Shown here piece after piece: positions 1-51,105 of a stretch of DNA of 51,105 bases. The number at the start of each line of letters is the position of its first letter. Position 1 is the first letter of the stretch. Under the pieces are notes generated by a model. It ran no database searches, had not been told where the DNA came from, and worked only from the letters and a program-made list of their open reading frames with translations. Source of the stretch: an uncultured bacterium. Its GTDB lineage: Bacteria > Verrucomicrobiota > Kiritimatiellia > PWTM01. The position numbers and the translations under genes are program-made. Where the stretch lies: positions 1-51,105 of the forward strand of contig CAKZPT010000010.1 of NCBI GenBank assembly GCA_937139365.1, in the 5' to 3' direction.

Positions 1-1
1 C

Positions 2-205
2 TGCCGGCGCTGCGGCGCGCCCTACGCCTACGAGCGGGCGTTCGTCGGGCACCTGGGCCACTACGAGTGTCCCAACTGCGGAGCCGATCGCCCTGTGCCC
101 GACATCGCGGCGACCGCGATCCGGCTCGACGGGATGCGCGGATCGCGGGTTGACATAACTACCCCGGCCGGCCCCCTCCGCCTCGACCTGCCGCTGCCCG
201 AGGGG
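2..205 (+). pseudogene. MurT-like ligase fragment (zinc-ribbon part only)
   Basis: The reading frame is open from the window edge and encodes a four-cysteine zinc ribbon: CRRCG, then a GHLGHYECPNCG segment, then RPVPDIA. This layout is characteristic of MurT, the Mur-ligase-like subunit that with GatD amidates the D-Glu of lipid II. In MurT the ribbon is followed by a short beta segment and then a GLYNVYN-type motif starting the rest of the ligase. Here the frame reaches LDLPLPEG and then turns into an unrelated beta-rich sequence, so the rest of MurT is absent. The 5' part lies outside the window. The zinc-ribbon assignment is fairly secure; the fragment status is inferred from the missing downstream motifs. 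Confidence 0.55.
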
Positions 206-454
206 CGCTGGCGGGTCGATCTCTCGCTCCGCGGCTTCCCGGCCGGCGCCCCGCCGCGCGTCGTGGCGACGCAGGCGGGTGTCGTGCTGGCGGAGACGCG
301 GCTCTCGGAGGGGACGCTCCGCCTCGTCGTCCCCGGCGGAGGACAGGTTTCGCTCCTGCTGCCCGACGCGGCGAGCCCCGCCTCGCTCGGGCTCGGCGAG
401 GACGGGCGTCAGCTGTCGGCCGGGCTGCTCGCGCTGTCCGTCGCGCGCGGCTGA
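206..454 (+). pseudogene. C-terminal beta-rich fragment of unidentified protein
   Basis: This stretch shares a frame with the MurT-like ribbon but does not resemble a Mur ligase. It reads as alternating beta strands (RWRVDLSLRGF, GTLRLVVPGGGQVSLLLP) and ends with an SPASLGLGEDGRQL segment before TGA. That ending resembles the C-terminal beta domain attached to some glycosyltransferases and surface-polysaccharide proteins, where a P-x-D-x-R-x-LG pattern closes the domain. I cannot name the family. It is most likely the tail of another gene joined in frame to the MurT piece by a deletion or misassembly. A genuine novel fusion cannot be excluded. Confidence 0.35.
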
Positions 455-781
455 GCCGCCCTCGCCCGCCGCCGGCGCTCGGAGGAGGTGAGTCTCGACG
501 ACGACAACGGCGACGGCCAGCGCAGCTCCATCTTGAGCCACCTTGAGGCGCCGCAGTCGCCCCTGCGCGATGTGATCCGCCACGAATTGCAGGCGCAGTT
601 GAACGCCGCGCTGCAGCGGCTGTCTGAATCCCACAGGATCGTCGTGGTCCTGCACGACATCGAAGGGTTGCAGCACGACGAGATCGCGCGCATTCTCGGG
701 GTGCCGGTGGGCACGGTGCGGTCCCGGTTGTTCTATGCCCGTCAGCAGTTGCAGAAGGAGTTGTCGGAGTTCGCCCCATGA
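455..781 (+). pseudogene. ECF-type sigma factor, C-terminal half (region 4) only
   Basis: Codons from 455 read AALARRRRSEEVSLDDD, the typical linker between sigma regions 2 and 4, followed by region 4 with a helix-turn-helix (HDIEGLQHDEIARILGVPVGTVRSRL split across the two helices). Region 2, needed for core binding and -10 recognition, is missing: the same frame is closed by the TGA at 452-454 of the preceding fragment. The GTG at 488 follows GGAGGAG directly, too close to be a normal ribosome site, so a 97-residue protein from there is doubtful. The stop overlaps the anti-sigma start by 4 bp (ATGA), showing the original sigma/anti-sigma operon. Probably truncated by the same event that built the head of the window. 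Confidence 0.65.
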
Positions 782-1326
782 ACTGTGACCGCGCTCGCTG
801 GGAGATGGCCGCCGGCGATCGGCCGGCGGACGAGGTCGCCGCGCACCTCGAGGCGTGCCCGGCGTGTCGGGAACACGCCCGACGGGACGCATGGCTGCGG
901 GGGTGTCTGGCCGAGCGGCGGAACATCGCCCCCCCCGAGGACGCGCGCGACCGGGCCGAGGCGGCCGTGCGTCGCGCCATCGAGGGAACGAAGCCCGCGC
1001 CGGGTTGGGTGGTATGGCTGGGCGAGACCGCCGCCCACCCCGCGACACGGTGGGCGGTCGCGGCCGCCGTTGTTCTTGCGGTCGCTGCCGCGCTCGCCCC
1101 GCGCCTGGCGGTTGCGCCGGCTCCCAGCCTGGTCCGCGCAACGCCGTCCATGCCCTCGAATTCGATGGCGATACCCGGTCTACCGCCCGGCCGCTTTGGG
1201 GATTCTCTGCTGGTGCTGTTTCCGGAACGGATGACCAACCTGCTGGGCCATGAAATTTTGCTTTACCCCGGCGAGCGGATCGAGTACGGTAACGGAGGGG
1301 TGCGGACTGTAGGGTGGGAATACTGA
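778..1326 (+). CDS. Zinc-finger anti-sigma factor, membrane-anchored
   Basis: A 182-residue protein whose N-terminus carries the zinc-binding anti-sigma pattern (a Cys at residue 3, then HLEACPACREHARR, an H-x3-C-x2-C signature). One hydrophobic segment lies around residues 97-113 (WAVAAAVVLAVAAALA), followed by a roughly 65-residue periplasmic tail. Family proteins hold an ECF sigma factor at the membrane through the N-terminal domain until a periplasmic signal releases it. Translation is coupled to the upstream sigma remnant by an ATGA overlap. Since that sigma lacks region 2, this anti-sigma factor is either an orphan or its partner is mis-assembled here. Confidence 0.7.
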   Translation: MNCDRARWEMAAGDRPADEVAAHLEACPACREHARRDAWLRGCLAERRNIAPPEDARDRAEAAVRRAIEGTKPAPGWVVWLGETAAHPATRWAVAAAVVLAVAAALAPRLAVAPAPSLVRATPSMPSNSMAIPGLPPGRFGDSLLVLFPERMTNLLGHEILLYPGERIEYGNGGVRTVGWEY

Positions 1327-1627
1327 GTTTCGGCCCTGGTGTGCGCCCCGCCCTCCAACCGAGCCTCCCTCCCAAAAGGGGCGCATGCCAGGGCTTTCGC
1401 GTTGCCGCGACGCCCGTTTACGCCGAGGGCGCAGTCCGCGCCACGCCGGCAGAGATTTCCTGCCATGCATTTTGAGCGGGCCGGCCTTTCTGCGTGCCCG
1501 CACCACGTAGGCGCAGGAGGGCATGCCGCGGCTCCGGTGTCTGCCATTGCGCACGCGTGCGAGGCGGGGATGACGGATCGTGTGTGCGGCGGGCTTTTGA
1601 CACGCCGATGCGCAGCGCAACGGGGGG
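1327..1627. other. Gap between convergent genes; no feature seen
   Basis: About 300 bases between the anti-sigma stop and the GH78 stop. Frames here are arginine/proline-rich shadows without family motifs. I see no convincing hairpin terminator, RNA gene or repeat. Confidence 0.4.
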
Positions 1628-4600
1628 TTACCGTTCGATCTTCGGCGGGACGACGACGCGGGGGACGTCGAACACGTACCTTCCCGAGCCCGTTTCGACC
1701 GTCACCGACCCGGCCTCGGCGCGGGTCAACCTGACCCCTTCGGCCTGCTCGAGCGGCCGGCCGGATTCCCGCACGCCCTCCGCGCCAGCGGCCGCCGGTA
1801 GGAGGATCGTCGCGGCGACGCTGGCGGGCACCTCCACCTCGAACCGCGCCCCGCCCTCGGGCGTTCTGCGCCATGCGCTAACGATCAGTCCCGTCGGACC
1901 GTGGTAGCGTAGGCGCGCCCACTCCAGCCACGGATCGAGCACCGGCGCGATCCGGATCCGGCGGTAGCCGGGCGTTTCGTTCCAGACGCCGCCGATGTTC
2001 TCCACCATCCACTGGTATACGGCTTCGAACGCGTAGTGCGAGAACGAATTCATGCTTGGGTCCTGGAACCCTTTGTCCGGCGTCCATCCGTCCCAGCGTT
2101 CCCAGATGGTCGTCGCGCCGTGGCGGAGCGTGAACCCCCACGATGGGAAGGTGTCGTTGTGCAGCAGCCGGTACGCGACGTCGTGCCGGCCGATGGCCGA
2201 AAGGACGTGCAGGATGTCACGGGTGCCGACAAATCCCGTGGAGAGGTGGTGATCGCGCTCGGCGATCGGCTCGACGAGACGCCGGGCGGCCGCCTTCCGC
2301 TGCGCCGGTTCCAGCACGTCCGCGGCCAGCGCCAGGATGTACGCGGTCTGCGTGTCGCCCTCGATGCGTCCGTCCGGCGTCACGTAGGCCGTTTGAAACG
2401 CCGCGCGCGTCGGAACACCTCGCGGAACCTCGCGGCATCCTGCTCGTGCCCGAGCCGCTCTGCAATGTCCGCGGCCAGCCGGGCGCTAATGGCCAGGTAG
2501 GCCGAGTAGATCACCGTCTTCGGCGTTTCGGCGCGGATGTGGAGCCAGTCGCCGAAGCAGTGGAACTGGCCCGGCGGCGTCAGATCGGATTTCGACCGGC
2601 TCACGCAGAAGTCCACAAAGCGCCGAACTCCGTCGTAGTGCCGCTCCAGGACGTCCCGATCCCCGTAGACATCGTGGATCACCCACGGGCAGATTACGCC
2701 GGCATCAGCCCAGGCCGGGCCGCCATCGTCGCCGGCCACTTTCAGCGGCGCGACCATCGGAAACTGCCCGTCGGCCCGCTGGGCGTCGGCGAGGTTGGTC
2801 AGCCACTTGGTGAAGAACGCCTGAACGTCGCAGTTCATCGCGGCGGCCCGGATGTAGACCTGCGCGTCTCCCGTCCAGCCGAGCCGCTCGTCGCGCTGGG
2901 GACAGTCGGTGGGGATGTCGATGAAGTTGGCCCGCTGCGTCCACAGCGTGTTTTTCCACAGCCGGACAAGCATCGGATCGCTGCAGTCGAACTCGCCGAC
3001 CTGTGGGGTGTCGCTCGACAAAGCGAGGCCCTCGACCAGGTCGTCGGCCGGACGGGCGTCGAGTCCCGTCACCTCGACATACTGGAAGCCATGGAACGTG
3101 AACCGCGGCGTCCACTCCTCCACCCCGCCGCCACGACAGACGTATTCGTCGGTGGCGCGGGCCGACCGCAGGTTCACAGTGCAGATCGTCCCGTCCGGAT
3201 TGAGCCGTTCCGCGAACCGCAGCCGGATGCGCTGGCCCGGCTGGCCGCGGACGCGCAGCCGCACGACGCCGGCGATGTTCTGGCCAAGATCGGCCACCCA
3301 TTCGCCGGGCCGCGGCTCGTTCCACGAGACCGGCCGGAAACGGCCGACGACCCGCACTGGCGGCGCCGGATGCCATTCCAGCGACGGGTTGAGCTCCGCG
3401 CCGCAGTCCACCGGCGCCCAAGAGGAGGCGTCGAAGCCGGGCTCGCTCCAACCCCGCAGCTCACGCGTCGCGTCGTGCACCTCGCCCATCAAAAAGTCCG
3501 CCTGCGCCACTGCGCCGGTGACGGCGCGCCAGCCGGGACCGGTGGCGATCACGCGCGCCGAACCATCGTCGAACTCGAGGTGGAGCTGGGCCTTCCACCG
3601 GGGCTGACGGCCGTAGTGGTCGCGCTGGCCGCGGTATCCGACGTGTCCGCTGTACCAGCCGTCGGCCAGCAGCGCCCCCATCGTGTTATCGCCCGGCCGG
3701 ATCAGCGGCGTCACGTCGTAGGCGCGGACGAGCACCAGGCGGCGGTAATCGGTCCAGCCAGGGTTGAAAAAATCCTCCGACACGCGGCGACCGTTGAGCC
3801 AGACGTCATGGATACCCAGCGCCGTGGTGAAGAGTACGGCGCGGCGGATGCGGCCTTCGGCATGAAACCCACCCCGGAGATATCGGGCGGGGGGCAACAG
3901 CGGATCGGACGCGGCGATGCGGCCCCAAGGGCCCACGCCATGGGCGCCGACCTCGCGGGCGGCGGGCCAGGCGTCGTCGGCCGCGTCTCGCTCCCAGTCC
4001 TGCGGCGGAGGCGCGGTGGCCTTCCACGACGCGTCGGAGACAAGGTCCACCGTGCAGCCATCGGCCAGTTTCACCGTCAGCCGGAGGAGCAGCCCGTACG
4101 GGCCCGGCGTCGCGTTGTTGACCTGCACCGCGATCCGGTTGGGCCCGGTACGGAGAAAACGGCTGACCTCCTGCGATCGGGCCTGCTTCCACGAGTCCTG
4201 GGCGGTCGGGGTGTTGAGTACGCGTTCACCGTTGATCCAAAACACGCTGCGGTCGTCGGCGGTCAAGAACACGACGGCCGAGGTCGGCGCGGCCGGCAGC
4301 TCGAAGCGCCGCACGAATGCGCGAGGCCCAGCCGGCGGGGTCTCCGGCTCGTCCACGCGGACGATCCACTTCGCGTCGCCGAAGTTCTGGTCCCCAGGCT
4401 GGGGACGGCAGGCATCCCAGCCAATCCATTCGGCCGTCCAGTCTCCGGGATCGAGGAGGCCGGTCGAGAACGCCGCCGTTTCACTCCATGGACCGGGCCG
4501 GCCGTCCCGGTCCCAGACCTGAACTGCTTACCAGCAGGGCTGATTGGAGAGCAGCGGCCGGCCGGCATAGCGGTGGTCCTGCGTCGCATCCCCCTCGACC

Positions 4601-4872
4601 CGCCCGGTGTCCCAAAGATCCCCTTCGCGCCGCGCGATGATCTCCGGCGACGACGCCACGATGATCCGCCATGCCGTCTGCCGCTGTCCTCGGCCGTCCG
4701 CCACCGCCTCCCAGGACAGGCGCGGCGTCCGGTCACCGACGCCGAAGGGATTCTCGAGGTGTTCGCAGCGCAGCCGCACCGCCCGTATTGCGCCTTCGGC
4801 GCCACCGACCACGACGGCCCCTGTAAGCAACATGACCGTCACCAAAGACCGCGCGGGGTGGTTTTCGCCCAT
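1628..4872 (-). pseudogene. GH78 alpha-L-rhamnosidase, disrupted by one stop and one frameshift
   Basis: Read as one gene this is about 1,080 residues with a signal peptide (MLLTGAVVVGGAEGA), an N-terminal Fn3-like module (IRAVRLRCEHLENPFGV), the rhamnosidase N-terminal and concanavalin-like domains, an (alpha/alpha)6 barrel and a C-terminal beta domain. Signature residues are present: DCPQRDERLGWTGDA near residue 660, containing the catalytic acidic cluster, and TTIWERWDGW near residue 925, with the second catalytic Glu. GH78 enzymes release terminal alpha-L-rhamnose from plant or bacterial glycans. Two lesions interrupt it: an in-frame TAA at 4528-4530 (CW-stop-AVQVWDRDG) and a -1 shift near 2392-2395, where FKTAYVTPDG would be restored by one more A in an A run. 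Everything else is intact, so the damage is recent or a consensus error. Confidence 0.85.
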
Positions 4873-5695
4873 GATCCTGCCCTCTTACACGCGCCCACTG
4901 CCTCTTTCGGAATAATGGGAGCTATCGAGAGGAAAAACATGTTGCCCGTCGGCCGCGCGCGGACGTCCTGCGCGCACGGAAGGGACGCCTGGACGATGGC
5001 ATTCGAGACGGGGGAACATCGCATCCGACGGCATCCATTCGGGCAGACGCGCGATCGCACCTCACGCTGCGGGCGAGGTCGGCACGCCTCACCCCTCGAA
5101 AAACGGCTGCAGGTTGCGGCCAACGGCGTTCGAGAATCGGTCCATTCACTGGTCGCGGTGTTCGTCGTCGCTGCGCGACCGCCGGTCGGCGGGCAGTGTG
5201 CGGCCCGCCTCATCGTAGCGCCGCCAGGCGCGCCTCGGTCGGGATGGCCGGATGGCCCGTCGCGAGCGGAAGCCCGCAGACCGTTTTGCGGGACGTACAA
5301 CGTGAACAGGTTGACGGTCACCTCGCCGGTCCCGCCGAACGTCCAGTCCCGCTCCTGGTGGCCGCGTGGAACGGCCCCCATGGGTCCTGAAGGATTCGCG
5401 CGGGAATGGCAAGTACGTCGTACGGGTTGGCGCGCGTCATGATTTGGATAGCCGGCGCACATGTGGTCGCCGCTAACTTGAACGTCGTGCACGATGCGCT
5501 CCCGGCGGGGGGATAGAGGTCCATAGGATCGCGTCGCGGACTCCGGCGTCGACCTCGGAAGCGCGGGCGCCATCCGCCGCCGCCGCGGTCAGCGCAACGC
5601 CCCCGCGGATCAAAAACGGGCTGGACCTCGGGCCGCGGGCCTAAGTCCCACCGATGCACGCGGTCAACGCCGTCGGAGCGGCGGAGGAGGCCGAT
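4873..5695. other. Region without an intact gene, upstream of the rhamnosidase gene
   Basis: No frame here gives a complete recognisable protein. A minus-strand remnant is annotated separately at 5146-5491. Bases 4873-5145 and 5492-5695 show no motif, repeat or terminator I can support. The part next to 4872 presumably carries the promoter of the rhamnosidase gene. Confidence 0.4.
5146..5491 (-). pseudogene. Frameshifted coding remnant, unidentified
   Basis: Protein-like sequence passes between three minus-strand frames. First comes CTTFKLAATTCAPAIQIM, then RANPYDVLAIPARILQDPWG, then after a shift near 5350 DWTFGGTGEVTVNLFTLYVP, then a hydrophilic tail ending EAGRTLPADRRSRSDDEHRD before TGA. 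The hydrophobic/hydrophilic alternation and low arginine content of the first three pieces differ from the shadow frames around them, which suggests a real but broken gene. I do not recognise the family. It lies between the rhamnosidase and the DUF2723 genes on the same strand. Confidence 0.3.
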
Positions 5696-8600
5696 TCAAC
5701 CGCCCCGCGGCGTTGAAGCCTGCTTGGCGTGGAGCGGATCCGAACGCCGGTCTCGTATCTGCTCTGCCCGACGGCGGAACTCGACGTTATTCGGGGCGAG
5801 TTTCATCGCCTCCGTGATCTCGGCCAGCGCGCCATCCCAGTCGCCTGTCGCCTGAAGGGCAGACGCGAGCGTGTAGCGGAATTCGGGTACGCGCGGCGCC
5901 GCCTCGACCGCCTGCCGGGCATGGGGCACCGCCTCGGCGGCGCGGCCCTGACAATACAGGACCCACGCCAAGCCGCTGAGCACCACGGGGTCGGACCTCG
6001 TACCGGCCAAGCGCCGGAAGATCGCCTCGGCATCGGCCCAGCGCTCGTTCCGTATGAACAGGTCGGCCAGCACGAGCAGCGCCCCCCGATCCTCGGGGCG
6101 CTGCCGGAGCAAGACATGGGCATGGGTGCGCGCCGCGGCAAGACGGCCGGCCTCGTGTTCGAGCCGCATCAGAAGACGGCGTGCCGGCACGAACTCCGGA
6201 TGCCGACTGACCACCTCGTCCAGACGATTGCGCGCCTCGGCCGTCCGCCGTTCGGACAGCAGCACGCCGGCGAGGCTCAACGAGGCCAGCGGATGGCTGG
6301 CGCCGCGGCCGCGCAACTCGTTCTCCACTGCCCGAACGCGGTCCGGCCGGCCCTGCCGGAGAGCGAGCAACGCAGAAAGGGCCAGGGCCTCGTCGTTCGT
6401 CGGCGACATGGCGAGGGCGGAGCGGACGGCGGTGTCCGCGGCCGCCCAGTCGGCGCGGCTTACTGCCGCCAGGGCATTCAACAGGAGGGAATCGAGCCTG
6501 GAGGAGCCGGGAGGCGGCGGAGTGGCGGCCTCCCGACGCTCGACCGCCGCAATGAATGCGAGGCTCTGCGCGATCGCCTCGCTGTTGGGGAACTGCCGCA
6601 GCCCCTCCTCCAGCATGCCCAGCGCTTCCTGCGCCCTACCCTGGGCGGCCATGGCCCGGGCGGCGGCCGCCATCAGCACGTCGTTGGTTCCGCCCATCGT
6701 CATGGCCGCCGTCAGGTCGCCGAAGGCCTCGGCGAAACGGCCCGCAGCGGCCAGTCGCTGCGCGCGGACGGTGGCGGAGGCGGGATCACGAAGCCGCCCA
6801 TAGATGTGCGTGAGATTCACGATGTCCAACGGCTCCGGTATCTCCCGCAGGTACTCCAGCAGCGACCGGTCGATTCGTTCGGCCTCGATGCGGCCCAGCG
6901 ACCGCACCACGCGGCTGAGGTTGATCTGGGCGACCAGGTTGGATCCGTCGGCCGCGATCGCCGCCCGATAGGCCCGGATCGCTTCCTCGGGTCGGCCCAG
7001 ATCCTCCAGCCGCACGCCCACCTCGTTCATCACGCGGCTGGCGTGCCGCATCGCGAACCGGCCGTAGAACGACAGCGGCGGAGGGGTGCGCTCGACGATG
7101 CGGCGCATCGCGACGGCCTCTTGGTGCCACCGGTCGATCTCCCGCGGGGGAGGCGGTGGGCGATCGGTTCCTCCCCGCCAGGCGAACAGGCCGGGCGCGT
7201 GGGGCACGCCGGACGCCGCGAAGACCACGGGGAGATCGACGGCGACGATGCGGGGCCACTCGTTCGAGGATTCGCGCAGCCACACCGGCACCAGGGCCGG
7301 CAGGCCCGCCTCGGCTAGCACGGCCAGATACGGCCGATCGCGGAACCGGTCGGCGACGCTGGCCAGATAGACTGGGTCGGTCGCGAGGTCCCACCGCAGT
7401 GCCTGCCATTTGGTCCGGGTTTTTCCCCACGTGACCGCAACGACGTCGTCCCAGAGCCCATGGGAAATCATCCATTCGGCCCCTTCCGCTTCACGGAGGA
7501 TGCCCTCGGCCAGCCATCGGAACGGCCGCGCCGCGCGTCCGTCCACGTGTGGGAACGATAGGAAGAAACCGCCGAGGACGGCGGCGACCGGCGCGGCCGC
7601 GACGAGGCGGGCACAGGCGGGCAGTCGATCCGCGAAGCCGCTCGGTCCCCACCGGTCCGCCGCCCACCGCATCAGCACATTCGCCGCCAGCGCAGTCCAC
7701 AGAGCGACCCACACATAGGTCATGATCGGGGGGGACGGAAAAGGAACGACCGGCCAGGGGGCAAGCGGGGTGTGCAAGTGAATCGCGGCAGAAACCGCCA
7801 GGAGGAGGACCGATACAGCCGCTAGGCGGCGTCGGCGGCGCGGAGCGGGACTCCGCCACGCCCAGATAAGCAGGGCGGCTGGAACCAGGGCGACCAGAAC
7901 GATGACAATCCAGCCGATCGGGGGGATGGAATCGCGGACGTTGTTATAGATCGCCCGGAAAGAGGCCGCAGCGACCGACCACGGTGTCTGCCGCCCCGCC
8001 CAGACGGCGGCTCGCGACCGGGCGAAGACGACGGCCTGGACGGCCGGTGGAATCAGAAAGGCGGCGGCGAACGCCGCCGCTGCCTGAATGGCGGGGTGCC
8101 ACGACCTATGGTCGCGCGGCGACCGGCGGCCATCGAGGGGCGGCAGGTGGTCGTGGCGCGCCATGGCGGCCAGCGTCAGCAACGCAGCCAGCGGAATGCA
8201 GATCAGCAAGGCCGGAGACTCCGCCGCGCCGAGCCCCAGTAAAACAGCCGCCACCGTCAGGCGCGCCAGTCCGCCCTTTCGGTGGTAGGCATCCATCCGT
8301 CTGGCGGCGGCCAGCCCCAGCACGGCGGCTAGCGTCCCCGTGGAGGTGCGGGTTGAGGCCAGCCAAAACGGGCCGCTCAACGCAAGCGACAGGCCGGCAA
8401 TGATCGAGGAAGCCGCGCGAAAACGGCCGTCCAGCTCGCCGAAGCCGTTCGAGGTCGTGCCTCGCTCGGATCCTGCCAGCGGCCCCGCCCAATCCGCCGC
8501 GACGCGCGCGGCCATCCACACCCCCAGCACCCCAAGGACGCCACACAGGGCATGGCTGCGGATAGCCAGCGGGCCGGCGGGGACGACGGCCGCCAGCCGG

Positions 8601-8800
8601 CAAAGCAGGTTCCACACCGGATGCGTTAGCGGTGGAACGGCGTCAAATCCGCCGGCGTGCTTCAGGATCAGGGCAGATGGCGCTCCGGGGAGGGGGCCTT
8701 GGGCGAGGGTGGCCGCGTACAGGATGGCGGCAGCCGCCGCCACGCACCCGCAAGCCAAGGCGGTCATTCGCCGATTTGTATCCTTCCACCATCCGTTCAT
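5696..8800 (-). CDS. DUF2723-type membrane protein with C-terminal TPR repeats
   Basis: A 1,034-residue protein. The first half is polytopic and begins with the DUF2723 pattern: a first membrane helix near residues 12-30, GGFDAVPPLTHPVWNLLCRL, then a chain of hydrophobic helices to about residue 420. The second half (about 580-1010) is a string of tetratricopeptide repeats, for example EDLGRPEEAIRAYRAAIA. DUF2723 proteins resemble GT-C glycosyltransferases and are proposed protein O-mannosyltransferase-like enzymes that use lipid-linked sugar in the inner membrane; the TPR half would recruit partners. The ATG at 8800 was kept, but the ATG at 8767 is equally plausible and has a GGAAGGAT stretch 12-15 nt upstream. 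No lesion is seen over 3.1 kb. Substrate unknown. Confidence 0.75.
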   Translation of the reverse strand: MNGWWKDTNRRMTALACGCVAAAAAILYAATLAQGPLPGAPSALILKHAGGFDAVPPLTHPVWNLLCRLAAVVPAGPLAIRSHALCGVLGVLGVWMAARVAADWAGPLAGSERGTTSNGFGELDGRFRAASSIIAGLSLALSGPFWLASTRTSTGTLAAVLGLAAARRMDAYHRKGGLARLTVAAVLLGLGAAESPALLICIPLAALLTLAAMARHDHLPPLDGRRSPRDHRSWHPAIQAAAAFAAAFLIPPAVQAVVFARSRAAVWAGRQTPWSVAAASFRAIYNNVRDSIPPIGWIVIVLVALVPAALLIWAWRSPAPRRRRRLAAVSVLLLAVSAAIHLHTPLAPWPVVPFPSPPIMTYVWVALWTALAANVLMRWAADRWGPSGFADRLPACARLVAAAPVAAVLGGFFLSFPHVDGRAARPFRWLAEGILREAEGAEWMISHGLWDDVVAVTWGKTRTKWQALRWDLATDPVYLASVADRFRDRPYLAVLAEAGLPALVPVWLRESSNEWPRIVAVDLPVVFAASGVPHAPGLFAWRGGTDRPPPPPREIDRWHQEAVAMRRIVERTPPPLSFYGRFAMRHASRVMNEVGVRLEDLGRPEEAIRAYRAAIAADGSNLVAQINLSRVVRSLGRIEAERIDRSLLEYLREIPEPLDIVNLTHIYGRLRDPASATVRAQRLAAAGRFAEAFGDLTAAMTMGGTNDVLMAAAARAMAAQGRAQEALGMLEEGLRQFPNSEAIAQSLAFIAAVERREAATPPPPGSSRLDSLLLNALAAVSRADWAAADTAVRSALAMSPTNDEALALSALLALRQGRPDRVRAVENELRGRGASHPLASLSLAGVLLSERRTAEARNRLDEVVSRHPEFVPARRLLMRLEHEAGRLAAARTHAHVLLRQRPEDRGALLVLADLFIRNERWADAEAIFRRLAGTRSDPVVLSGLAWVLYCQGRAAEAVPHARQAVEAAPRVPEFRYTLASALQATGDWDGALAEITEAMKLAPNNVEFRRRAEQIRDRRSDPLHAKQASTPRGG

Positions 8801-8852
8801 GGGCGCGTGACCCGCCGGGGCCCAAGGGGCGGCTGGCTTCCCAAAATAACAG

Positions 8853-8878
8853 AAACCCGGGCTTTGCAGCCCGGGTTT
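8853..8878 (-). terminator. Rho-independent terminator after the PEP-CTERM gene
   Basis: A perfect inverted repeat with 11-bp arms (AAACCCGGGCT / AGCCCGGGTTT) and a 4-nt loop. On the minus strand it is followed by a T-rich run (TTTCTGTTATTTT). It lies 30 bp downstream of the stop at 8908 and closes the long minus-strand transcription unit before the DUF2723 gene. Confidence 0.8.
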
Positions 8879-8907
8879 CCGCGGTTTAACGGATTTCTAA
8901 CGTTGGA

Positions 8908-9474
8908 TCACCGTTGCGCGCGCGCGCGGGCACGGCGGATCAGAAAAACCCCTGCGCCAAGCAGCAGAAGCCCGGCCGATCCCGGCTCAGGGATCACCTG
9001 CCAGTCGCTCTGCTGCACTTTCCCGAAGTTGTAGTCGATCGGGAAGGGCGGGAGCGTCTGATTGACGTCCCAATCCAGCACCGTGGGCCCGACGGTGGCG
9101 AACATTGTCGCCAGGTTCGGATCGTTGTGGTTGTAGATGCGGGTCCTTAGCGGGCGCGCATCCGCCGCGGGGGGGAGTACCGCCAGCTGGAACGGCACCC
9201 CCACATATGGGTCCTCGTAGCGCCAGAATCCGTAGTCGGGATGATGGTGCGCGGTGTAGTACACCGTTTCGGTGACTGCGTCGATGATCTGTGCGGCCCA
9301 ATTTGACGTCAACGGAATCGGGTTGCCGTCGGGATCGAAGCAGTCCGGTCCAGTGTAGTTCCCGTGGTTATAGTAGTCCGATCCCCAGAGGACTTGAATG
9401 CCCCATTGAGCCTGCGCCGTGGCCGCCGTCGCCAGGGCGACCGCCGCCAACACATGTTTCATCATCGAGTTCAT
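8908..9474 (-). CDS. PEP-CTERM sorting-signal exported protein
   Basis: 188 residues with a signal peptide (MKHVLAAVALATAATAQAQ) and a textbook PEP-CTERM tail: VIPEPGSAGLLLLGAGVFL, then the basic end IRRARARAQR. Such tails direct proteins to the exosortase/archaeosortase pathway, which anchors or releases them at the outer surface, usually in biofilm or extracellular-polysaccharide producers. The middle part (WGIQVLWGSDYYNHGNY and after) matches nothing I know. The start is the ATG at 9474 because AAAAGGAG sits at normal spacing upstream, rather than an upstream in-frame start at 9540. It is the last gene of the minus-strand run that begins with the Ton genes. No exosortase gene is in the window. 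Confidence 0.8.
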   Translation of the reverse strand: MNSMMKHVLAAVALATAATAQAQWGIQVLWGSDYYNHGNYTGPDCFDPDGNPIPLTSNWAAQIIDAVTETVYYTAHHHPDYGFWRYEDPYVGVPFQLAVLPPAADARPLRTRIYNHNDPNLATMFATVGPTVLDWDVNQTLPPFPIDYNFGKVQQSDWQVIPEPGSAGLLLLGAGVFLIRRARARAQR

Positions 9475-9550
9475 CGGTTTTCTCCTTTTAGTGTATTTCC
9501 CTTTTTTAGTGTTCCTTATTGGTTGATTATCCGTTCGCAAACATGCTCCG

Positions 9551-10297
9551 TCAGGGCAACGTCACCCTCGGGATCCGGCTGACGTAGCTGGTGCCCCTTG
9601 CCTCGTACCAGAAGCCCGAGCCGATCGGGATCGGCGAGGACAGCACCACGTTGTCGCTCGCGCGCACCCACCTCTGGCCCGCGCTCCGGAGGTAATAGGG
9701 GACGAAGCCGGATTCAGAGAGCAAATGGATGCGGTCCGCTGTGGATGCTGTTCCAGCCTTGGCCCCGTCGGCGACCCAGGTCATGGAGGTAGAATTGAGG
9801 TGCCACGCTCCGAAAAACGGGTTGGCCATCAGCGACAGACCCGGGGGGACGGTCCGCAGAGCCGCCTCTCCGGAGAGGACTTCGCCGGCGAGGTAGATCG
9901 TGTGCGGCGCCGTGCTCGTGGACGGCGACTGCAGGATGATGGCATCGCCGACCGAGAGCTGGTAGTCGCCGAATTCCCCCGTGAGGCGGCGGTAACGGCC
10001 ATCCAAACGCTGATACATGCCGACGTACGATTGGGAGGCCGGCGACCAGATCAGGATCTGTGTGGCAAACTGGGGGTTATTGGCGCGCACCAGCTGGTTG
10101 GAACCCAGCAGCCGCACCACGCCGATCATGCCCTGACCGCCGATCTGCTGCACGTTGACGCCCGCGATCACGAATCCGCCCGCCGGCGGGATCGTGACGG
10201 GCACAAACCCGACCGAATTGCCGCCCGGAGCCATCTGCGCCTGCGCCACAGCCGCAAGGCCGGCCGCCGCAATCCCCGTCATGAGCCTGGTCTTCAT
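9551..10297 (-). CDS. Exported protein of unknown function
   Basis: 248 residues beginning with a clear signal peptide (MKTRLMTGIAAAGLAAVAQAQ). The mature part is beta-rich and contains NSVGFVPVTIPPAGGFVIAG, LLGSNQLV, GDAIILQSPST and MANPFFGAW, and ends IGSGFWYEARG...RVTLP. The layout resembles exported proteins common in Verrucomicrobia-like genomes that start with NSVGFV and comment on a single beta domain, but no function is established. The ATG at 10297 was preferred over the longer frame to 10474 because it starts the signal peptide and has AGGAG 12 nt upstream. It sits 76 bp before the PEP-CTERM gene on the same strand, so co-expression is likely. Confidence 0.65.
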   Translation of the reverse strand: MKTRLMTGIAAAGLAAVAQAQMAPGGNSVGFVPVTIPPAGGFVIAGVNVQQIGGQGMIGVVRLLGSNQLVRANNPQFATQILIWSPASQSYVGMYQRLDGRYRRLTGEFGDYQLSVGDAIILQSPSTSTAPHTIYLAGEVLSGEAALRTVPPGLSLMANPFFGAWHLNSTSMTWVADGAKAGTASTADRIHLLSESGFVPYYLRSAGQRWVRASDNVVLSSPIPIGSGFWYEARGTSYVSRIPRVTLP

Positions 10298-10463
10298 CCC
10301 ACTAGTCCACTCCTGTCTAGACGTCCGTTTCTTCCGCCATCCCCCGCCCGGCCGCCCAACGGGTTGTACCGGGCGCCAAATGCGCGGGAAGAGTCGCTGC
10401 GGCCCGTTAGGATTTGATGTGGACAAAATCAGAAGGTTCGTTGATTTGCGTGAGGATTTCGGA

Positions 10464-11354
10464 TCAGAACGCATACCCGAAGGTGAACATCACCGCGTGG
10501 ACGTTCTCGATGAACAGCGCGTCGGAGTTGTCCGGGAACACGACCAGCCCGCTGTCGGTCGAGTCGAAGGAGTAGATCCACTCGCGGTGGTAGCTCAGCG
10601 ACGCCCGCAAGCCGTTGCGCAGGTCCCAGTTGACGCCGAACTCCGCCCGCGCGCCGTAGGCCAGCGAGTAGTCGTCGTCGTACCGCTCGCGGATTTGCCC
10701 ATCCCATTTGTCGTCGCTGCCGCGCCGCGCGAAGCCGCTGGCCTCGCCGATCATCCCGCGGATCAGGGCATAGACGCCGAGGTTGGGCCCCTTGAACGGC
10801 TGCCAGCGCCCGAAGTATCCGGCCTGCAACATGTGGTAGTTGGTATTCTCGCTGAAGCGCAGGTCGTCGTGCCGCTCCACCAGGGTCATTCGCTTGGTGA
10901 CGCCGATGTAACGGTAGCCGATGTCCCATCCCCACTGGGACGACTCGGTCGCGCCGGCCCGTTGGCTCCACAGCAACTCGAGGTCGTTGCGGATGTTCTC
11001 GATCTCATGGTAACCGCCGGGCTCGCGGCGTTCGTAATCGAACTCGGCGTTGATGAACCGCACCGAGGCCGCGCCGTCGCCTTTGGCCACGGCCAGGCGC
11101 AGGCCCCAGCCGTTTCCGCTGGCATCGCCGCGGCGCCAGCTTTCCGCGCGGTCCTCCTCGAAATCCGCCCGCGTCTGCAACGCGTCGTGCTGGTACAGCA
11201 CGCTGTAGAAGATCCCGTCGGCGACCACGCGCCACGGCTCGGATTTGGTCTCCTCGAGTTCCAGGCCGGCCGCGGGCTCGTTCTGGGCCTGCGCTGCGAC
11301 GCCGGCCGCGACCGCCGCCGCCCACCACCACCGCATCATCGTTCGCATGTTCAT
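10464..11354 (-). CDS. Putative outer-membrane beta-barrel protein
   Basis: 296 residues with a short signal peptide (WWAAAVAAGVAAQAQ) and then repeated amphipathic strands rich in Tyr, Trp and Arg (GWDIGYRYIGVTKRMTL, YHMLQAGYFGRWQPF, LSYHREWIYSF). It ends HAVMFTFGYAF: a terminal Phe preceded by alternating hydrophobics, the usual signal for outer-membrane barrel assembly. The size suits a barrel of about 12-16 strands. It follows the TPR gene of the Ton cluster by 58 bp on the same strand, which suggests a role beside the receptor, perhaps as a second channel. No family name can be given. Confidence 0.65.
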   Translation of the reverse strand: MNMRTMMRWWWAAAVAAGVAAQAQNEPAAGLELEETKSEPWRVVADGIFYSVLYQHDALQTRADFEEDRAESWRRGDASGNGWGLRLAVAKGDGAASVRFINAEFDYERREPGGYHEIENIRNDLELLWSQRAGATESSQWGWDIGYRYIGVTKRMTLVERHDDLRFSENTNYHMLQAGYFGRWQPFKGPNLGVYALIRGMIGEASGFARRGSDDKWDGQIRERYDDDYSLAYGARAEFGVNWDLRNGLRASLSYHREWIYSFDSTDSGLVVFPDNSDALFIENVHAVMFTFGYAF

Positions 11355-11412
11355 CCCTTTCCCGCGGCGTCCCCGCCGCGATGTTTCGTGTCTCCCGTCC
11401 CGGCCCGCCGGG

Positions 11413-12792
11413 CTAACGCCTCGCGCGGGCCATTCGTTCCACCTGTTCCAGGTACCTCGCCACGTCGTCGCGCGGCCGTAGCTCCTGCGCGCGCTTTAGC
11501 AGCGGCACGGCCTCCGCATAGCGGGCCGCGCGCACCAGGGCCTGGGCATGCCGAAGGCGGGCCTCGGCCTCGCTGGACTCGATCGCGGCCGCGCGCTCGA
11601 ACAGCAGGACCGCCTCTTCGAGCCGCCCCGCACCGGCGTGGTGCTGCGCCAGCAAAATCAGCGCCTCGCCGTCGAGGGGGTCGAGGGCCGCGATCTCCTG
11701 CAGCAGCGCGACCTGCTCCTCCGCCGGCGCCCCTCGCGCCGCCGCCGCCCGCGCCTCGAGCTTCAGCAGCCGCTTGCGCGCGGCCGCGTCGAGCCGCTCG
11801 CCGCCCACCGCCCGGATGCGCCCGGCCAGCTCCCGGGCCAGATCGTGCGCGCCGCGGGCGGCCAGCACCTCTGCGTTGCGCAAGGCGCGTTCGGGCGCCT
11901 CGGCGCGTTTTTCCAGCGCGCGCCGGTAGGCGTCGGCCGCCAGGTCGAGGTAGCCGTCGTTCACGTGGATGTCGCCCAGGGTCTGCAACGCCTCGGCCGT
12001 CGCCTGGCCGACGAGGTCGAGCTGCTCGTAGACCTCGACGGCCTTCGCGGTCTGTTTCATGCCGAGGTACGCATTGGCTTGCAGCACCCGGTACTCCGGC
12101 CGATCGGGCTCCATCCGGATCATCTCATCGCACAGCGCCGCCGCCTCCGCGTATCGCCCCTGTTTGAAGAGGCAGCGCGCCAGGCCGAGCCGCCAGTCCA
12201 TCACCTGCGGTTGGAGCATCACGGCCAGGCGGTAGGCCGTCTCGGCCGAGGCGTGCCGTTCGGTCTGCATGTGCGCGAAACCGAGCAGGCCGTAGGTCGT
12301 GCCGTCCGTCGCGCCCAGCTCGATCGCGCGGCCGAGCGCCGCCGCCGCGCGATCGAACCGCCCGGCGCGCACGAGCGCCACCCCCAGTTGCTTCCACGCG
12401 CGCAGGAAGGAGGAAAACTTCGCCGTGGCGCGTTCATACCATGCCGCCGCGGCCTCGGGCTCGTTGGCCAGGAAAAAGGTGTGGCCGAGCATGAAGTCGA
12501 ACGCCGCGCACCCGTTCGTGGCCGTGGCCGCCTGCTCGAGCAGGCGCCGCCCGACGGGCAGGGTCTTCGGCGCGCCGAGCAACGGCAAGATCTTCTCCAT
12601 CTGCGCCCTCTCGACCTCGGTCATGCGCGGCTCGACGTCCGTCCGCACCGCCGCGTCGTCCAGCAAGCGCCGGCGGAACGCCGGGTCGCGCCAGACCCGC
12701 AGCTCGTCCGCCGGCGACGGCGGCCCGTCGGCGGCGATCGCCGCGGTCGCCGCAGCGCAGGCCGCCGCGATCCATGGAAGCCTCCGGTTCAT
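11413..12792 (-). CDS. TPR-repeat protein of the Ton cluster
   Basis: 459 residues: a signal peptide (MNRRLPWIAAACAAATAAIAA), a charged segment, then many 34-residue TPR-type helical pairs from about residue 105 to the end (AAAAWYERATAKFSSFLRA, YAEAAALCDEMIRMEPDRP, LEEAVLLFERAAAIESSEA). The start is the ATG at 12792, which overlaps the tonB stop as ATGA. Periplasmic TPR proteins close DUF3450-ExbB-ExbB-ExbD-TonB operons in gammaproteobacteria such as Vibrio (the TonB3-type cluster), where they support the function of that Ton complex. By position this protein should do the same, probably as a periplasmic scaffold. Confidence 0.8.
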   Translation of the reverse strand: MNRRLPWIAAACAAATAAIAADGPPSPADELRVWRDPAFRRRLLDDAAVRTDVEPRMTEVERAQMEKILPLLGAPKTLPVGRRLLEQAATATNGCAAFDFMLGHTFFLANEPEAAAAWYERATAKFSSFLRAWKQLGVALVRAGRFDRAAAALGRAIELGATDGTTYGLLGFAHMQTERHASAETAYRLAVMLQPQVMDWRLGLARCLFKQGRYAEAAALCDEMIRMEPDRPEYRVLQANAYLGMKQTAKAVEVYEQLDLVGQATAEALQTLGDIHVNDGYLDLAADAYRRALEKRAEAPERALRNAEVLAARGAHDLARELAGRIRAVGGERLDAAARKRLLKLEARAAAARGAPAEEQVALLQEIAALDPLDGEALILLAQHHAGAGRLEEAVLLFERAAAIESSEAEARLRHAQALVRAARYAEAVPLLKRAQELRPRDDVARYLEQVERMARARR

Positions 12793-13475
12793 TTCATTGC
12801 GAAGACGATCGGAACCTTCATTCGAAACGGCACCGGCTGCCCGTTGCGCCGGCCGGGTTCGAAGCGCCACTTCCTCACCGCCTGAAGGGCGGGGGGCTCG
12901 AACGCCGGGTGGCTGGATTGCTGGACGATCGGGTTCTGCACCGCGCCGGACGGGTCCACGACGAACAGCACATGGACCGAGCCGGCCACGCGCTTGCGTT
13001 TCAGCTCGACGGGGTACTCCGGCGCCACCTGGTGCATCACCCGCGGCGCCTGGTCGAGGTCGGACAGCGAGAAAATCGCATCCGCCTCCTCGCGCACGCG
13101 GTTTTCGACCGAAGAAAGCATGCGTGCGGCGATCTCGCCTCCGAGTCCGTCGCCGAAGCTCGGGTTGAGCGCCAGCTCGAGGTCGGAGAGGTCCATCGGA
13201 GGCGTGTCGGGCGCGTCGAGCGACGGAGGAGGCGGCTCGTCGTCCGGCGGTTTCTGCTCCGGCTCGGGTGGCGGCGGCGCCGGCGGCGGCAGGTTGACGC
13301 TGGAGGCCGGACGCAGTTCGAGGTCGTCCGCCGGCGGCCGGGCCACCTGCTGGATCAGCGGCAGCACCAGGAACACAAGGGCCGTAAGAACAACGGCGAC
13401 GCCGAGCCCGGCCAGCCCCCGCGCGGCGCGGCCCGCGGCCGATCGCGTTCGCTCCCATGCCCGCCGCGCCTTCAC
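12789..13475 (-). CDS. tonB: TonB energy-transducing protein
   Basis: 228 residues: one N-terminal membrane anchor (GLAGLGVAVVLTALVFLVLP), a proline-rich periplasmic spacer (residues about 55-95, LPPPAPPPPEPEQKPPDDEP), and a C-terminal TonB domain from about 150. The domain has the VAPEYPVELKRKRVAGSVHV entry strand and the VRKWRFEPGRRNGQPV core. TonB passes the proton-motive energy of ExbB/ExbD to outer-membrane receptors. The GTG at 13475 is the start because it overlaps the exbD stop (GTGA) and lies directly before the anchor; longer frames upstream are shadows of exbD. Its stop overlaps the TPR gene start by 4 bp. Confidence 0.9.
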   Translation of the reverse strand: MKARRAWERTRSAAGRAARGLAGLGVAVVLTALVFLVLPLIQQVARPPADDLELRPASSVNLPPPAPPPPEPEQKPPDDEPPPPSLDAPDTPPMDLSDLELALNPSFGDGLGGEIAARMLSSVENRVREEADAIFSLSDLDQAPRVMHQVAPEYPVELKRKRVAGSVHVLFVVDPSGAVQNPIVQQSSHPAFEPPALQAVRKWRFEPGRRNGQPVPFRMKVPIVFAMK

Positions 13476-13885
13476 GCGCCCTCCTTCCGCGTGGCGAGGT
13501 TGACCTTCTTCGCCCCGCCCAGCTTGGCCTCGTCGATCACGCGCACCAGCAGCCCGGAGGGCACCGCCTGATCGACCTGGATGATGACGGGCAGGTCCTC
13601 TTTCTCGAGCATCCGTCGGACGAGGGGACGAACGCCGCCCACACCGATGTCGCGTCCGCCGTAGACGACCTCCCCCTTCGCGGTCACGGCGACCAGAACG
13701 CTGTTTTTCTCCAGGTTGACCGAGGCGGCCGCGACCGGTTTGTCCACCTCGACGCCCGTTTCCTCGACGAAGGTCGTCGTGACGATGAAGAAGAGCAGCA
13801 GAATGAAGATGCAGTCGATGAGGGGGGAAATGTCGATGCCCGCCTCGGACGCATCGTCGGCGCCGCTGGATTGGAACCTCCTCAT
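13472..13885 (-). CDS. exbD: ExbD/TolR-type biopolymer transport protein
   Basis: 137 residues with one membrane helix close to the N-terminus (IDISPLIDCIFILLLFFIVT). It carries the conserved Asp (residue 24) that takes part in proton passage in ExbD/TolR proteins, followed by the periplasmic domain (VPSGLLVRVIDEAKLGGAKK). ExbD works with the ExbB pore to power TonB. The ATG at 13885 overlaps the stop of the preceding ExbB-type gene (ATGA), and the stop overlaps tonB. Length and layout match the family. Confidence 0.9.
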   Translation of the reverse strand: MRRFQSSGADDASEAGIDISPLIDCIFILLLFFIVTTTFVEETGVEVDKPVAAASVNLEKNSVLVAVTAKGEVVYGGRDIGVGGVRPLVRRMLEKEDLPVIIQVDQAVPSGLLVRVIDEAKLGGAKKVNLATRKEGA

Positions 13886-14562
13886 GGTCCCGTTCCTCCC
13901 GCCATCGCCGGCAGGGTGTCGGAGGCGGCGGGCGTGGGCGCGGACACGGCGCGACCGCCCCGGTGAACCTCCTGCAGGCAAAGCGTCTCGAGGTGGGCCA
14001 GCAACCGGGCAAAGGCCAGCTGGCGCCGCGTGAGGACGATCTGGGTCATCAGGCCCATCAGGGCCATGACCAGCCCCGTCTCCGTCGTCACGAGCGCTTC
14101 GGAGATGCCCGAGGCGATGCGCTCCATGGTCTTCTCGCCGCCGCCGCCGACGGCCAGGGCCCGGAAGGTCGTCAGCATGCCCGTGACTGTCCCCAGCAGG
14201 CCGAGCAGCGGGGCGGCCTTCACAGCGACCTGTAGCACACGGAGATCGCGCTCGAATGGCGCCATCTGCTCGTTGCGCACGCCCTCGAAGAAGCGCGCCA
14301 CTGCCGCCGGATCGGGATGGCGCATCGCGCCGGCGATAATGCGTTCGATCGGCCCGCGGGGCCGCTCGGGGTTTCGCCGCCAGGCCGCCCACGCGCGGTC
14401 GGCCGAGCGGCCTGCGCCGCGGGCCATCAACCGCAGGTAGGTCATCGCGGCGACGCCGAACAGGATCACGCCGTTGGCGGCGAGCGCGATCATGCCCCAC
14501 CCGCCCTGCCCCCAGATCTCCAGCGCCTCGGCCGGCAGACGGCGAAGGACATCCGGCATCAT
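13882..14562 (-). CDS. exbB: ExbB/TolQ-type proton channel protein (second copy, short form)
   Basis: 226 residues in the MotA/TolQ/ExbB family: a first helix near residues 20-43 (GMIALAANGVILFGVAAM), a cytoplasmic stretch, then the paired conserved helices VKAAPLLGLLGTVTGMLTTF and ISEALVTTETGLVMALMGL. The motif between the helices is the family signature. It is the second of two ExbB-type genes in tandem; the first has a long N-terminal extension. The ATG at 14562 overlaps the preceding stop by 4 bp. With ExbD it should form the inner-membrane motor for TonB. Confidence 0.9.
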   Translation of the reverse strand: MMPDVLRRLPAEALEIWGQGGWGMIALAANGVILFGVAAMTYLRLMARGAGRSADRAWAAWRRNPERPRGPIERIIAGAMRHPDPAAVARFFEGVRNEQMAPFERDLRVLQVAVKAAPLLGLLGTVTGMLTTFRALAVGGGGEKTMERIASGISEALVTTETGLVMALMGLMTQIVLTRRQLAFARLLAHLETLCLQEVHRGGRAVSAPTPAASDTLPAMAGGTGP

Positions 14563-16106
14563 GCGGCCGCCTCCGCGGCCGGCGCCTTCTCCAGCTCCGC
14601 GAGGAACGAGATCGCGATCCGTTCCATCCGGTCGGAGAGCGCCTTGGCCTTGCGGGACAGGAACGAGTGGAACAACAGCGACGGGATGGCGACGTACAGC
14701 CCGAACTCCGTGGTGATCAGGGCCTCGGAAATGCCGGCGGAGAGCATCTTGATGTCGCCCGAGCCGAAGACGGTCAGCAGCTTGAAGGTGGAGATGATGC
14801 CGGTGACGGTGCCGAGCAGTCCGAGCAGCGGCGCAGTCGCGGCGGCGACGGCGATGATCGGCAGCAGCCGGTTGAAGCGGGTGCGCGCGCCCAGCAGCCG
14901 TTCGAACATCACCTCCTCGACCAGCTCGCGGGACTGGTCGAGATGTTCGACGCCGGCGCGCACCATCTCCGAGGCAGGGCCGGTCCAGCGCCGGACGGCC
15001 TCCAGGGCCCCAGCCTGATCGCGGCGCGCGATCAACTCGAGCAGCCGCCGCAACTGGGCCTCGGGTGGCATGCGCACCAGCGACAGGGCCGCCCATTTGC
15101 CGAGCGAGATCGTCAGCGACACGGCCGCCACCCCGAGGATCGGCCAGATCACCGCTCCGCCCTTTCGAATGTGTTCCCAAAGGGTCTCCCGGGTTTGCTC
15201 GACCTTGCGGGCATTGCCGAGGCTGCCATCGAACGGCATTCGGCCGTAGCCATGGACGACGAACTCCCGGGTGGCCTCCGTCATGGCGGCATCGGTGAAG
15301 GGGTCCACCGAGGGTTCGAGCGAGCCGAGCTTTTGTTCGGCGATGCCGGCCAGCGAACCCTCGTCGGCGACAAAATACGCCACCGGCCCGAAGAAGGCGT
15401 ACATCCCCGACATCACGCGCCCGTCGGGACCCGCCGCCTGCCCAGTGAAACGGTCTCCCCCGACCAGATCCTCCAACCGCCGCAGGCTGGCTTCGATCGC
15501 CCGGATCTGACAGGCGAAGACCTCGGCGACGGGCAACTGCGAGTTCTCCGTCGCGAGGCGGGCAGCCGACAGGACCCGCTCGTGACGCGCCGCCTCGGCG
15601 ATGTGAAGGCGGTTTTCGAGGTTTCGGATGTACTCGTTGAACAGGTTGGAGAGGTAGGCCGATTCCTGTTCGCGGGCCTTGATGTCGTTGCGGAGGTTGT
15701 TCAGGTCCAGCGCCCGCCCGTCGAACTGCCGTTTCAGCGCGTCGTAGCGCGCGCGCGTCTCGACGAGGCGGTTTTCGAGGTCCGTTAGCGACGCCGCCAG
15801 GGGCACGCGCTCGGCGGCGATGTCCGACCGGACGCGGTCCAGCTCCGCCACGGCCTCGTCGAGGTTGCGCCGCGCCAAGGCCACCCACTCCGGTGGGGCC
15901 TCCGCCGACGGGGTGTCGTCGCGGCCAGCCGGCCGGTTGGTAACGGCGGCCGCGGAAGGGGCGGCCTGGCGGGAGGTGAGGGACGAAGCGGCGGGACGCA
16001 GAACCGGAGGGCGCAGCGGCGCGAACTGCGCCTCGGCCCGGACGGCCGCCGCCACGGCGACCCCGCCGACCGCGAACCGGAGGACGATGGACCGTACCGC
16101 GTTCAC
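14559..16106 (-). CDS. ExbB/TolQ-type protein with periplasmic coiled-coil extension
   Basis: 515 residues. After a signal-like segment (FAVGGVAVAAAVRAEAQ) comes a long alpha-helical region (about 75-210) with heptad character (LARRNLDEAVAELDRVRSDI, RYDALKRQFDGRALDLNNLR), then a globular part with FFGPVAYFVADEG. The MotA/TolQ/ExbB channel domain lies in the last 200 residues (TAPLLGLLGTVTGIISTFKL and SEALITTEFGLYVAI). This extended form, paired with DUF3450, is the known layout of the Vibrio/Shewanella-type Ton system, where the extension probably contacts DUF3450 in the periplasm. It overlaps both neighbours by 4 bp. Confidence 0.88.
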   Translation of the reverse strand: MNAVRSIVLRFAVGGVAVAAAVRAEAQFAPLRPPVLRPAASSLTSRQAAPSAAAVTNRPAGRDDTPSAEAPPEWVALARRNLDEAVAELDRVRSDIAAERVPLAASLTDLENRLVETRARYDALKRQFDGRALDLNNLRNDIKAREQESAYLSNLFNEYIRNLENRLHIAEAARHERVLSAARLATENSQLPVAEVFACQIRAIEASLRRLEDLVGGDRFTGQAAGPDGRVMSGMYAFFGPVAYFVADEGSLAGIAEQKLGSLEPSVDPFTDAAMTEATREFVVHGYGRMPFDGSLGNARKVEQTRETLWEHIRKGGAVIWPILGVAAVSLTISLGKWAALSLVRMPPEAQLRRLLELIARRDQAGALEAVRRWTGPASEMVRAGVEHLDQSRELVEEVMFERLLGARTRFNRLLPIIAVAAATAPLLGLLGTVTGIISTFKLLTVFGSGDIKMLSAGISEALITTEFGLYVAIPSLLFHSFLSRKAKALSDRMERIAISFLAELEKAPAAEAAA

Positions 16107-16918
16107 TGGATCGTCACCGGCAACGTGACGTACACCGCCGGCTTCTCGTTCCGGTGAACGGCGATCAGGTCGGCCACCTGGGGGACGAGCGAATCGTCGC
16201 GTTCCCAGATCCAGCCAGCCTTGCCCGGCCGTCCCACGCCGGCGACGCCGCCGGCCGCGTTCACGTAGTACGCATGGGCCAGCCCGATGTAGAGCACGGT
16301 CACTTCCGTCCGGCTGCCATCGGGCATGTCCCGAACCTCGCTGACGATGTGCAGATCGCGGGCGAACTTGTTGACTTCGTTCAGGACGCCGACCACGTTC
16401 TGGAAACGCTCGGACAGGGTGGCGCGGGAGGCACCGTCCTTCGGGATCCGCTGGCTCAGGGGGCGAAGGTGATCCCGTAGGGGGGCAGGCCCATGGTCGA
16501 GCAGCGCCAGTACCCGCGCCTCGAGGTTCGTGACGGCGTCGTGCAGGCCGGCGGTGCCCGCGGCCAGGACGGCCTGCTGCGCCCGCAGTTCCTCGAGCTT
16601 GCGGTCGACCTCGGCCAGATCGTTCGAGGTTTGCGCGATCTGTTGCTCCTGGGCCTCGATCTCACGCCGCAGCAGCGACACCCGACCCTCGAGGATTTCC
16701 TTTTGCGCGCGCCATTCGTGGCGTTCGCGGGAGATAAGCCGGCGGGTTTCGATCCATTTCTCCAGCGCCTGCCGTCCCGCCGCCTCGGCGTCCTCCGCGC
16801 CCCGCGAGTGGGAGGTGGCGGAGGTTTGCGCGCGCACGCCGAGGGAGAGGACGGCGACCGCGATGACGGCGGCGGACCGACGGCGGCGGCTCGGCTTTGT
16901 CGTACAACGCGCGATCAT
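16103..16918 (-). CDS. DUF3450 family periplasmic coiled-coil protein
   Basis: 271 residues with a signal peptide (AAVIAVAVLSLGVRAQ), a long coiled coil at about 45-130 (LISRERHEWRAQKEILEG, IEAQEQQIAQTSNDLAEVDR), then the conserved DUF3450 C-terminal part with RFQNVVGVLNEVNKFARDL, TVLYIGLAHAYYVNAAGG and GWIWERDD. DUF3450 proteins occur almost only next to the extended ExbB and are required partners of that Ton complex. It starts 3 bp after the receptor stop and overlaps the ExbB gene by 4 bp, so the whole machine is translationally linked to its receptor. Confidence 0.88.
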   Translation of the reverse strand: MIARCTTKPSRRRRSAAVIAVAVLSLGVRAQTSATSHSRGAEDAEAAGRQALEKWIETRRLISRERHEWRAQKEILEGRVSLLRREIEAQEQQIAQTSNDLAEVDRKLEELRAQQAVLAAGTAGLHDAVTNLEARVLALLDHGPAPLRDHLRPLSQRIPKDGASRATLSERFQNVVGVLNEVNKFARDLHIVSEVRDMPDGSRTEVTVLYIGLAHAYYVNAAGGVAGVGRPGKAGWIWERDDSLVPQVADLIAVHRNEKPAVYVTLPVTIQ

Positions 16919-16921
16919 GGC

Positions 16922-19900
16922 TCACCACTCCATGGAAAGGCCGAGCGAATAGCGCACCCCCTCGCGGTATTTTCGCCGGGGAATCTCCTCGCCGTCCGGC
17001 TTCCGATACACCTCGGTCACGGGAGGATCGAGGACGTTGTGCGCACGGAACGTGAGCTTCGCGTGGCGGCCGATCTTCTGCGACAGGCTCAGCCCGACGT
17101 TGGCGAACTTCTTGACGAAGATGTCCGGCGTGGCGCCGCGCTCGCCGACCGCGGCGCCGGCCTTCAGCAGGTCGCCGCGGATGTTGTAGAACCAGCCGAA
17201 GGCCGTGCCCCAGCGCTCGATGTCGTAGGTGAGGTTGAAGTTGAACAGGAAGGCCGGCTGGCCCTCCATTTCGCGCCGATCCCGCCGCAGCCCGTAGCCA
17301 TCTAGCCCCTCGGCGATGTTCTCGGGCACGGTGACGCGCGCGTCGATCTTCGTGTAGTTCAACCCGACCGACAGCGGCTTGAAGGGGTCGGGCATGAAGT
17401 CCAGCCGGGCGCGGCCCTCGACCTCGACGCCCTGGACGTAGCCCTCCGGGTAGTTGACCGCCAGCAGGTAGTCATCGTTGAGGTAGGTAAAGGCCTCGCG
17501 CTCGATGGGATCGGTGAGGCGTTTTTCGAAGATGCTGATGGCCAGCATCTCGTCCGCGGTGGGAAACCACTCCCATCGCAGGTCGCGGTTCACGATCCGC
17601 GACAGCTTCAGCTCGTTGTTGCCGACGGAGGTCTCGCCTTCGATGAAGTCGTGGGTGATGACCGGCGCGATCTCGAGGAAGGTCGGCCGCGCGATCGTCT
17701 GGGCCCACGTCAGGCGGAGGTTCATGCGCGGGGTGATCTCCCACAGCAGGCCCATCGAGCGCAGCCACGAGGAGTCCTCGATCTTGGTGCGGGCTTTCTC
17801 CCGCGGCACGCCGGTGATGTACCAGGTGTACTGCACCTTGCCCTGCGCATTTGTGACGTAGTTGCGCACGGGCACCAGGAAAGCGCGTTCGGGTTGCGTC
17901 AGCTCGGTGTCGGAAAACGGCTCGATCCTCATCTGGGTCACCTCGAGCCTCGCGCCGCCGATCAGCTTGATCTGCTGCGCGATGGGCAGCTCGAGCATCC
18001 AGAAGCCCGACCGGAACACTTGGTCGCCGTCGTACCCGACGTCAAAGGGGCGCGGCTGGATGTACCACAACATGCTGTCGGTGTAGCGGCCCAGGCCGAT
18101 GCGGTCGGGATGGCTGAAGACGTCCGTCCAAAGCGCGTTCGGCGTGTTCGTCACGAAGGTGCGTTTGGCGGCGTCCTGACGCATATCCTCGAAGGCGGCC
18201 TGGTACTGCCGGCCGGTGCTGCTGGCGAACCAGGCCGCGCGAGCGGCCTCGAAGGCACGCCGGCCGGCGGAGCCCGGCGGAAAATCGGAGCGGACGGGGC
18301 CGGTGTAGGTGGGAGGGCGCTGATCCGCAAAGACGTAGTAGTAGGCGTCCTGCCGGTAGTTGCGGCGGGTCCAGTCGCGGACGAAGCCCATCCGCAGCCA
18401 AATCTCGCCCGTCGTCCATGCGTCCTCGCGCCGGCCGAAGCCCATGAACGACGCGTCGTAGTCGGGCACGTTCCATCGGAGGGGGAAACCGGCCTGAACG
18501 CCGTAGATCGAGTTCTGCTCCAGGGTGTTGCGCCAGATGCGCGTGGAGACGTCCACGTCGGCCCCCGAAGAGCCATCGGGGCGGGCCTGGTATTCGTATT
18601 GGCCGCCGGGCCGGGCTTGGATCACGTTGCGGAAAAAGCGGGCGTCCGGCTCCTCCTGCTCGACCCGGTTGCGGGCAACATGCCAGCTCAGGTCCCACGC
18701 CCGTTCGTCCGTGGCGCCGAACCGCTCGAAACGGTGTTCGCCGCTCATTTGCAGCACGTCGACCGATCGTTCGACGTACTGGATCCCCTGCCGTTGAGCC
18801 CACAGCCCCTCGCCTAACTGCCCTGTCGCGATGCTGGCGCGGTCCGACACCGCGCGGTTGCGCAGGCCCACCAGGCGGATGTCGTGGACCGACTCCTTCG
18901 CCAGGCCGATCGAGACCAATTCGCTCCACTTTAGCTCCTCGCCCCCGACGTCGCGCTGTACCTCGTCACGAACCCCGGCGGTGGGCATGTCCAGCGGCGG
19001 GGCGACGTATTGGATCTCCTCCATCGGCTGGAGCGTGAATTTCTTGGAATAGGCCAGCGCTCCGACGGCGCCTATATCCCATTCGCCGCCCAGGCCGATC
19101 CGTCCCCCACCGCTGATGTCGTAGCTGTGGTTGGCGTCGGGCACCCGAGTCCTCTTCGTGCCCATCGCGGGGGCGAGCGAGCGGGTGAGGCGATCGTATT
19201 CGGAATATCTCTCGGAATCGCTCCGACGGTGGCCGGGGATGGGCGGTTCGTGCAGCGACGGCAGGCTGGCGTCCGTCAGGCCCTTGGCCTCCATGTCGGC
19301 CAGCCCCTCGGGCATGTCGCGGGCGCCGCGGTGGCGGCCCCAGCGGTTGATGCCCGCGCCCTCGTAGGTAACAAACCCCTCCTTGCCGGTGTAGCGGCGG
19401 TTGACCTCGCGGGACACACCGGCCTTGAGGAAGGGCTCCGACGGCAGGCTCAGCGTGCGGATGTTGATGCCCCCGCCGGTGTAATCGCCGGGCAGGTCCG
19501 GGGTGAACGTCTTGCTGACGGTGATGCTGTCGATGGTGCCGGCGGGAAACACGTCGAGGTGGACGGCGCGCCGTTTCGGATCGGCGCTGGGCACGCGGAT
19601 TCCGTTGACGGCCGCCCCGACGTAGCGGTCGCTCAGCCCGCGCACGCTCGCGTACTTGCCCTCGACGACCGTCGCGCCGACGACCAACCGCAGCGCGCCG
19701 GCGACGTCGCTGGCGCCGGCCCGGCTGATCATCTCGCGGCTGACGGAGTCCTGCAGCGTCAAACTGGCCTGTCGCAGCTCGAGCAGGCCGGCCTCGGTCG
19801 CGGTCTCCTGCAGCTCCAGCTCGCGGACCACGAACTCCTCCATCTCCGTCACCTCGGCGCGCAGCCGGATGGTGACGTCGGCCATGCTCCCCGGCACGAC

Positions 19901-20191
19901 GGCGATGCCGGTCTGGACGTGGCGGGCGAAACCGGGTTTGGTCACGGTGAGCGTGTACGCGCCGGGCGCCAGGTCCGGGATGGAGAAGTGACCGTCGTTG
20001 GCGGTGACCTGCTCCCGGGCGGCCTCGAGCAGCCGGACGACCGCCTGCGGCACCGGCGTGAGGTAGTCCGCGTCGAGGACGACGCCGCGCAGCCCCCCTC
20101 TGGCGCCCTGGGCGCGCGCCGACGGCGGGGCCACGGCACACCGTGCGATCAACAGCGCCATCAGCGCCCCCCACTGCCGCCTAGCCGCCAT
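16922..20191 (-). CDS. TonB-dependent outer-membrane receptor with CarboxypepD-like N-domain
   Basis: 1,089 residues: signal peptide (to about 28), a carboxypeptidase-regulatory-like beta domain (32-110, GVVLDADYLTPVPQAVVRLL ... GAYTLTVTKPGF), a TonB-box-like EMEEFVV near 116-122, a plug domain (SREMISRAGASDVAGALRLV; VRGLSDRYVGAAVNGIRVP), and a long beta-barrel ending YSLGLSMEW with an aromatic terminus. Receptors of this type take up large substrates such as oligosaccharides, metal chelates or peptides with TonB energy. Substrate cannot be told from the sequence. It overlaps the upstream lipoprotein gene by 11 bp and precedes DUF3450 by 3 bp, so it is dedicated to this Ton complex. No frame damage in 3.3 kb. 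Confidence 0.9.
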   Translation of the reverse strand: MAARRQWGALMALLIARCAVAPPSARAQGARGGLRGVVLDADYLTPVPQAVVRLLEAAREQVTANDGHFSIPDLAPGAYTLTVTKPGFARHVQTGIAVVPGSMADVTIRLRAEVTEMEEFVVRELELQETATEAGLLELRQASLTLQDSVSREMISRAGASDVAGALRLVVGATVVEGKYASVRGLSDRYVGAAVNGIRVPSADPKRRAVHLDVFPAGTIDSITVSKTFTPDLPGDYTGGGINIRTLSLPSEPFLKAGVSREVNRRYTGKEGFVTYEGAGINRWGRHRGARDMPEGLADMEAKGLTDASLPSLHEPPIPGHRRSDSERYSEYDRLTRSLAPAMGTKRTRVPDANHSYDISGGGRIGLGGEWDIGAVGALAYSKKFTLQPMEEIQYVAPPLDMPTAGVRDEVQRDVGGEELKWSELVSIGLAKESVHDIRLVGLRNRAVSDRASIATGQLGEGLWAQRQGIQYVERSVDVLQMSGEHRFERFGATDERAWDLSWHVARNRVEQEEPDARFFRNVIQARPGGQYEYQARPDGSSGADVDVSTRIWRNTLEQNSIYGVQAGFPLRWNVPDYDASFMGFGRREDAWTTGEIWLRMGFVRDWTRRNYRQDAYYYVFADQRPPTYTGPVRSDFPPGSAGRRAFEAARAAWFASSTGRQYQAAFEDMRQDAAKRTFVTNTPNALWTDVFSHPDRIGLGRYTDSMLWYIQPRPFDVGYDGDQVFRSGFWMLELPIAQQIKLIGGARLEVTQMRIEPFSDTELTQPERAFLVPVRNYVTNAQGKVQYTWYITGVPREKARTKIEDSSWLRSMGLLWEITPRMNLRLTWAQTIARPTFLEIAPVITHDFIEGETSVGNNELKLSRIVNRDLRWEWFPTADEMLAISIFEKRLTDPIEREAFTYLNDDYLLAVNYPEGYVQGVEVEGRARLDFMPDPFKPLSVGLNYTKIDARVTVPENIAEGLDGYGLRRDRREMEGQPAFLFNFNLTYDIERWGTAFGWFYNIRGDLLKAGAAVGERGATPDIFVKKFANVGLSLSQKIGRHAKLTFRAHNVLDPPVTEVYRKPDGEEIPRRKYREGVRYSLGLSMEW

Positions 20192-21395
20192 GGAACGTGG
20201 CCCGGAGCCGACTCAGGCCGTCCATCAGCGCATTGCTCTGGTGCCCGCTTCGCGCCGCGGCCACCGCGATGTCCACCGCCGCCAGCGCGCGGGGCCGGAG
20301 ATTCACGAGGGGTAAAGCCGCCGCCACGGCCCGTCCGAACAGCGCATCGGCGGTCGCGGCGTCGCCCGCCAGCGCGGCGGCGGCGGCGAACTCGGCCCAG
20401 ATGCCGGGTCGCTCGATGTTCTGCAGCTCGTTCTCCACCGGCGCCTCGACATCGGCCAGCAGTTCTTTCACCCATTCGATCCGGCCGAGCCGCCCCCAGC
20501 TTTGGGCCACGCGGGCCAGCAGCGGCGCGCGCAAATGAAGGGGCAGCGGCAGGCGGCGCACCTCCTCCGTCAGAGCCGTCATCCGCGACATCCTCTCCGC
20601 GTCGGCCCATTCCGCGGCCGCGGCGTCGAGGACATCCAGGCGGGCTTCGTACGCCTTCCAACCGGGAACGTCGCCCGCCGCCGCCCAGGCGAGGTCCAGC
20701 CAGCGCTTGGGACAACCGGCTGGGGCGTCGGCCAGCCCCGCCAGCCAGAGATGTCCGCGGACCTGCCAATACCTGTCCTCGTACGCGGCCTTGGGGCCCA
20801 AGTCGGCCAGCACCCGTTCCGCCTCCGCCGTGCGCCCGGCGCGGCCGAGCGCCAGCGCCAGGGCGGCGCGGGAGCGCCCTCGTTCGTCGGCCTCCAGCAG
20901 GTAACGGTGATGCACCTCCACCAGCCCCGCCACGTTGGTCATCAGGGCGGCCGTCCTGGCCAGGTGCATTTGCAGGCGGTCTCGCGGCCAGTCGGTCACT
21001 TCGATTGCCCGGGTGGAGGCTTCCTCGAACAGAGCTCTGCCCTCGGGCACTTCGCCCCGCTCCAGATGCAACGACGCGGCGTCGGCCAGCACGGCCGCGC
21101 CCCGCCAATGAGGGATCTGCCGCGCCAGCGCCGCCGCGACGTCCGGCCGCCCCCGCTCCAGCCACACGCGCGCGACACGCTCCATCGCGCGCGCGCGATC
21201 CTTGTCGTCGTTAGTGATCGCCGCCGCGAAGTCCCAGGCAAACTCCAACCGCTTGTCCGCCGACAGCGCCGGACGGACGGGCGGCACCGAGCCGGCGCAG
21301 CCAGCGGCGAGGACTCCCGCCGCCAACGCCAGGAACGCGCAAACGTGGCGCAGCGAGGTACTAGAACCGTCCCACCAAATGGTCATGTACGGCAT
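20181..21395 (-). CDS. Helical-repeat lipoprotein of the Ton cluster
   Basis: 404 residues with a lipoprotein signal peptide (AFLALAAGVLAAGC, lipobox LAAGC, lipidated Cys at 33). The mature part is an all-helical repeat solenoid of TPR-like pairs (AMERVARVWLERGRPDVAAA, AGRTAEAERVLADLG, WGRLGRIEWVKELLADVEAP). Such lipoproteins often serve as periplasmic scaffolds. The stop (TAG) lies inside the receptor gene start, so it is the first gene of the Ton operon. No clear ribosome site precedes the ATG at 21395 or the in-frame ATG at 21386; the exact start is uncertain. It may position the receptor or the DUF3450/ExbB complex. Confidence 0.7.
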   Translation of the reverse strand: MPYMTIWWDGSSTSLRHVCAFLALAAGVLAAGCAGSVPPVRPALSADKRLEFAWDFAAAITNDDKDRARAMERVARVWLERGRPDVAAALARQIPHWRGAAVLADAASLHLERGEVPEGRALFEEASTRAIEVTDWPRDRLQMHLARTAALMTNVAGLVEVHHRYLLEADERGRSRAALALALGRAGRTAEAERVLADLGPKAAYEDRYWQVRGHLWLAGLADAPAGCPKRWLDLAWAAAGDVPGWKAYEARLDVLDAAAAEWADAERMSRMTALTEEVRRLPLPLHLRAPLLARVAQSWGRLGRIEWVKELLADVEAPVENELQNIERPGIWAEFAAAAALAGDAATADALFGRAVAAALPLVNLRPRALAAVDIAVAAARSGHQSNALMDGLSRLRATFHGG

Positions 21396-21475
21396 GAGAG
21401 CCCAAGACTGCCGGAGCCACGTAAGGAAATCGTTCAGAATCCTTTTCGATTTGGTTGACGGGAGGGAAAAAAGAA

Positions 21476-21501
21476 GACGGGCCCCCGAAAGGGGGCCCGT
21501 C
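21476..21501 (-). terminator. Rho-independent terminator after the beta-helix gene
   Basis: An 11-bp perfect stem (GACGGGCCCCC / GGGGGCCCGTC) with a GAAA loop, followed on the minus strand by TTCTTTTTTCCC. It lies 21 bp downstream of the beta-helix gene stop and separates that transcript from the Ton operon, which must then have its own promoter between 21396 and 21475. Confidence 0.85.
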
Positions 21502-21521
21502 CATAAGGACCGCGTGCCGCG

Positions 21522-23309
21522 TTACGGACCGAGTTCGCCGGACAGGACCCGGTACTGGCGCGCCTCGGTGATCGGACGCTGATCGGTGTAGAGGTAGTCG
21601 GCGCCCGTGCCGACGATGTTGGTCGTCAGGTTGACCCACCCCATGGTGGCCTCGTTGGTGGTGTACTGGACCGCGTAGGTCGCGCCGGCCATTGTCGGGA
21701 ACCGGATGGTCGCGGCCACGAAGGCGTCGGAGATGGTCGGATCCACGTACTCTCCGTAGTTGTCGCTTTCCATGAGGCCGAGCTTGTTCACGAGGGTCCA
21801 TTCGGCCCAGTTCTTCGTGCCGAACGCGCCGACGTGCCGCACCGGCGTGAAGAAGCCGTCCTCCGGGGGTCGGCGCCCGCCGGTCAGGAGGGGGCTGCCC
21901 GAGGGCAGCGTGGGATCGAGGAGCTCGACTGGATAGTATTGCCGGCCACCGTGGGTGATGGGCGTGCTGGAGCGTGTCAGCTCAACGACCGGGGCGCTGC
22001 TGCCGCCGGCAAGGGTATTGCTCAGCGAGGGATCCGAGAAGAGAGGATAGCCGTAGTGAGGCAGGTCCTTGTCGCCGCTGGCGGCGCCGTAGACGTTCGC
22101 TACGCCGGAACTGGGGGCCAGGTGGATCGCCACGTTCGTGCCCATGTTCCAGAACGTGCAGTTGGCGATCTCGAGCATCTTCCCGCCGCCGTCGTGGGTG
22201 TAGAACGCATTTTTGACATAGTTCGACTGCGTCAGGTCGGCCGAGTCGTAAATCGCGTCACCCAGCGCGCCCTCGATCAGCGCCGGCGCGCCGCCGAAGT
22301 CCATGAACAGGGAGTTGTAATACCGCCCGCCGGACCCGTCCCGGAAGTGCAGAACGGCGTTGGCCATGTTGCCTGAGTCCTTGCCCAGACCCACGAACGT
22401 GGCGTTGTAGACCGTCGGACAGGCCGACGGCTGCGCGCGGTCCAACCCCGTGGCGCCATCCATCTCAGCGCCCTTGTCGGAGCGGTCGGTCGTGCTCGCG
22501 AAGCCCTGGACTCGCAGGACGAACTGGAGTTTGCCGCGGTAGCCCTCGTCCCAGTCGATCCCGTCGTCGCCGTCGGCCCAGCCGACGAGGTATTTCGCGT
22601 TGCAGGTGGAGCCGAAGAACTCGAACGCGTCGTCCGCGTTCTGGTAGACCTCGATGTGGCGGATGTCGGTGCCCCGCCCGACCGCGCCGCAGGTCAGCCC
22701 GTTGATCTCGTTGTCCGTGCCCAGCACGAACGCACCGTAGCGGATCGACACGTAGCGGAGCTCGCCGCTGTCATCGTCGTCGTCACCGCCGCCGTACCTG
22801 CTCAGCTCTCCGTAGGGTGTCAGACCTTCGATCTGCATGGTCAGGGTCGAATTCGGCGAGGTGACCGTTCCGACGACAGTCGCAATGTAGGTTCGCCCGA
22901 GCAGAATCAATCCGCCCCAGGTCTTCGAGATCAGGTTGTTCGGCGTGTTCCACGGTGCCGTGCCAGGCCCGGGGGTCGGGCCGACGTAGTGGTTGTCGTT
23001 CGAGCCGGTCATCACGATCGGCGCCTGCGGCGTACCCAGCATCCGGATCTTCGATCCCCGCGAGACGACCAACGTACCGGGCCCTGGAGTGGCTGCGGTC
23101 TTTGGAAGACCGCGGATCACCGTGCCGGCGTGGACCGTCAGGGTCGCCCCATCCTTCACGAAGACGGGCCGGTCAATGATGTACACGATGTTCGACGTCC
23201 ACGTCGTATCCACGGAGATGTCCGAGCTGATATAGTTGGTTCCGGTCTGCGCATGGGCGCACAGCGACGCGCCCGCCACGCAGAACATCGCCATGGTCGT
23301 TTTCTTCAT
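21522..23309 (-). CDS. Secreted surface protein, parallel beta-helix type
   Basis: 595 residues: signal peptide (MKKTTMAMFCVAGASLCAHA), then ISSDISVDTTWTSNIVYIID and VFVKDGATLTVHAGTVIRG, the entry motif of a family of secreted right-handed beta-helix proteins often encoded beside TonB-dependent receptors in Bacteroidetes, Gemmatimonadetes and Verrucomicrobia. Further repeats follow (WGGLILLG, DDDDDSGELRYVSIRYGA, YQNADDAFEFFGS, NCTFWNMGTN), with acidic clusters that could bind Ca2+. The end (YTTNEATMGWVNLT ... ARQYRVLSG) is a small beta domain. The ATG at 23309 has AGGAG upstream and begins the signal peptide. It is transcribed just ahead of the Ton operon, so it is a likely surface partner of the receptor. 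Function unproven. Confidence 0.7.
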   Translation of the reverse strand: MKKTTMAMFCVAGASLCAHAQTGTNYISSDISVDTTWTSNIVYIIDRPVFVKDGATLTVHAGTVIRGLPKTAATPGPGTLVVSRGSKIRMLGTPQAPIVMTGSNDNHYVGPTPGPGTAPWNTPNNLISKTWGGLILLGRTYIATVVGTVTSPNSTLTMQIEGLTPYGELSRYGGGDDDDDSGELRYVSIRYGAFVLGTDNEINGLTCGAVGRGTDIRHIEVYQNADDAFEFFGSTCNAKYLVGWADGDDGIDWDEGYRGKLQFVLRVQGFASTTDRSDKGAEMDGATGLDRAQPSACPTVYNATFVGLGKDSGNMANAVLHFRDGSGGRYYNSLFMDFGGAPALIEGALGDAIYDSADLTQSNYVKNAFYTHDGGGKMLEIANCTFWNMGTNVAIHLAPSSGVANVYGAASGDKDLPHYGYPLFSDPSLSNTLAGGSSAPVVELTRSSTPITHGGRQYYPVELLDPTLPSGSPLLTGGRRPPEDGFFTPVRHVGAFGTKNWAEWTLVNKLGLMESDNYGEYVDPTISDAFVAATIRFPTMAGATYAVQYTTNEATMGWVNLTTNIVGTGADYLYTDQRPITEARQYRVLSGELGP

Positions 23310-23644
23310 CGTTCCATGTCTCCTATGCTCCATTCTGTTTGCTCCCGACGTTGCCCGTCCGGCGGCGGGCCATCCACCACCGGTCCGGGGCCGCCACGCA
23401 CCCAAGCGTCCGCCCCGACGCGGGCCCACATGCGCCCGTCGGACGCGCACAGAATGTGGGAAGGGTGTTTGGAAGCGATGTGGCCTTTTGTATTTTTCGT
23501 TGAATCTTGATTTAGGCTTTTTCAGCGAAGTGCGAGGAAACGGTTTGCCCGGCCGGGATGGGATGCGGCTCGTTTCGCCGCCTTCAAACCGTCTTCAAAC
23601 CCGCATTTGACAGGTCCCTAGCCGGCCGCGCGCAGGCTGGCTGG
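23310..23644. other. Divergent intergenic region with AT-rich stretch
   Basis: 335 bases between the beta-helix gene (minus) and the YkgJ-type gene (plus). Bases about 23470-23530 are notably AT-rich for this contig (TTTTGTATTTTTCGTTGAAT) and probably hold the minus-strand promoter, though I cannot fix -35/-10 boxes. A short direct repeat TTCAAACC-GTC-TTCAAACC occurs near 23583-23601. No RNA gene seen. Confidence 0.4.
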
Positions 23645-24037
23645 ATGACCCCGCGCGATCCCAACACGCTGCTGTCGAAGCTCAAACGGAATCTGGTCAC
23701 CTGCTGGCTGCCGGTGTCGCCGGGACGGGTCGGCGCGTGCCGGCGGTGCGGCGCGTGCTGTCGCCTGCCGTATCCGTGCCCCGCCCTGCGACGCGGTCCG
23801 GACGGCGGCGTGCGCTGCGCGATCTATTCCCTCCGGCCCCTCAGTTGCCGGGCGTACCCGCGCTCGCCCCGCGAGCACATCACCCACGGGGTATGCGGCT
23901 ACCGCTTCGAGCCGTCGTCGCACGGCAGACGAAATTCCGGCGTCAGCCGACGAACCAGCTCGAGCCATACGCGGGCCAGCGCGCCGGCGATCGAGGGCGG
24001 CATCGCCGCGTACTCCTCCGGCGTCGCCCCCCAGTAA
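23645..24037 (+). CDS. YkgJ-type cysteine-cluster protein (3' end doubtful)
   Basis: The N-terminal 85 residues are a YkgJ/UPF0153-type zinc- or iron-chelating domain: CRRCGACCRLPYPCPAL, then GGVRCAIYSLRPLSCRAYP and HGVCGYRFEP. These motifs supply the Cys ligands of a probable Zn or Fe-S site; the function of the family is unclear. After RFEP the frame continues for about 40 residues of low-quality, Ser/Arg-rich sequence that overlaps the end of the opposite-strand GH5-like gene. The natural stop has probably been lost at a join near 23920. No strong ribosome site precedes the ATG. Confidence 0.6.
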   Translation: MTPRDPNTLLSKLKRNLVTCWLPVSPGRVGACRRCGACCRLPYPCPALRRGPDGGVRCAIYSLRPLSCRAYPRSPREHITHGVCGYRFEPSSHGRRNSGVSRRTSSSHTRASAPAIEGGIAAYSSGVAPQ

Positions 24038-24985
24038 AACCCGATCCATCCGGCCACCGCCTCCCGCCGGGTGCGCATCCGCGCCTCGAGCTCCTCCACG
24101 CCGCACTCGAGCGGAAAGATTTCCTCCACCACGATCGGCTTGCCGACGTCGTAGGCCTCGATCGCGGCGGTGGCCCGCTCCAGTTGTCCGCGTTTCGGAT
24201 CGACGTGGATGGCGACGAAATCCAGCAGGCCGGCCGTCTCCGGGACGTGGAACATCGGCTTGGCCCCGGGAAACACCAGGATTTCGCCAACCGCGATCAG
24301 GGCGTCGCGATCCCGTGCGCGGACGGCCTTCGTCGGCGTCCTGACCCCTGCGGCCGAGATCGCGGAACGTGAACGGCCGGCGGCATTGAGGGCGATCCGC
24401 ACCGTTTGCCGCCCAGCTCCCCCGCCAGCCAATCGCGTTCCGGCGTCGTGCCGGGGAGGATCGGTCGTTCATCAAGTCGTGGCAGAACACCGCCGGACGC
24501 CCGGCTCCAACGTCCGCGACCGCCGACCAGAACGCCGCCTGGGCCCGCCAGCGGGCGTTCTCGTCGAGCCCGTCGTACCATCCGGGCACGTCCTTGCGGT
24601 GGTAGCAGTGAAGACCCGTCACGGCGAGGTACACCCCCTCGCACTCCGCCAAGTCGATCGACTGTTTGAGCCGTCGGAGCGCATTGGTCCTGAACCGGTC
24701 GGGCCCCTCCATGAAGCGGCCGAACTAAAGGTGCACCCGTACGACGTTTGCGCCCGGCCGACGCATTTCATGGAAGTCCTTCTCCACCGTGGCCCACTCG
24801 TCCTCCCAGTAGTCGCCGTCCGTCGCGGTCGTGATCGTCGTCACATCCCCAAGCCGTCCACGGCCGGCCAGAAGGGCGCAAGACGAACCGGCGGCCGTCG
24901 ACCGCAATGCGCTCCATCGACGCTTTGCCGGCCGGCACCGCCACCAACAGGGGACCACCGCCGTCCGTCGGATCCCGCGGCTCAC
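23899..24985 (-). pseudogene. GH5-like glycoside hydrolase, multiply disrupted
   Basis: Pieces of one secreted hydrolase lie in successive frames: signal peptide (GIRRTAVV then LLVAVPAGKA), GRRFVLRPSGRP, DYWEDEWATVEKDFHEMRRP, NVVRVHL, then RFMEGPDRF, GLHCYHRKDVPGWYDGL, CHDLMN, ILPGTTPERDWLAGELGGK, IALNAAGRSRS, KPIVVEEIFPLECGVEELEA and GWIGFYWG. The order matches a TIM-barrel GH5-type enzyme with the nucleophile in VVEE. Lesions: a lost C in a C run near 24950, a shift near 24815, TAG at 24725-24727 (VHL-stop-FGRFM), a shift near 24475 that removes the Glu of the expected NEP acid/base motif, and another near 24430. The GTG start at 24985 overlaps the gluconolactonase stop (GTGA), so the two formed an operon. 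Confidence 0.75.
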
Positions 24986-25890
24986 GGTGACGGCGCAAGC
25001 GACGGAATTCCTCGCACCTTCATCCGCAGGCCCAGAAACCTGTCCCGCGAAGTGATGAACAGCGTCTTCAGGTCCGGCCCGCCAAACACCACATTCGAGG
25101 CGTAGGTGTCCGGCAGGATCGTGCCCACCGCCGTGCCATCCGGTCGGAACACCCGGATCCCCGCCCGGCCGCAGGCGACGTACAGGTGGCCGTGCTCGTC
25201 CAGCGTCATGCCGTCCGGACCGGCGTCGAGTTCCACCCATCGGGTCTCGTTGGTCAAACGTCCCGGTCCCACCACATCGTACCGGTAAATGCACCGTCCG
25301 CCGTTGTCGGCCACGTACAGCGTCTTGTTGTCGCGCGTCAGGAGGATCCCGTTCGGTTTCTGGCACACCGTGGAAACGACGCGGACGCTCCCGTCCGGTG
25401 CAACGTAGTACACGTCCTCCTTCCGGATCGCCGGCTGCCCGCGGTGCCGGTAATTGGGGTCGGTGAAGTAGAAACCGTCTTGCCGGTCGATCGTGAGGTC
25501 GTTCGGCTCGTTGAACTCCCGCTGCGGCCCTCCCCCAACCAGCACCCGCTTGGCGCCGGTGGCGACGTCGAACGCCGACACGCGGTAGGCCGCCCCCTCG
25601 CAGACGACCAGCTCCCCCTTCGAATTCAACATCATGCCGTTGGCATCCAGCGACTCGCCGTGAAACACCTCGACCGGCCGGCCCGGCCTGTACACGTGAA
25701 TCCGATCGTTGCGACCGTCGGAAAAATACACGTTTCCAGCGCCGTCCACGGCGGGCCCTTCGCAGAACCCGTACCCCTGGCCGAGCACCTCGGGTTGCAC
25801 GGCCGGATCGACCAGGTCCGCCAGCTCCGCCCCTGTCGCCGCCAGCGCCGCCAACACCGGCGCCCACAACGTCGTCCATCGTACGCGCAT
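24982..25890 (-). CDS. SMP-30/gluconolactonase family protein, exported
   Basis: 302 residues, starting with a signal peptide (VRWTTLWAPVLAALAATGAE). The rest is a six-bladed beta-propeller of the SMP-30/gluconolactonase family. Metal-site motifs are present: GFCEGPAVDGAGNVYFSD (Glu ligand), EFNEPNDLTIDRQDGFYFTD (Asn and Asp) and GPDGMTLDEHGHLYVACG. Members hydrolyse sugar lactones with Ca2+ or Zn2+; a periplasmic copy next to a glycoside hydrolase suggests use in sugar-acid catabolism. The ATG at 25890 has AGGAG at ideal spacing. Intact, although the gene coupled behind it is ruined. Confidence 0.85.
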   Translation of the reverse strand: MRVRWTTLWAPVLAALAATGAELADLVDPAVQPEVLGQGYGFCEGPAVDGAGNVYFSDGRNDRIHVYRPGRPVEVFHGESLDANGMMLNSKGELVVCEGAAYRVSAFDVATGAKRVLVGGGPQREFNEPNDLTIDRQDGFYFTDPNYRHRGQPAIRKEDVYYVAPDGSVRVVSTVCQKPNGILLTRDNKTLYVADNGGRCIYRYDVVGPGRLTNETRWVELDAGPDGMTLDEHGHLYVACGRAGIRVFRPDGTAVGTILPDTYASNVVFGGPDLKTLFITSRDRFLGLRMKVRGIPSLAPSP

Positions 25891-26446
25891 CGCCGCTCCT
25901 CCTATCGGCCGTTCCGCGCGGCCCGCCCCGAAGTATGCTCCCTGAGGCGCCCGGCACAAGCCGGCCCGACCATGCCGCCGGCTCGAGCAAGTTTGGATTC
26001 ACGCAAAGGCATCATGATCAGGCGGCCCGGCGCACCTCAGGCGCCGCAGGCAGGCCGCGAGCTCGCCATCGTTCTGGCCCGGCCCTCGGAAAACGGGAGC
26101 CCAACCGGCGTCCGGGCGACGCCGGCCGGTCGACAGAAACTGTTCCTTCCAACGTCGGGAACATACAGACCGAACACACCGCGTCCCAGCATCCAAGCCG
26201 CGTCGGCGAGCGGCCGGCACGTGGGGACCGCCATAAGGGGAACCGGAGGAAGGCTTGGTTGTCGATCGAGGTGGCCGTGGTTGCGGTGTGGCTTGAGCTC
26301 CACCGGCCATCACCTCGATTCCGCACCACGGCAGCATCGCCTGGATCCATGATCCTCGGACGCTCCGGAACAGCATCCGCAAAGCAGGCGGCGGCCACCC
26401 GCTCGCTTGCGGGCGCGTGCCGAAGTGCATACCGTATGCCCGCCCC
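25891..26446. other. Gap between divergent genes, with possible hydrolase relic
   Basis: About 550 bases with no intact gene between the gluconolactonase (minus) and TraB (plus) starts. A possible minus-strand relic is listed separately at 26005-26303. The remainder shows no motif, hairpin or repeat that I can support. Confidence 0.4.
26005..26303 (-). pseudogene. Possible N-terminal relic of a secreted hydrolase
   Basis: A minus-strand frame from 26303 reads RPLADAAWMLGRGVFGLYVPD, then the sense passes to a second frame (KEQFLSTG, GQNDGELAACLRRLRCAG). The first motif resembles the start of alpha-L-fucosidase-like proteins of PVC bacteria, where an exported enzyme begins with D-x-x-W-x-x-x-x-W/FG-hydrophobic-Y. 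Nothing of the catalytic part follows; the sequence stops short of the gluconolactonase gene. This is a weak call resting on pattern memory only. Confidence 0.25.
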
Positions 26447-27403
26447 ATGACGACCGCGCCGACGAGAATGTCCATCTGGGCCGCCGTCGTTTTCCGCCTC
26501 GTCTTGCCCGCCGTCGTCCCCGCGGCCGAGGCCTTCGTCTCGACCAACCGGCCGGCGCCGCGCGGCTGGGTCTGGACCGCCACGCGCGGCGACGCGGAGA
26601 TCGTCCTGGTCGGCACCGTGCATGCGGGGCCCGTCGGGGACGACCGCCTTCCGCTGGAGGTCGCGCGCCGCTGGCCGGACACCACGCGTTTGGCGGTCGA
26701 AGTGGACATGGGCGACGCGTCGAGGATCGCGGCCGCCGTCGCAAGCCTCGGAGTCTATCCGCCGGACTCGGTCGGTCTGGACGGTCGCCTCGACCTGGAG
26801 CTCCGGCGGCGGGTCGAGCGAGTCGTGGGCAAGGCGGCGCCGGCGCCGTGGCGGATGAAGCCGTGGATGCTCGCGAACACAATCGTCGTCGCGCACATGG
26901 CGCGGTGGGGCCTCGCGCCGGCGTTCGGCGTCGAGGCGCTGCTGCTGGCACGGGCGCGGGCCGACGGCAAGGCGGTGGTCGAGATCGAGACGGTCGAGAC
27001 ACAACTTCGCGTTTTCGACGGCGCTCCCGAGGCGATTCAGCTCGCGTACCTCGACGAGACGGTTCGCGCGCTGGACACCGGGCAGGCCCGGCACGACATC
27101 GACCGGATCCTGGCGGCCCACGTCGCGGGCGACGCGGACGCGTTGGAGCAGCTCTATGAGGACTTCGCGTCGCGCCCGGGCCGCGCGGAGCGCCATTTTC
27201 ACCGCCACCTGATCGTCGGGCGGAACGCCGGGATGATCGAGGCGATCGACCGCCTCGCCCGCGACGGGGGTCGCACGATGGTCGCCGTCGGCGCGCTGCA
27301 CTACCCAGGGCCGGAGGGCATCCTCGCCGGCCTGCGCGGGCGCGGATACGAGGTCCGTCCGGTCGGGGCATCCGCGCCGGCGGGCGCCGGCGCGTCACGC
27401 TGA
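26447..27403 (+). CDS. TraB/GumN family protein, exported
   Basis: 318 residues with a signal-like segment (FRLVLPAVVPAAEA) and the TraB/GumN fold: EIVLVGTVHAG near the start, LAVEVDMGDASRI, and the C-terminal GRTMVAVGALHYPGPEGI. The paired G-x-x-H motifs are the family hallmark and are thought to form a metal site of a peptidase-like enzyme related to Tiki proteins; the substrate is unknown. ATGs at 26447 and 26468 are both possible, and neither has a good ribosome site. The stop overlaps the convergent gyrA stop by 9 bp. Confidence 0.75.
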   Translation: MTTAPTRMSIWAAVVFRLVLPAVVPAAEAFVSTNRPAPRGWVWTATRGDAEIVLVGTVHAGPVGDDRLPLEVARRWPDTTRLAVEVDMGDASRIAAAVASLGVYPPDSVGLDGRLDLELRRRVERVVGKAAPAPWRMKPWMLANTIVVAHMARWGLAPAFGVEALLLARARADGKAVVEIETVETQLRVFDGAPEAIQLAYLDETVRALDTGQARHDIDRILAAHVAGDADALEQLYEDFASRPGRAERHFHRHLIVGRNAGMIEAIDRLARDGGRTMVAVGALHYPGPEGILAGLRGRGYEVRPVGASAPAGAGASR

Positions 27404-29875
27404 GGGGGGGGCGGCATTCGCCGCGCCGTCGCCGGCGGCCTCATCGGCTTCCTCCGGTGCAACGGCGGTGGCCGAGACGACGCGGTCGCCGGGTTCGAGC
27501 TGGATCACCCGCACGCCTTGCGTGATGCGGCTGATCACCCGGATATCGGGCACGCCGACGCGGATCATCTGCCCCTTCTCGGTGATGACCATCAGCTGGT
27601 CCTGTTCCGCGACGGCGTGCGCGGCGACCAGCGGGCCGTTGCGGTCGGAGGTCTTCATCGTGATCAACCCCTTGCCGCCGCGCCGCTGGGCGCGGTACTC
27701 CTCGAACGAGGTGCGCTTCCCGTAGCCGTTCTCGGAGATGCACAGCAGCGTCGCGGCGGGGTCCACCACCTCGATGGCGACGACCGCGTCGTTCTCCCGG
27801 GCCAGCTCGATGCCCTTCACGCCGACGGTGTCGCGGCCCTGGTCGCGCAGTTGCTCCTCGTGGAACCGGATGCTCATGCCCTGGCGCGTGACGAGGATCA
27901 GCTCGTTGTTGCCGCCCGTCTGGCGGACACCCATCAGCCGGTCGCCCTCCTCGACGCGGATCGCGATGATCCCGCCGGCCCGCGGGTTTCCGAACGCGGC
28001 GAGGTTGGTCTTTTTGACGATGCCGCCCTCGGTCGCGAACACGAGGAACCGGTCGGCGGAAAAGTCCCGGACTCGGATCAACGCCGCGATCTTCTCGTCG
28101 CCGCCGATCTCCAGGAAGTTGACGATCGCCTTTCCGCGGGCGGCCCGGCCGGCCTCGGGCACCTCGTAGACCTTCTTCCAGTAGACCCGGCCCTGTTCGG
28201 TGAAGAACAGGAGGTAATCGTGCGTCGAGGCCGTGAAGACGTGCTCGACGTAGTCCTCCTGGCGGGTGTCCATCCCGACGACGCCCTTGCCGCCGCGCCG
28301 CTGCTGGCGGAAGGTGGAGACGGGCATCCGCTTGATGTAGCCGGCGTGGCTGATCGTCAGCACGCAGCCGCGGTCGGCGATCAGGTCCTCGATCTCGATC
28401 TCGCCTTCGTCGGGGACGATCTCGGTGCGGCGCGGATCGGCGTACTTCCGTTTGAGTTCGAGCAGATCGGCGCGGATCTCGAGGTAGATCTTCCGCGGGT
28501 TGGCCAACAGGTCCTCGAGGCGGTTGATCTCCTTGAGCAGCGCCTCGTACTCGGCCTCGACCTTGTCGCGCTCGAGGTTGGTGAGCTGGTACAGCCGCAG
28601 GTCGAGGATCGCGTTGGCCTGCGCCTCGCTGAGGCCGAAGCGCTCCATCAGGCCGGCGCGGGCCGCGTCGCGGTCGCGCGATTCGCGGATCAGCCGGACG
28701 ACCGCGTCGAGGTGGTCGAGAGCGATCTTGAGGCCCTCGAGGATGTGGGCGCGGGCGTTGGCCTTGTCGAGCTCGAAGCGGAAGCGGCGGGTGAAGACCT
28801 CGAACCGGTGGTCGAGGTAGCGGCGCAGCAGTTCGCGCAGCGTCAGGGTGCGCGGGCGCCCGCGGTCGATCGCCAGCAGGATCGCGCCGAAGGTGGTCTC
28901 CAGCGGCGTGTGCTCGTAGAGATTGTTGAGGATCACCCGCGGCACCGCGCCGCGCTTGAGTTCCACGACGATGCGGATGCCGTCCTTGTCCGACTCGTCC
29001 CGCACGTCGGAGACGCCCTCGATCGCCCGGTTGTTGACGAGCTCGGCGATCTTCTCCACCAGCGCCGCCTTGTTGACGGCATAGGGGATCTCCGTGATGA
29101 CGATGCTCTCGCGGCCCTGCGGGCCTTCCTCGACGCCGGCTCGTCCGCGCACCTTCAGCAGGCCGCGGCCGGTTTCGTACATCTTTCGGATCTCGGCGAC
29201 GCCGCACAGCAGCCCGCCGGTGGGAAAGTCCGGCCCGCGGATGTGCCGCAGCAGCTCCCCGGTTTCGCTGTCCGGGTTGTCGATCATCGCGACGAGGGCG
29301 TCCACGACCTCCCCAAGGTTGTGCGGGGGGATGTTGGTCGCCATCCCGACGGCGATGCCGGTGGCGCCATTGACCAGCAGGTTCGGAAGGCGGGCGGGCA
29401 GGACCTTCGGCTCCTGCAGCGACTCGTCGAAGTTCGGTTGCATATCGACGGTCGACTTCTCGATATCGGCCAGCATCTCCTCCGCGAGGGGGTGGAGGCG
29501 GCACTCGGTGTAGCGGTATGCGGCGGGCGGGTCGCCGTCGATCGAACCGAAGTTGCCCTGCCCCTCGATGAGCGGGGTTCGCATCGCGAAGTCCTGCCCC
29601 ATGCGCACCAGGGTGTCGTAGACGGCCGCATCGCCGTGAGGGTGATAGTTGCCGATGACCTCGCCGACGACCTTGGCGCACTTCACGAACGGCTTCGAGC
29701 TGGTCCAGCCCCGCTCGCGCATCGCGTAGAGGATGCGGCGGTTGCCGGGCTTGAGGCCGTCGCGGACGTCGGGCAGGGCGCGGCCGACGATGACCGACAT
29801 CGAGTAGTCGATGTAGGCCCGCTGCATCTCCTCTTCGAGGTTGACGGGGACGGTTCGTTCGCCTTGCGTGTACAT
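27395..29875 (-). CDS. gyrA: DNA gyrase subunit A
   Basis: 826 residues, full length. The N-terminal breakage-reunion domain has RPAL-type start PVNLEEEMQRAYIDYSMSVI, the quinolone region YHPHGDAAVYDTLVRMGQDF, and the catalytic Tyr in AAYRYTECRL. The C-terminal wheel of beta-pinwheel blades carries the GyrA-box QQRRGGKGVVGM and a similar QRRGGKGLITM. It cleaves and rejoins DNA during negative supercoiling. The position equal to E. coli Ser83 is Ala, while the Asp87 position is conserved. It follows gyrB by 27 bp on the same strand. The acidic Ala-rich tail (EEADEAAGDGAANAAPP) is normal for the family. Confidence 0.97.
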   Translation of the reverse strand: MYTQGERTVPVNLEEEMQRAYIDYSMSVIVGRALPDVRDGLKPGNRRILYAMRERGWTSSKPFVKCAKVVGEVIGNYHPHGDAAVYDTLVRMGQDFAMRTPLIEGQGNFGSIDGDPPAAYRYTECRLHPLAEEMLADIEKSTVDMQPNFDESLQEPKVLPARLPNLLVNGATGIAVGMATNIPPHNLGEVVDALVAMIDNPDSETGELLRHIRGPDFPTGGLLCGVAEIRKMYETGRGLLKVRGRAGVEEGPQGRESIVITEIPYAVNKAALVEKIAELVNNRAIEGVSDVRDESDKDGIRIVVELKRGAVPRVILNNLYEHTPLETTFGAILLAIDRGRPRTLTLRELLRRYLDHRFEVFTRRFRFELDKANARAHILEGLKIALDHLDAVVRLIRESRDRDAARAGLMERFGLSEAQANAILDLRLYQLTNLERDKVEAEYEALLKEINRLEDLLANPRKIYLEIRADLLELKRKYADPRRTEIVPDEGEIEIEDLIADRGCVLTISHAGYIKRMPVSTFRQQRRGGKGVVGMDTRQEDYVEHVFTASTHDYLLFFTEQGRVYWKKVYEVPEAGRAARGKAIVNFLEIGGDEKIAALIRVRDFSADRFLVFATEGGIVKKTNLAAFGNPRAGGIIAIRVEEGDRLMGVRQTGGNNELILVTRQGMSIRFHEEQLRDQGRDTVGVKGIELARENDAVVAIEVVDPAATLLCISENGYGKRTSFEEYRAQRRGGKGLITMKTSDRNGPLVAAHAVAEQDQLMVITEKGQMIRVGVPDIRVISRITQGVRVIQLEPGDRVVSATAVAPEEADEAAGDGAANAAPPSA

Positions 29876-29902
29876 GGTCGGCCGGTCCTTCCGCCGGAAG
29901 CG

Positions 29903-32425
<2,523 letters not shown>

Positions 32426-32560
32426 TCATGATATCAGCAACCCCCTCCGGTGGCAAGTGGTGTGAGCCCGGAAAGCCAGGCAAAATGTGTTGCGTAAATA
32501 AATGGTGATGAATAATTAATATACATCTTCTTCGCAGCGCATCCGCGCGGCGAAGAGGGA

Positions 32561-34159
32561 TCAGTCCGCCGGCTCCAGCCACCAAAGCCCGCCGAACTCG
32601 TCGCGTTCCAGTTGCCGTAGGCGCGGAGCCAGCAACCGCGCCAGCTCCTCAATGCTCTTTGCCCTCGCGGGAAACCGCCGCACGAGCGCCGGTGGCGGCC
32701 TGCGGGGGTCGCCGACGATCAGCACTCGGGCCGCCGTGCCGGTGGGGGATTGCTCCCAGAGATCCACCACCGGGCAGGGGGCGTGGTAACGAAGAGATCG
32801 CGCGAACACCGTTCCGTTGGCGGTCCAGAGTTCATCGCCTTCGCGCGCCACGCGCAGCGCGGCCGCGGACTGGGCCCGGTGCAGATCGCCCGCCGGGTTC
32901 TTCAGGAGCCCCATGCCCCCGGTCCAGTTGTGCAGCGTCAGCGCGCCGGCCAACAGCCATATGGAACGTGCCGCGGCCTGGACGACCTCAACAACGGCGG
33001 CGGCCGACAGCCACGTCGGCGCCAACGCCATCACCCACAGCTCCGGATTGCCCGGCTCCATCCAGATCAACAAGACGGCGTGCGCCGCCCACCACGCGCC
33101 CGCCGCGACGGCCAGTTTCCAAGGATTGGAAGCCGACGACCGCAAGTTTTCCAATCCTTGGACACTCCCGCCCGATCGACGCCGCCGCGCGCCTCGAACC
33201 ACACCGGCCACCGCGCCCAAACCCGCCGCCACCAGCATCATCAGCGTCGCGCCGGCCGCATAAACACGCCGGCGCGGGATCGAGCGGCCCAGATGGGCTT
33301 CCTCCTCCAGCATGCGCGCCGGAAACCGGGCCTCCAACGCTTGCCGGACGACCGGTTCCGCGAACAGAAAATTGCCGGCCGCCAGCGACTGCCCCCAGCC
33401 GACTGCCGCCTTCGCGAACGCCTCGACCCTCGCTCCCCCCTCGGCCCGCAGCGGGTCGGGTCCGCCGACAATGTGGGTCGGCCGCATCCCGGCCGCCGCG
33501 TACGCCCCCGCGACAAGCGCAGCCGCCAATACCGTGAACGACGCGGCCGCGCGCCATCCGCGCCGCAGCCAAAGCCAGAGCGGGATCGCCCCGAACACCG
33601 CAAAGGCGGAAAACACGTGCAGCAGGACAGCCAGGGCCCCGAGCGCGGAGGCGGTGGCCGTCGCAAACCCTCCCCGACCCCGCGCAGCCGCAGCCAGGCG
33701 CCACGTGCCGAGCGCGCAGGCGAGCGCGGGCGCGTAGATCTCGGCCTCCGCCGCATAGCGCCAGAAACCGTACGAGCCCGCCAGCGCCGCCGCGCACGCC
33801 GCAGCGCGACTCGCGCCCACCCCCTCGCGGCGGGCGAGGCCGGCGAGCAGGACCACCGACAGCCCCGCCGCGAGCGCGCCGAACGTCGCCATCGTCGGCA
33901 GCGCCCTCACGGCCGGCAGGACCAGCGCGGTCAGGCGATGGACTCCGCGCATGAGGGGCAGATACAGCAAATGGTGCGAATGCAACAGGGCGCGCCCATG
34001 GGCCCGTTCAACGGCATGGGCAAAATCGTAGGCGTCCTCGGCCTCGGTCCGGTTGACGGGCTGTGTCCAAAGGTAGAAAAGCACGAGCGCCGCGGCGCAG
34101 GCCGCCGGGGTCCATCGGCCAGCGGCGGGATGGGACGGCAAATCGTGCGGCTCGCTCAC
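32561..34159 (-). CDS. DUF2723-like polytopic membrane protein
   Basis: 532 residues with about 8-10 hydrophobic helices. The N-terminus has TEAEDAYDFAHAVERAHG, then LLHSHHLLYLPLMRGVHR, an acidic residue pair followed by a His-rich periplasmic loop, like GT-C/DUF2723 proteins that use lipid-linked sugars. The final 90 residues are a soluble domain. Residues about 333-347 come from an inverted repeat (33118-33162) that adds VQGLENLRSSASNPWKL without breaking the frame. The GTG at 34159 is the start, 2 bp after the fumarase stop, so the genes are co-translated. Function not established. Confidence 0.65.
   Translation of the reverse strand: MSEPHDLPSHPAAGRWTPAACAAALVLFYLWTQPVNRTEAEDAYDFAHAVERAHGRALLHSHHLLYLPLMRGVHRLTALVLPAVRALPTMATFGALAAGLSVVLLAGLARREGVGASRAAACAAALAGSYGFWRYAAEAEIYAPALACALGTWRLAAAARGRGGFATATASALGALAVLLHVFSAFAVFGAIPLWLWLRRGWRAAASFTVLAAALVAGAYAAAGMRPTHIVGGPDPLRAEGGARVEAFAKAAVGWGQSLAAGNFLFAEPVVRQALEARFPARMLEEEAHLGRSIPRRRVYAAGATLMMLVAAGLGAVAGVVRGARRRRSGGSVQGLENLRSSASNPWKLAVAAGAWWAAHAVLLIWMEPGNPELWVMALAPTWLSAAAVVEVVQAAARSIWLLAGALTLHNWTGGMGLLKNPAGDLHRAQSAAALRVAREGDELWTANGTVFARSLRYHAPCPVVDLWEQSPTGTAARVLIVGDPRRPPPALVRRFPARAKSIEELARLLAPRLRQLERDEFGGLWWLEPAD
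33118..33162. repeat. REP-like inverted repeat inside a coding sequence
   Basis: 14-nt perfect arms TCCAAGGATTGGAA (33118-33131) and TTCCAATCCTTGGA (33149-33162) around a 17-nt loop. Each arm is itself nearly palindromic. Its composition differs from the surrounding GC-rich gene, and it encodes an in-frame, low-homology insert between two membrane segments. The arm sequence resembles short palindromic elements that are scattered in PVC genomes. That it is mobile is inference. Confidence 0.7.
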
Positions 34160-34161
34160 CG

Positions 34162-35001
34162 TCAGACCACCTCGTGTGTGTGCCGGTGGCTGTGGCAGTC
34201 GAGGTTCACGGCCACCGGTAGCGAGGCAATGTGACAGGGGTGAGACTTCACGTGGACCGCTAGGGCCGTCGTGTCGCCGCCCAGCCCCATCGGCCCGAGT
34301 CCCGTCGCGTTGAGGCGTTCGAAGACCTCCGCCTCCATCCCGCGGTCCAGCGGATCCTCCGCCGGTTCGCCGAACGGCCGCAGGAGCGCGTCCTTGGCCA
34401 GCATCGCGGCCAGCTCGAACGTTCCCCCAAGGCCCACACCAACGACGAGCGGGGGGCACGCGTTGCCCCCGGACTCGACGACTGTCCGCACGACAAAATC
34501 GACGACGCCGGCCCGGCCGTCGGCCGGCGTCAGCATGGCCAGCCGCGACATGTTTTCGCAGCCGCCCCCTTTTTCCATGAAATCCACCTCCATCCGGTCG
34601 CCCTCGGCCAGCCGCAGATGGACCACCGCCGGCGTATTGTCGCCGGTGTTGCCGCGGTCGAGGGGATGCCGCACCATGCTCGGCCGTAAGCCGAACCGTC
34701 GCCATCCTTCCCGAACGGCCTCGTGCACGACCCCGACGGGATCGAATCGCAAACGGATGTCGCGGCCGATGGTCAGCCGCACGACCGCCACACCGGTGTC
34801 TTGGCAGAGCGGCCTACGTTCCGCCCGGGCAATCTCCGCGTTGTCCACCAGTTGGCGCAGGACCGAGCAACCGGCACAGGAGCGCTCGGTAGCCAGGCGC
34901 CGTTGCAACGCCTCCGCCTCGCGCGCATCCAGGTCGAAGCTGGCCCGCTCGATGCAGCGCAGCACCGCCTCGCGGACTTCGTCGGCACCGATCTCGCGCA
35001 T
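34162..35001 (-). CDS. Class I fumarate hydratase (or tartrate dehydratase) alpha subunit
   Basis: 279 residues matching the alpha/N-terminal domain of the two-subunit class I fumarase/L(+)-tartrate dehydratase family. The three cysteines that bind the catalytic 4Fe-4S cluster are present in RPLCQDTGVAVV, MEKGGGCENMSRL and ESGGNACPPLVVGVGLGG, and the end LPVAVNLDCHSHRHTHEVV is typical. The enzyme interconverts fumarate and malate in the TCA cycle. The matching beta subunit would normally follow directly but does not; a membrane protein gene starts 2 bp later instead. Fumarase versus tartrate dehydratase cannot be settled from the sequence. Confidence 0.85.
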   Translation of the reverse strand: MREIGADEVREAVLRCIERASFDLDAREAEALQRRLATERSCAGCSVLRQLVDNAEIARAERRPLCQDTGVAVVRLTIGRDIRLRFDPVGVVHEAVREGWRRFGLRPSMVRHPLDRGNTGDNTPAVVHLRLAEGDRMEVDFMEKGGGCENMSRLAMLTPADGRAGVVDFVVRTVVESGGNACPPLVVGVGLGGTFELAAMLAKDALLRPFGEPAEDPLDRGMEAEVFERLNATGLGPMGLGGDTTALAVHVKSHPCHIASLPVAVNLDCHSHRHTHEVV

Positions 35002-35317
35002 GCCGCAACGATGTCACCCGCCAACGACGAGTTCAAGGCGTCACCTTTCCCCTCGGCGGATGGCCAGGCGTAACGGCGGGGCCGGCGACGACCTGAACGG
35101 GAGAACAGCTTTCCACGCCGACGGGGCCGCAGGCTCGCCGGCTCCGTTCGCCGACACGCCGGCCTCCGCGGCTGACCGCGTCCTACCGATCCCGTCGTTG
35201 AGCCCTTCCGAGGGGACAGGCACGTTCGCTTATCTCGGACATGATTCATCATCAACAAGCACGAATGGGGACAGGCACGAATGCGAGGGCGACAGGCGCA
35301 ACTACTGGCGCCGTCGG
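35002..35317. other. Gap with short repeated motif
   Basis: About 315 bases between the fumarase start and the heparinase-like stop. No gene is seen. The notable content is the repeated GGGGACAGGCACG motif annotated at 35212-35302. Confidence 0.5.
35212..35302. repeat. Repeated GGGGACAGGCACG motif (RAYT/REP-like)
   Basis: The 13-mer GGGGACAGGCACG occurs at 35212-35224 and 35267-35279, with a degenerate third copy GGGCGACAGGCGCA at about 35287-35300. The reverse reading, CGTGCCTGTCCCC, is a motif often found around REP-associated tyrosine transposase (RAYT) sites. No transposase gene is present, so this may be an orphan element or the scar of one. Confidence 0.5.
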
Positions 35318-37313
35318 CTAGAAGCGGACGGACCGCTGTGAGCCACCCTCGAAATCCAGTTCCAAAGTGGTTTCGCCCGCCTTCGCGGCCCGCACCGGGC
35401 AGGTCGCCGGGCCGGGCGTGGGTGGGGGTCAGGACGAATACCCACGTGGCGGTGGCGACCGGCCCACCGGAGAACACCGCCACCGGGACGGGTCGTACGC
35501 CGCCGTACCCCTTCGACGGATCCGGCACCCAGCCCAACAGGAACGGCACGGTCTGCCCTTTCATCACCGTCGCCGCCTCGGGCCCGAAGGCCCGGACGGC
35601 CAGGCCGAGGCCCGCTCCTATGGTGGCCGCCGTCAGCCCCGTGACCACCGCATCGGCGGCATCCAGATGAAAGAGCGCTTCGTAACGGTGCGGCTACCCG
35701 TCCGGCAATTCAAGGCGATCGATCGCCACAAACAGGTTCGGTTTCACGAACACCACCTGCCGTGTATGCCGTGCCAGCCGGCGGGCATCGCGGCCCCATC
35801 CCTCGTCGTAGGCCGCCTCGGCCCAGTCGGCCGTTTCGTTCGTGCCCCATCGCAGCGGGACCGCCTCGCGGACTACCCACGTCTCTTTCGAGGATTTTCG
35901 ACGGTTCAGCTCCTGCCCGTCCACAAGCACGACGTTGTGAGCGCGGGACGAGAGCACATGTCGCCGCCACTGGCTGGCATCGTAGGTGTAGTTCCCGCCC
36001 TCGATCAGCAGCGGGCGGCCATGGGCGCTCAGGATGACGTTGAGCTTGTCTTCATGCTGGTGGCCATAGGCGAAGGGCCCCGCGTCGAACGCCAGCCACG
36101 TGGCGTTGGTGTCCCAACTTGACCGAAAAAACACCTGGCCCGCCCAGGGCAGCACGCGGAAGGGGCTGGGAGGCGGCACCCCGTCCCGGCCATTGCTCGC
36201 CACCGACCGGAAGTCGGCCCGGTTTGGAAACCATTCGGCCGCCTCTGCCAACGGCCGGCGAACGTCGTTTGCGCCGGAATCGTTGAACGGCGGCATCCGG
36301 CGGTCGGGTTGCATACAGGCGACGAAGTAGTCAAACATCCGCTCCAGTCTGGCCAGATGCGCCGGCGGCGGCGCGAACGGCGTCCGTTTCGACAGCCGGA
36401 CGGGGCCGAGAAAATTCATCAGGCTCACCCAATGGTAGCCGGGCGCTAACTCGAACTGGACGCCGTCGGGGTAGACCTGGATGTCGAGCTCGGCTGTCAG
36501 ACGCTCGAGCGCCGTGCGGCGCCAGGCGTCGGCCTTCCGAAATTCCGGGAACAGGGCGCCGACGTGGTAGAGCCCGTTGGCCTCCATCGTCAGCCAGTTG
36601 CCGCCGGTCTTGAACTTCATCAGGTACTGCGCGTGCTCGACCCAGCTGGCCAGCCAGAGGAGAAGCGTGTCGTCATCGAAGGAACGGGACGCGAGGATGC
36701 GGCTCCAGACATTCGGCCACACGATGCCGGCGCGGATGCCCGCCTCGATGGTCCGCCAACGGGAGCTGGGTCCGTTGTCGGGCCGCTCGACCGGCACGGG
36801 GCAGTCGTGGATCCACGATCGAATCTGCTCGGCGAGCTTCTGGGCGTAGGCTTCGTCGCCGGTGTCGTAAAACGCCTGGGCCAGCGCCGTCCATTCGGCG
36901 TGGCGGTTGAGCTGCCAGGTCCATTCGTGGTTTCGCGGCCATTTCGAGTCCGGCTGCGTCGTCGGGTTGAAGGCCCAGTCGATCCGCTCCCCGAACTCCC
37001 AGGGGATGCCGATGGATTCCATCCGGTGACGCATCGCGGCCCGCGCACGGCTGGTGGAGGCGCCGGGGGCACGCCCGACGGCCGCGGGATCCTGCGGCCA
37101 GCGAGGCACCGTCCGGGTGCGCAGATGCCGGGCTAGGGCTACAGCGGCGCCCACGGCATCGCCCCGCGCCCAAGCGTTGCTGCCATCCGCCAAGGCCGGC
37201 CATGACCAGTCCGCCGCCTCCAGCAACGCGGCGCGGTCCAGACGGGGCCCTTCGTTCCCTCGCGCGGCCATTGCCGCCCACACGGGAAGAATCAGCCGGA
37301 TCAGTGTCTTCAT
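35318..37313 (-). pseudogene. Heparinase II/III-type polysaccharide lyase, interrupted
   Basis: Signal peptide (MKTLIRLILPVWAAMAA), then an (alpha/alpha) toroid (WTWQLNRHAEWTALAQAFYD, GIVWPNVWSRILASRSF, GNWLTMEANGLYHVGALFPE) and the heparinase II/III beta-sheet domain (AGQVFFRSSWDTNATWLAF, GPFAYGHQHEDKLNVILSA, GGNYTYDASQWRRHVLSSRA). The His/Tyr residues in GHQHED and NYTYD fit the lyase active site. A TAG at 35694-35696 (DRLELPDG-stop-PHRYEALFH) cuts off the last 120 residues, which stay in frame (KGQTVPFLLGWVPDP) until a shift at the G5 run 35424-35428; the end then reads TTLELDFEGGSQRSVRF. A product lacking only the C-terminal strands might fold. It overlaps the upstream gene by 4 bp. Confidence 0.8.
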
Positions 37314-38504
37314 GGCGAGTCCTTCGCCTCCACGGTCCAGCGGACCTCGCGGCCCGCCTCGACACATAACGGGACGCCCTCCGCCATCCCGTGGCCGGAT
37401 CGGACGGCCTCTGCGCCCGTCGCCGCGTTGCGGCACCGGTACCGCCGCTCGGCCTCAACGACGAACCACTCGGGAAACTGGTTGATACGTGGATCGTCGA
37501 GCGGCAGCTTCATGAACTCGCGGTAGCGCGGCCGATCGAAGACGACCCTGCCCTCCCAGACCCGGTCGGCGGCCACGACCAGCCGCAGGCGCGGGCCGTC
37601 GCGGACGGCTCCGAAGCGCACATCCGGGCACCACGGGCGGACGGTGACCCCCTGGATTTCCCACAGGGCGTACATCAGCGAGGTCCGAGCGAAATTGCCG
37701 TCGCCGCGCCACCCCTCGACCACGCCGTTCGACTGCTGCCGCGACCACATCGTCCGGATTTCCGAATCGACCCACTCGGCGGCCGACGCGACCGGCTCGC
37801 GGTTGAGCAGCGTGAGGGCACTCCCGATGGTGCCCGTGAGTCGTCGGCGGTGCGGCTCTGGCACACGCCGCCCCGGCCGGTGTAGTGCGCTTTGAGGCTC
37901 CCCAACGTCCGCCGCACCGCATCGCGGTAGGCCTCGACGCCGTCGAGCAGATACACCGTATAGAGGCCGTCGTAGTTGTAGCCCCAGTTGTCGGTCAGCT
38001 CGCTGGAGCGGGCGCCCGTGCGGGGATTGACTTTCAGATGGAACAGGCCGTGCTCGTTCACGGCCACCTCGAGCAGGCGGTCGTAGAGTTCGTGGAGCGG
38101 AGCGCGGTAGGCCTCGCGTTTGGCCGGCGCGGCATGGGCACAGGCCACGTACAGTTTGGACAAGCCGTTGATCACCTCGCACGAATGGTCGCCGAGCTTC
38201 AGCTCGGCCATGTCGCGCGTCGGATGGCGATCGCCATCGCGGCTATCGCCCAGGTTGCGGGGAATCAGGCCGCTGACCGGATCCGCGTGGGCCAGCCACC
38301 CGTCCACGTACTGCCGGCAGCGCCCGAACGCCTCCGCAGCCGCCGCGGCGTTACGGCCGGCGGCCTGGAACAGGGCCTCATCAGAGGCGCAAACCGGGAG
38401 GGGGCGAGGGCGGCGATGGCCCCGCCGGCGATACTGGCCGCCGCGGCTGGACGGATGACCGGCAGCATCGTCCGGAGTGTGCGCCGGATATGCCGAGACG
38501 ACAA
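37310..38504 (-). pseudogene. Secreted protein of a polysaccharide locus, frameshifted and probably deleted
   Basis: A signal-like start (TMLPVIRPAAAASIAGGAIA) leads after a shift at the G5 run 38400-38404 into CASDEALFQAAGRNAAAAAE, QYVDGWLAHADPVSGLIPRN, then DMAELKLGDHSCEVINGLSK, ELTDNWGYNYDGLYTVYLLD. After a second shift near 37840 it continues GTIGSALTLLNREPVASAAE, VVEGWRGDGNFARTSLMYAL and a small beta domain to TGA. The middle (IPRNLGDSRDGDRHPTRDM) seems too short for an alpha-toroid protein and probably marks an internal deletion near 38225. The stop overlaps the heparinase-like start (ATGA), so both acted in one glycan pathway. I do not know the enzymatic class; the helical parts resemble toroid hydrolases or lyases. 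Confidence 0.6.
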
Positions 38505-38643
38505 GACATCGGCGGCCCCGGCGGATGGAATGGGGACCGCCCGCCGGTCCGGGCGCCGGCCCGGCTTGACCCGCCCGGAACGACCAGTCTAGGTTGCCGC
38601 ACAGGGCCGCCCTCGACGGGCAGCCCGACAAGGAAGCGGGTTC

Positions 38644-39540
38644 ATGACCACGCGTTTGAACAGCCGGACATCGTTTCCCTTCCCTTCGTGTCGTCACCTC
38701 GGCCGATGGGCAGCGTGCCTGTCGCTGGCCGCGGCCTGGTCGGCCGCTCAGCAGACGCCAACCAACGCCCTTCCGAGGGAGGGACTGGTGCTCCACTTCG
38801 AATTCACCGAACCGCCGACCAACGCGGTCGTCGTGGATTCCAGCGGCCGTAACAACCACGGGCGGCTGGCGGGCGCGACCTGGACGGCCTCAGGCCGCCA
38901 CGGCGGCGGATGCGCGTTCGCGCCGACGGCGCAGTTCATCGTCGTTCCGGCCTCGCCATCGCTGAACGTCACCGGCATTTCCGCAATGGCGTGGATCAAG
39001 GCGGCGGAAGGCATCGACGGCCGCACGGTGATCGAACGGCTGGCGGCGGACGGCACGGGGTTCGCGTTGGGCATCGCCGGCGAGGCCCACGGTGGCGGGG
39101 CGAAGGGCCGCCCGTTCGCGAGGGTGGGCGAACGGACGGTCGTCGGCGACAGCACTGTCGCGGACCACTTCTGGCATCACGTCGCGCTGGTCTTCGACGG
39201 CCGAACCCTCAAGCTTTACCTCGACGGGGCGCAGCAGAAACAGACCACGGAGTGGACGACCGCCCTCGGCGGGGCCGCCGCGGAGTTGACGATCGGAATG
39301 AACCGCTCCAACCCGGCTCCGGCGGAAAAGGACGTGTCGTTCCAGGGCACGATGGACGAGATCCGCATCTACGACCGCGCGCTGGACGGACCGGCGGTTA
39401 CGGCGATCTACTCCTCTAACAAGCCGAGGTTCACGAAGAACGAGGTCGCGCGTCGGATTGCGGAGCTGAAGGAGTTGAAGGAGCGTGGTCTGCTGCTCGA
39501 CGACTTCTTCGAACGCAAAATGAAAGAGTGCGAGCAGTAG
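38644..39540 (+). CDS. Secreted LamG/concanavalin-like domain protein
   Basis: 298 residues: signal peptide (LGRWAACLSLAAAWSAAQ), a LamG-type jelly-roll domain (about 45-255) with LVLHFEFTEPPTNAVVVDSS, NVTGISAMAWIKAAEG, FWHHVALVFDGRTLKLYLDG and the family-ending GTMDEIRIYDRALDGPAV. A short C-terminal helical segment ELKELKERGLLLDDFFERKM resembles SHOCT-like oligomerisation tails. LamG domains bind sugars or proteins at the cell surface. AGGAAG lies upstream of the ATG. It is divergent from the disrupted 38.5-kb gene, convergent with the PPC fragment, and has no lesions. Confidence 0.8.
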   Translation: MTTRLNSRTSFPFPSCRHLGRWAACLSLAAAWSAAQQTPTNALPREGLVLHFEFTEPPTNAVVVDSSGRNNHGRLAGATWTASGRHGGGCAFAPTAQFIVVPASPSLNVTGISAMAWIKAAEGIDGRTVIERLAADGTGFALGIAGEAHGGGAKGRPFARVGERTVVGDSTVADHFWHHVALVFDGRTLKLYLDGAQQKQTTEWTTALGGAAAELTIGMNRSNPAPAEKDVSFQGTMDEIRIYDRALDGPAVTAIYSSNKPRFTKNEVARRIAELKELKERGLLLDDFFERKMKECEQ

Positions 39541-39552
39541 GGCCGGCCGCCG

Positions 39553-40745
39553 TCATCGGGCGGAAAGGGCCGGTGTGGAGGCGCGCGCCGGCGGAGGCGA
39601 GGTGCCGGCGGGAGGTGGTGGAGGAGCCAGCGGCGCGGCCGCCACCGCCGGCCGCGGCGGACCAGGCGGAGGCAGGACGATCGCGGCCAGCTCCTGGGCG
39701 GGCACCAGGTGCCGCCAGAGGAACGCCTGCATTCGGTCCTCCGCGCCGGCGGCGACGCGTACGATCTCGCGCCCCGCGTTCGTCGCGATCCCCTCGATTC
39801 GCAGCGCCACGGGCACATGGGTTTCGCCGCGTCGAGCGCGGATGCTCACCCGCGCGGAGGTCTGGGTCCCGTCGAGGGTCACGGGCGCCATCTCGAACTC
39901 GCCCTGGGGCGCCGCCAGACGCAGCCGCACCGGTCCGGTGAACCTGTCGCGCCGGATCAGGTGGACCGTTGCCGACGCGTAGCCGTTGCTGCGGAAGGTC
40001 AGGCCGGACGGCACCACGAGCAGATCGAACTCCGGCCGCGGCGGGCTAATGCGGAGCCGGTAGCCGTATTCGAGGCCGCCGTTGTGCTGGGTGTCCGCCA
40101 CCGTCACACGGTACAGGCCGTTCGACGGCAGGTCGGCGATCAGGAGGGAATCCGCGTGGTGGGTGGTGAGCCCGGCGCCAGTGTCCTCGTGATCGTCGTT
40201 GATCGCGATCAGGCGGCCACCGGTGTCGGTCAGGGTCAGCAGCGAGTCGAGCGACGAGTCGAGCCAGCGCGCGCGGATCTCGGCGACGACGCGGTCGCCC
40301 GCCCGGCCTTCGAACTCAAAGACGTCGCGGTCGGCGGCATCGTGGATCAGCCCGTTGACGATCAGGGGCGGCGTCACGCGTTGCGCCGCCGTCCCGCCGT
40401 TGTTCGGCTCCTTCTCCACGACCTCTGGCAGGTCGTCGCGCGCCAGCGGAAAGCGGTTCGACAGCAGTCCGCCGCGGCCACGGGCGGCCACCCAGTACAT
40501 GCCGGGCGGCGCGTCGCGCGGCACGGCGGACTCCAGCCGCATCTGCTCGAGGTTCCATCCGCGGATCTCAACCGAGGTCGCCACGCCCGTCGGCCCGCCG
40601 AGCGGGAACACGGCGGCCACAAACGGCATCTCCGCGATCGTGACGCGGTACACGAAGTCCTCCCGGCCGCGGTAGATCGCGTCGTGGATGCGAAGCCGGT
40701 ACTCGCCGTCGGCCGGAACCTCGAAACCGAGGACATGAACGTCAA
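39553..40745 (-). pseudogene. PPC-domain protein, 5'-truncated
   Basis: The frame is open from about 40745 (VHVLGFEVPADGEYRLRIHD) and continues to 39553. It carries a bacterial pre-peptidase C-terminal (PPC) domain: EVVEKEPNNGGTAAQRVTPP, then NGLIHDAADRDVFEFEGRAG, SLLTLTDTGGRLIAINDDHE and SNGLYRVTVADTQHNGG, then two beta domains and a Pro-rich tail. PVC and Planctomycetes genomes place such genes directly after DUF1549/DUF1553 and DUF1501 genes. Here the natural start and signal peptide are missing and the DUF1549 gene runs into it out of frame near 40745. About 390 residues of the original C-terminus are preserved. Confidence 0.65.
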
Positions 40746-41348
40746 CGCCACCGCGGTCGCGATGCCTTCCGGCGTCCGGCTAGGGACCGCACGGTAGAAG
40801 TTGACCGGGCCGACGCGGAAGTTGCTGCCGTTGGAGGTCAGCAGCTCGCGGACGAAGCGGTCGTAGGGCTTGTTGTTCCGGAGGGACTCGACGACCCACC
40901 GGTGATAGGCCTGCGCGGCGTTCGGCCAGAGGTTGACGGGAAACTCCGCCTTAATCCGCAGAAGGTCCCCCCACTTCATCGCCCAGTAGTCGGCGTATTC
41001 CTCGTCGCGCGCGAGCAGCGCGTCCACCAGGGCGATTCGCTTGTTGGGGTCCTTGTCCTCGATGAACCGCCGCGCCTCGAGGGCGGTCGGCAGCTCGCCG
41101 GTGATGTCGAGAAACGCGCGGCGGATAAACGCGGCGTCGGAGCACGGACGCGGGCGGATGCCGAGGGCGGACAGGCGTGAGAAGACATGCCGGTCGATCT
41201 CGGTCTCCGGCGTGCCCCACTCCACGGACTCGAAAATGCGGGTGTCGGAGTCGGGGCGCGAAGCGGATGCGGCGGTCTGGCCCCGGGCGTCCCCGACGCC
41301 GGCCCACCCGATCATGGCGGCGATTGCGAACGCGAAACGCCGGCTCAC
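40746..41348 (-). pseudogene. DUF1549 protein, 3'-truncated
   Basis: Starts at a GTG with AGGAGG upstream and a signal peptide (FAFAIAAMIGWAGVGDARGQ). It then reads the DUF1549 domain: IDRHVFSRLSALGIRPRPCS, AFIRRAFLDITGELPTALEA, YADYWAMKWGDLLRIKAEFP, YDRFVRELLTSNGSNF. DUF1549 proteins are large secreted proteins of Planctomycetes and Verrucomicrobia, usually 700-1,100 residues with a DUF1553 domain behind. Here the coding sense stops after about 200 residues at VALTFM, where a heme- or DUF1553-linked region is expected, and changes frame into the PPC protein. The likely cause is a deletion of the DUF1549 end, DUF1501 and the PPC start. Confidence 0.7.
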
Positions 41349-41395
41349 CCTTCCTCCTCTGCCCGGCCGGGGCGATCCGCCACGGTTCAGCCCGG

Positions 41396-41872
41396 TCAAC
41401 GCCGCTCGTAGGTGCCCACCAGCTCGGCCTCGGCGAGGACGTGTCCCTTCATCGCCTGCTCGAGCATTTTGCGGTTCGACCTCGGCGGCAAGTCGAGCAG
41501 GACGTCGAGCGCGTAGAGCCGGAACCGGTAGTGGTGCACGCCGCTGCCGGGCGGGGGCATCGGACCGTGGTAGCCCAGGCGCGGCCAGCTGTTCATGCCC
41601 TGCCGGGCTCCGCCGAGGGCTTCGACCTTCTCCATCCGGGCCACGCCCTCCGGCAGTTCCGTGACCGTCGCCGGGATGTTCCAGATCAGCCAGTGGTCCC
41701 ATATTTTGCCGGCCACCGGCAGCGCGTCGGGATCGTCGCAGATCAGCGCGAAGGATCTCGTGCCGGTGGGCGCACTCTCCCATTTCAAGGGAGGCGACAC
41801 GTCCGGGCCTTCCCCCGTGTGCGTCCTGGGAATCGGCTGCCCGTGTGGAAACGCAGGACTGGTGAGCTTCAT
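41396..41872 (-). CDS. YbhB/YbcL family PEBP-like protein
   Basis: 158 residues, a complete phosphatidylethanolamine-binding-protein-like (Raf kinase inhibitor-like) fold: HTGEGPDVSPPLKWESAPTG, FALICDDPDALPVAGKIWDH, WLIWNIPATVTELPEG, GYHGPMPPPGSGVHHYRFRL. The D-P-D and H-Y-R motifs line the ligand pocket. Bacterial members bind small anionic ligands; their cellular role is unclear. The ATG at 41872 has GGAGAGG upstream. The gene is intact and lies 48 bp before the DUF1549 start on the same strand. Confidence 0.9.
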   Translation of the reverse strand: MKLTSPAFPHGQPIPRTHTGEGPDVSPPLKWESAPTGTRSFALICDDPDALPVAGKIWDHWLIWNIPATVTELPEGVARMEKVEALGGARQGMNSWPRLGYHGPMPPPGSGVHHYRFRLYALDVLLDLPPRSNRKMLEQAMKGHVLAEAELVGTYERR

Positions 41873-42048
41873 GGCGCCCTCTCCGGCTGTCGGCACCGCG
41901 GCGGCGGCGTCACCGGCCAGCAACGCCGTCCAACCTTTCACGACGGCCTCATTGTACTCCCGCGCCGGCCCGCGCCAAGCCCGCGGGAGGAAGGGCACAC
42001 TTCAACCGCCGGATATACTTCGCCCGTCGTGACACAAAATATACCGGC

Positions 42049-42586
42049 ATGAAAACCGGCATGGGACGGGCGTGGACCCCGCGAAGCCGGAGGTGCGTTC
42101 GGGCGGGCCCGGCCTCCGTGCCACCGTCGCGCTGCTCGGCGCCATCCTCACGCGTTCCATAGCTGTGGCGGACGACGCCGGCGGACGCCGCATGGTCGGC
42201 GCGATCAGATGGGACGCCTGGCAGGCCGTGCCAGAGGATGACCGGCCTTCCCGTGATCCCGCCGGCGATGTCCGGCCGGGACCGCCGTCGAGCATCCGGT
42301 CCCGTGGGAGCCGTACCAGCGGCCCGGCGTGGGCATGGAGAATTTCTACGCGGCGCCATCGCCACCCGAGCCGGCGGCACACGTACGGGAGGCCATCGAG
42401 TGGGCCCGGACAAATCGCGGCCCCCGTTCCGCCCGCGTCGTGCTGATCTCCGCGTGGAACGAGCACGACGAGGGGGGCTGGCCGTGTCCCACGTCCAGGC
42501 CGGAGGGGCAGCTGGACGACTCGCTCCTCCGCGCAATGGCCGAGGCGTTGCGCCAGGCCACCCCGTTCGCGCCGGCAGGACGATGA
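42049..42586 (+). pseudogene. Secreted glycan enzyme (WbsX/GH99-like), internally deleted
   Basis: Two ends of one gene survive. The N-end has a signal peptide (ATVALLGAILTRSIAVADDA, one frame off its ATG at 42049) and RRMVGAIRWDAWQ. The C-end starts near 42290 and reads HPVPWEPYQRPGVGMENFYA, AIEWARTNRG and ARVVLISAWNEHDEGGW, then LDDSLLRAMAEALRQA. The AWNE-x-x-EGGW ending and the GAIRWDAW start are paired in glycan-acting proteins of PVC bacteria related to the WbsX/GH99 group. About 250-300 residues between them are missing, and the frames do not match. ACCGGCATG is directly repeated around the start codon. Confidence 0.5.
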
Positions 42587-42597
42587 CCCGGAATACA

Positions 42598-42627
42598 GAA
42601 CCGCCGCGGCGCTCGCCGCGGCGGTTC
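42598..42627 (-). terminator. Hairpin terminator after the RRM gene
   Basis: A 14-bp perfect inverted repeat (GAACCGCCGCGGCG / CGCCGCGGCGGTTC) with a minimal loop, 20 bp downstream of the RRM stop on the minus strand. The T tract is weak, so termination may be partial or bidirectional; on the plus strand it also follows the 42586 stop. Confidence 0.65.
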
Positions 42628-42647
42628 CATGTCCGGGCCGATGTGGA

Positions 42648-42971
42648 TCAGAAACGGTTCTCGTACTGGCGCCCGCCGCCGCCCATGGGCCCGCGGCCGA
42701 ATCCACCCTCCCGGCGCGGCGGCCGATCCTCGCGGGGTCGCGCCTCGTTGACCTTGATCGGCCGACCCTTCAGGAGGCTGTCGTTCAGCGCCTGGATCGC
42801 CCGACGGGCCTCCTCGTCGTTCGGCATCTCGACAAAGCCGAATCCCCGCGACCTGCCGGTCTGCCGGTCCACGATGACGCTCGCCGAGCTCACCTGACCG
42901 AACGCGGCAAACGCCTCGCGAAGGTCCTCATCCACCGCCTGGTAGGAGAGGTTTCCCACGAATATGTTCAT
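42648..42971 (-). CDS. RNA-binding protein with single RRM domain
   Basis: 107 residues: one RNA-recognition motif (2-80) with RNP-2 NIFVGNLSY and RNP-1 SRGFGFVEM, followed by an Arg/Gly-rich tail (EDRPPRREGGFGRGPMGGGG). This is the bacterial glycine-rich RRM family, with cold-responsive members in cyanobacteria and many PVC bacteria; it binds single-stranded RNA. It starts at the ATG at 42971. It has its own terminator and looks monocistronic. Confidence 0.95.
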   Translation of the reverse strand: MNIFVGNLSYQAVDEDLREAFAAFGQVSSASVIVDRQTGRSRGFGFVEMPNDEEARRAIQALNDSLLKGRPIKVNEARPREDRPPRREGGFGRGPMGGGGRQYENRF

Positions 42972-43108
42972 TACCTACTGCTTTCCTTCACCATCGGCCG
43001 CCTCTCGTCGTGACCATGGCGCGCGCTGCGGGGCCCGCGGCCCGAACCGTCGCAGCCGTATGCCGCGCCCACAATAGAAGACCGTCTCCGCCGATGCAAG
43101 CCCAGCCG

Positions 43109-43849
43109 TCACGGGGCGCCGGTCGATGCCCGCCGCCCGACCACCTCCGCCGGCATGCCGAGCAGGTCGGCCAATTTCCGCAGCACGCCGGCGCCACATC
43201 CCACACCGATCGCATAGTGATGCGCTGGCCCCGCCCCGCTCCACGCCTCGATGAACTCGCGGACGGCCACCGCGAACCGGAGCGTCACCGGCCCCACCCG
43301 CACCGACATCTCGACGGACAGGCTGCACCCATCGCATTCGGGCGACACCTCGAACTCCCACCGGAACCCCGCGATCTTCAGCCGGATGTCCGCCGTCCTG
43401 ACCTGCTCGCGCAGCGACTCCGGCTCGCCCATCTCCACCATCTCAAGGTGCATTCCGGACACGGCCGCCAGGCGGGTCAAGTCGCTGTAGACGTCCAGCA
43501 TGCCGCCGTAGTAGTGCCCCAGCACGCCCTGCCGCATGGTGCGCAGCGCGCCGCACCCGGACGGCATCCTCCCACTCGCGGATCTCCCGCCACACGACCT
43601 CGTCTTCCAAGAATCCTGTCACCATGCGGAGCGGCAACCCCGCGCGCCGGAACACGCACGCAATTTCCGGACATGTACAAGCCTGGCAGTGCTTGAGCCA
43701 GACGCCGGTCATGCGGCCCCGATCGCCCAGTGCATTCGCCGCGCGCGCCGCGTCAGGCGAATCCACCAACCCGGCATCCACCGCCGACACTCCAATATCG
43801 CGCAACCGCCGGGCGAGGGCCTGCGGATGGCCAACAAGATGGTCCCGTA
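43109..43849 (-). pseudogene. L-fucose/L-arabinose isomerase-like relic
   Basis: Frame one reads GHPQALARRLRDIGVSAVDA, DAARAANALGDRGRMTGVWL and GLPLRMVTGFLEDEVVWREI. After a shift near 43555 it continues MRQGVLGHYYGGMLDVYSDL and HLEMVEMGEPESLREQV. The end has RFAVAVREFIEAWSGAGPAH, then HYAIGVGCGAGVLRKLADLL. The AW-x-x-AGP-x-HH pattern is the C-terminal signature of L-arabinose/L-fucose-type isomerases. The piece lacks the family's central Glu/His metal region: ANAL joins GDRGRMTG and SPECDG joins a foreign-looking stretch, so at least two internal deletions are likely. The 5' end meets the divergent DUF2339 start. Confidence 0.55.
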
Positions 43850-43859
43850 GCCCGGCGAC

Positions 43860-46008
43860 TTGCCGCTCGCCGTGGCCGCGGTGTCGGTCACGTCGCTGGT
43901 CCTGATCCTCGTGCTGCTCGGTCGAGCGCGCAGGATCGTCCGCGCACCTTGAGCAGGTGCAGCGCAAACTTGAGGCCGTTACGGCGGCATCCTCCTCCGT
44001 CGCGGTTGCGCCGCCTACCGCAAGGGAGCCGTCGCCGGTGGCCCCGGCCGCCCCCCGTCACCTTCCGCCCCGCCCCCGGATTCCAAACCCAAGCCACCGC
44101 CGCGGACGCCGGTCGCCCCCTTTCTCCCCGTGAGGCCGCCGCCGCTGTCGCCTCCGCCCGCGTCGATGGCTCGAGAGGTCCTCCGCCGAATTTGGGCCTG
44201 GATCCTCGTGGGCGAGGAACATCGCCGCCCGGGCGTCAGCGTCGAGCACGCCCTGGCCGGCAACTGGCTCCTGCGCGCCGGAGTGGTCGCGATCGTCGTC
44301 GCGATCGGATTCTTCCTCAAATGGTCCTTCGACCGCGGCCTGCTCGGCCCCGAGGGAGGGACGGCGATTTCGATCTTCGCCGGGCTGGCGATGATCGCGG
44401 CCGGCGTGCGCCTGTGCGGCCGCCGGTACCGTCTCCTCGGCCAGGCCTCCTCGGCGGCGGCCTGGCAGCCCTGAATTTCAGCCTCTATGCAGCCGGGCCG
44501 CTGTACCGTCTGCTTCCGGTCGCCGCGTTGTTCGTCCTGACGGTCCTCGTAACCGCGGCGGCCGGCCTGCTGGCCGCGCGAACCAATTCCCTCTTGGTCG
44601 CGATCCTCGGCCTTGTCGGCGCGTGTACGCCGATGTTTCTGCGCGCCGACGAGCCCAACCTGCCGATCCTCCACGGCTATCTGCTGTTGCTTGGCGCAGG
44701 CGTGTTGTTCCTCTCGCGCGTCCGGCCCTGGCGGTTGCTGAACCTCCTGGCCTCGGGCGGCACGTGGGCGGCGGTGACGGCCTCGATGGCCCACTACCAC
44801 CTTGACCTGTTCGCGCCAGTCCTTGCGCTGGTCTTGCTGCCGTTCGCGTTGCACTCCTCGATCGCCATCTGGCGTCCGGCGGCAATCGAACGGCGGACGA
44901 CGACCCTCGACATCGTGTACCTGACTGCCAACGCCGCTGCTTACGCCCCGCTCGCGTATCGGCTGGTCGTGTCGGTCGCCGGGCGGCCCTGGCCGTCAAT
45001 GGTGGCGCTGGCGATCTCCGCCTGGCATGTCGCCCACGTGACCACGTCGATGCGCGGCGGCCGGGGCGACCGTCCGCTGCTGATGGCGCCGATCGCGCTG
45101 GGCGGTTTCTTTGCGGCGCTGGCGATGCCGCTTGCCCTGTCCCGCGAAACGCTGACGCTGAGCTGGGCGTTGATGGCCTTCGCGTTTCTCTGGATCAGCG
45201 ATCGGACCGGGAGCCGGTTCCTTCGCGCACTCTCGTTGGTCTTCTACGGCTGGGTCGCGTTGAAGGTCACCGCCGCCGACTGGCCGCGGGCGTTCGGCGC
45301 GACACCGGCCGCGTCGCTTCGCGCGCTCCTCGCCGAAGCCGTCCAGCGGCTTTGGTCGTCCGGCGCGCTCATCCTCTCCCTCGTTGCGGCCTTTCGCCTC
45401 GAGTCGCGACGGCGGCGCGGCGTCGTGGCGCCCGCCGCCTTTCACTGGGTCGCCGCCCTGGCCGCGCTGGCGCGGTCCCTGCTCGAGGCCCATCGCCTGT
45501 TCGGCTTCATCCCGGTTTTCCGCGCCCCGGTTTTGACGACGCTGTGGGCCGCGATGAGCCTCTACCGGCTCCGCCAAGCTCTCGCCACCGGTCGGAACCC
45601 GGACCTTGTCGCGGCGGCCGCCTTCCTCGCCGTCGCGCTGACCAAGCTGTTCTTTCTCGACATGCCCGGCTGGCGGCCAGATGCCTCGTGGGTGCTCGCG
45701 GGGCCCTACGATGCGTCGCGCGTGGTGGCCCGACTGCTGGACTTCGGCGTCTGCATCGCCGTGCTGGCCGCCGGCTGGCGCGGGCTGGGCAAGCACGGCC
45801 GACGTGGCCTCGCCGCCGTATCCGGCTATGGCGCGCTGGCCCTGCTGGTGGTTTGGTCCACCTTGGAGCTCAACTCGTTGCTCCACGTCGTGCTGCCGGC
45901 ACTGCGCCGCGGCGGCGTCACGATGCTATGGGCCGCGTTCGGCGCCGCCTTCGTCGCCGCGGGACTCCGCCACCGGCTCGCCGGACTGCGGCGCCTCGGC
46001 GGCCGCAT
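43860..46008 (+). pseudogene. DUF2339 multi-spanning membrane protein, frameshifted and 3'-truncated
   Basis: A first helix (LAVAAVSVTSLVLILVLLGR), a coiled-coil bit (LEQVQRKLEAV), a Pro-rich linker, then the DUF2339 motif (GVSVEHALAGNWLLRAGVVA, GFFLKWSFDRGLLGPEGGTA) and about 18 further hydrophobic helices (LNFSLYAAGPLYRLLPVAAL ... LKVTAADWPRAF). The protein crosses frames at 43947 (extra C) and 44450 (lost G), both one-base changes in short G/C runs. The usual C-terminal end is missing: the frame runs into DUF3999 near 46008. DUF2339 proteins are inner-membrane proteins of unknown role, typically paired with DUF3999. Confidence 0.65.
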
Positions 46009-47262
46009 TCGAGCTGGACGACGAGGTGTACACGGCGACCGAGGATGCTTTTGCCAATTTGCGGCTGGTGGACTCCCACGGCGTCGAGACGCCGTTTCTC
46101 GTCCGCCGCTGCGCCCAGACGGTCACCCAGACCGTCGAGCGCGCGCGGGCGGCGGCGATCGTTCGTTTTCTCCCCCGGCCCGATACCACCGCCGTCGTGG
46201 TGGTGGACGCTGGCACCTCCGCACCGCCGGTCTCGGCGATCGCTCTGCTCACCGCCGCCCGGAATTTCGAGAAACGCGTGGCCATCTCAGTCGCCGACGC
46301 CCCCGACGGACCTTGGCGAACGCTGGTCGCCGACGCCGCGATCTATGACTATTCGCGTTTCGCCCCAGCCCGCAGCGTGCGCATCGACCTGCCCGCCCCG
46401 GCGACCTCGCGGTGGTATCGGATCCACGTCACCGGGGTGATCGAGCGGACCGGAGGTCGAGGTCACCTCCCGGTTTGAGGGCGGGCGCCAGATGACCGCC
46501 GCGGAACGCCGCACGATGCGCGAGGAACCGCTTCGCCTCGACGGCATCGAGCTGCGCATTCCAGCGATCGAGGTGCGGGACGACCAACCTGTCCGTCGCC
46601 CCCGTCATCTCGGTGGTCCCCGCCCGTCGGCCGACCCGCCCACGGGGGCCAGCGTCTGGCTGTTCGAGTCGCCCCGGGAGCCGTGGGTCGCCCTGCAGTT
46701 CGAGACGACCGCCGAGAATTTCAGCCGCATCTTCGAGATCGAGGGCTGGAACGCAGGCCCGCCGTCCGGCTGGCGGCCGTTGGCCTCCCGGACGCTTCAC
46801 CGCATCCGGGTGGACGGAGCGCGCAGCGAGGACCTCACCGTCCGGCTCGTTCAGGCCGAGCGGCGTTCGAAATACCGCCTGACCGTACGCAACCTCGACA
46901 GCCCGCCGATCGAACTGACCGGCGTCGTCGCGACCGCCGAGGTCTGGGAGGAAGTCTTCTTTTCCCAGCCCTGCCGCGTCTACACCCTGCTGTACGGCGG
47001 CTCCGGCCATCGAGCGCCGCGCTACGACATCGCCTCAGTTCTCAGCTCGATCCCGCGGTGGACGACCGTCCCCGCCCGCCTGGGGCCCGCCTCGCCCAAC
47101 CCCGGGTATTCGGCGGGCGTGCCGGCCGCCGCCGGTCAGACGCTGCCGTTTGCGGCCATCGGCTGTGCCGCGCTTGCGCTCGCATGGGCCGTCGCCCGCA
47201 GCGCCCGCCGGATCGGCCGGCCGGAGGTGGAGGATTCGCCTCCACCGAACGTCGGCGAGTAA
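46009..47262 (+). pseudogene. DUF3999 family protein, 5'-truncated and frameshifted
   Basis: It opens with FELDDEVYTATEDAFANLRL and VDSHGVETPFLVRRCAQT, the N-terminal beta domain of DUF3999, but without the signal peptide that should precede it. It continues SVADAPDGPWRTLVADAAIY and SRWYRIHVTGVIER. After an extra G near 46453 it reads VTSRFEGGRQ, then REEPLRLDGIELRIPAIEVR, VALQFETTAENFSRIFEIEG and a C-terminal membrane helix (AAIGCAALALAWAVARSARR). The genomic pairing with DUF2339 is known; the two probably form one envelope complex. The missing start and the DUF2339 end can be explained by one deletion at about 46008. Confidence 0.6.
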
Positions 47263-47335
47263 AGACCCGCGCAGCTTTCCGCGGGCGCCGGTTTGCAGCC
47301 GCGCCGCCAGCCTTTACCATCCGCGCCGGTGCAGG

Positions 47336-48484
47336 ATGAGCGGCGCGCCCAGCGACGTGCGTTTTCCCGCCGCGTGGACCGGCCTGCGGGTCGTCCTCGG
47401 GCACGACTGGCTCACCGGTCTGCGGGGTGGCGAACGCGTCCTCGAGCTGCTGGCCCGCGCATTTCCGGAGGCCCCTATCGTCACGCTGCTCTACAACCCC
47501 GTTGCGCTGCCGCCAACCCTTCGGGGGCGCGCGATTCTCGCGTCACCGCTCCAGCGGCTGCCAGCGGTGCATCGCTACTATCGTCGGTTGCTCCCCCTGT
47601 TTCCCGCCGCCGTCGCCGCCCTACGCGCGCCGCCGGCCGACCTCCTTCTCACCACCAGCCATTGCGCGATCAAGGCCCTCCGGCCACCGCCGGGCGCGGT
47701 GCACCTCTGCTATTGTTTCACGCCGATGCGCTACATCTGGACCTTCCCGGACGAATATCTCGGGCGCGCCGGCCGTACGGTCCTCGCCCCGCTGCTCGGC
47801 GCACTGCGCCACTGGGACCGCGCGACCGCCGCCAGAGTGGATCGCTTCGTCACCCTCAGCCGGCACGTCCGCGAACGGATCTGGGACTGCTACGAACGCG
47901 ACACCGACGTCGTGCACCCGCCGGTCCGGCTGGACTTCTTCACGCCCGGCCCCGCCGTCGGGGCGCCGGCGGGCGCCTACGACCTGGTCGTCGCGGCGCT
48001 GGTGCCGTACAAGCGTGTGGACCTCGCCGTGCGGCTGTACTCCCGGACCGGCCGTTCCTTGTGGATCGTCGGCGACGGCAGCGAGGAACGCGCCCTTCGC
48101 CGGATCGCCGGCCCGTCGGTGCGGTTTCTCGCCCGCGTCGGCGACGACGAGCTTCGCGATCTCTACCGCGGCTGCCGCTGCCTTGTGTTCCCGGGGGAGG
48201 AGGACTTCGGGCTGGCGCCGGTCGAGGCTCAGGCCTGCGGCCGGCCGGTGGTGGCGTACGCCCGCGGCGGCGCGGCGGAGTCGGTGGTGGACGGAGAAAC
48301 CGGCGTGTTGTTCCAGCCGCAGACCGAGGAGGCGCTGGCGGCGGCGCTCGAGCGGTTCGAACGCATGCGGTTCGACGCCGCCGTCCTGCGCCGCAACGCG
48401 GAACGCTTCGGACCGCAGCCGTTCGTGGACGGCCTCGGGCGCGCCATTGCGGACTGTCTGGCCCTTCGGAGGACCGGGTCATGA
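47336..48484 (+). CDS. GT4-type glycosyltransferase
   Basis: 382 residues in the GT-B fold of glycosyltransferase family 4: N-domain with VVLGHDWLTGLRGGERVLEL, YCFTPMRYIWTFPDEYLGRA and VDRFVTLSRHVRERIW; C-domain with VVAALVPYKRVDLAVRLYS, SLWIVGDGSEERALRRIA, and the nucleotide-sugar motif FPGEEDFGLAPVEAQACGRP (E-x7-E). It probably adds a hexose to a lipid-linked or surface glycan. The ATG at 47336 lies 73 bp after the DUF3999 stop. Its own stop overlaps folK by 4 bp (ATGA). The acceptor is unknown. Intact. Confidence 0.9.
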   Translation: MSGAPSDVRFPAAWTGLRVVLGHDWLTGLRGGERVLELLARAFPEAPIVTLLYNPVALPPTLRGRAILASPLQRLPAVHRYYRRLLPLFPAAVAALRAPPADLLLTTSHCAIKALRPPPGAVHLCYCFTPMRYIWTFPDEYLGRAGRTVLAPLLGALRHWDRATAARVDRFVTLSRHVRERIWDCYERDTDVVHPPVRLDFFTPGPAVGAPAGAYDLVVAALVPYKRVDLAVRLYSRTGRSLWIVGDGSEERALRRIAGPSVRFLARVGDDELRDLYRGCRCLVFPGEEDFGLAPVEAQACGRPVVAYARGGAAESVVDGETGVLFQPQTEEALAAALERFERMRFDAAVLRRNAERFGPQPFVDGLGRAIADCLALRRTGS

Positions 48485-48999
48485 ACGGGCTTCGCGAGGC
48501 CGGGTTTTCTCTCGGATCGAACCTCGGCGACCGCCTCGCGATGCTGCGCGCCGCCCGCGCGGCGCTGGCGACGGTTGCCGGCCGCCCCCCCACGGCCGTC
48601 TCGCCGGTCTACGAAACCGAACCGGTCGGCGTGACGCCCGAGCACGCGCACTTAACCTTCCTCAACGCGGTCGTCGTGTTCGAAGCCGGCCTCGACGCCC
48701 GGGCCTGGTTGCGCGAAATCGCAAAGATCGAGACCCGGCTGGGCCGGGTCCGTTCCGCCGACCGCAATGCGCCGCGGCCGGTAGATATCGACCTCCTTTA
48801 TTGCGGCGGCGAGCTGGTGGACGATGGCGGGGTGGTGGTCCCCCACCCGCGATGGGCCGAACGCCTGTTCGTTCTCCGCCCGCTGGCCGACGTGCGGGCG
48901 GGCCTGCGCCTGCCCGGCGCCGAGCGCGCAGTCGGCGATGCGCTCGCCGCCTTGGACGATCGTGCCGGCGGGGTCCGGCTCCTCGCCGCAATGTGGTGA
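48481..48999 (+). CDS. folK: 2-amino-4-hydroxy-6-hydroxymethyldihydropteridine diphosphokinase
   Basis: 172 residues, the complete HPPK fold: FSLGSNLGDRLAMLRAARA (pterin/ATP loop), SPVYETEPVG, FLNAVVVFEAGLDARAWL, and the metal- and ATP-binding signature NAPRPVDIDLLYCGG followed by VPHPRWAERLFVLRPLAD. It transfers pyrophosphate from ATP to 6-hydroxymethyl-dihydropterin in folate synthesis. It is translationally coupled to the GT4 gene and ends 7 bp before the alpha-galactosidase start, an unusual operon for folate synthesis. Confidence 0.95.
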   Translation: MNGLREAGFSLGSNLGDRLAMLRAARAALATVAGRPPTAVSPVYETEPVGVTPEHAHLTFLNAVVVFEAGLDARAWLREIAKIETRLGRVRSADRNAPRPVDIDLLYCGGELVDDGGVVVPHPRWAERLFVLRPLADVRAGLRLPGAERAVGDALAALDDRAGGVRLLAAMW

Positions 49000-49006
49000 A
49001 TCGACC

Positions 49007-51016
49007 ATGACCATTCTCGTCCCGCTCGTTCTCGCCGCCGCGGCCGTGAAGACACCGTTGGCGTCTCTCGATCTGGCCCAAATGACCAGCGGATGGGGCA
49101 AGCCGATGGCTGACCGGAGCGTGCGCGGTGAGCCGCTGCGGATCGCCCAGCGGACCTATTCCCACGGCGTCGGGACCCACGCCGATAGCCTTCTGCGGGT
49201 ACGCCTTCCCGGCGGCCCGGCCCGTTTCGTGGCCGAGGTCGGAGTGGATGACGCCGCCGGCGAGGGGCGCGGCAGCGTCGAGTTTCGCGTCCTCGCCGAC
49301 GGGCGGCGCATCTGGCAGAGCGGCCCGATGCGCGGTGGCTCGCCGGCACGCAGGATCGAGGTCGACCTCACAGACGTGCGCGAGGTCGTCCTGCGCGTCA
49401 CCGACGCTGGTGACGGGACCGTGGACGACCTTGCCGACTGGGCCGACGCCGTCTTCATAACGCAGGGTGGACGGCCGGAGGCCGTGTCGCCGGTGCCGGA
49501 GGAACTGCCCGAGATTCGCACCCCGCCGGTCGCCGACGCTCCGTGCTTCAATCACCCGCGCGTCGTCGGCGCGCGGCCGGGCCGGCCGTTTCTGCTCACG
49601 CTGCCCGTGTCCGGGCGCCGGCCGATGCGGTTTTCCTGCACGGGGCTGCCAGCGGGCCTTCAGCTCGACGAGGCCGAGGGGCGGATCATCGGCACCACGC
49701 CCCCGGAGCCTGGGGTCTACGATATCACCGTCCGGGCGTCCAACTCCCACGGCGGTGTCGAGGGTCAACTTCGGTTGATCTGCGGCGAGGCGCTGGCCCC
49801 GACGCCGCCGATGGGCTGGAACAGTTGGAACTGCTACGGGGCGGACGTCTCGCAAGAACGGGTGGAAGCGATCGCGGATGCCATCGCGGCCGAAGGGCTC
49901 CACCGACACGGGTGGATGTACGTGTGCGTGGACGACGCATGGCAGAACCGGCCTGACTCCGACGATCCAGCGCTTCGGGGGCCCGCCCGCGACACCGAGG
50001 GGCGCATCCTTCCCAATCGCCGTTTCCCCGACATGGCTGGGTTGGTGCGCCGGATCCATTCCCTGGGCCTGCGCGCCGGCATCTATTCCTCCCCCGGCCC
50101 CGTCACCTGCGCCGGTCATACCGGCAGCTACGGCCATGAGGCGGCGGACGCCGACCTTTTTGCGCGCTGGGGGTTCGACATCTTGAAGTACGACTGGTGC
50201 GCCTACAGCCGGGTGGCGCGCGGCAGCACGCTGTTCGAGCAGATGAAGCCATACCTGCGGATGGCCGCCGAACTCCGGCGGCAGCCGCGGGACATCATCC
50301 TGAGCATCTGTCAGTACGGCGTCGGCAATGTGTCGGGATGGGGCCGCGCCGCCGGGGGGCAATTGTGGCGGACCACCGGCGACATCGAGGACACGTGGGC
50401 CAGCGTCAGCCGCATCGGTTTCGGGCAGGCCGGGCTCGAGCTGTTTGCCGGACCCGGCGGCTGGAACGATCCCGACATGCTCGTCGTCGGCTGGGTCGGG
50501 TGGGGAACGGCGCAGCGGCCGACGCGCCTGACTCCGAATGAGCAGTACAGCCATATATCGCTCTGGTGTCTGCTGGCCGCCCCGCTGTTCCTCGGCTGCG
50601 ACCTCACGCGGCTGGACGACTTCACGCGCAATCTCATCACCAACGACGAGGTCATTGGGATCAACCAGGATCCGCTGGGGCGGCAGGCGTCGCGGGTTGC
50701 GGTGCGGGAGACCGTGCAGGTGTGGGCCAAGCGGATGGCCGATGGCTCGCTGGCGGTCGGATTATTTAACCTCGACGAAGAACCCGTAGAGGCCGATTTG
50801 CGCTGGTCCGACCTAGGCATGACCGGCCGATGGCGGGCACGCGATCCCTGGCGCCGGCGAGACCTTGGGGTGATCTCGGGACGATGGTCCGTGACGCTGC
50901 CCCGTCACGGCTGCGAGTTGATCCGCCTGTGGCCGGATCCTTCCGACCCCACGGCCCGCTGCGACGATCCTCCGCACTCTTGGCGCGCCGACCCCCATCC
51001 GATTCCGATCCGGTGA
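49007..51016 (+). CDS. GH27 alpha-galactosidase with N-terminal NPCBM domain
   Basis: 669 residues. A short signal-like segment (ILVPLVLAAAAVKT) leads to an NPCBM carbohydrate-binding domain (about 18-155, YSHGVGTHADSLLRVRLPGG). A small Ig-like beta segment follows (LPAGLQLDEAEGRIIG ... DITVRAS), then the GH27 catalytic barrel: TPPMGWNSWNCYGADVSQER, YVCVDDAW, GLRAGIYSSPGPVTC, FDILKYDWCAYS (nucleophile Asp) and FAGPGGWNDPDMLVVGW (acid/base Asp). A C-terminal beta domain ends it. GH27 enzymes remove terminal alpha-galactose or related residues from oligosaccharides. Unlike the other glycan genes here it is intact. It may be one of the few functional glycan enzymes of the locus. Confidence 0.93.
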   Translation: MTILVPLVLAAAAVKTPLASLDLAQMTSGWGKPMADRSVRGEPLRIAQRTYSHGVGTHADSLLRVRLPGGPARFVAEVGVDDAAGEGRGSVEFRVLADGRRIWQSGPMRGGSPARRIEVDLTDVREVVLRVTDAGDGTVDDLADWADAVFITQGGRPEAVSPVPEELPEIRTPPVADAPCFNHPRVVGARPGRPFLLTLPVSGRRPMRFSCTGLPAGLQLDEAEGRIIGTTPPEPGVYDITVRASNSHGGVEGQLRLICGEALAPTPPMGWNSWNCYGADVSQERVEAIADAIAAEGLHRHGWMYVCVDDAWQNRPDSDDPALRGPARDTEGRILPNRRFPDMAGLVRRIHSLGLRAGIYSSPGPVTCAGHTGSYGHEAADADLFARWGFDILKYDWCAYSRVARGSTLFEQMKPYLRMAAELRRQPRDIILSICQYGVGNVSGWGRAAGGQLWRTTGDIEDTWASVSRIGFGQAGLELFAGPGGWNDPDMLVVGWVGWGTAQRPTRLTPNEQYSHISLWCLLAAPLFLGCDLTRLDDFTRNLITNDEVIGINQDPLGRQASRVAVRETVQVWAKRMADGSLAVGLFNLDEEPVEADLRWSDLGMTGRWRARDPWRRRDLGVISGRWSVTLPRHGCELIRLWPDPSDPTARCDDPPHSWRADPHPIPIR

Positions 51017-51105
51017 CGGCCGTCCGAGGGTTCTGCCCTAGGGCCGGAGATGAACAACGGTTCGACCACAGATCGTGCCCGACCATCAGCCGGAACGTCC
51101 CAAAT

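Follow-up and report, generated by a model that had tools for sequence, protein, structure and literature searches.

A conserved TonB-dependent gene cassette with its own energy motor and a surface beta-helix protein as a candidate phosphate-starvation uptake system

A row of twelve genes in an uncultured bacterium of the class Kiritimatiellia (the source class) raises the question of what a Ton motor encoded together with a receptor and a surface protein might import, and how much of the row belongs to such a machine. The window, i.e., the whole stretch of DNA analysed, is an entire contig of 51,105 nucleotides. All twelve genes follow one another on the minus strand as described in an earlier sequence-only reading, and the gene calls and domains proved to be real and correctly placed. 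The row starts with a beta-helix surface protein (21522..23309), with a Sec signal peptide lacking a lipobox, followed by a lipoprotein (20181..21395; lipobox LAAGC) with a TPR/PPR-like alpha-solenoid according to its sequence, model and Foldseek matches, and by a TonB-dependent receptor (16922..20191; Pfam, NCBIfam) of a TonB-Xanth-Caul-like type, in which Pfam recognised the TonB-dependent plug, the barrel and an N-terminal carboxypeptidase-regulatory domain. The core consists of a TtpB-like DUF3450 protein (16103..16918; Pfam E=1e-23; PMC6957404), a TtpC-like extended ExbB with a large N-terminal part (14559..16106; Pfam, NCBIfam), a second ExbB (13882..14562), ExbD (13472..13885), TonB with a GTG start, an N-terminal membrane helix, a proline-rich linker and a TonB_C domain (12789..13475), and an exported, TtpD-like TPR protein (11413..12792); Pfam matched both ExbB proteins to MotA_ExbB, and likewise ExbD, TonB_C and TPR. 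Behind the core are a putative outer-membrane beta-barrel protein ending in TFGYAF (10464..11354; no Pfam match), an exported protein (9551..10297) and a PEP-CTERM protein (8908..9474), the tail of which was found by NCBIfam. An Rfam search gave no match. The 4-bp overlaps that had been claimed are present at each of the five junctions within the core, DUF3450 to TPR, while the lipoprotein and receptor genes overlap by 11 nt and the receptor and DUF3450 genes are separated by a 3-nt gap. Past the TPR gene the spacing is wider, with 58 nt (TPR/barrel), 166 nt (barrel/exported) and 76 nt (exported/PEP-CTERM).

The first nine genes (beta-helix, TPR lipoprotein, receptor, DUF3450, extended ExbB, ExbB, ExbD, TonB, TPR) form a conserved cassette ending with the TPR gene. 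Their order was kept in 25/25 loci of the same class, as far as the contigs reach and including independent families, and was also found in Planctomycetota, which indicates that this gene block is more than chance. Besides, a search with the receptor gave matches in 37 of the 288 genomes of the source class, and DUF3450 was present in all 37. The conserved nine-gene order thus supports the proposal of a dedicated Ton machine to which a receptor, a surface beta-helix protein and a lipoprotein belong. The same proposal had counted the three last genes among the machine parts; when gene orders were compared with and without them, the order through the TPR gene was kept, but the last three genes were not generally kept. 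The exported and PEP-CTERM genes occurred elsewhere only in two congeners (L008 and L009) and were missing at all other loci read that extend far enough, including that of one more genome from this genus (L012). Considering this genus-level confinement, we exclude both from the machine, of which they are probably not part. The barrel gene, a lineage-limited accessory, was found at 8 loci counting the window, limited to the family and two other loci, and is absent in most families. A machine in which the barrel, exported and PEP-CTERM proteins are working parts is therefore quite improbable, even though the twelve genes share a strand, their order is maintained in the two congeners, and the stretch from the lipoprotein to the PEP-CTERM gene has no strong minus-strand terminator, a terminator-like hairpin being located directly 3' of the PEP-CTERM gene (8882-8849, minus strand).

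The core represents the TtpB-TtpC-ExbB-ExbD-TonB-TtpD system known from Vibrio, in agreement with the earlier statement that it is known from gammaproteobacteria: the six gene types of Vibrio TonB2/TonB3 occur in the identical order, with DUF3450 first, then extended ExbB, ExbB, ExbD, TonB and TPR (PMC6957404). The junction of receptor and core had been regarded as unfamiliar, but the Vibrio TonB3 operon also starts with an outer-membrane receptor gene (PMC6957404), and this trait is present in the cassette. On the other hand, the cassette adds the beta-helix protein and the TPR lipoprotein, occurs in an unrelated organism, and has a receptor of the ElpS-linked family; the comparison with the Vibrio TonB3 receptor is one of gene position. 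By the criteria for a TonB2/TonB3-type system, the core would also energise a receptor and each of its genes would be essential.

Receptor and core are also joined in Alteromonas macleodii pBGP9 (phoB-phoR-pstS-(2OG)-beta-helix-TBDT-DUF3450-ExbB-ExbB-ExbD-TonB-TPR), with close parallels at two further loci (L245 and L248). It has the same union of beta-helix/receptor pair and core, but lacks the TPR lipoprotein, encodes a larger beta-helix protein and has a core from a different lineage. Stand-alone cores exist as well, even in genomes that also carry the cassette. In the core tree, the cassette cores of the source class and of Planctomycetota form one clade, while those of Verrucomicrobiae and Gammaproteobacteria group with their own stand-alone cores, suggesting that the joining of pair and core probably happened more than once. 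Although its parts are known, the union itself seems to be undescribed; it occurs in bacteria of the PVC group, in fibrobacters and in marine gammaproteobacteria, named carriers being Luteolibacter pohnpeiensis and marine Alteromonas.

The beta-helix protein had no Pfam or NCBIfam family match, and a PDB sequence search with this protein and the receptor gave no match. Foldseek returned only weak beta-helix matches for its model (pectate lyases, tailspikes and epimerases), none below E=0.001, and only the fold class was therefore taken from them. For the lipoprotein, the model had a pLDDT of 85.7 and matched TPR/PPR folds. Flavobacteriales and alphaproteobacteria have homologues of the beta-helix protein whose genes are arranged as published. 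By analogy with this identical arrangement and the statements in PMC2996285 and PMC8115612, the protein may be assigned to an ElpS / FI-FII-like group. In Caulobacter, the surface protein ElpS (cc0170) adjoins the TonB-dependent receptor CC0171, as in the cassette, and is linked to phosphate starvation (PMC2996285); with the protein of the window as query, Sphingomonas and Indioceanicola proved to have the same arrangement as ElpS-CC0171. The Caulobacter system has a T2SS in place of a linked Ton motor and ElpS is a lipoprotein, whereas the N-terminus of the window's protein (MKKTTMAMFCVAGASLCAHAQ) has no good lipobox, hence our use of ElpS-like rather than ElpS proper. In Flavobacterium johnsoniae, the surface proteins and TBDTs of PUSIII/PUSIV are strongly induced by phosphate depletion, FI (with its TBDT likewise phosphate-induced, as are FII and its own) accounting for 18.7% of the exoproteome; FII has a pectin-lyase-fold annotation and one PUS cluster lies in a phoBR cluster (PMC8115612). 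These are lipoproteins of a member of the Bacteroidota, for which neither a linked TonB motor nor a TPR lipoprotein was reported. SusCD / PusCD likewise combine a surface binding protein with a TonB-dependent receptor, but the cassette has a beta-helix protein instead of SusD, for which Pfam and NCBIfam found no match among the neighbouring proteins.

The pairing of beta-helix and receptor genes is nearly universal. Both are at most 2 kb apart in 60 of the 79 named loci, across 12 phyla or so, most exceptions being contig ends or cases with the core in between; the pairing was found in 18/18 cases in one gammaproteobacterial order and in 19/20 plasmid records. In the window, the lipoprotein gene separates the two. 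Such a nearly inseparable pair could also mean that receptor and motor serve to expose the beta-helix protein on the surface or to release it there, without any import, and in alphaproteobacteria the pair is located beside a type II secretion operon, which affects ElpS release (PMC2996285). This is nevertheless a most improbable function, since plug and barrel of the receptor are normal (Pfam), and deletion of cc0171 did not abolish ElpS production (PMC2996285). Moreover, the known work of TonB motors is to drive import.

Comparison among genomes suggests phosphate starvation as the setting of the cassette, for which the sequence-only reading had named no substrate. Unbiased clustering of neighbouring genes gave PhoB, PhoR, PstS, PstA/C, PhoU, Ppk1 and PiT as recurrent families. 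At least one of these genes, counted families having been picked for their recurrence near the beta-helix/receptor pair, was near 39 of 105 loci (31/79 named and 8/26 class loci) vs 0 of 36 control stretches, drawn from a subset of the genomes with none of the source class. Members of the class have a PhoB best hit next to the cassette or a pst operon exceeding the cut-off. None of the phosphate genes sought is present in the window, and pstS is located on another contig; a phosphate role in the source organism is inferred. Upstream of the beta-helix gene, no canonical Pho box exceeded the shuffled expectation at 20 loci; a TTCAAAC repeat with 11-bp spacing is located there, and the organism has PhoB-like regulators. 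Further counter-arguments come from Caulobacter, in which cc0171 was expressed constitutively and its loss did not prevent ElpS production (PMC2996285), and where ElpS is, unlike the protein here, a lipoprotein. Literature searches returned nothing that directly links Vibrio TonB3 to phosphate, nor any direct account of a phosphate-linked core in Alteromonas. Overall, we favour, as the probable reading, a TonB-dependent phosphate-starvation uptake system with its own energy motor.

Carbohydrate uptake, with the beta-helix protein binding or cutting polysaccharide and the receptor importing oligosaccharides, would fit the weak Foldseek matches, the suggestion that FI/FII may bind plant glycans (PMC8115612), and the alpha-L-rhamnosidase and heparinase genes in the window. 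However, these two genes are outside the cassette, the beta-helix protein matched no enzyme family (Pfam, NCBIfam), and phosphate genes but no carbohydrate enzyme were recognised in the neighbour clusters examined, which makes this function unlikely. An iron or heme system, similar to the Vibrio core that energises siderophore receptors, is distinctly unlikely: it is suggested by the TonB2/TonB3 gene set (PMC6957404) and by siderophore genes near one Pseudoalteromonas locus, but iron genes were not the prevailing type among the clustered neighbours, the receptor-led Vibrio version, TonB3, lacks iron regulation (PMC6957404), and two phyla have a phosphate-induced beta-helix partner (PMC2996285, PMC8115612).

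In the phosphate-starvation system that we favour, the ElpS/FI-FII-type protein would be exported abundantly and would, at the cell surface, capture or present a substrate containing phosphorus, possibly via a calcium-binding acidic face, and, as its near-universal pairing suggests, pass it to the co-encoded receptor. The private TtpB-TtpC-ExbB-ExbD-TonB-TtpD complex would open this receptor, as shown for Vibrio TonB2, with the TPR lipoprotein probably serving as a scaffold for receptor and motor on the inner side of the outer membrane, and Pst or PiT transporters encoded elsewhere would carry phosphate into the cytoplasm. More speculatively, and with considerable doubt, several lineages may have independently given an ElpS-type receptor a private motor of the TtpB/TtpD kind for a substrate needing sustained pulling, TtpB/TtpD being that adaptation and receptor-bearing TonB3-type operons generally being phosphate systems; if so, a phosphorylated polymer, polyphosphate or DNA would be candidate substrates. 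The cassette joins two poorly understood matters, ElpS-type proteins and receptors in phosphate starvation and the extra TtpB/TtpC/TtpD subunits, and offers both a concrete, testable partner. A private motor for one receptor is an unusual investment in this genome, where only three plug domains were detected.

The abundance of the surface protein might be set by the strong intrinsic-terminator-like hairpin directly 3' of the beta-helix gene (21502-21475, minus strand; 12 pairs, then TCTTTTTT), between this gene and the remaining ones. It is likely a partial terminator, through which production of the surface protein would exceed that of the machine. A hairpin occurs at the equivalent position in 10 of 22 class relatives and at 0 of 175 other cassette junctions, and this restriction to the beta-helix gene suggests that the surface protein is highly expressed.

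Twelve genes lie in one row on the minus strand, from position 23309 down to 8908, and ORF lists and translations confirm the order given by the sequence-only reading: beta-helix protein, lipoprotein, receptor, DUF3450, extended ExbB, ExbB, ExbD, TonB, TPR, barrel, exported protein and PEP-CTERM protein. Pfam and NCBIfam named families for the receptor, DUF3450, both ExbB, ExbD, TonB, TPR and PEP-CTERM proteins, and gave no match for the beta-helix, lipoprotein, barrel and exported proteins. The 4-nt overlaps described between successive core genes are present at each of the five gene boundaries between DUF3450 and TPR. Two strong terminator-like hairpins bound the block, directly 3' of the beta-helix gene and directly 3' of the PEP-CTERM gene.

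The proposal that all twelve genes form one uptake machine is supported for the first nine, the cassette, but not for the three genes behind it. Receptor relatives are present in 6 of the 9 genomes of the family and 37 of the 288 of the class, and the nine-gene order from beta-helix to TPR was repeated wherever the contig extends in 25 class loci, each examined with as much as 20 kb of surrounding sequence; a few have the second ExbB displaced or diverged, or the lipoprotein diverged, and one (L039) has a reshuffled core. The barrel gene (10464-11354) follows the cassette in eight loci, counting the window (those of the family plus two more). The exported (9551-10297) and PEP-CTERM (8908-9474) genes do so in two congeners only; L012, from the same genus, has just the barrel of the three. 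We therefore regard the nine genes as the machine and the tail as local. A gene for a large membrane TPR protein adjoins the PEP-CTERM gene in the window (5696-8800) and in the congeners L008 (17768-19885) and L009 (18263-19900); since it is kept in both, the exported, PEP-CTERM and TPR-membrane genes may be a separate genus-level block. Some Planctomycetota (L092, L096) show a circular rearrangement, with receptor and core first and beta-helix and lipoprotein last.

A beta-helix alignment scan found loci in eleven named phyla, including Bacteroidota, Planctomycetota, Verrucomicrobiota and Pseudomonadota, with a receptor within 2 kb of the beta-helix gene in 60 of 79 named loci; in most exceptions the contig breaks off or the core intervenes. 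In alphaproteobacteria, the same query retrieved beta-helix, receptor and then type II secretion genes, the published order of Caulobacter elpS (cc0170), cc0171 and the gsp genes (PMC2996285). ElpS appears when cells are starved of phosphate, and overproducing it increases the phosphatase activity outside the cell (PMC2996285). In Flavobacterium johnsoniae, FI and FII adjoin TBDTs, are strongly induced by phosphate depletion and share 31-36% identity with the Caulobacter protein by the authors' figure; FII, annotated as pectin-lyase-fold, lies inside the phoBR cluster, and FI makes up 18.7% of the exoproteome (PMC8115612). Arrangement, distribution and these two studies point to the beta-helix/receptor pair as the counterpart of ElpS-CC0171 and FI/FII-TBDT. 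On a Marinobacter plasmid (L138), the sole plasmid beta-helix gene without an adjacent receptor has an IS1595 transposase a few kb away.

The neighbours that recurred prominently in an all-against-all clustering of adjacent ORFs, with no families chosen beforehand, were PhoB, PhoR, PstS, PstA/C, PhoU, Ppk1 and a PiT-like transporter, apart from antisense ORFs and genes common to close relatives; NCBIfam backs the cluster representatives except PiT, which was named from sequence. Phosphate genes are present close to 31 of the 79 named loci and 8 of the 26 class loci, compared with 0 of 36 control stretches (Fisher p about 2e-6). This comparison has its limits: the counted families had been chosen for recurring near the loci, and the controls, 612 kb in total, were drawn from part of the named genomes, none from the class. 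Of the class loci, six have the cassette flanked by a response regulator that matches PhoB best in NCBIfam, though below the curated cut-off, and two have it flanked by a pst operon whose PstS passes the cut-off. On Alteromonas pBGP9 and at two chromosomal loci, phoB, phoR, pstS, beta-helix, receptor and core follow one another in a single row. The window holds no phosphate genes of these kinds, the genome's pstS being located elsewhere, and a search of the sequence upstream of the beta-helix gene gave no canonical Pho box. A perfect direct repeat there with 11-bp spacing, TTCAAAC-N4-TTCAAAC (23583-23600), recurs with one mismatch in the congener L008 (2512-2529) and was not seen near the genome's pstS; it is a possible binding site for an OmpR/PhoB-type regulator.

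The beta-helix protein was modelled as nearly all beta (pLDDT 72.5, pTM 0.77), with weak structural matches to right-handed beta-helix proteins, and the lipoprotein as a TPR/PPR-like solenoid, in agreement with its fold matches. Fifteen acidic positions are conserved in at least 90% of 28 beta-helix sequences, several of them 22 residues apart (226/248, 227/249, 230/252), the spacing expected of a ladder across successive rungs, and the protein may bind calcium. Within 60 nt of its stop codon, the beta-helix gene is followed by a terminator-like hairpin in the window and in 10 of 22 relatives (0.1 expected from shuffling), and such a hairpin occurs at none of 175 other cassette junctions. This placement would suit excess production of a surface protein, of the kind seen for FI in Flavobacterium. 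We propose that the beta-helix protein is likewise produced in excess and would capture a phosphorus compound, which the receptor would import, powered by a private motor. A motor dedicated to this receptor is plausible from the gene counts: just three plug domains were detected in the genome, along with three TonB_C proteins and eight ExbD matches.

Of the 288 class genomes, 69 contain DUF3450, and all 37 receptor carriers are among them. Nearly all of 18 further DUF3450 loci read are six-gene cores without an adjacent beta-helix or receptor of the cassette family, and four cassette-bearing genomes (G064, G113, G125, G145) also have stand-alone cores; the core is therefore portable. In the extended-ExbB tree, cassette cores of the class and Planctomycetota form one clade (32 rows, SH-aLRT 95) with no stand-alone core inside, while Verrucomicrobiae and Gammaproteobacteria cassettes cluster with stand-alone cores of their own lineage. 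From this tree, which includes moderately supported nodes and some long branches, pair and core seem to have joined more than once. In the one gammaproteobacterial order sampled, that of a Colwellia genome, the receptor adjoins the beta-helix gene in 18 of 18 cases, and the core is directly attached in only 4. In the same order (L233, L235, L245, L248 and others), the beta-helix protein has two beta-helix domains in tandem (~950 aa).

Pair and core are each already known, and the receptor joined to the core, which had been considered an unfamiliar combination, has a precedent in Vibrio TonB3, where a receptor likewise precedes the core. No description of the union of pair and core, of the TPR lipoprotein that goes with it or of the terminator turned up in the open-licence literature searched. 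Elsewhere in the window, 23618-26002, 5' of the cassette, looks broken, with fragments in shifting frames and no Pfam match for the piece tested, and is possibly a decayed gene. At 1628-4314, alpha-L-rhamnosidase domains are divided between two overlapping minus-strand frames, which suggests a frameshift or pseudogene.
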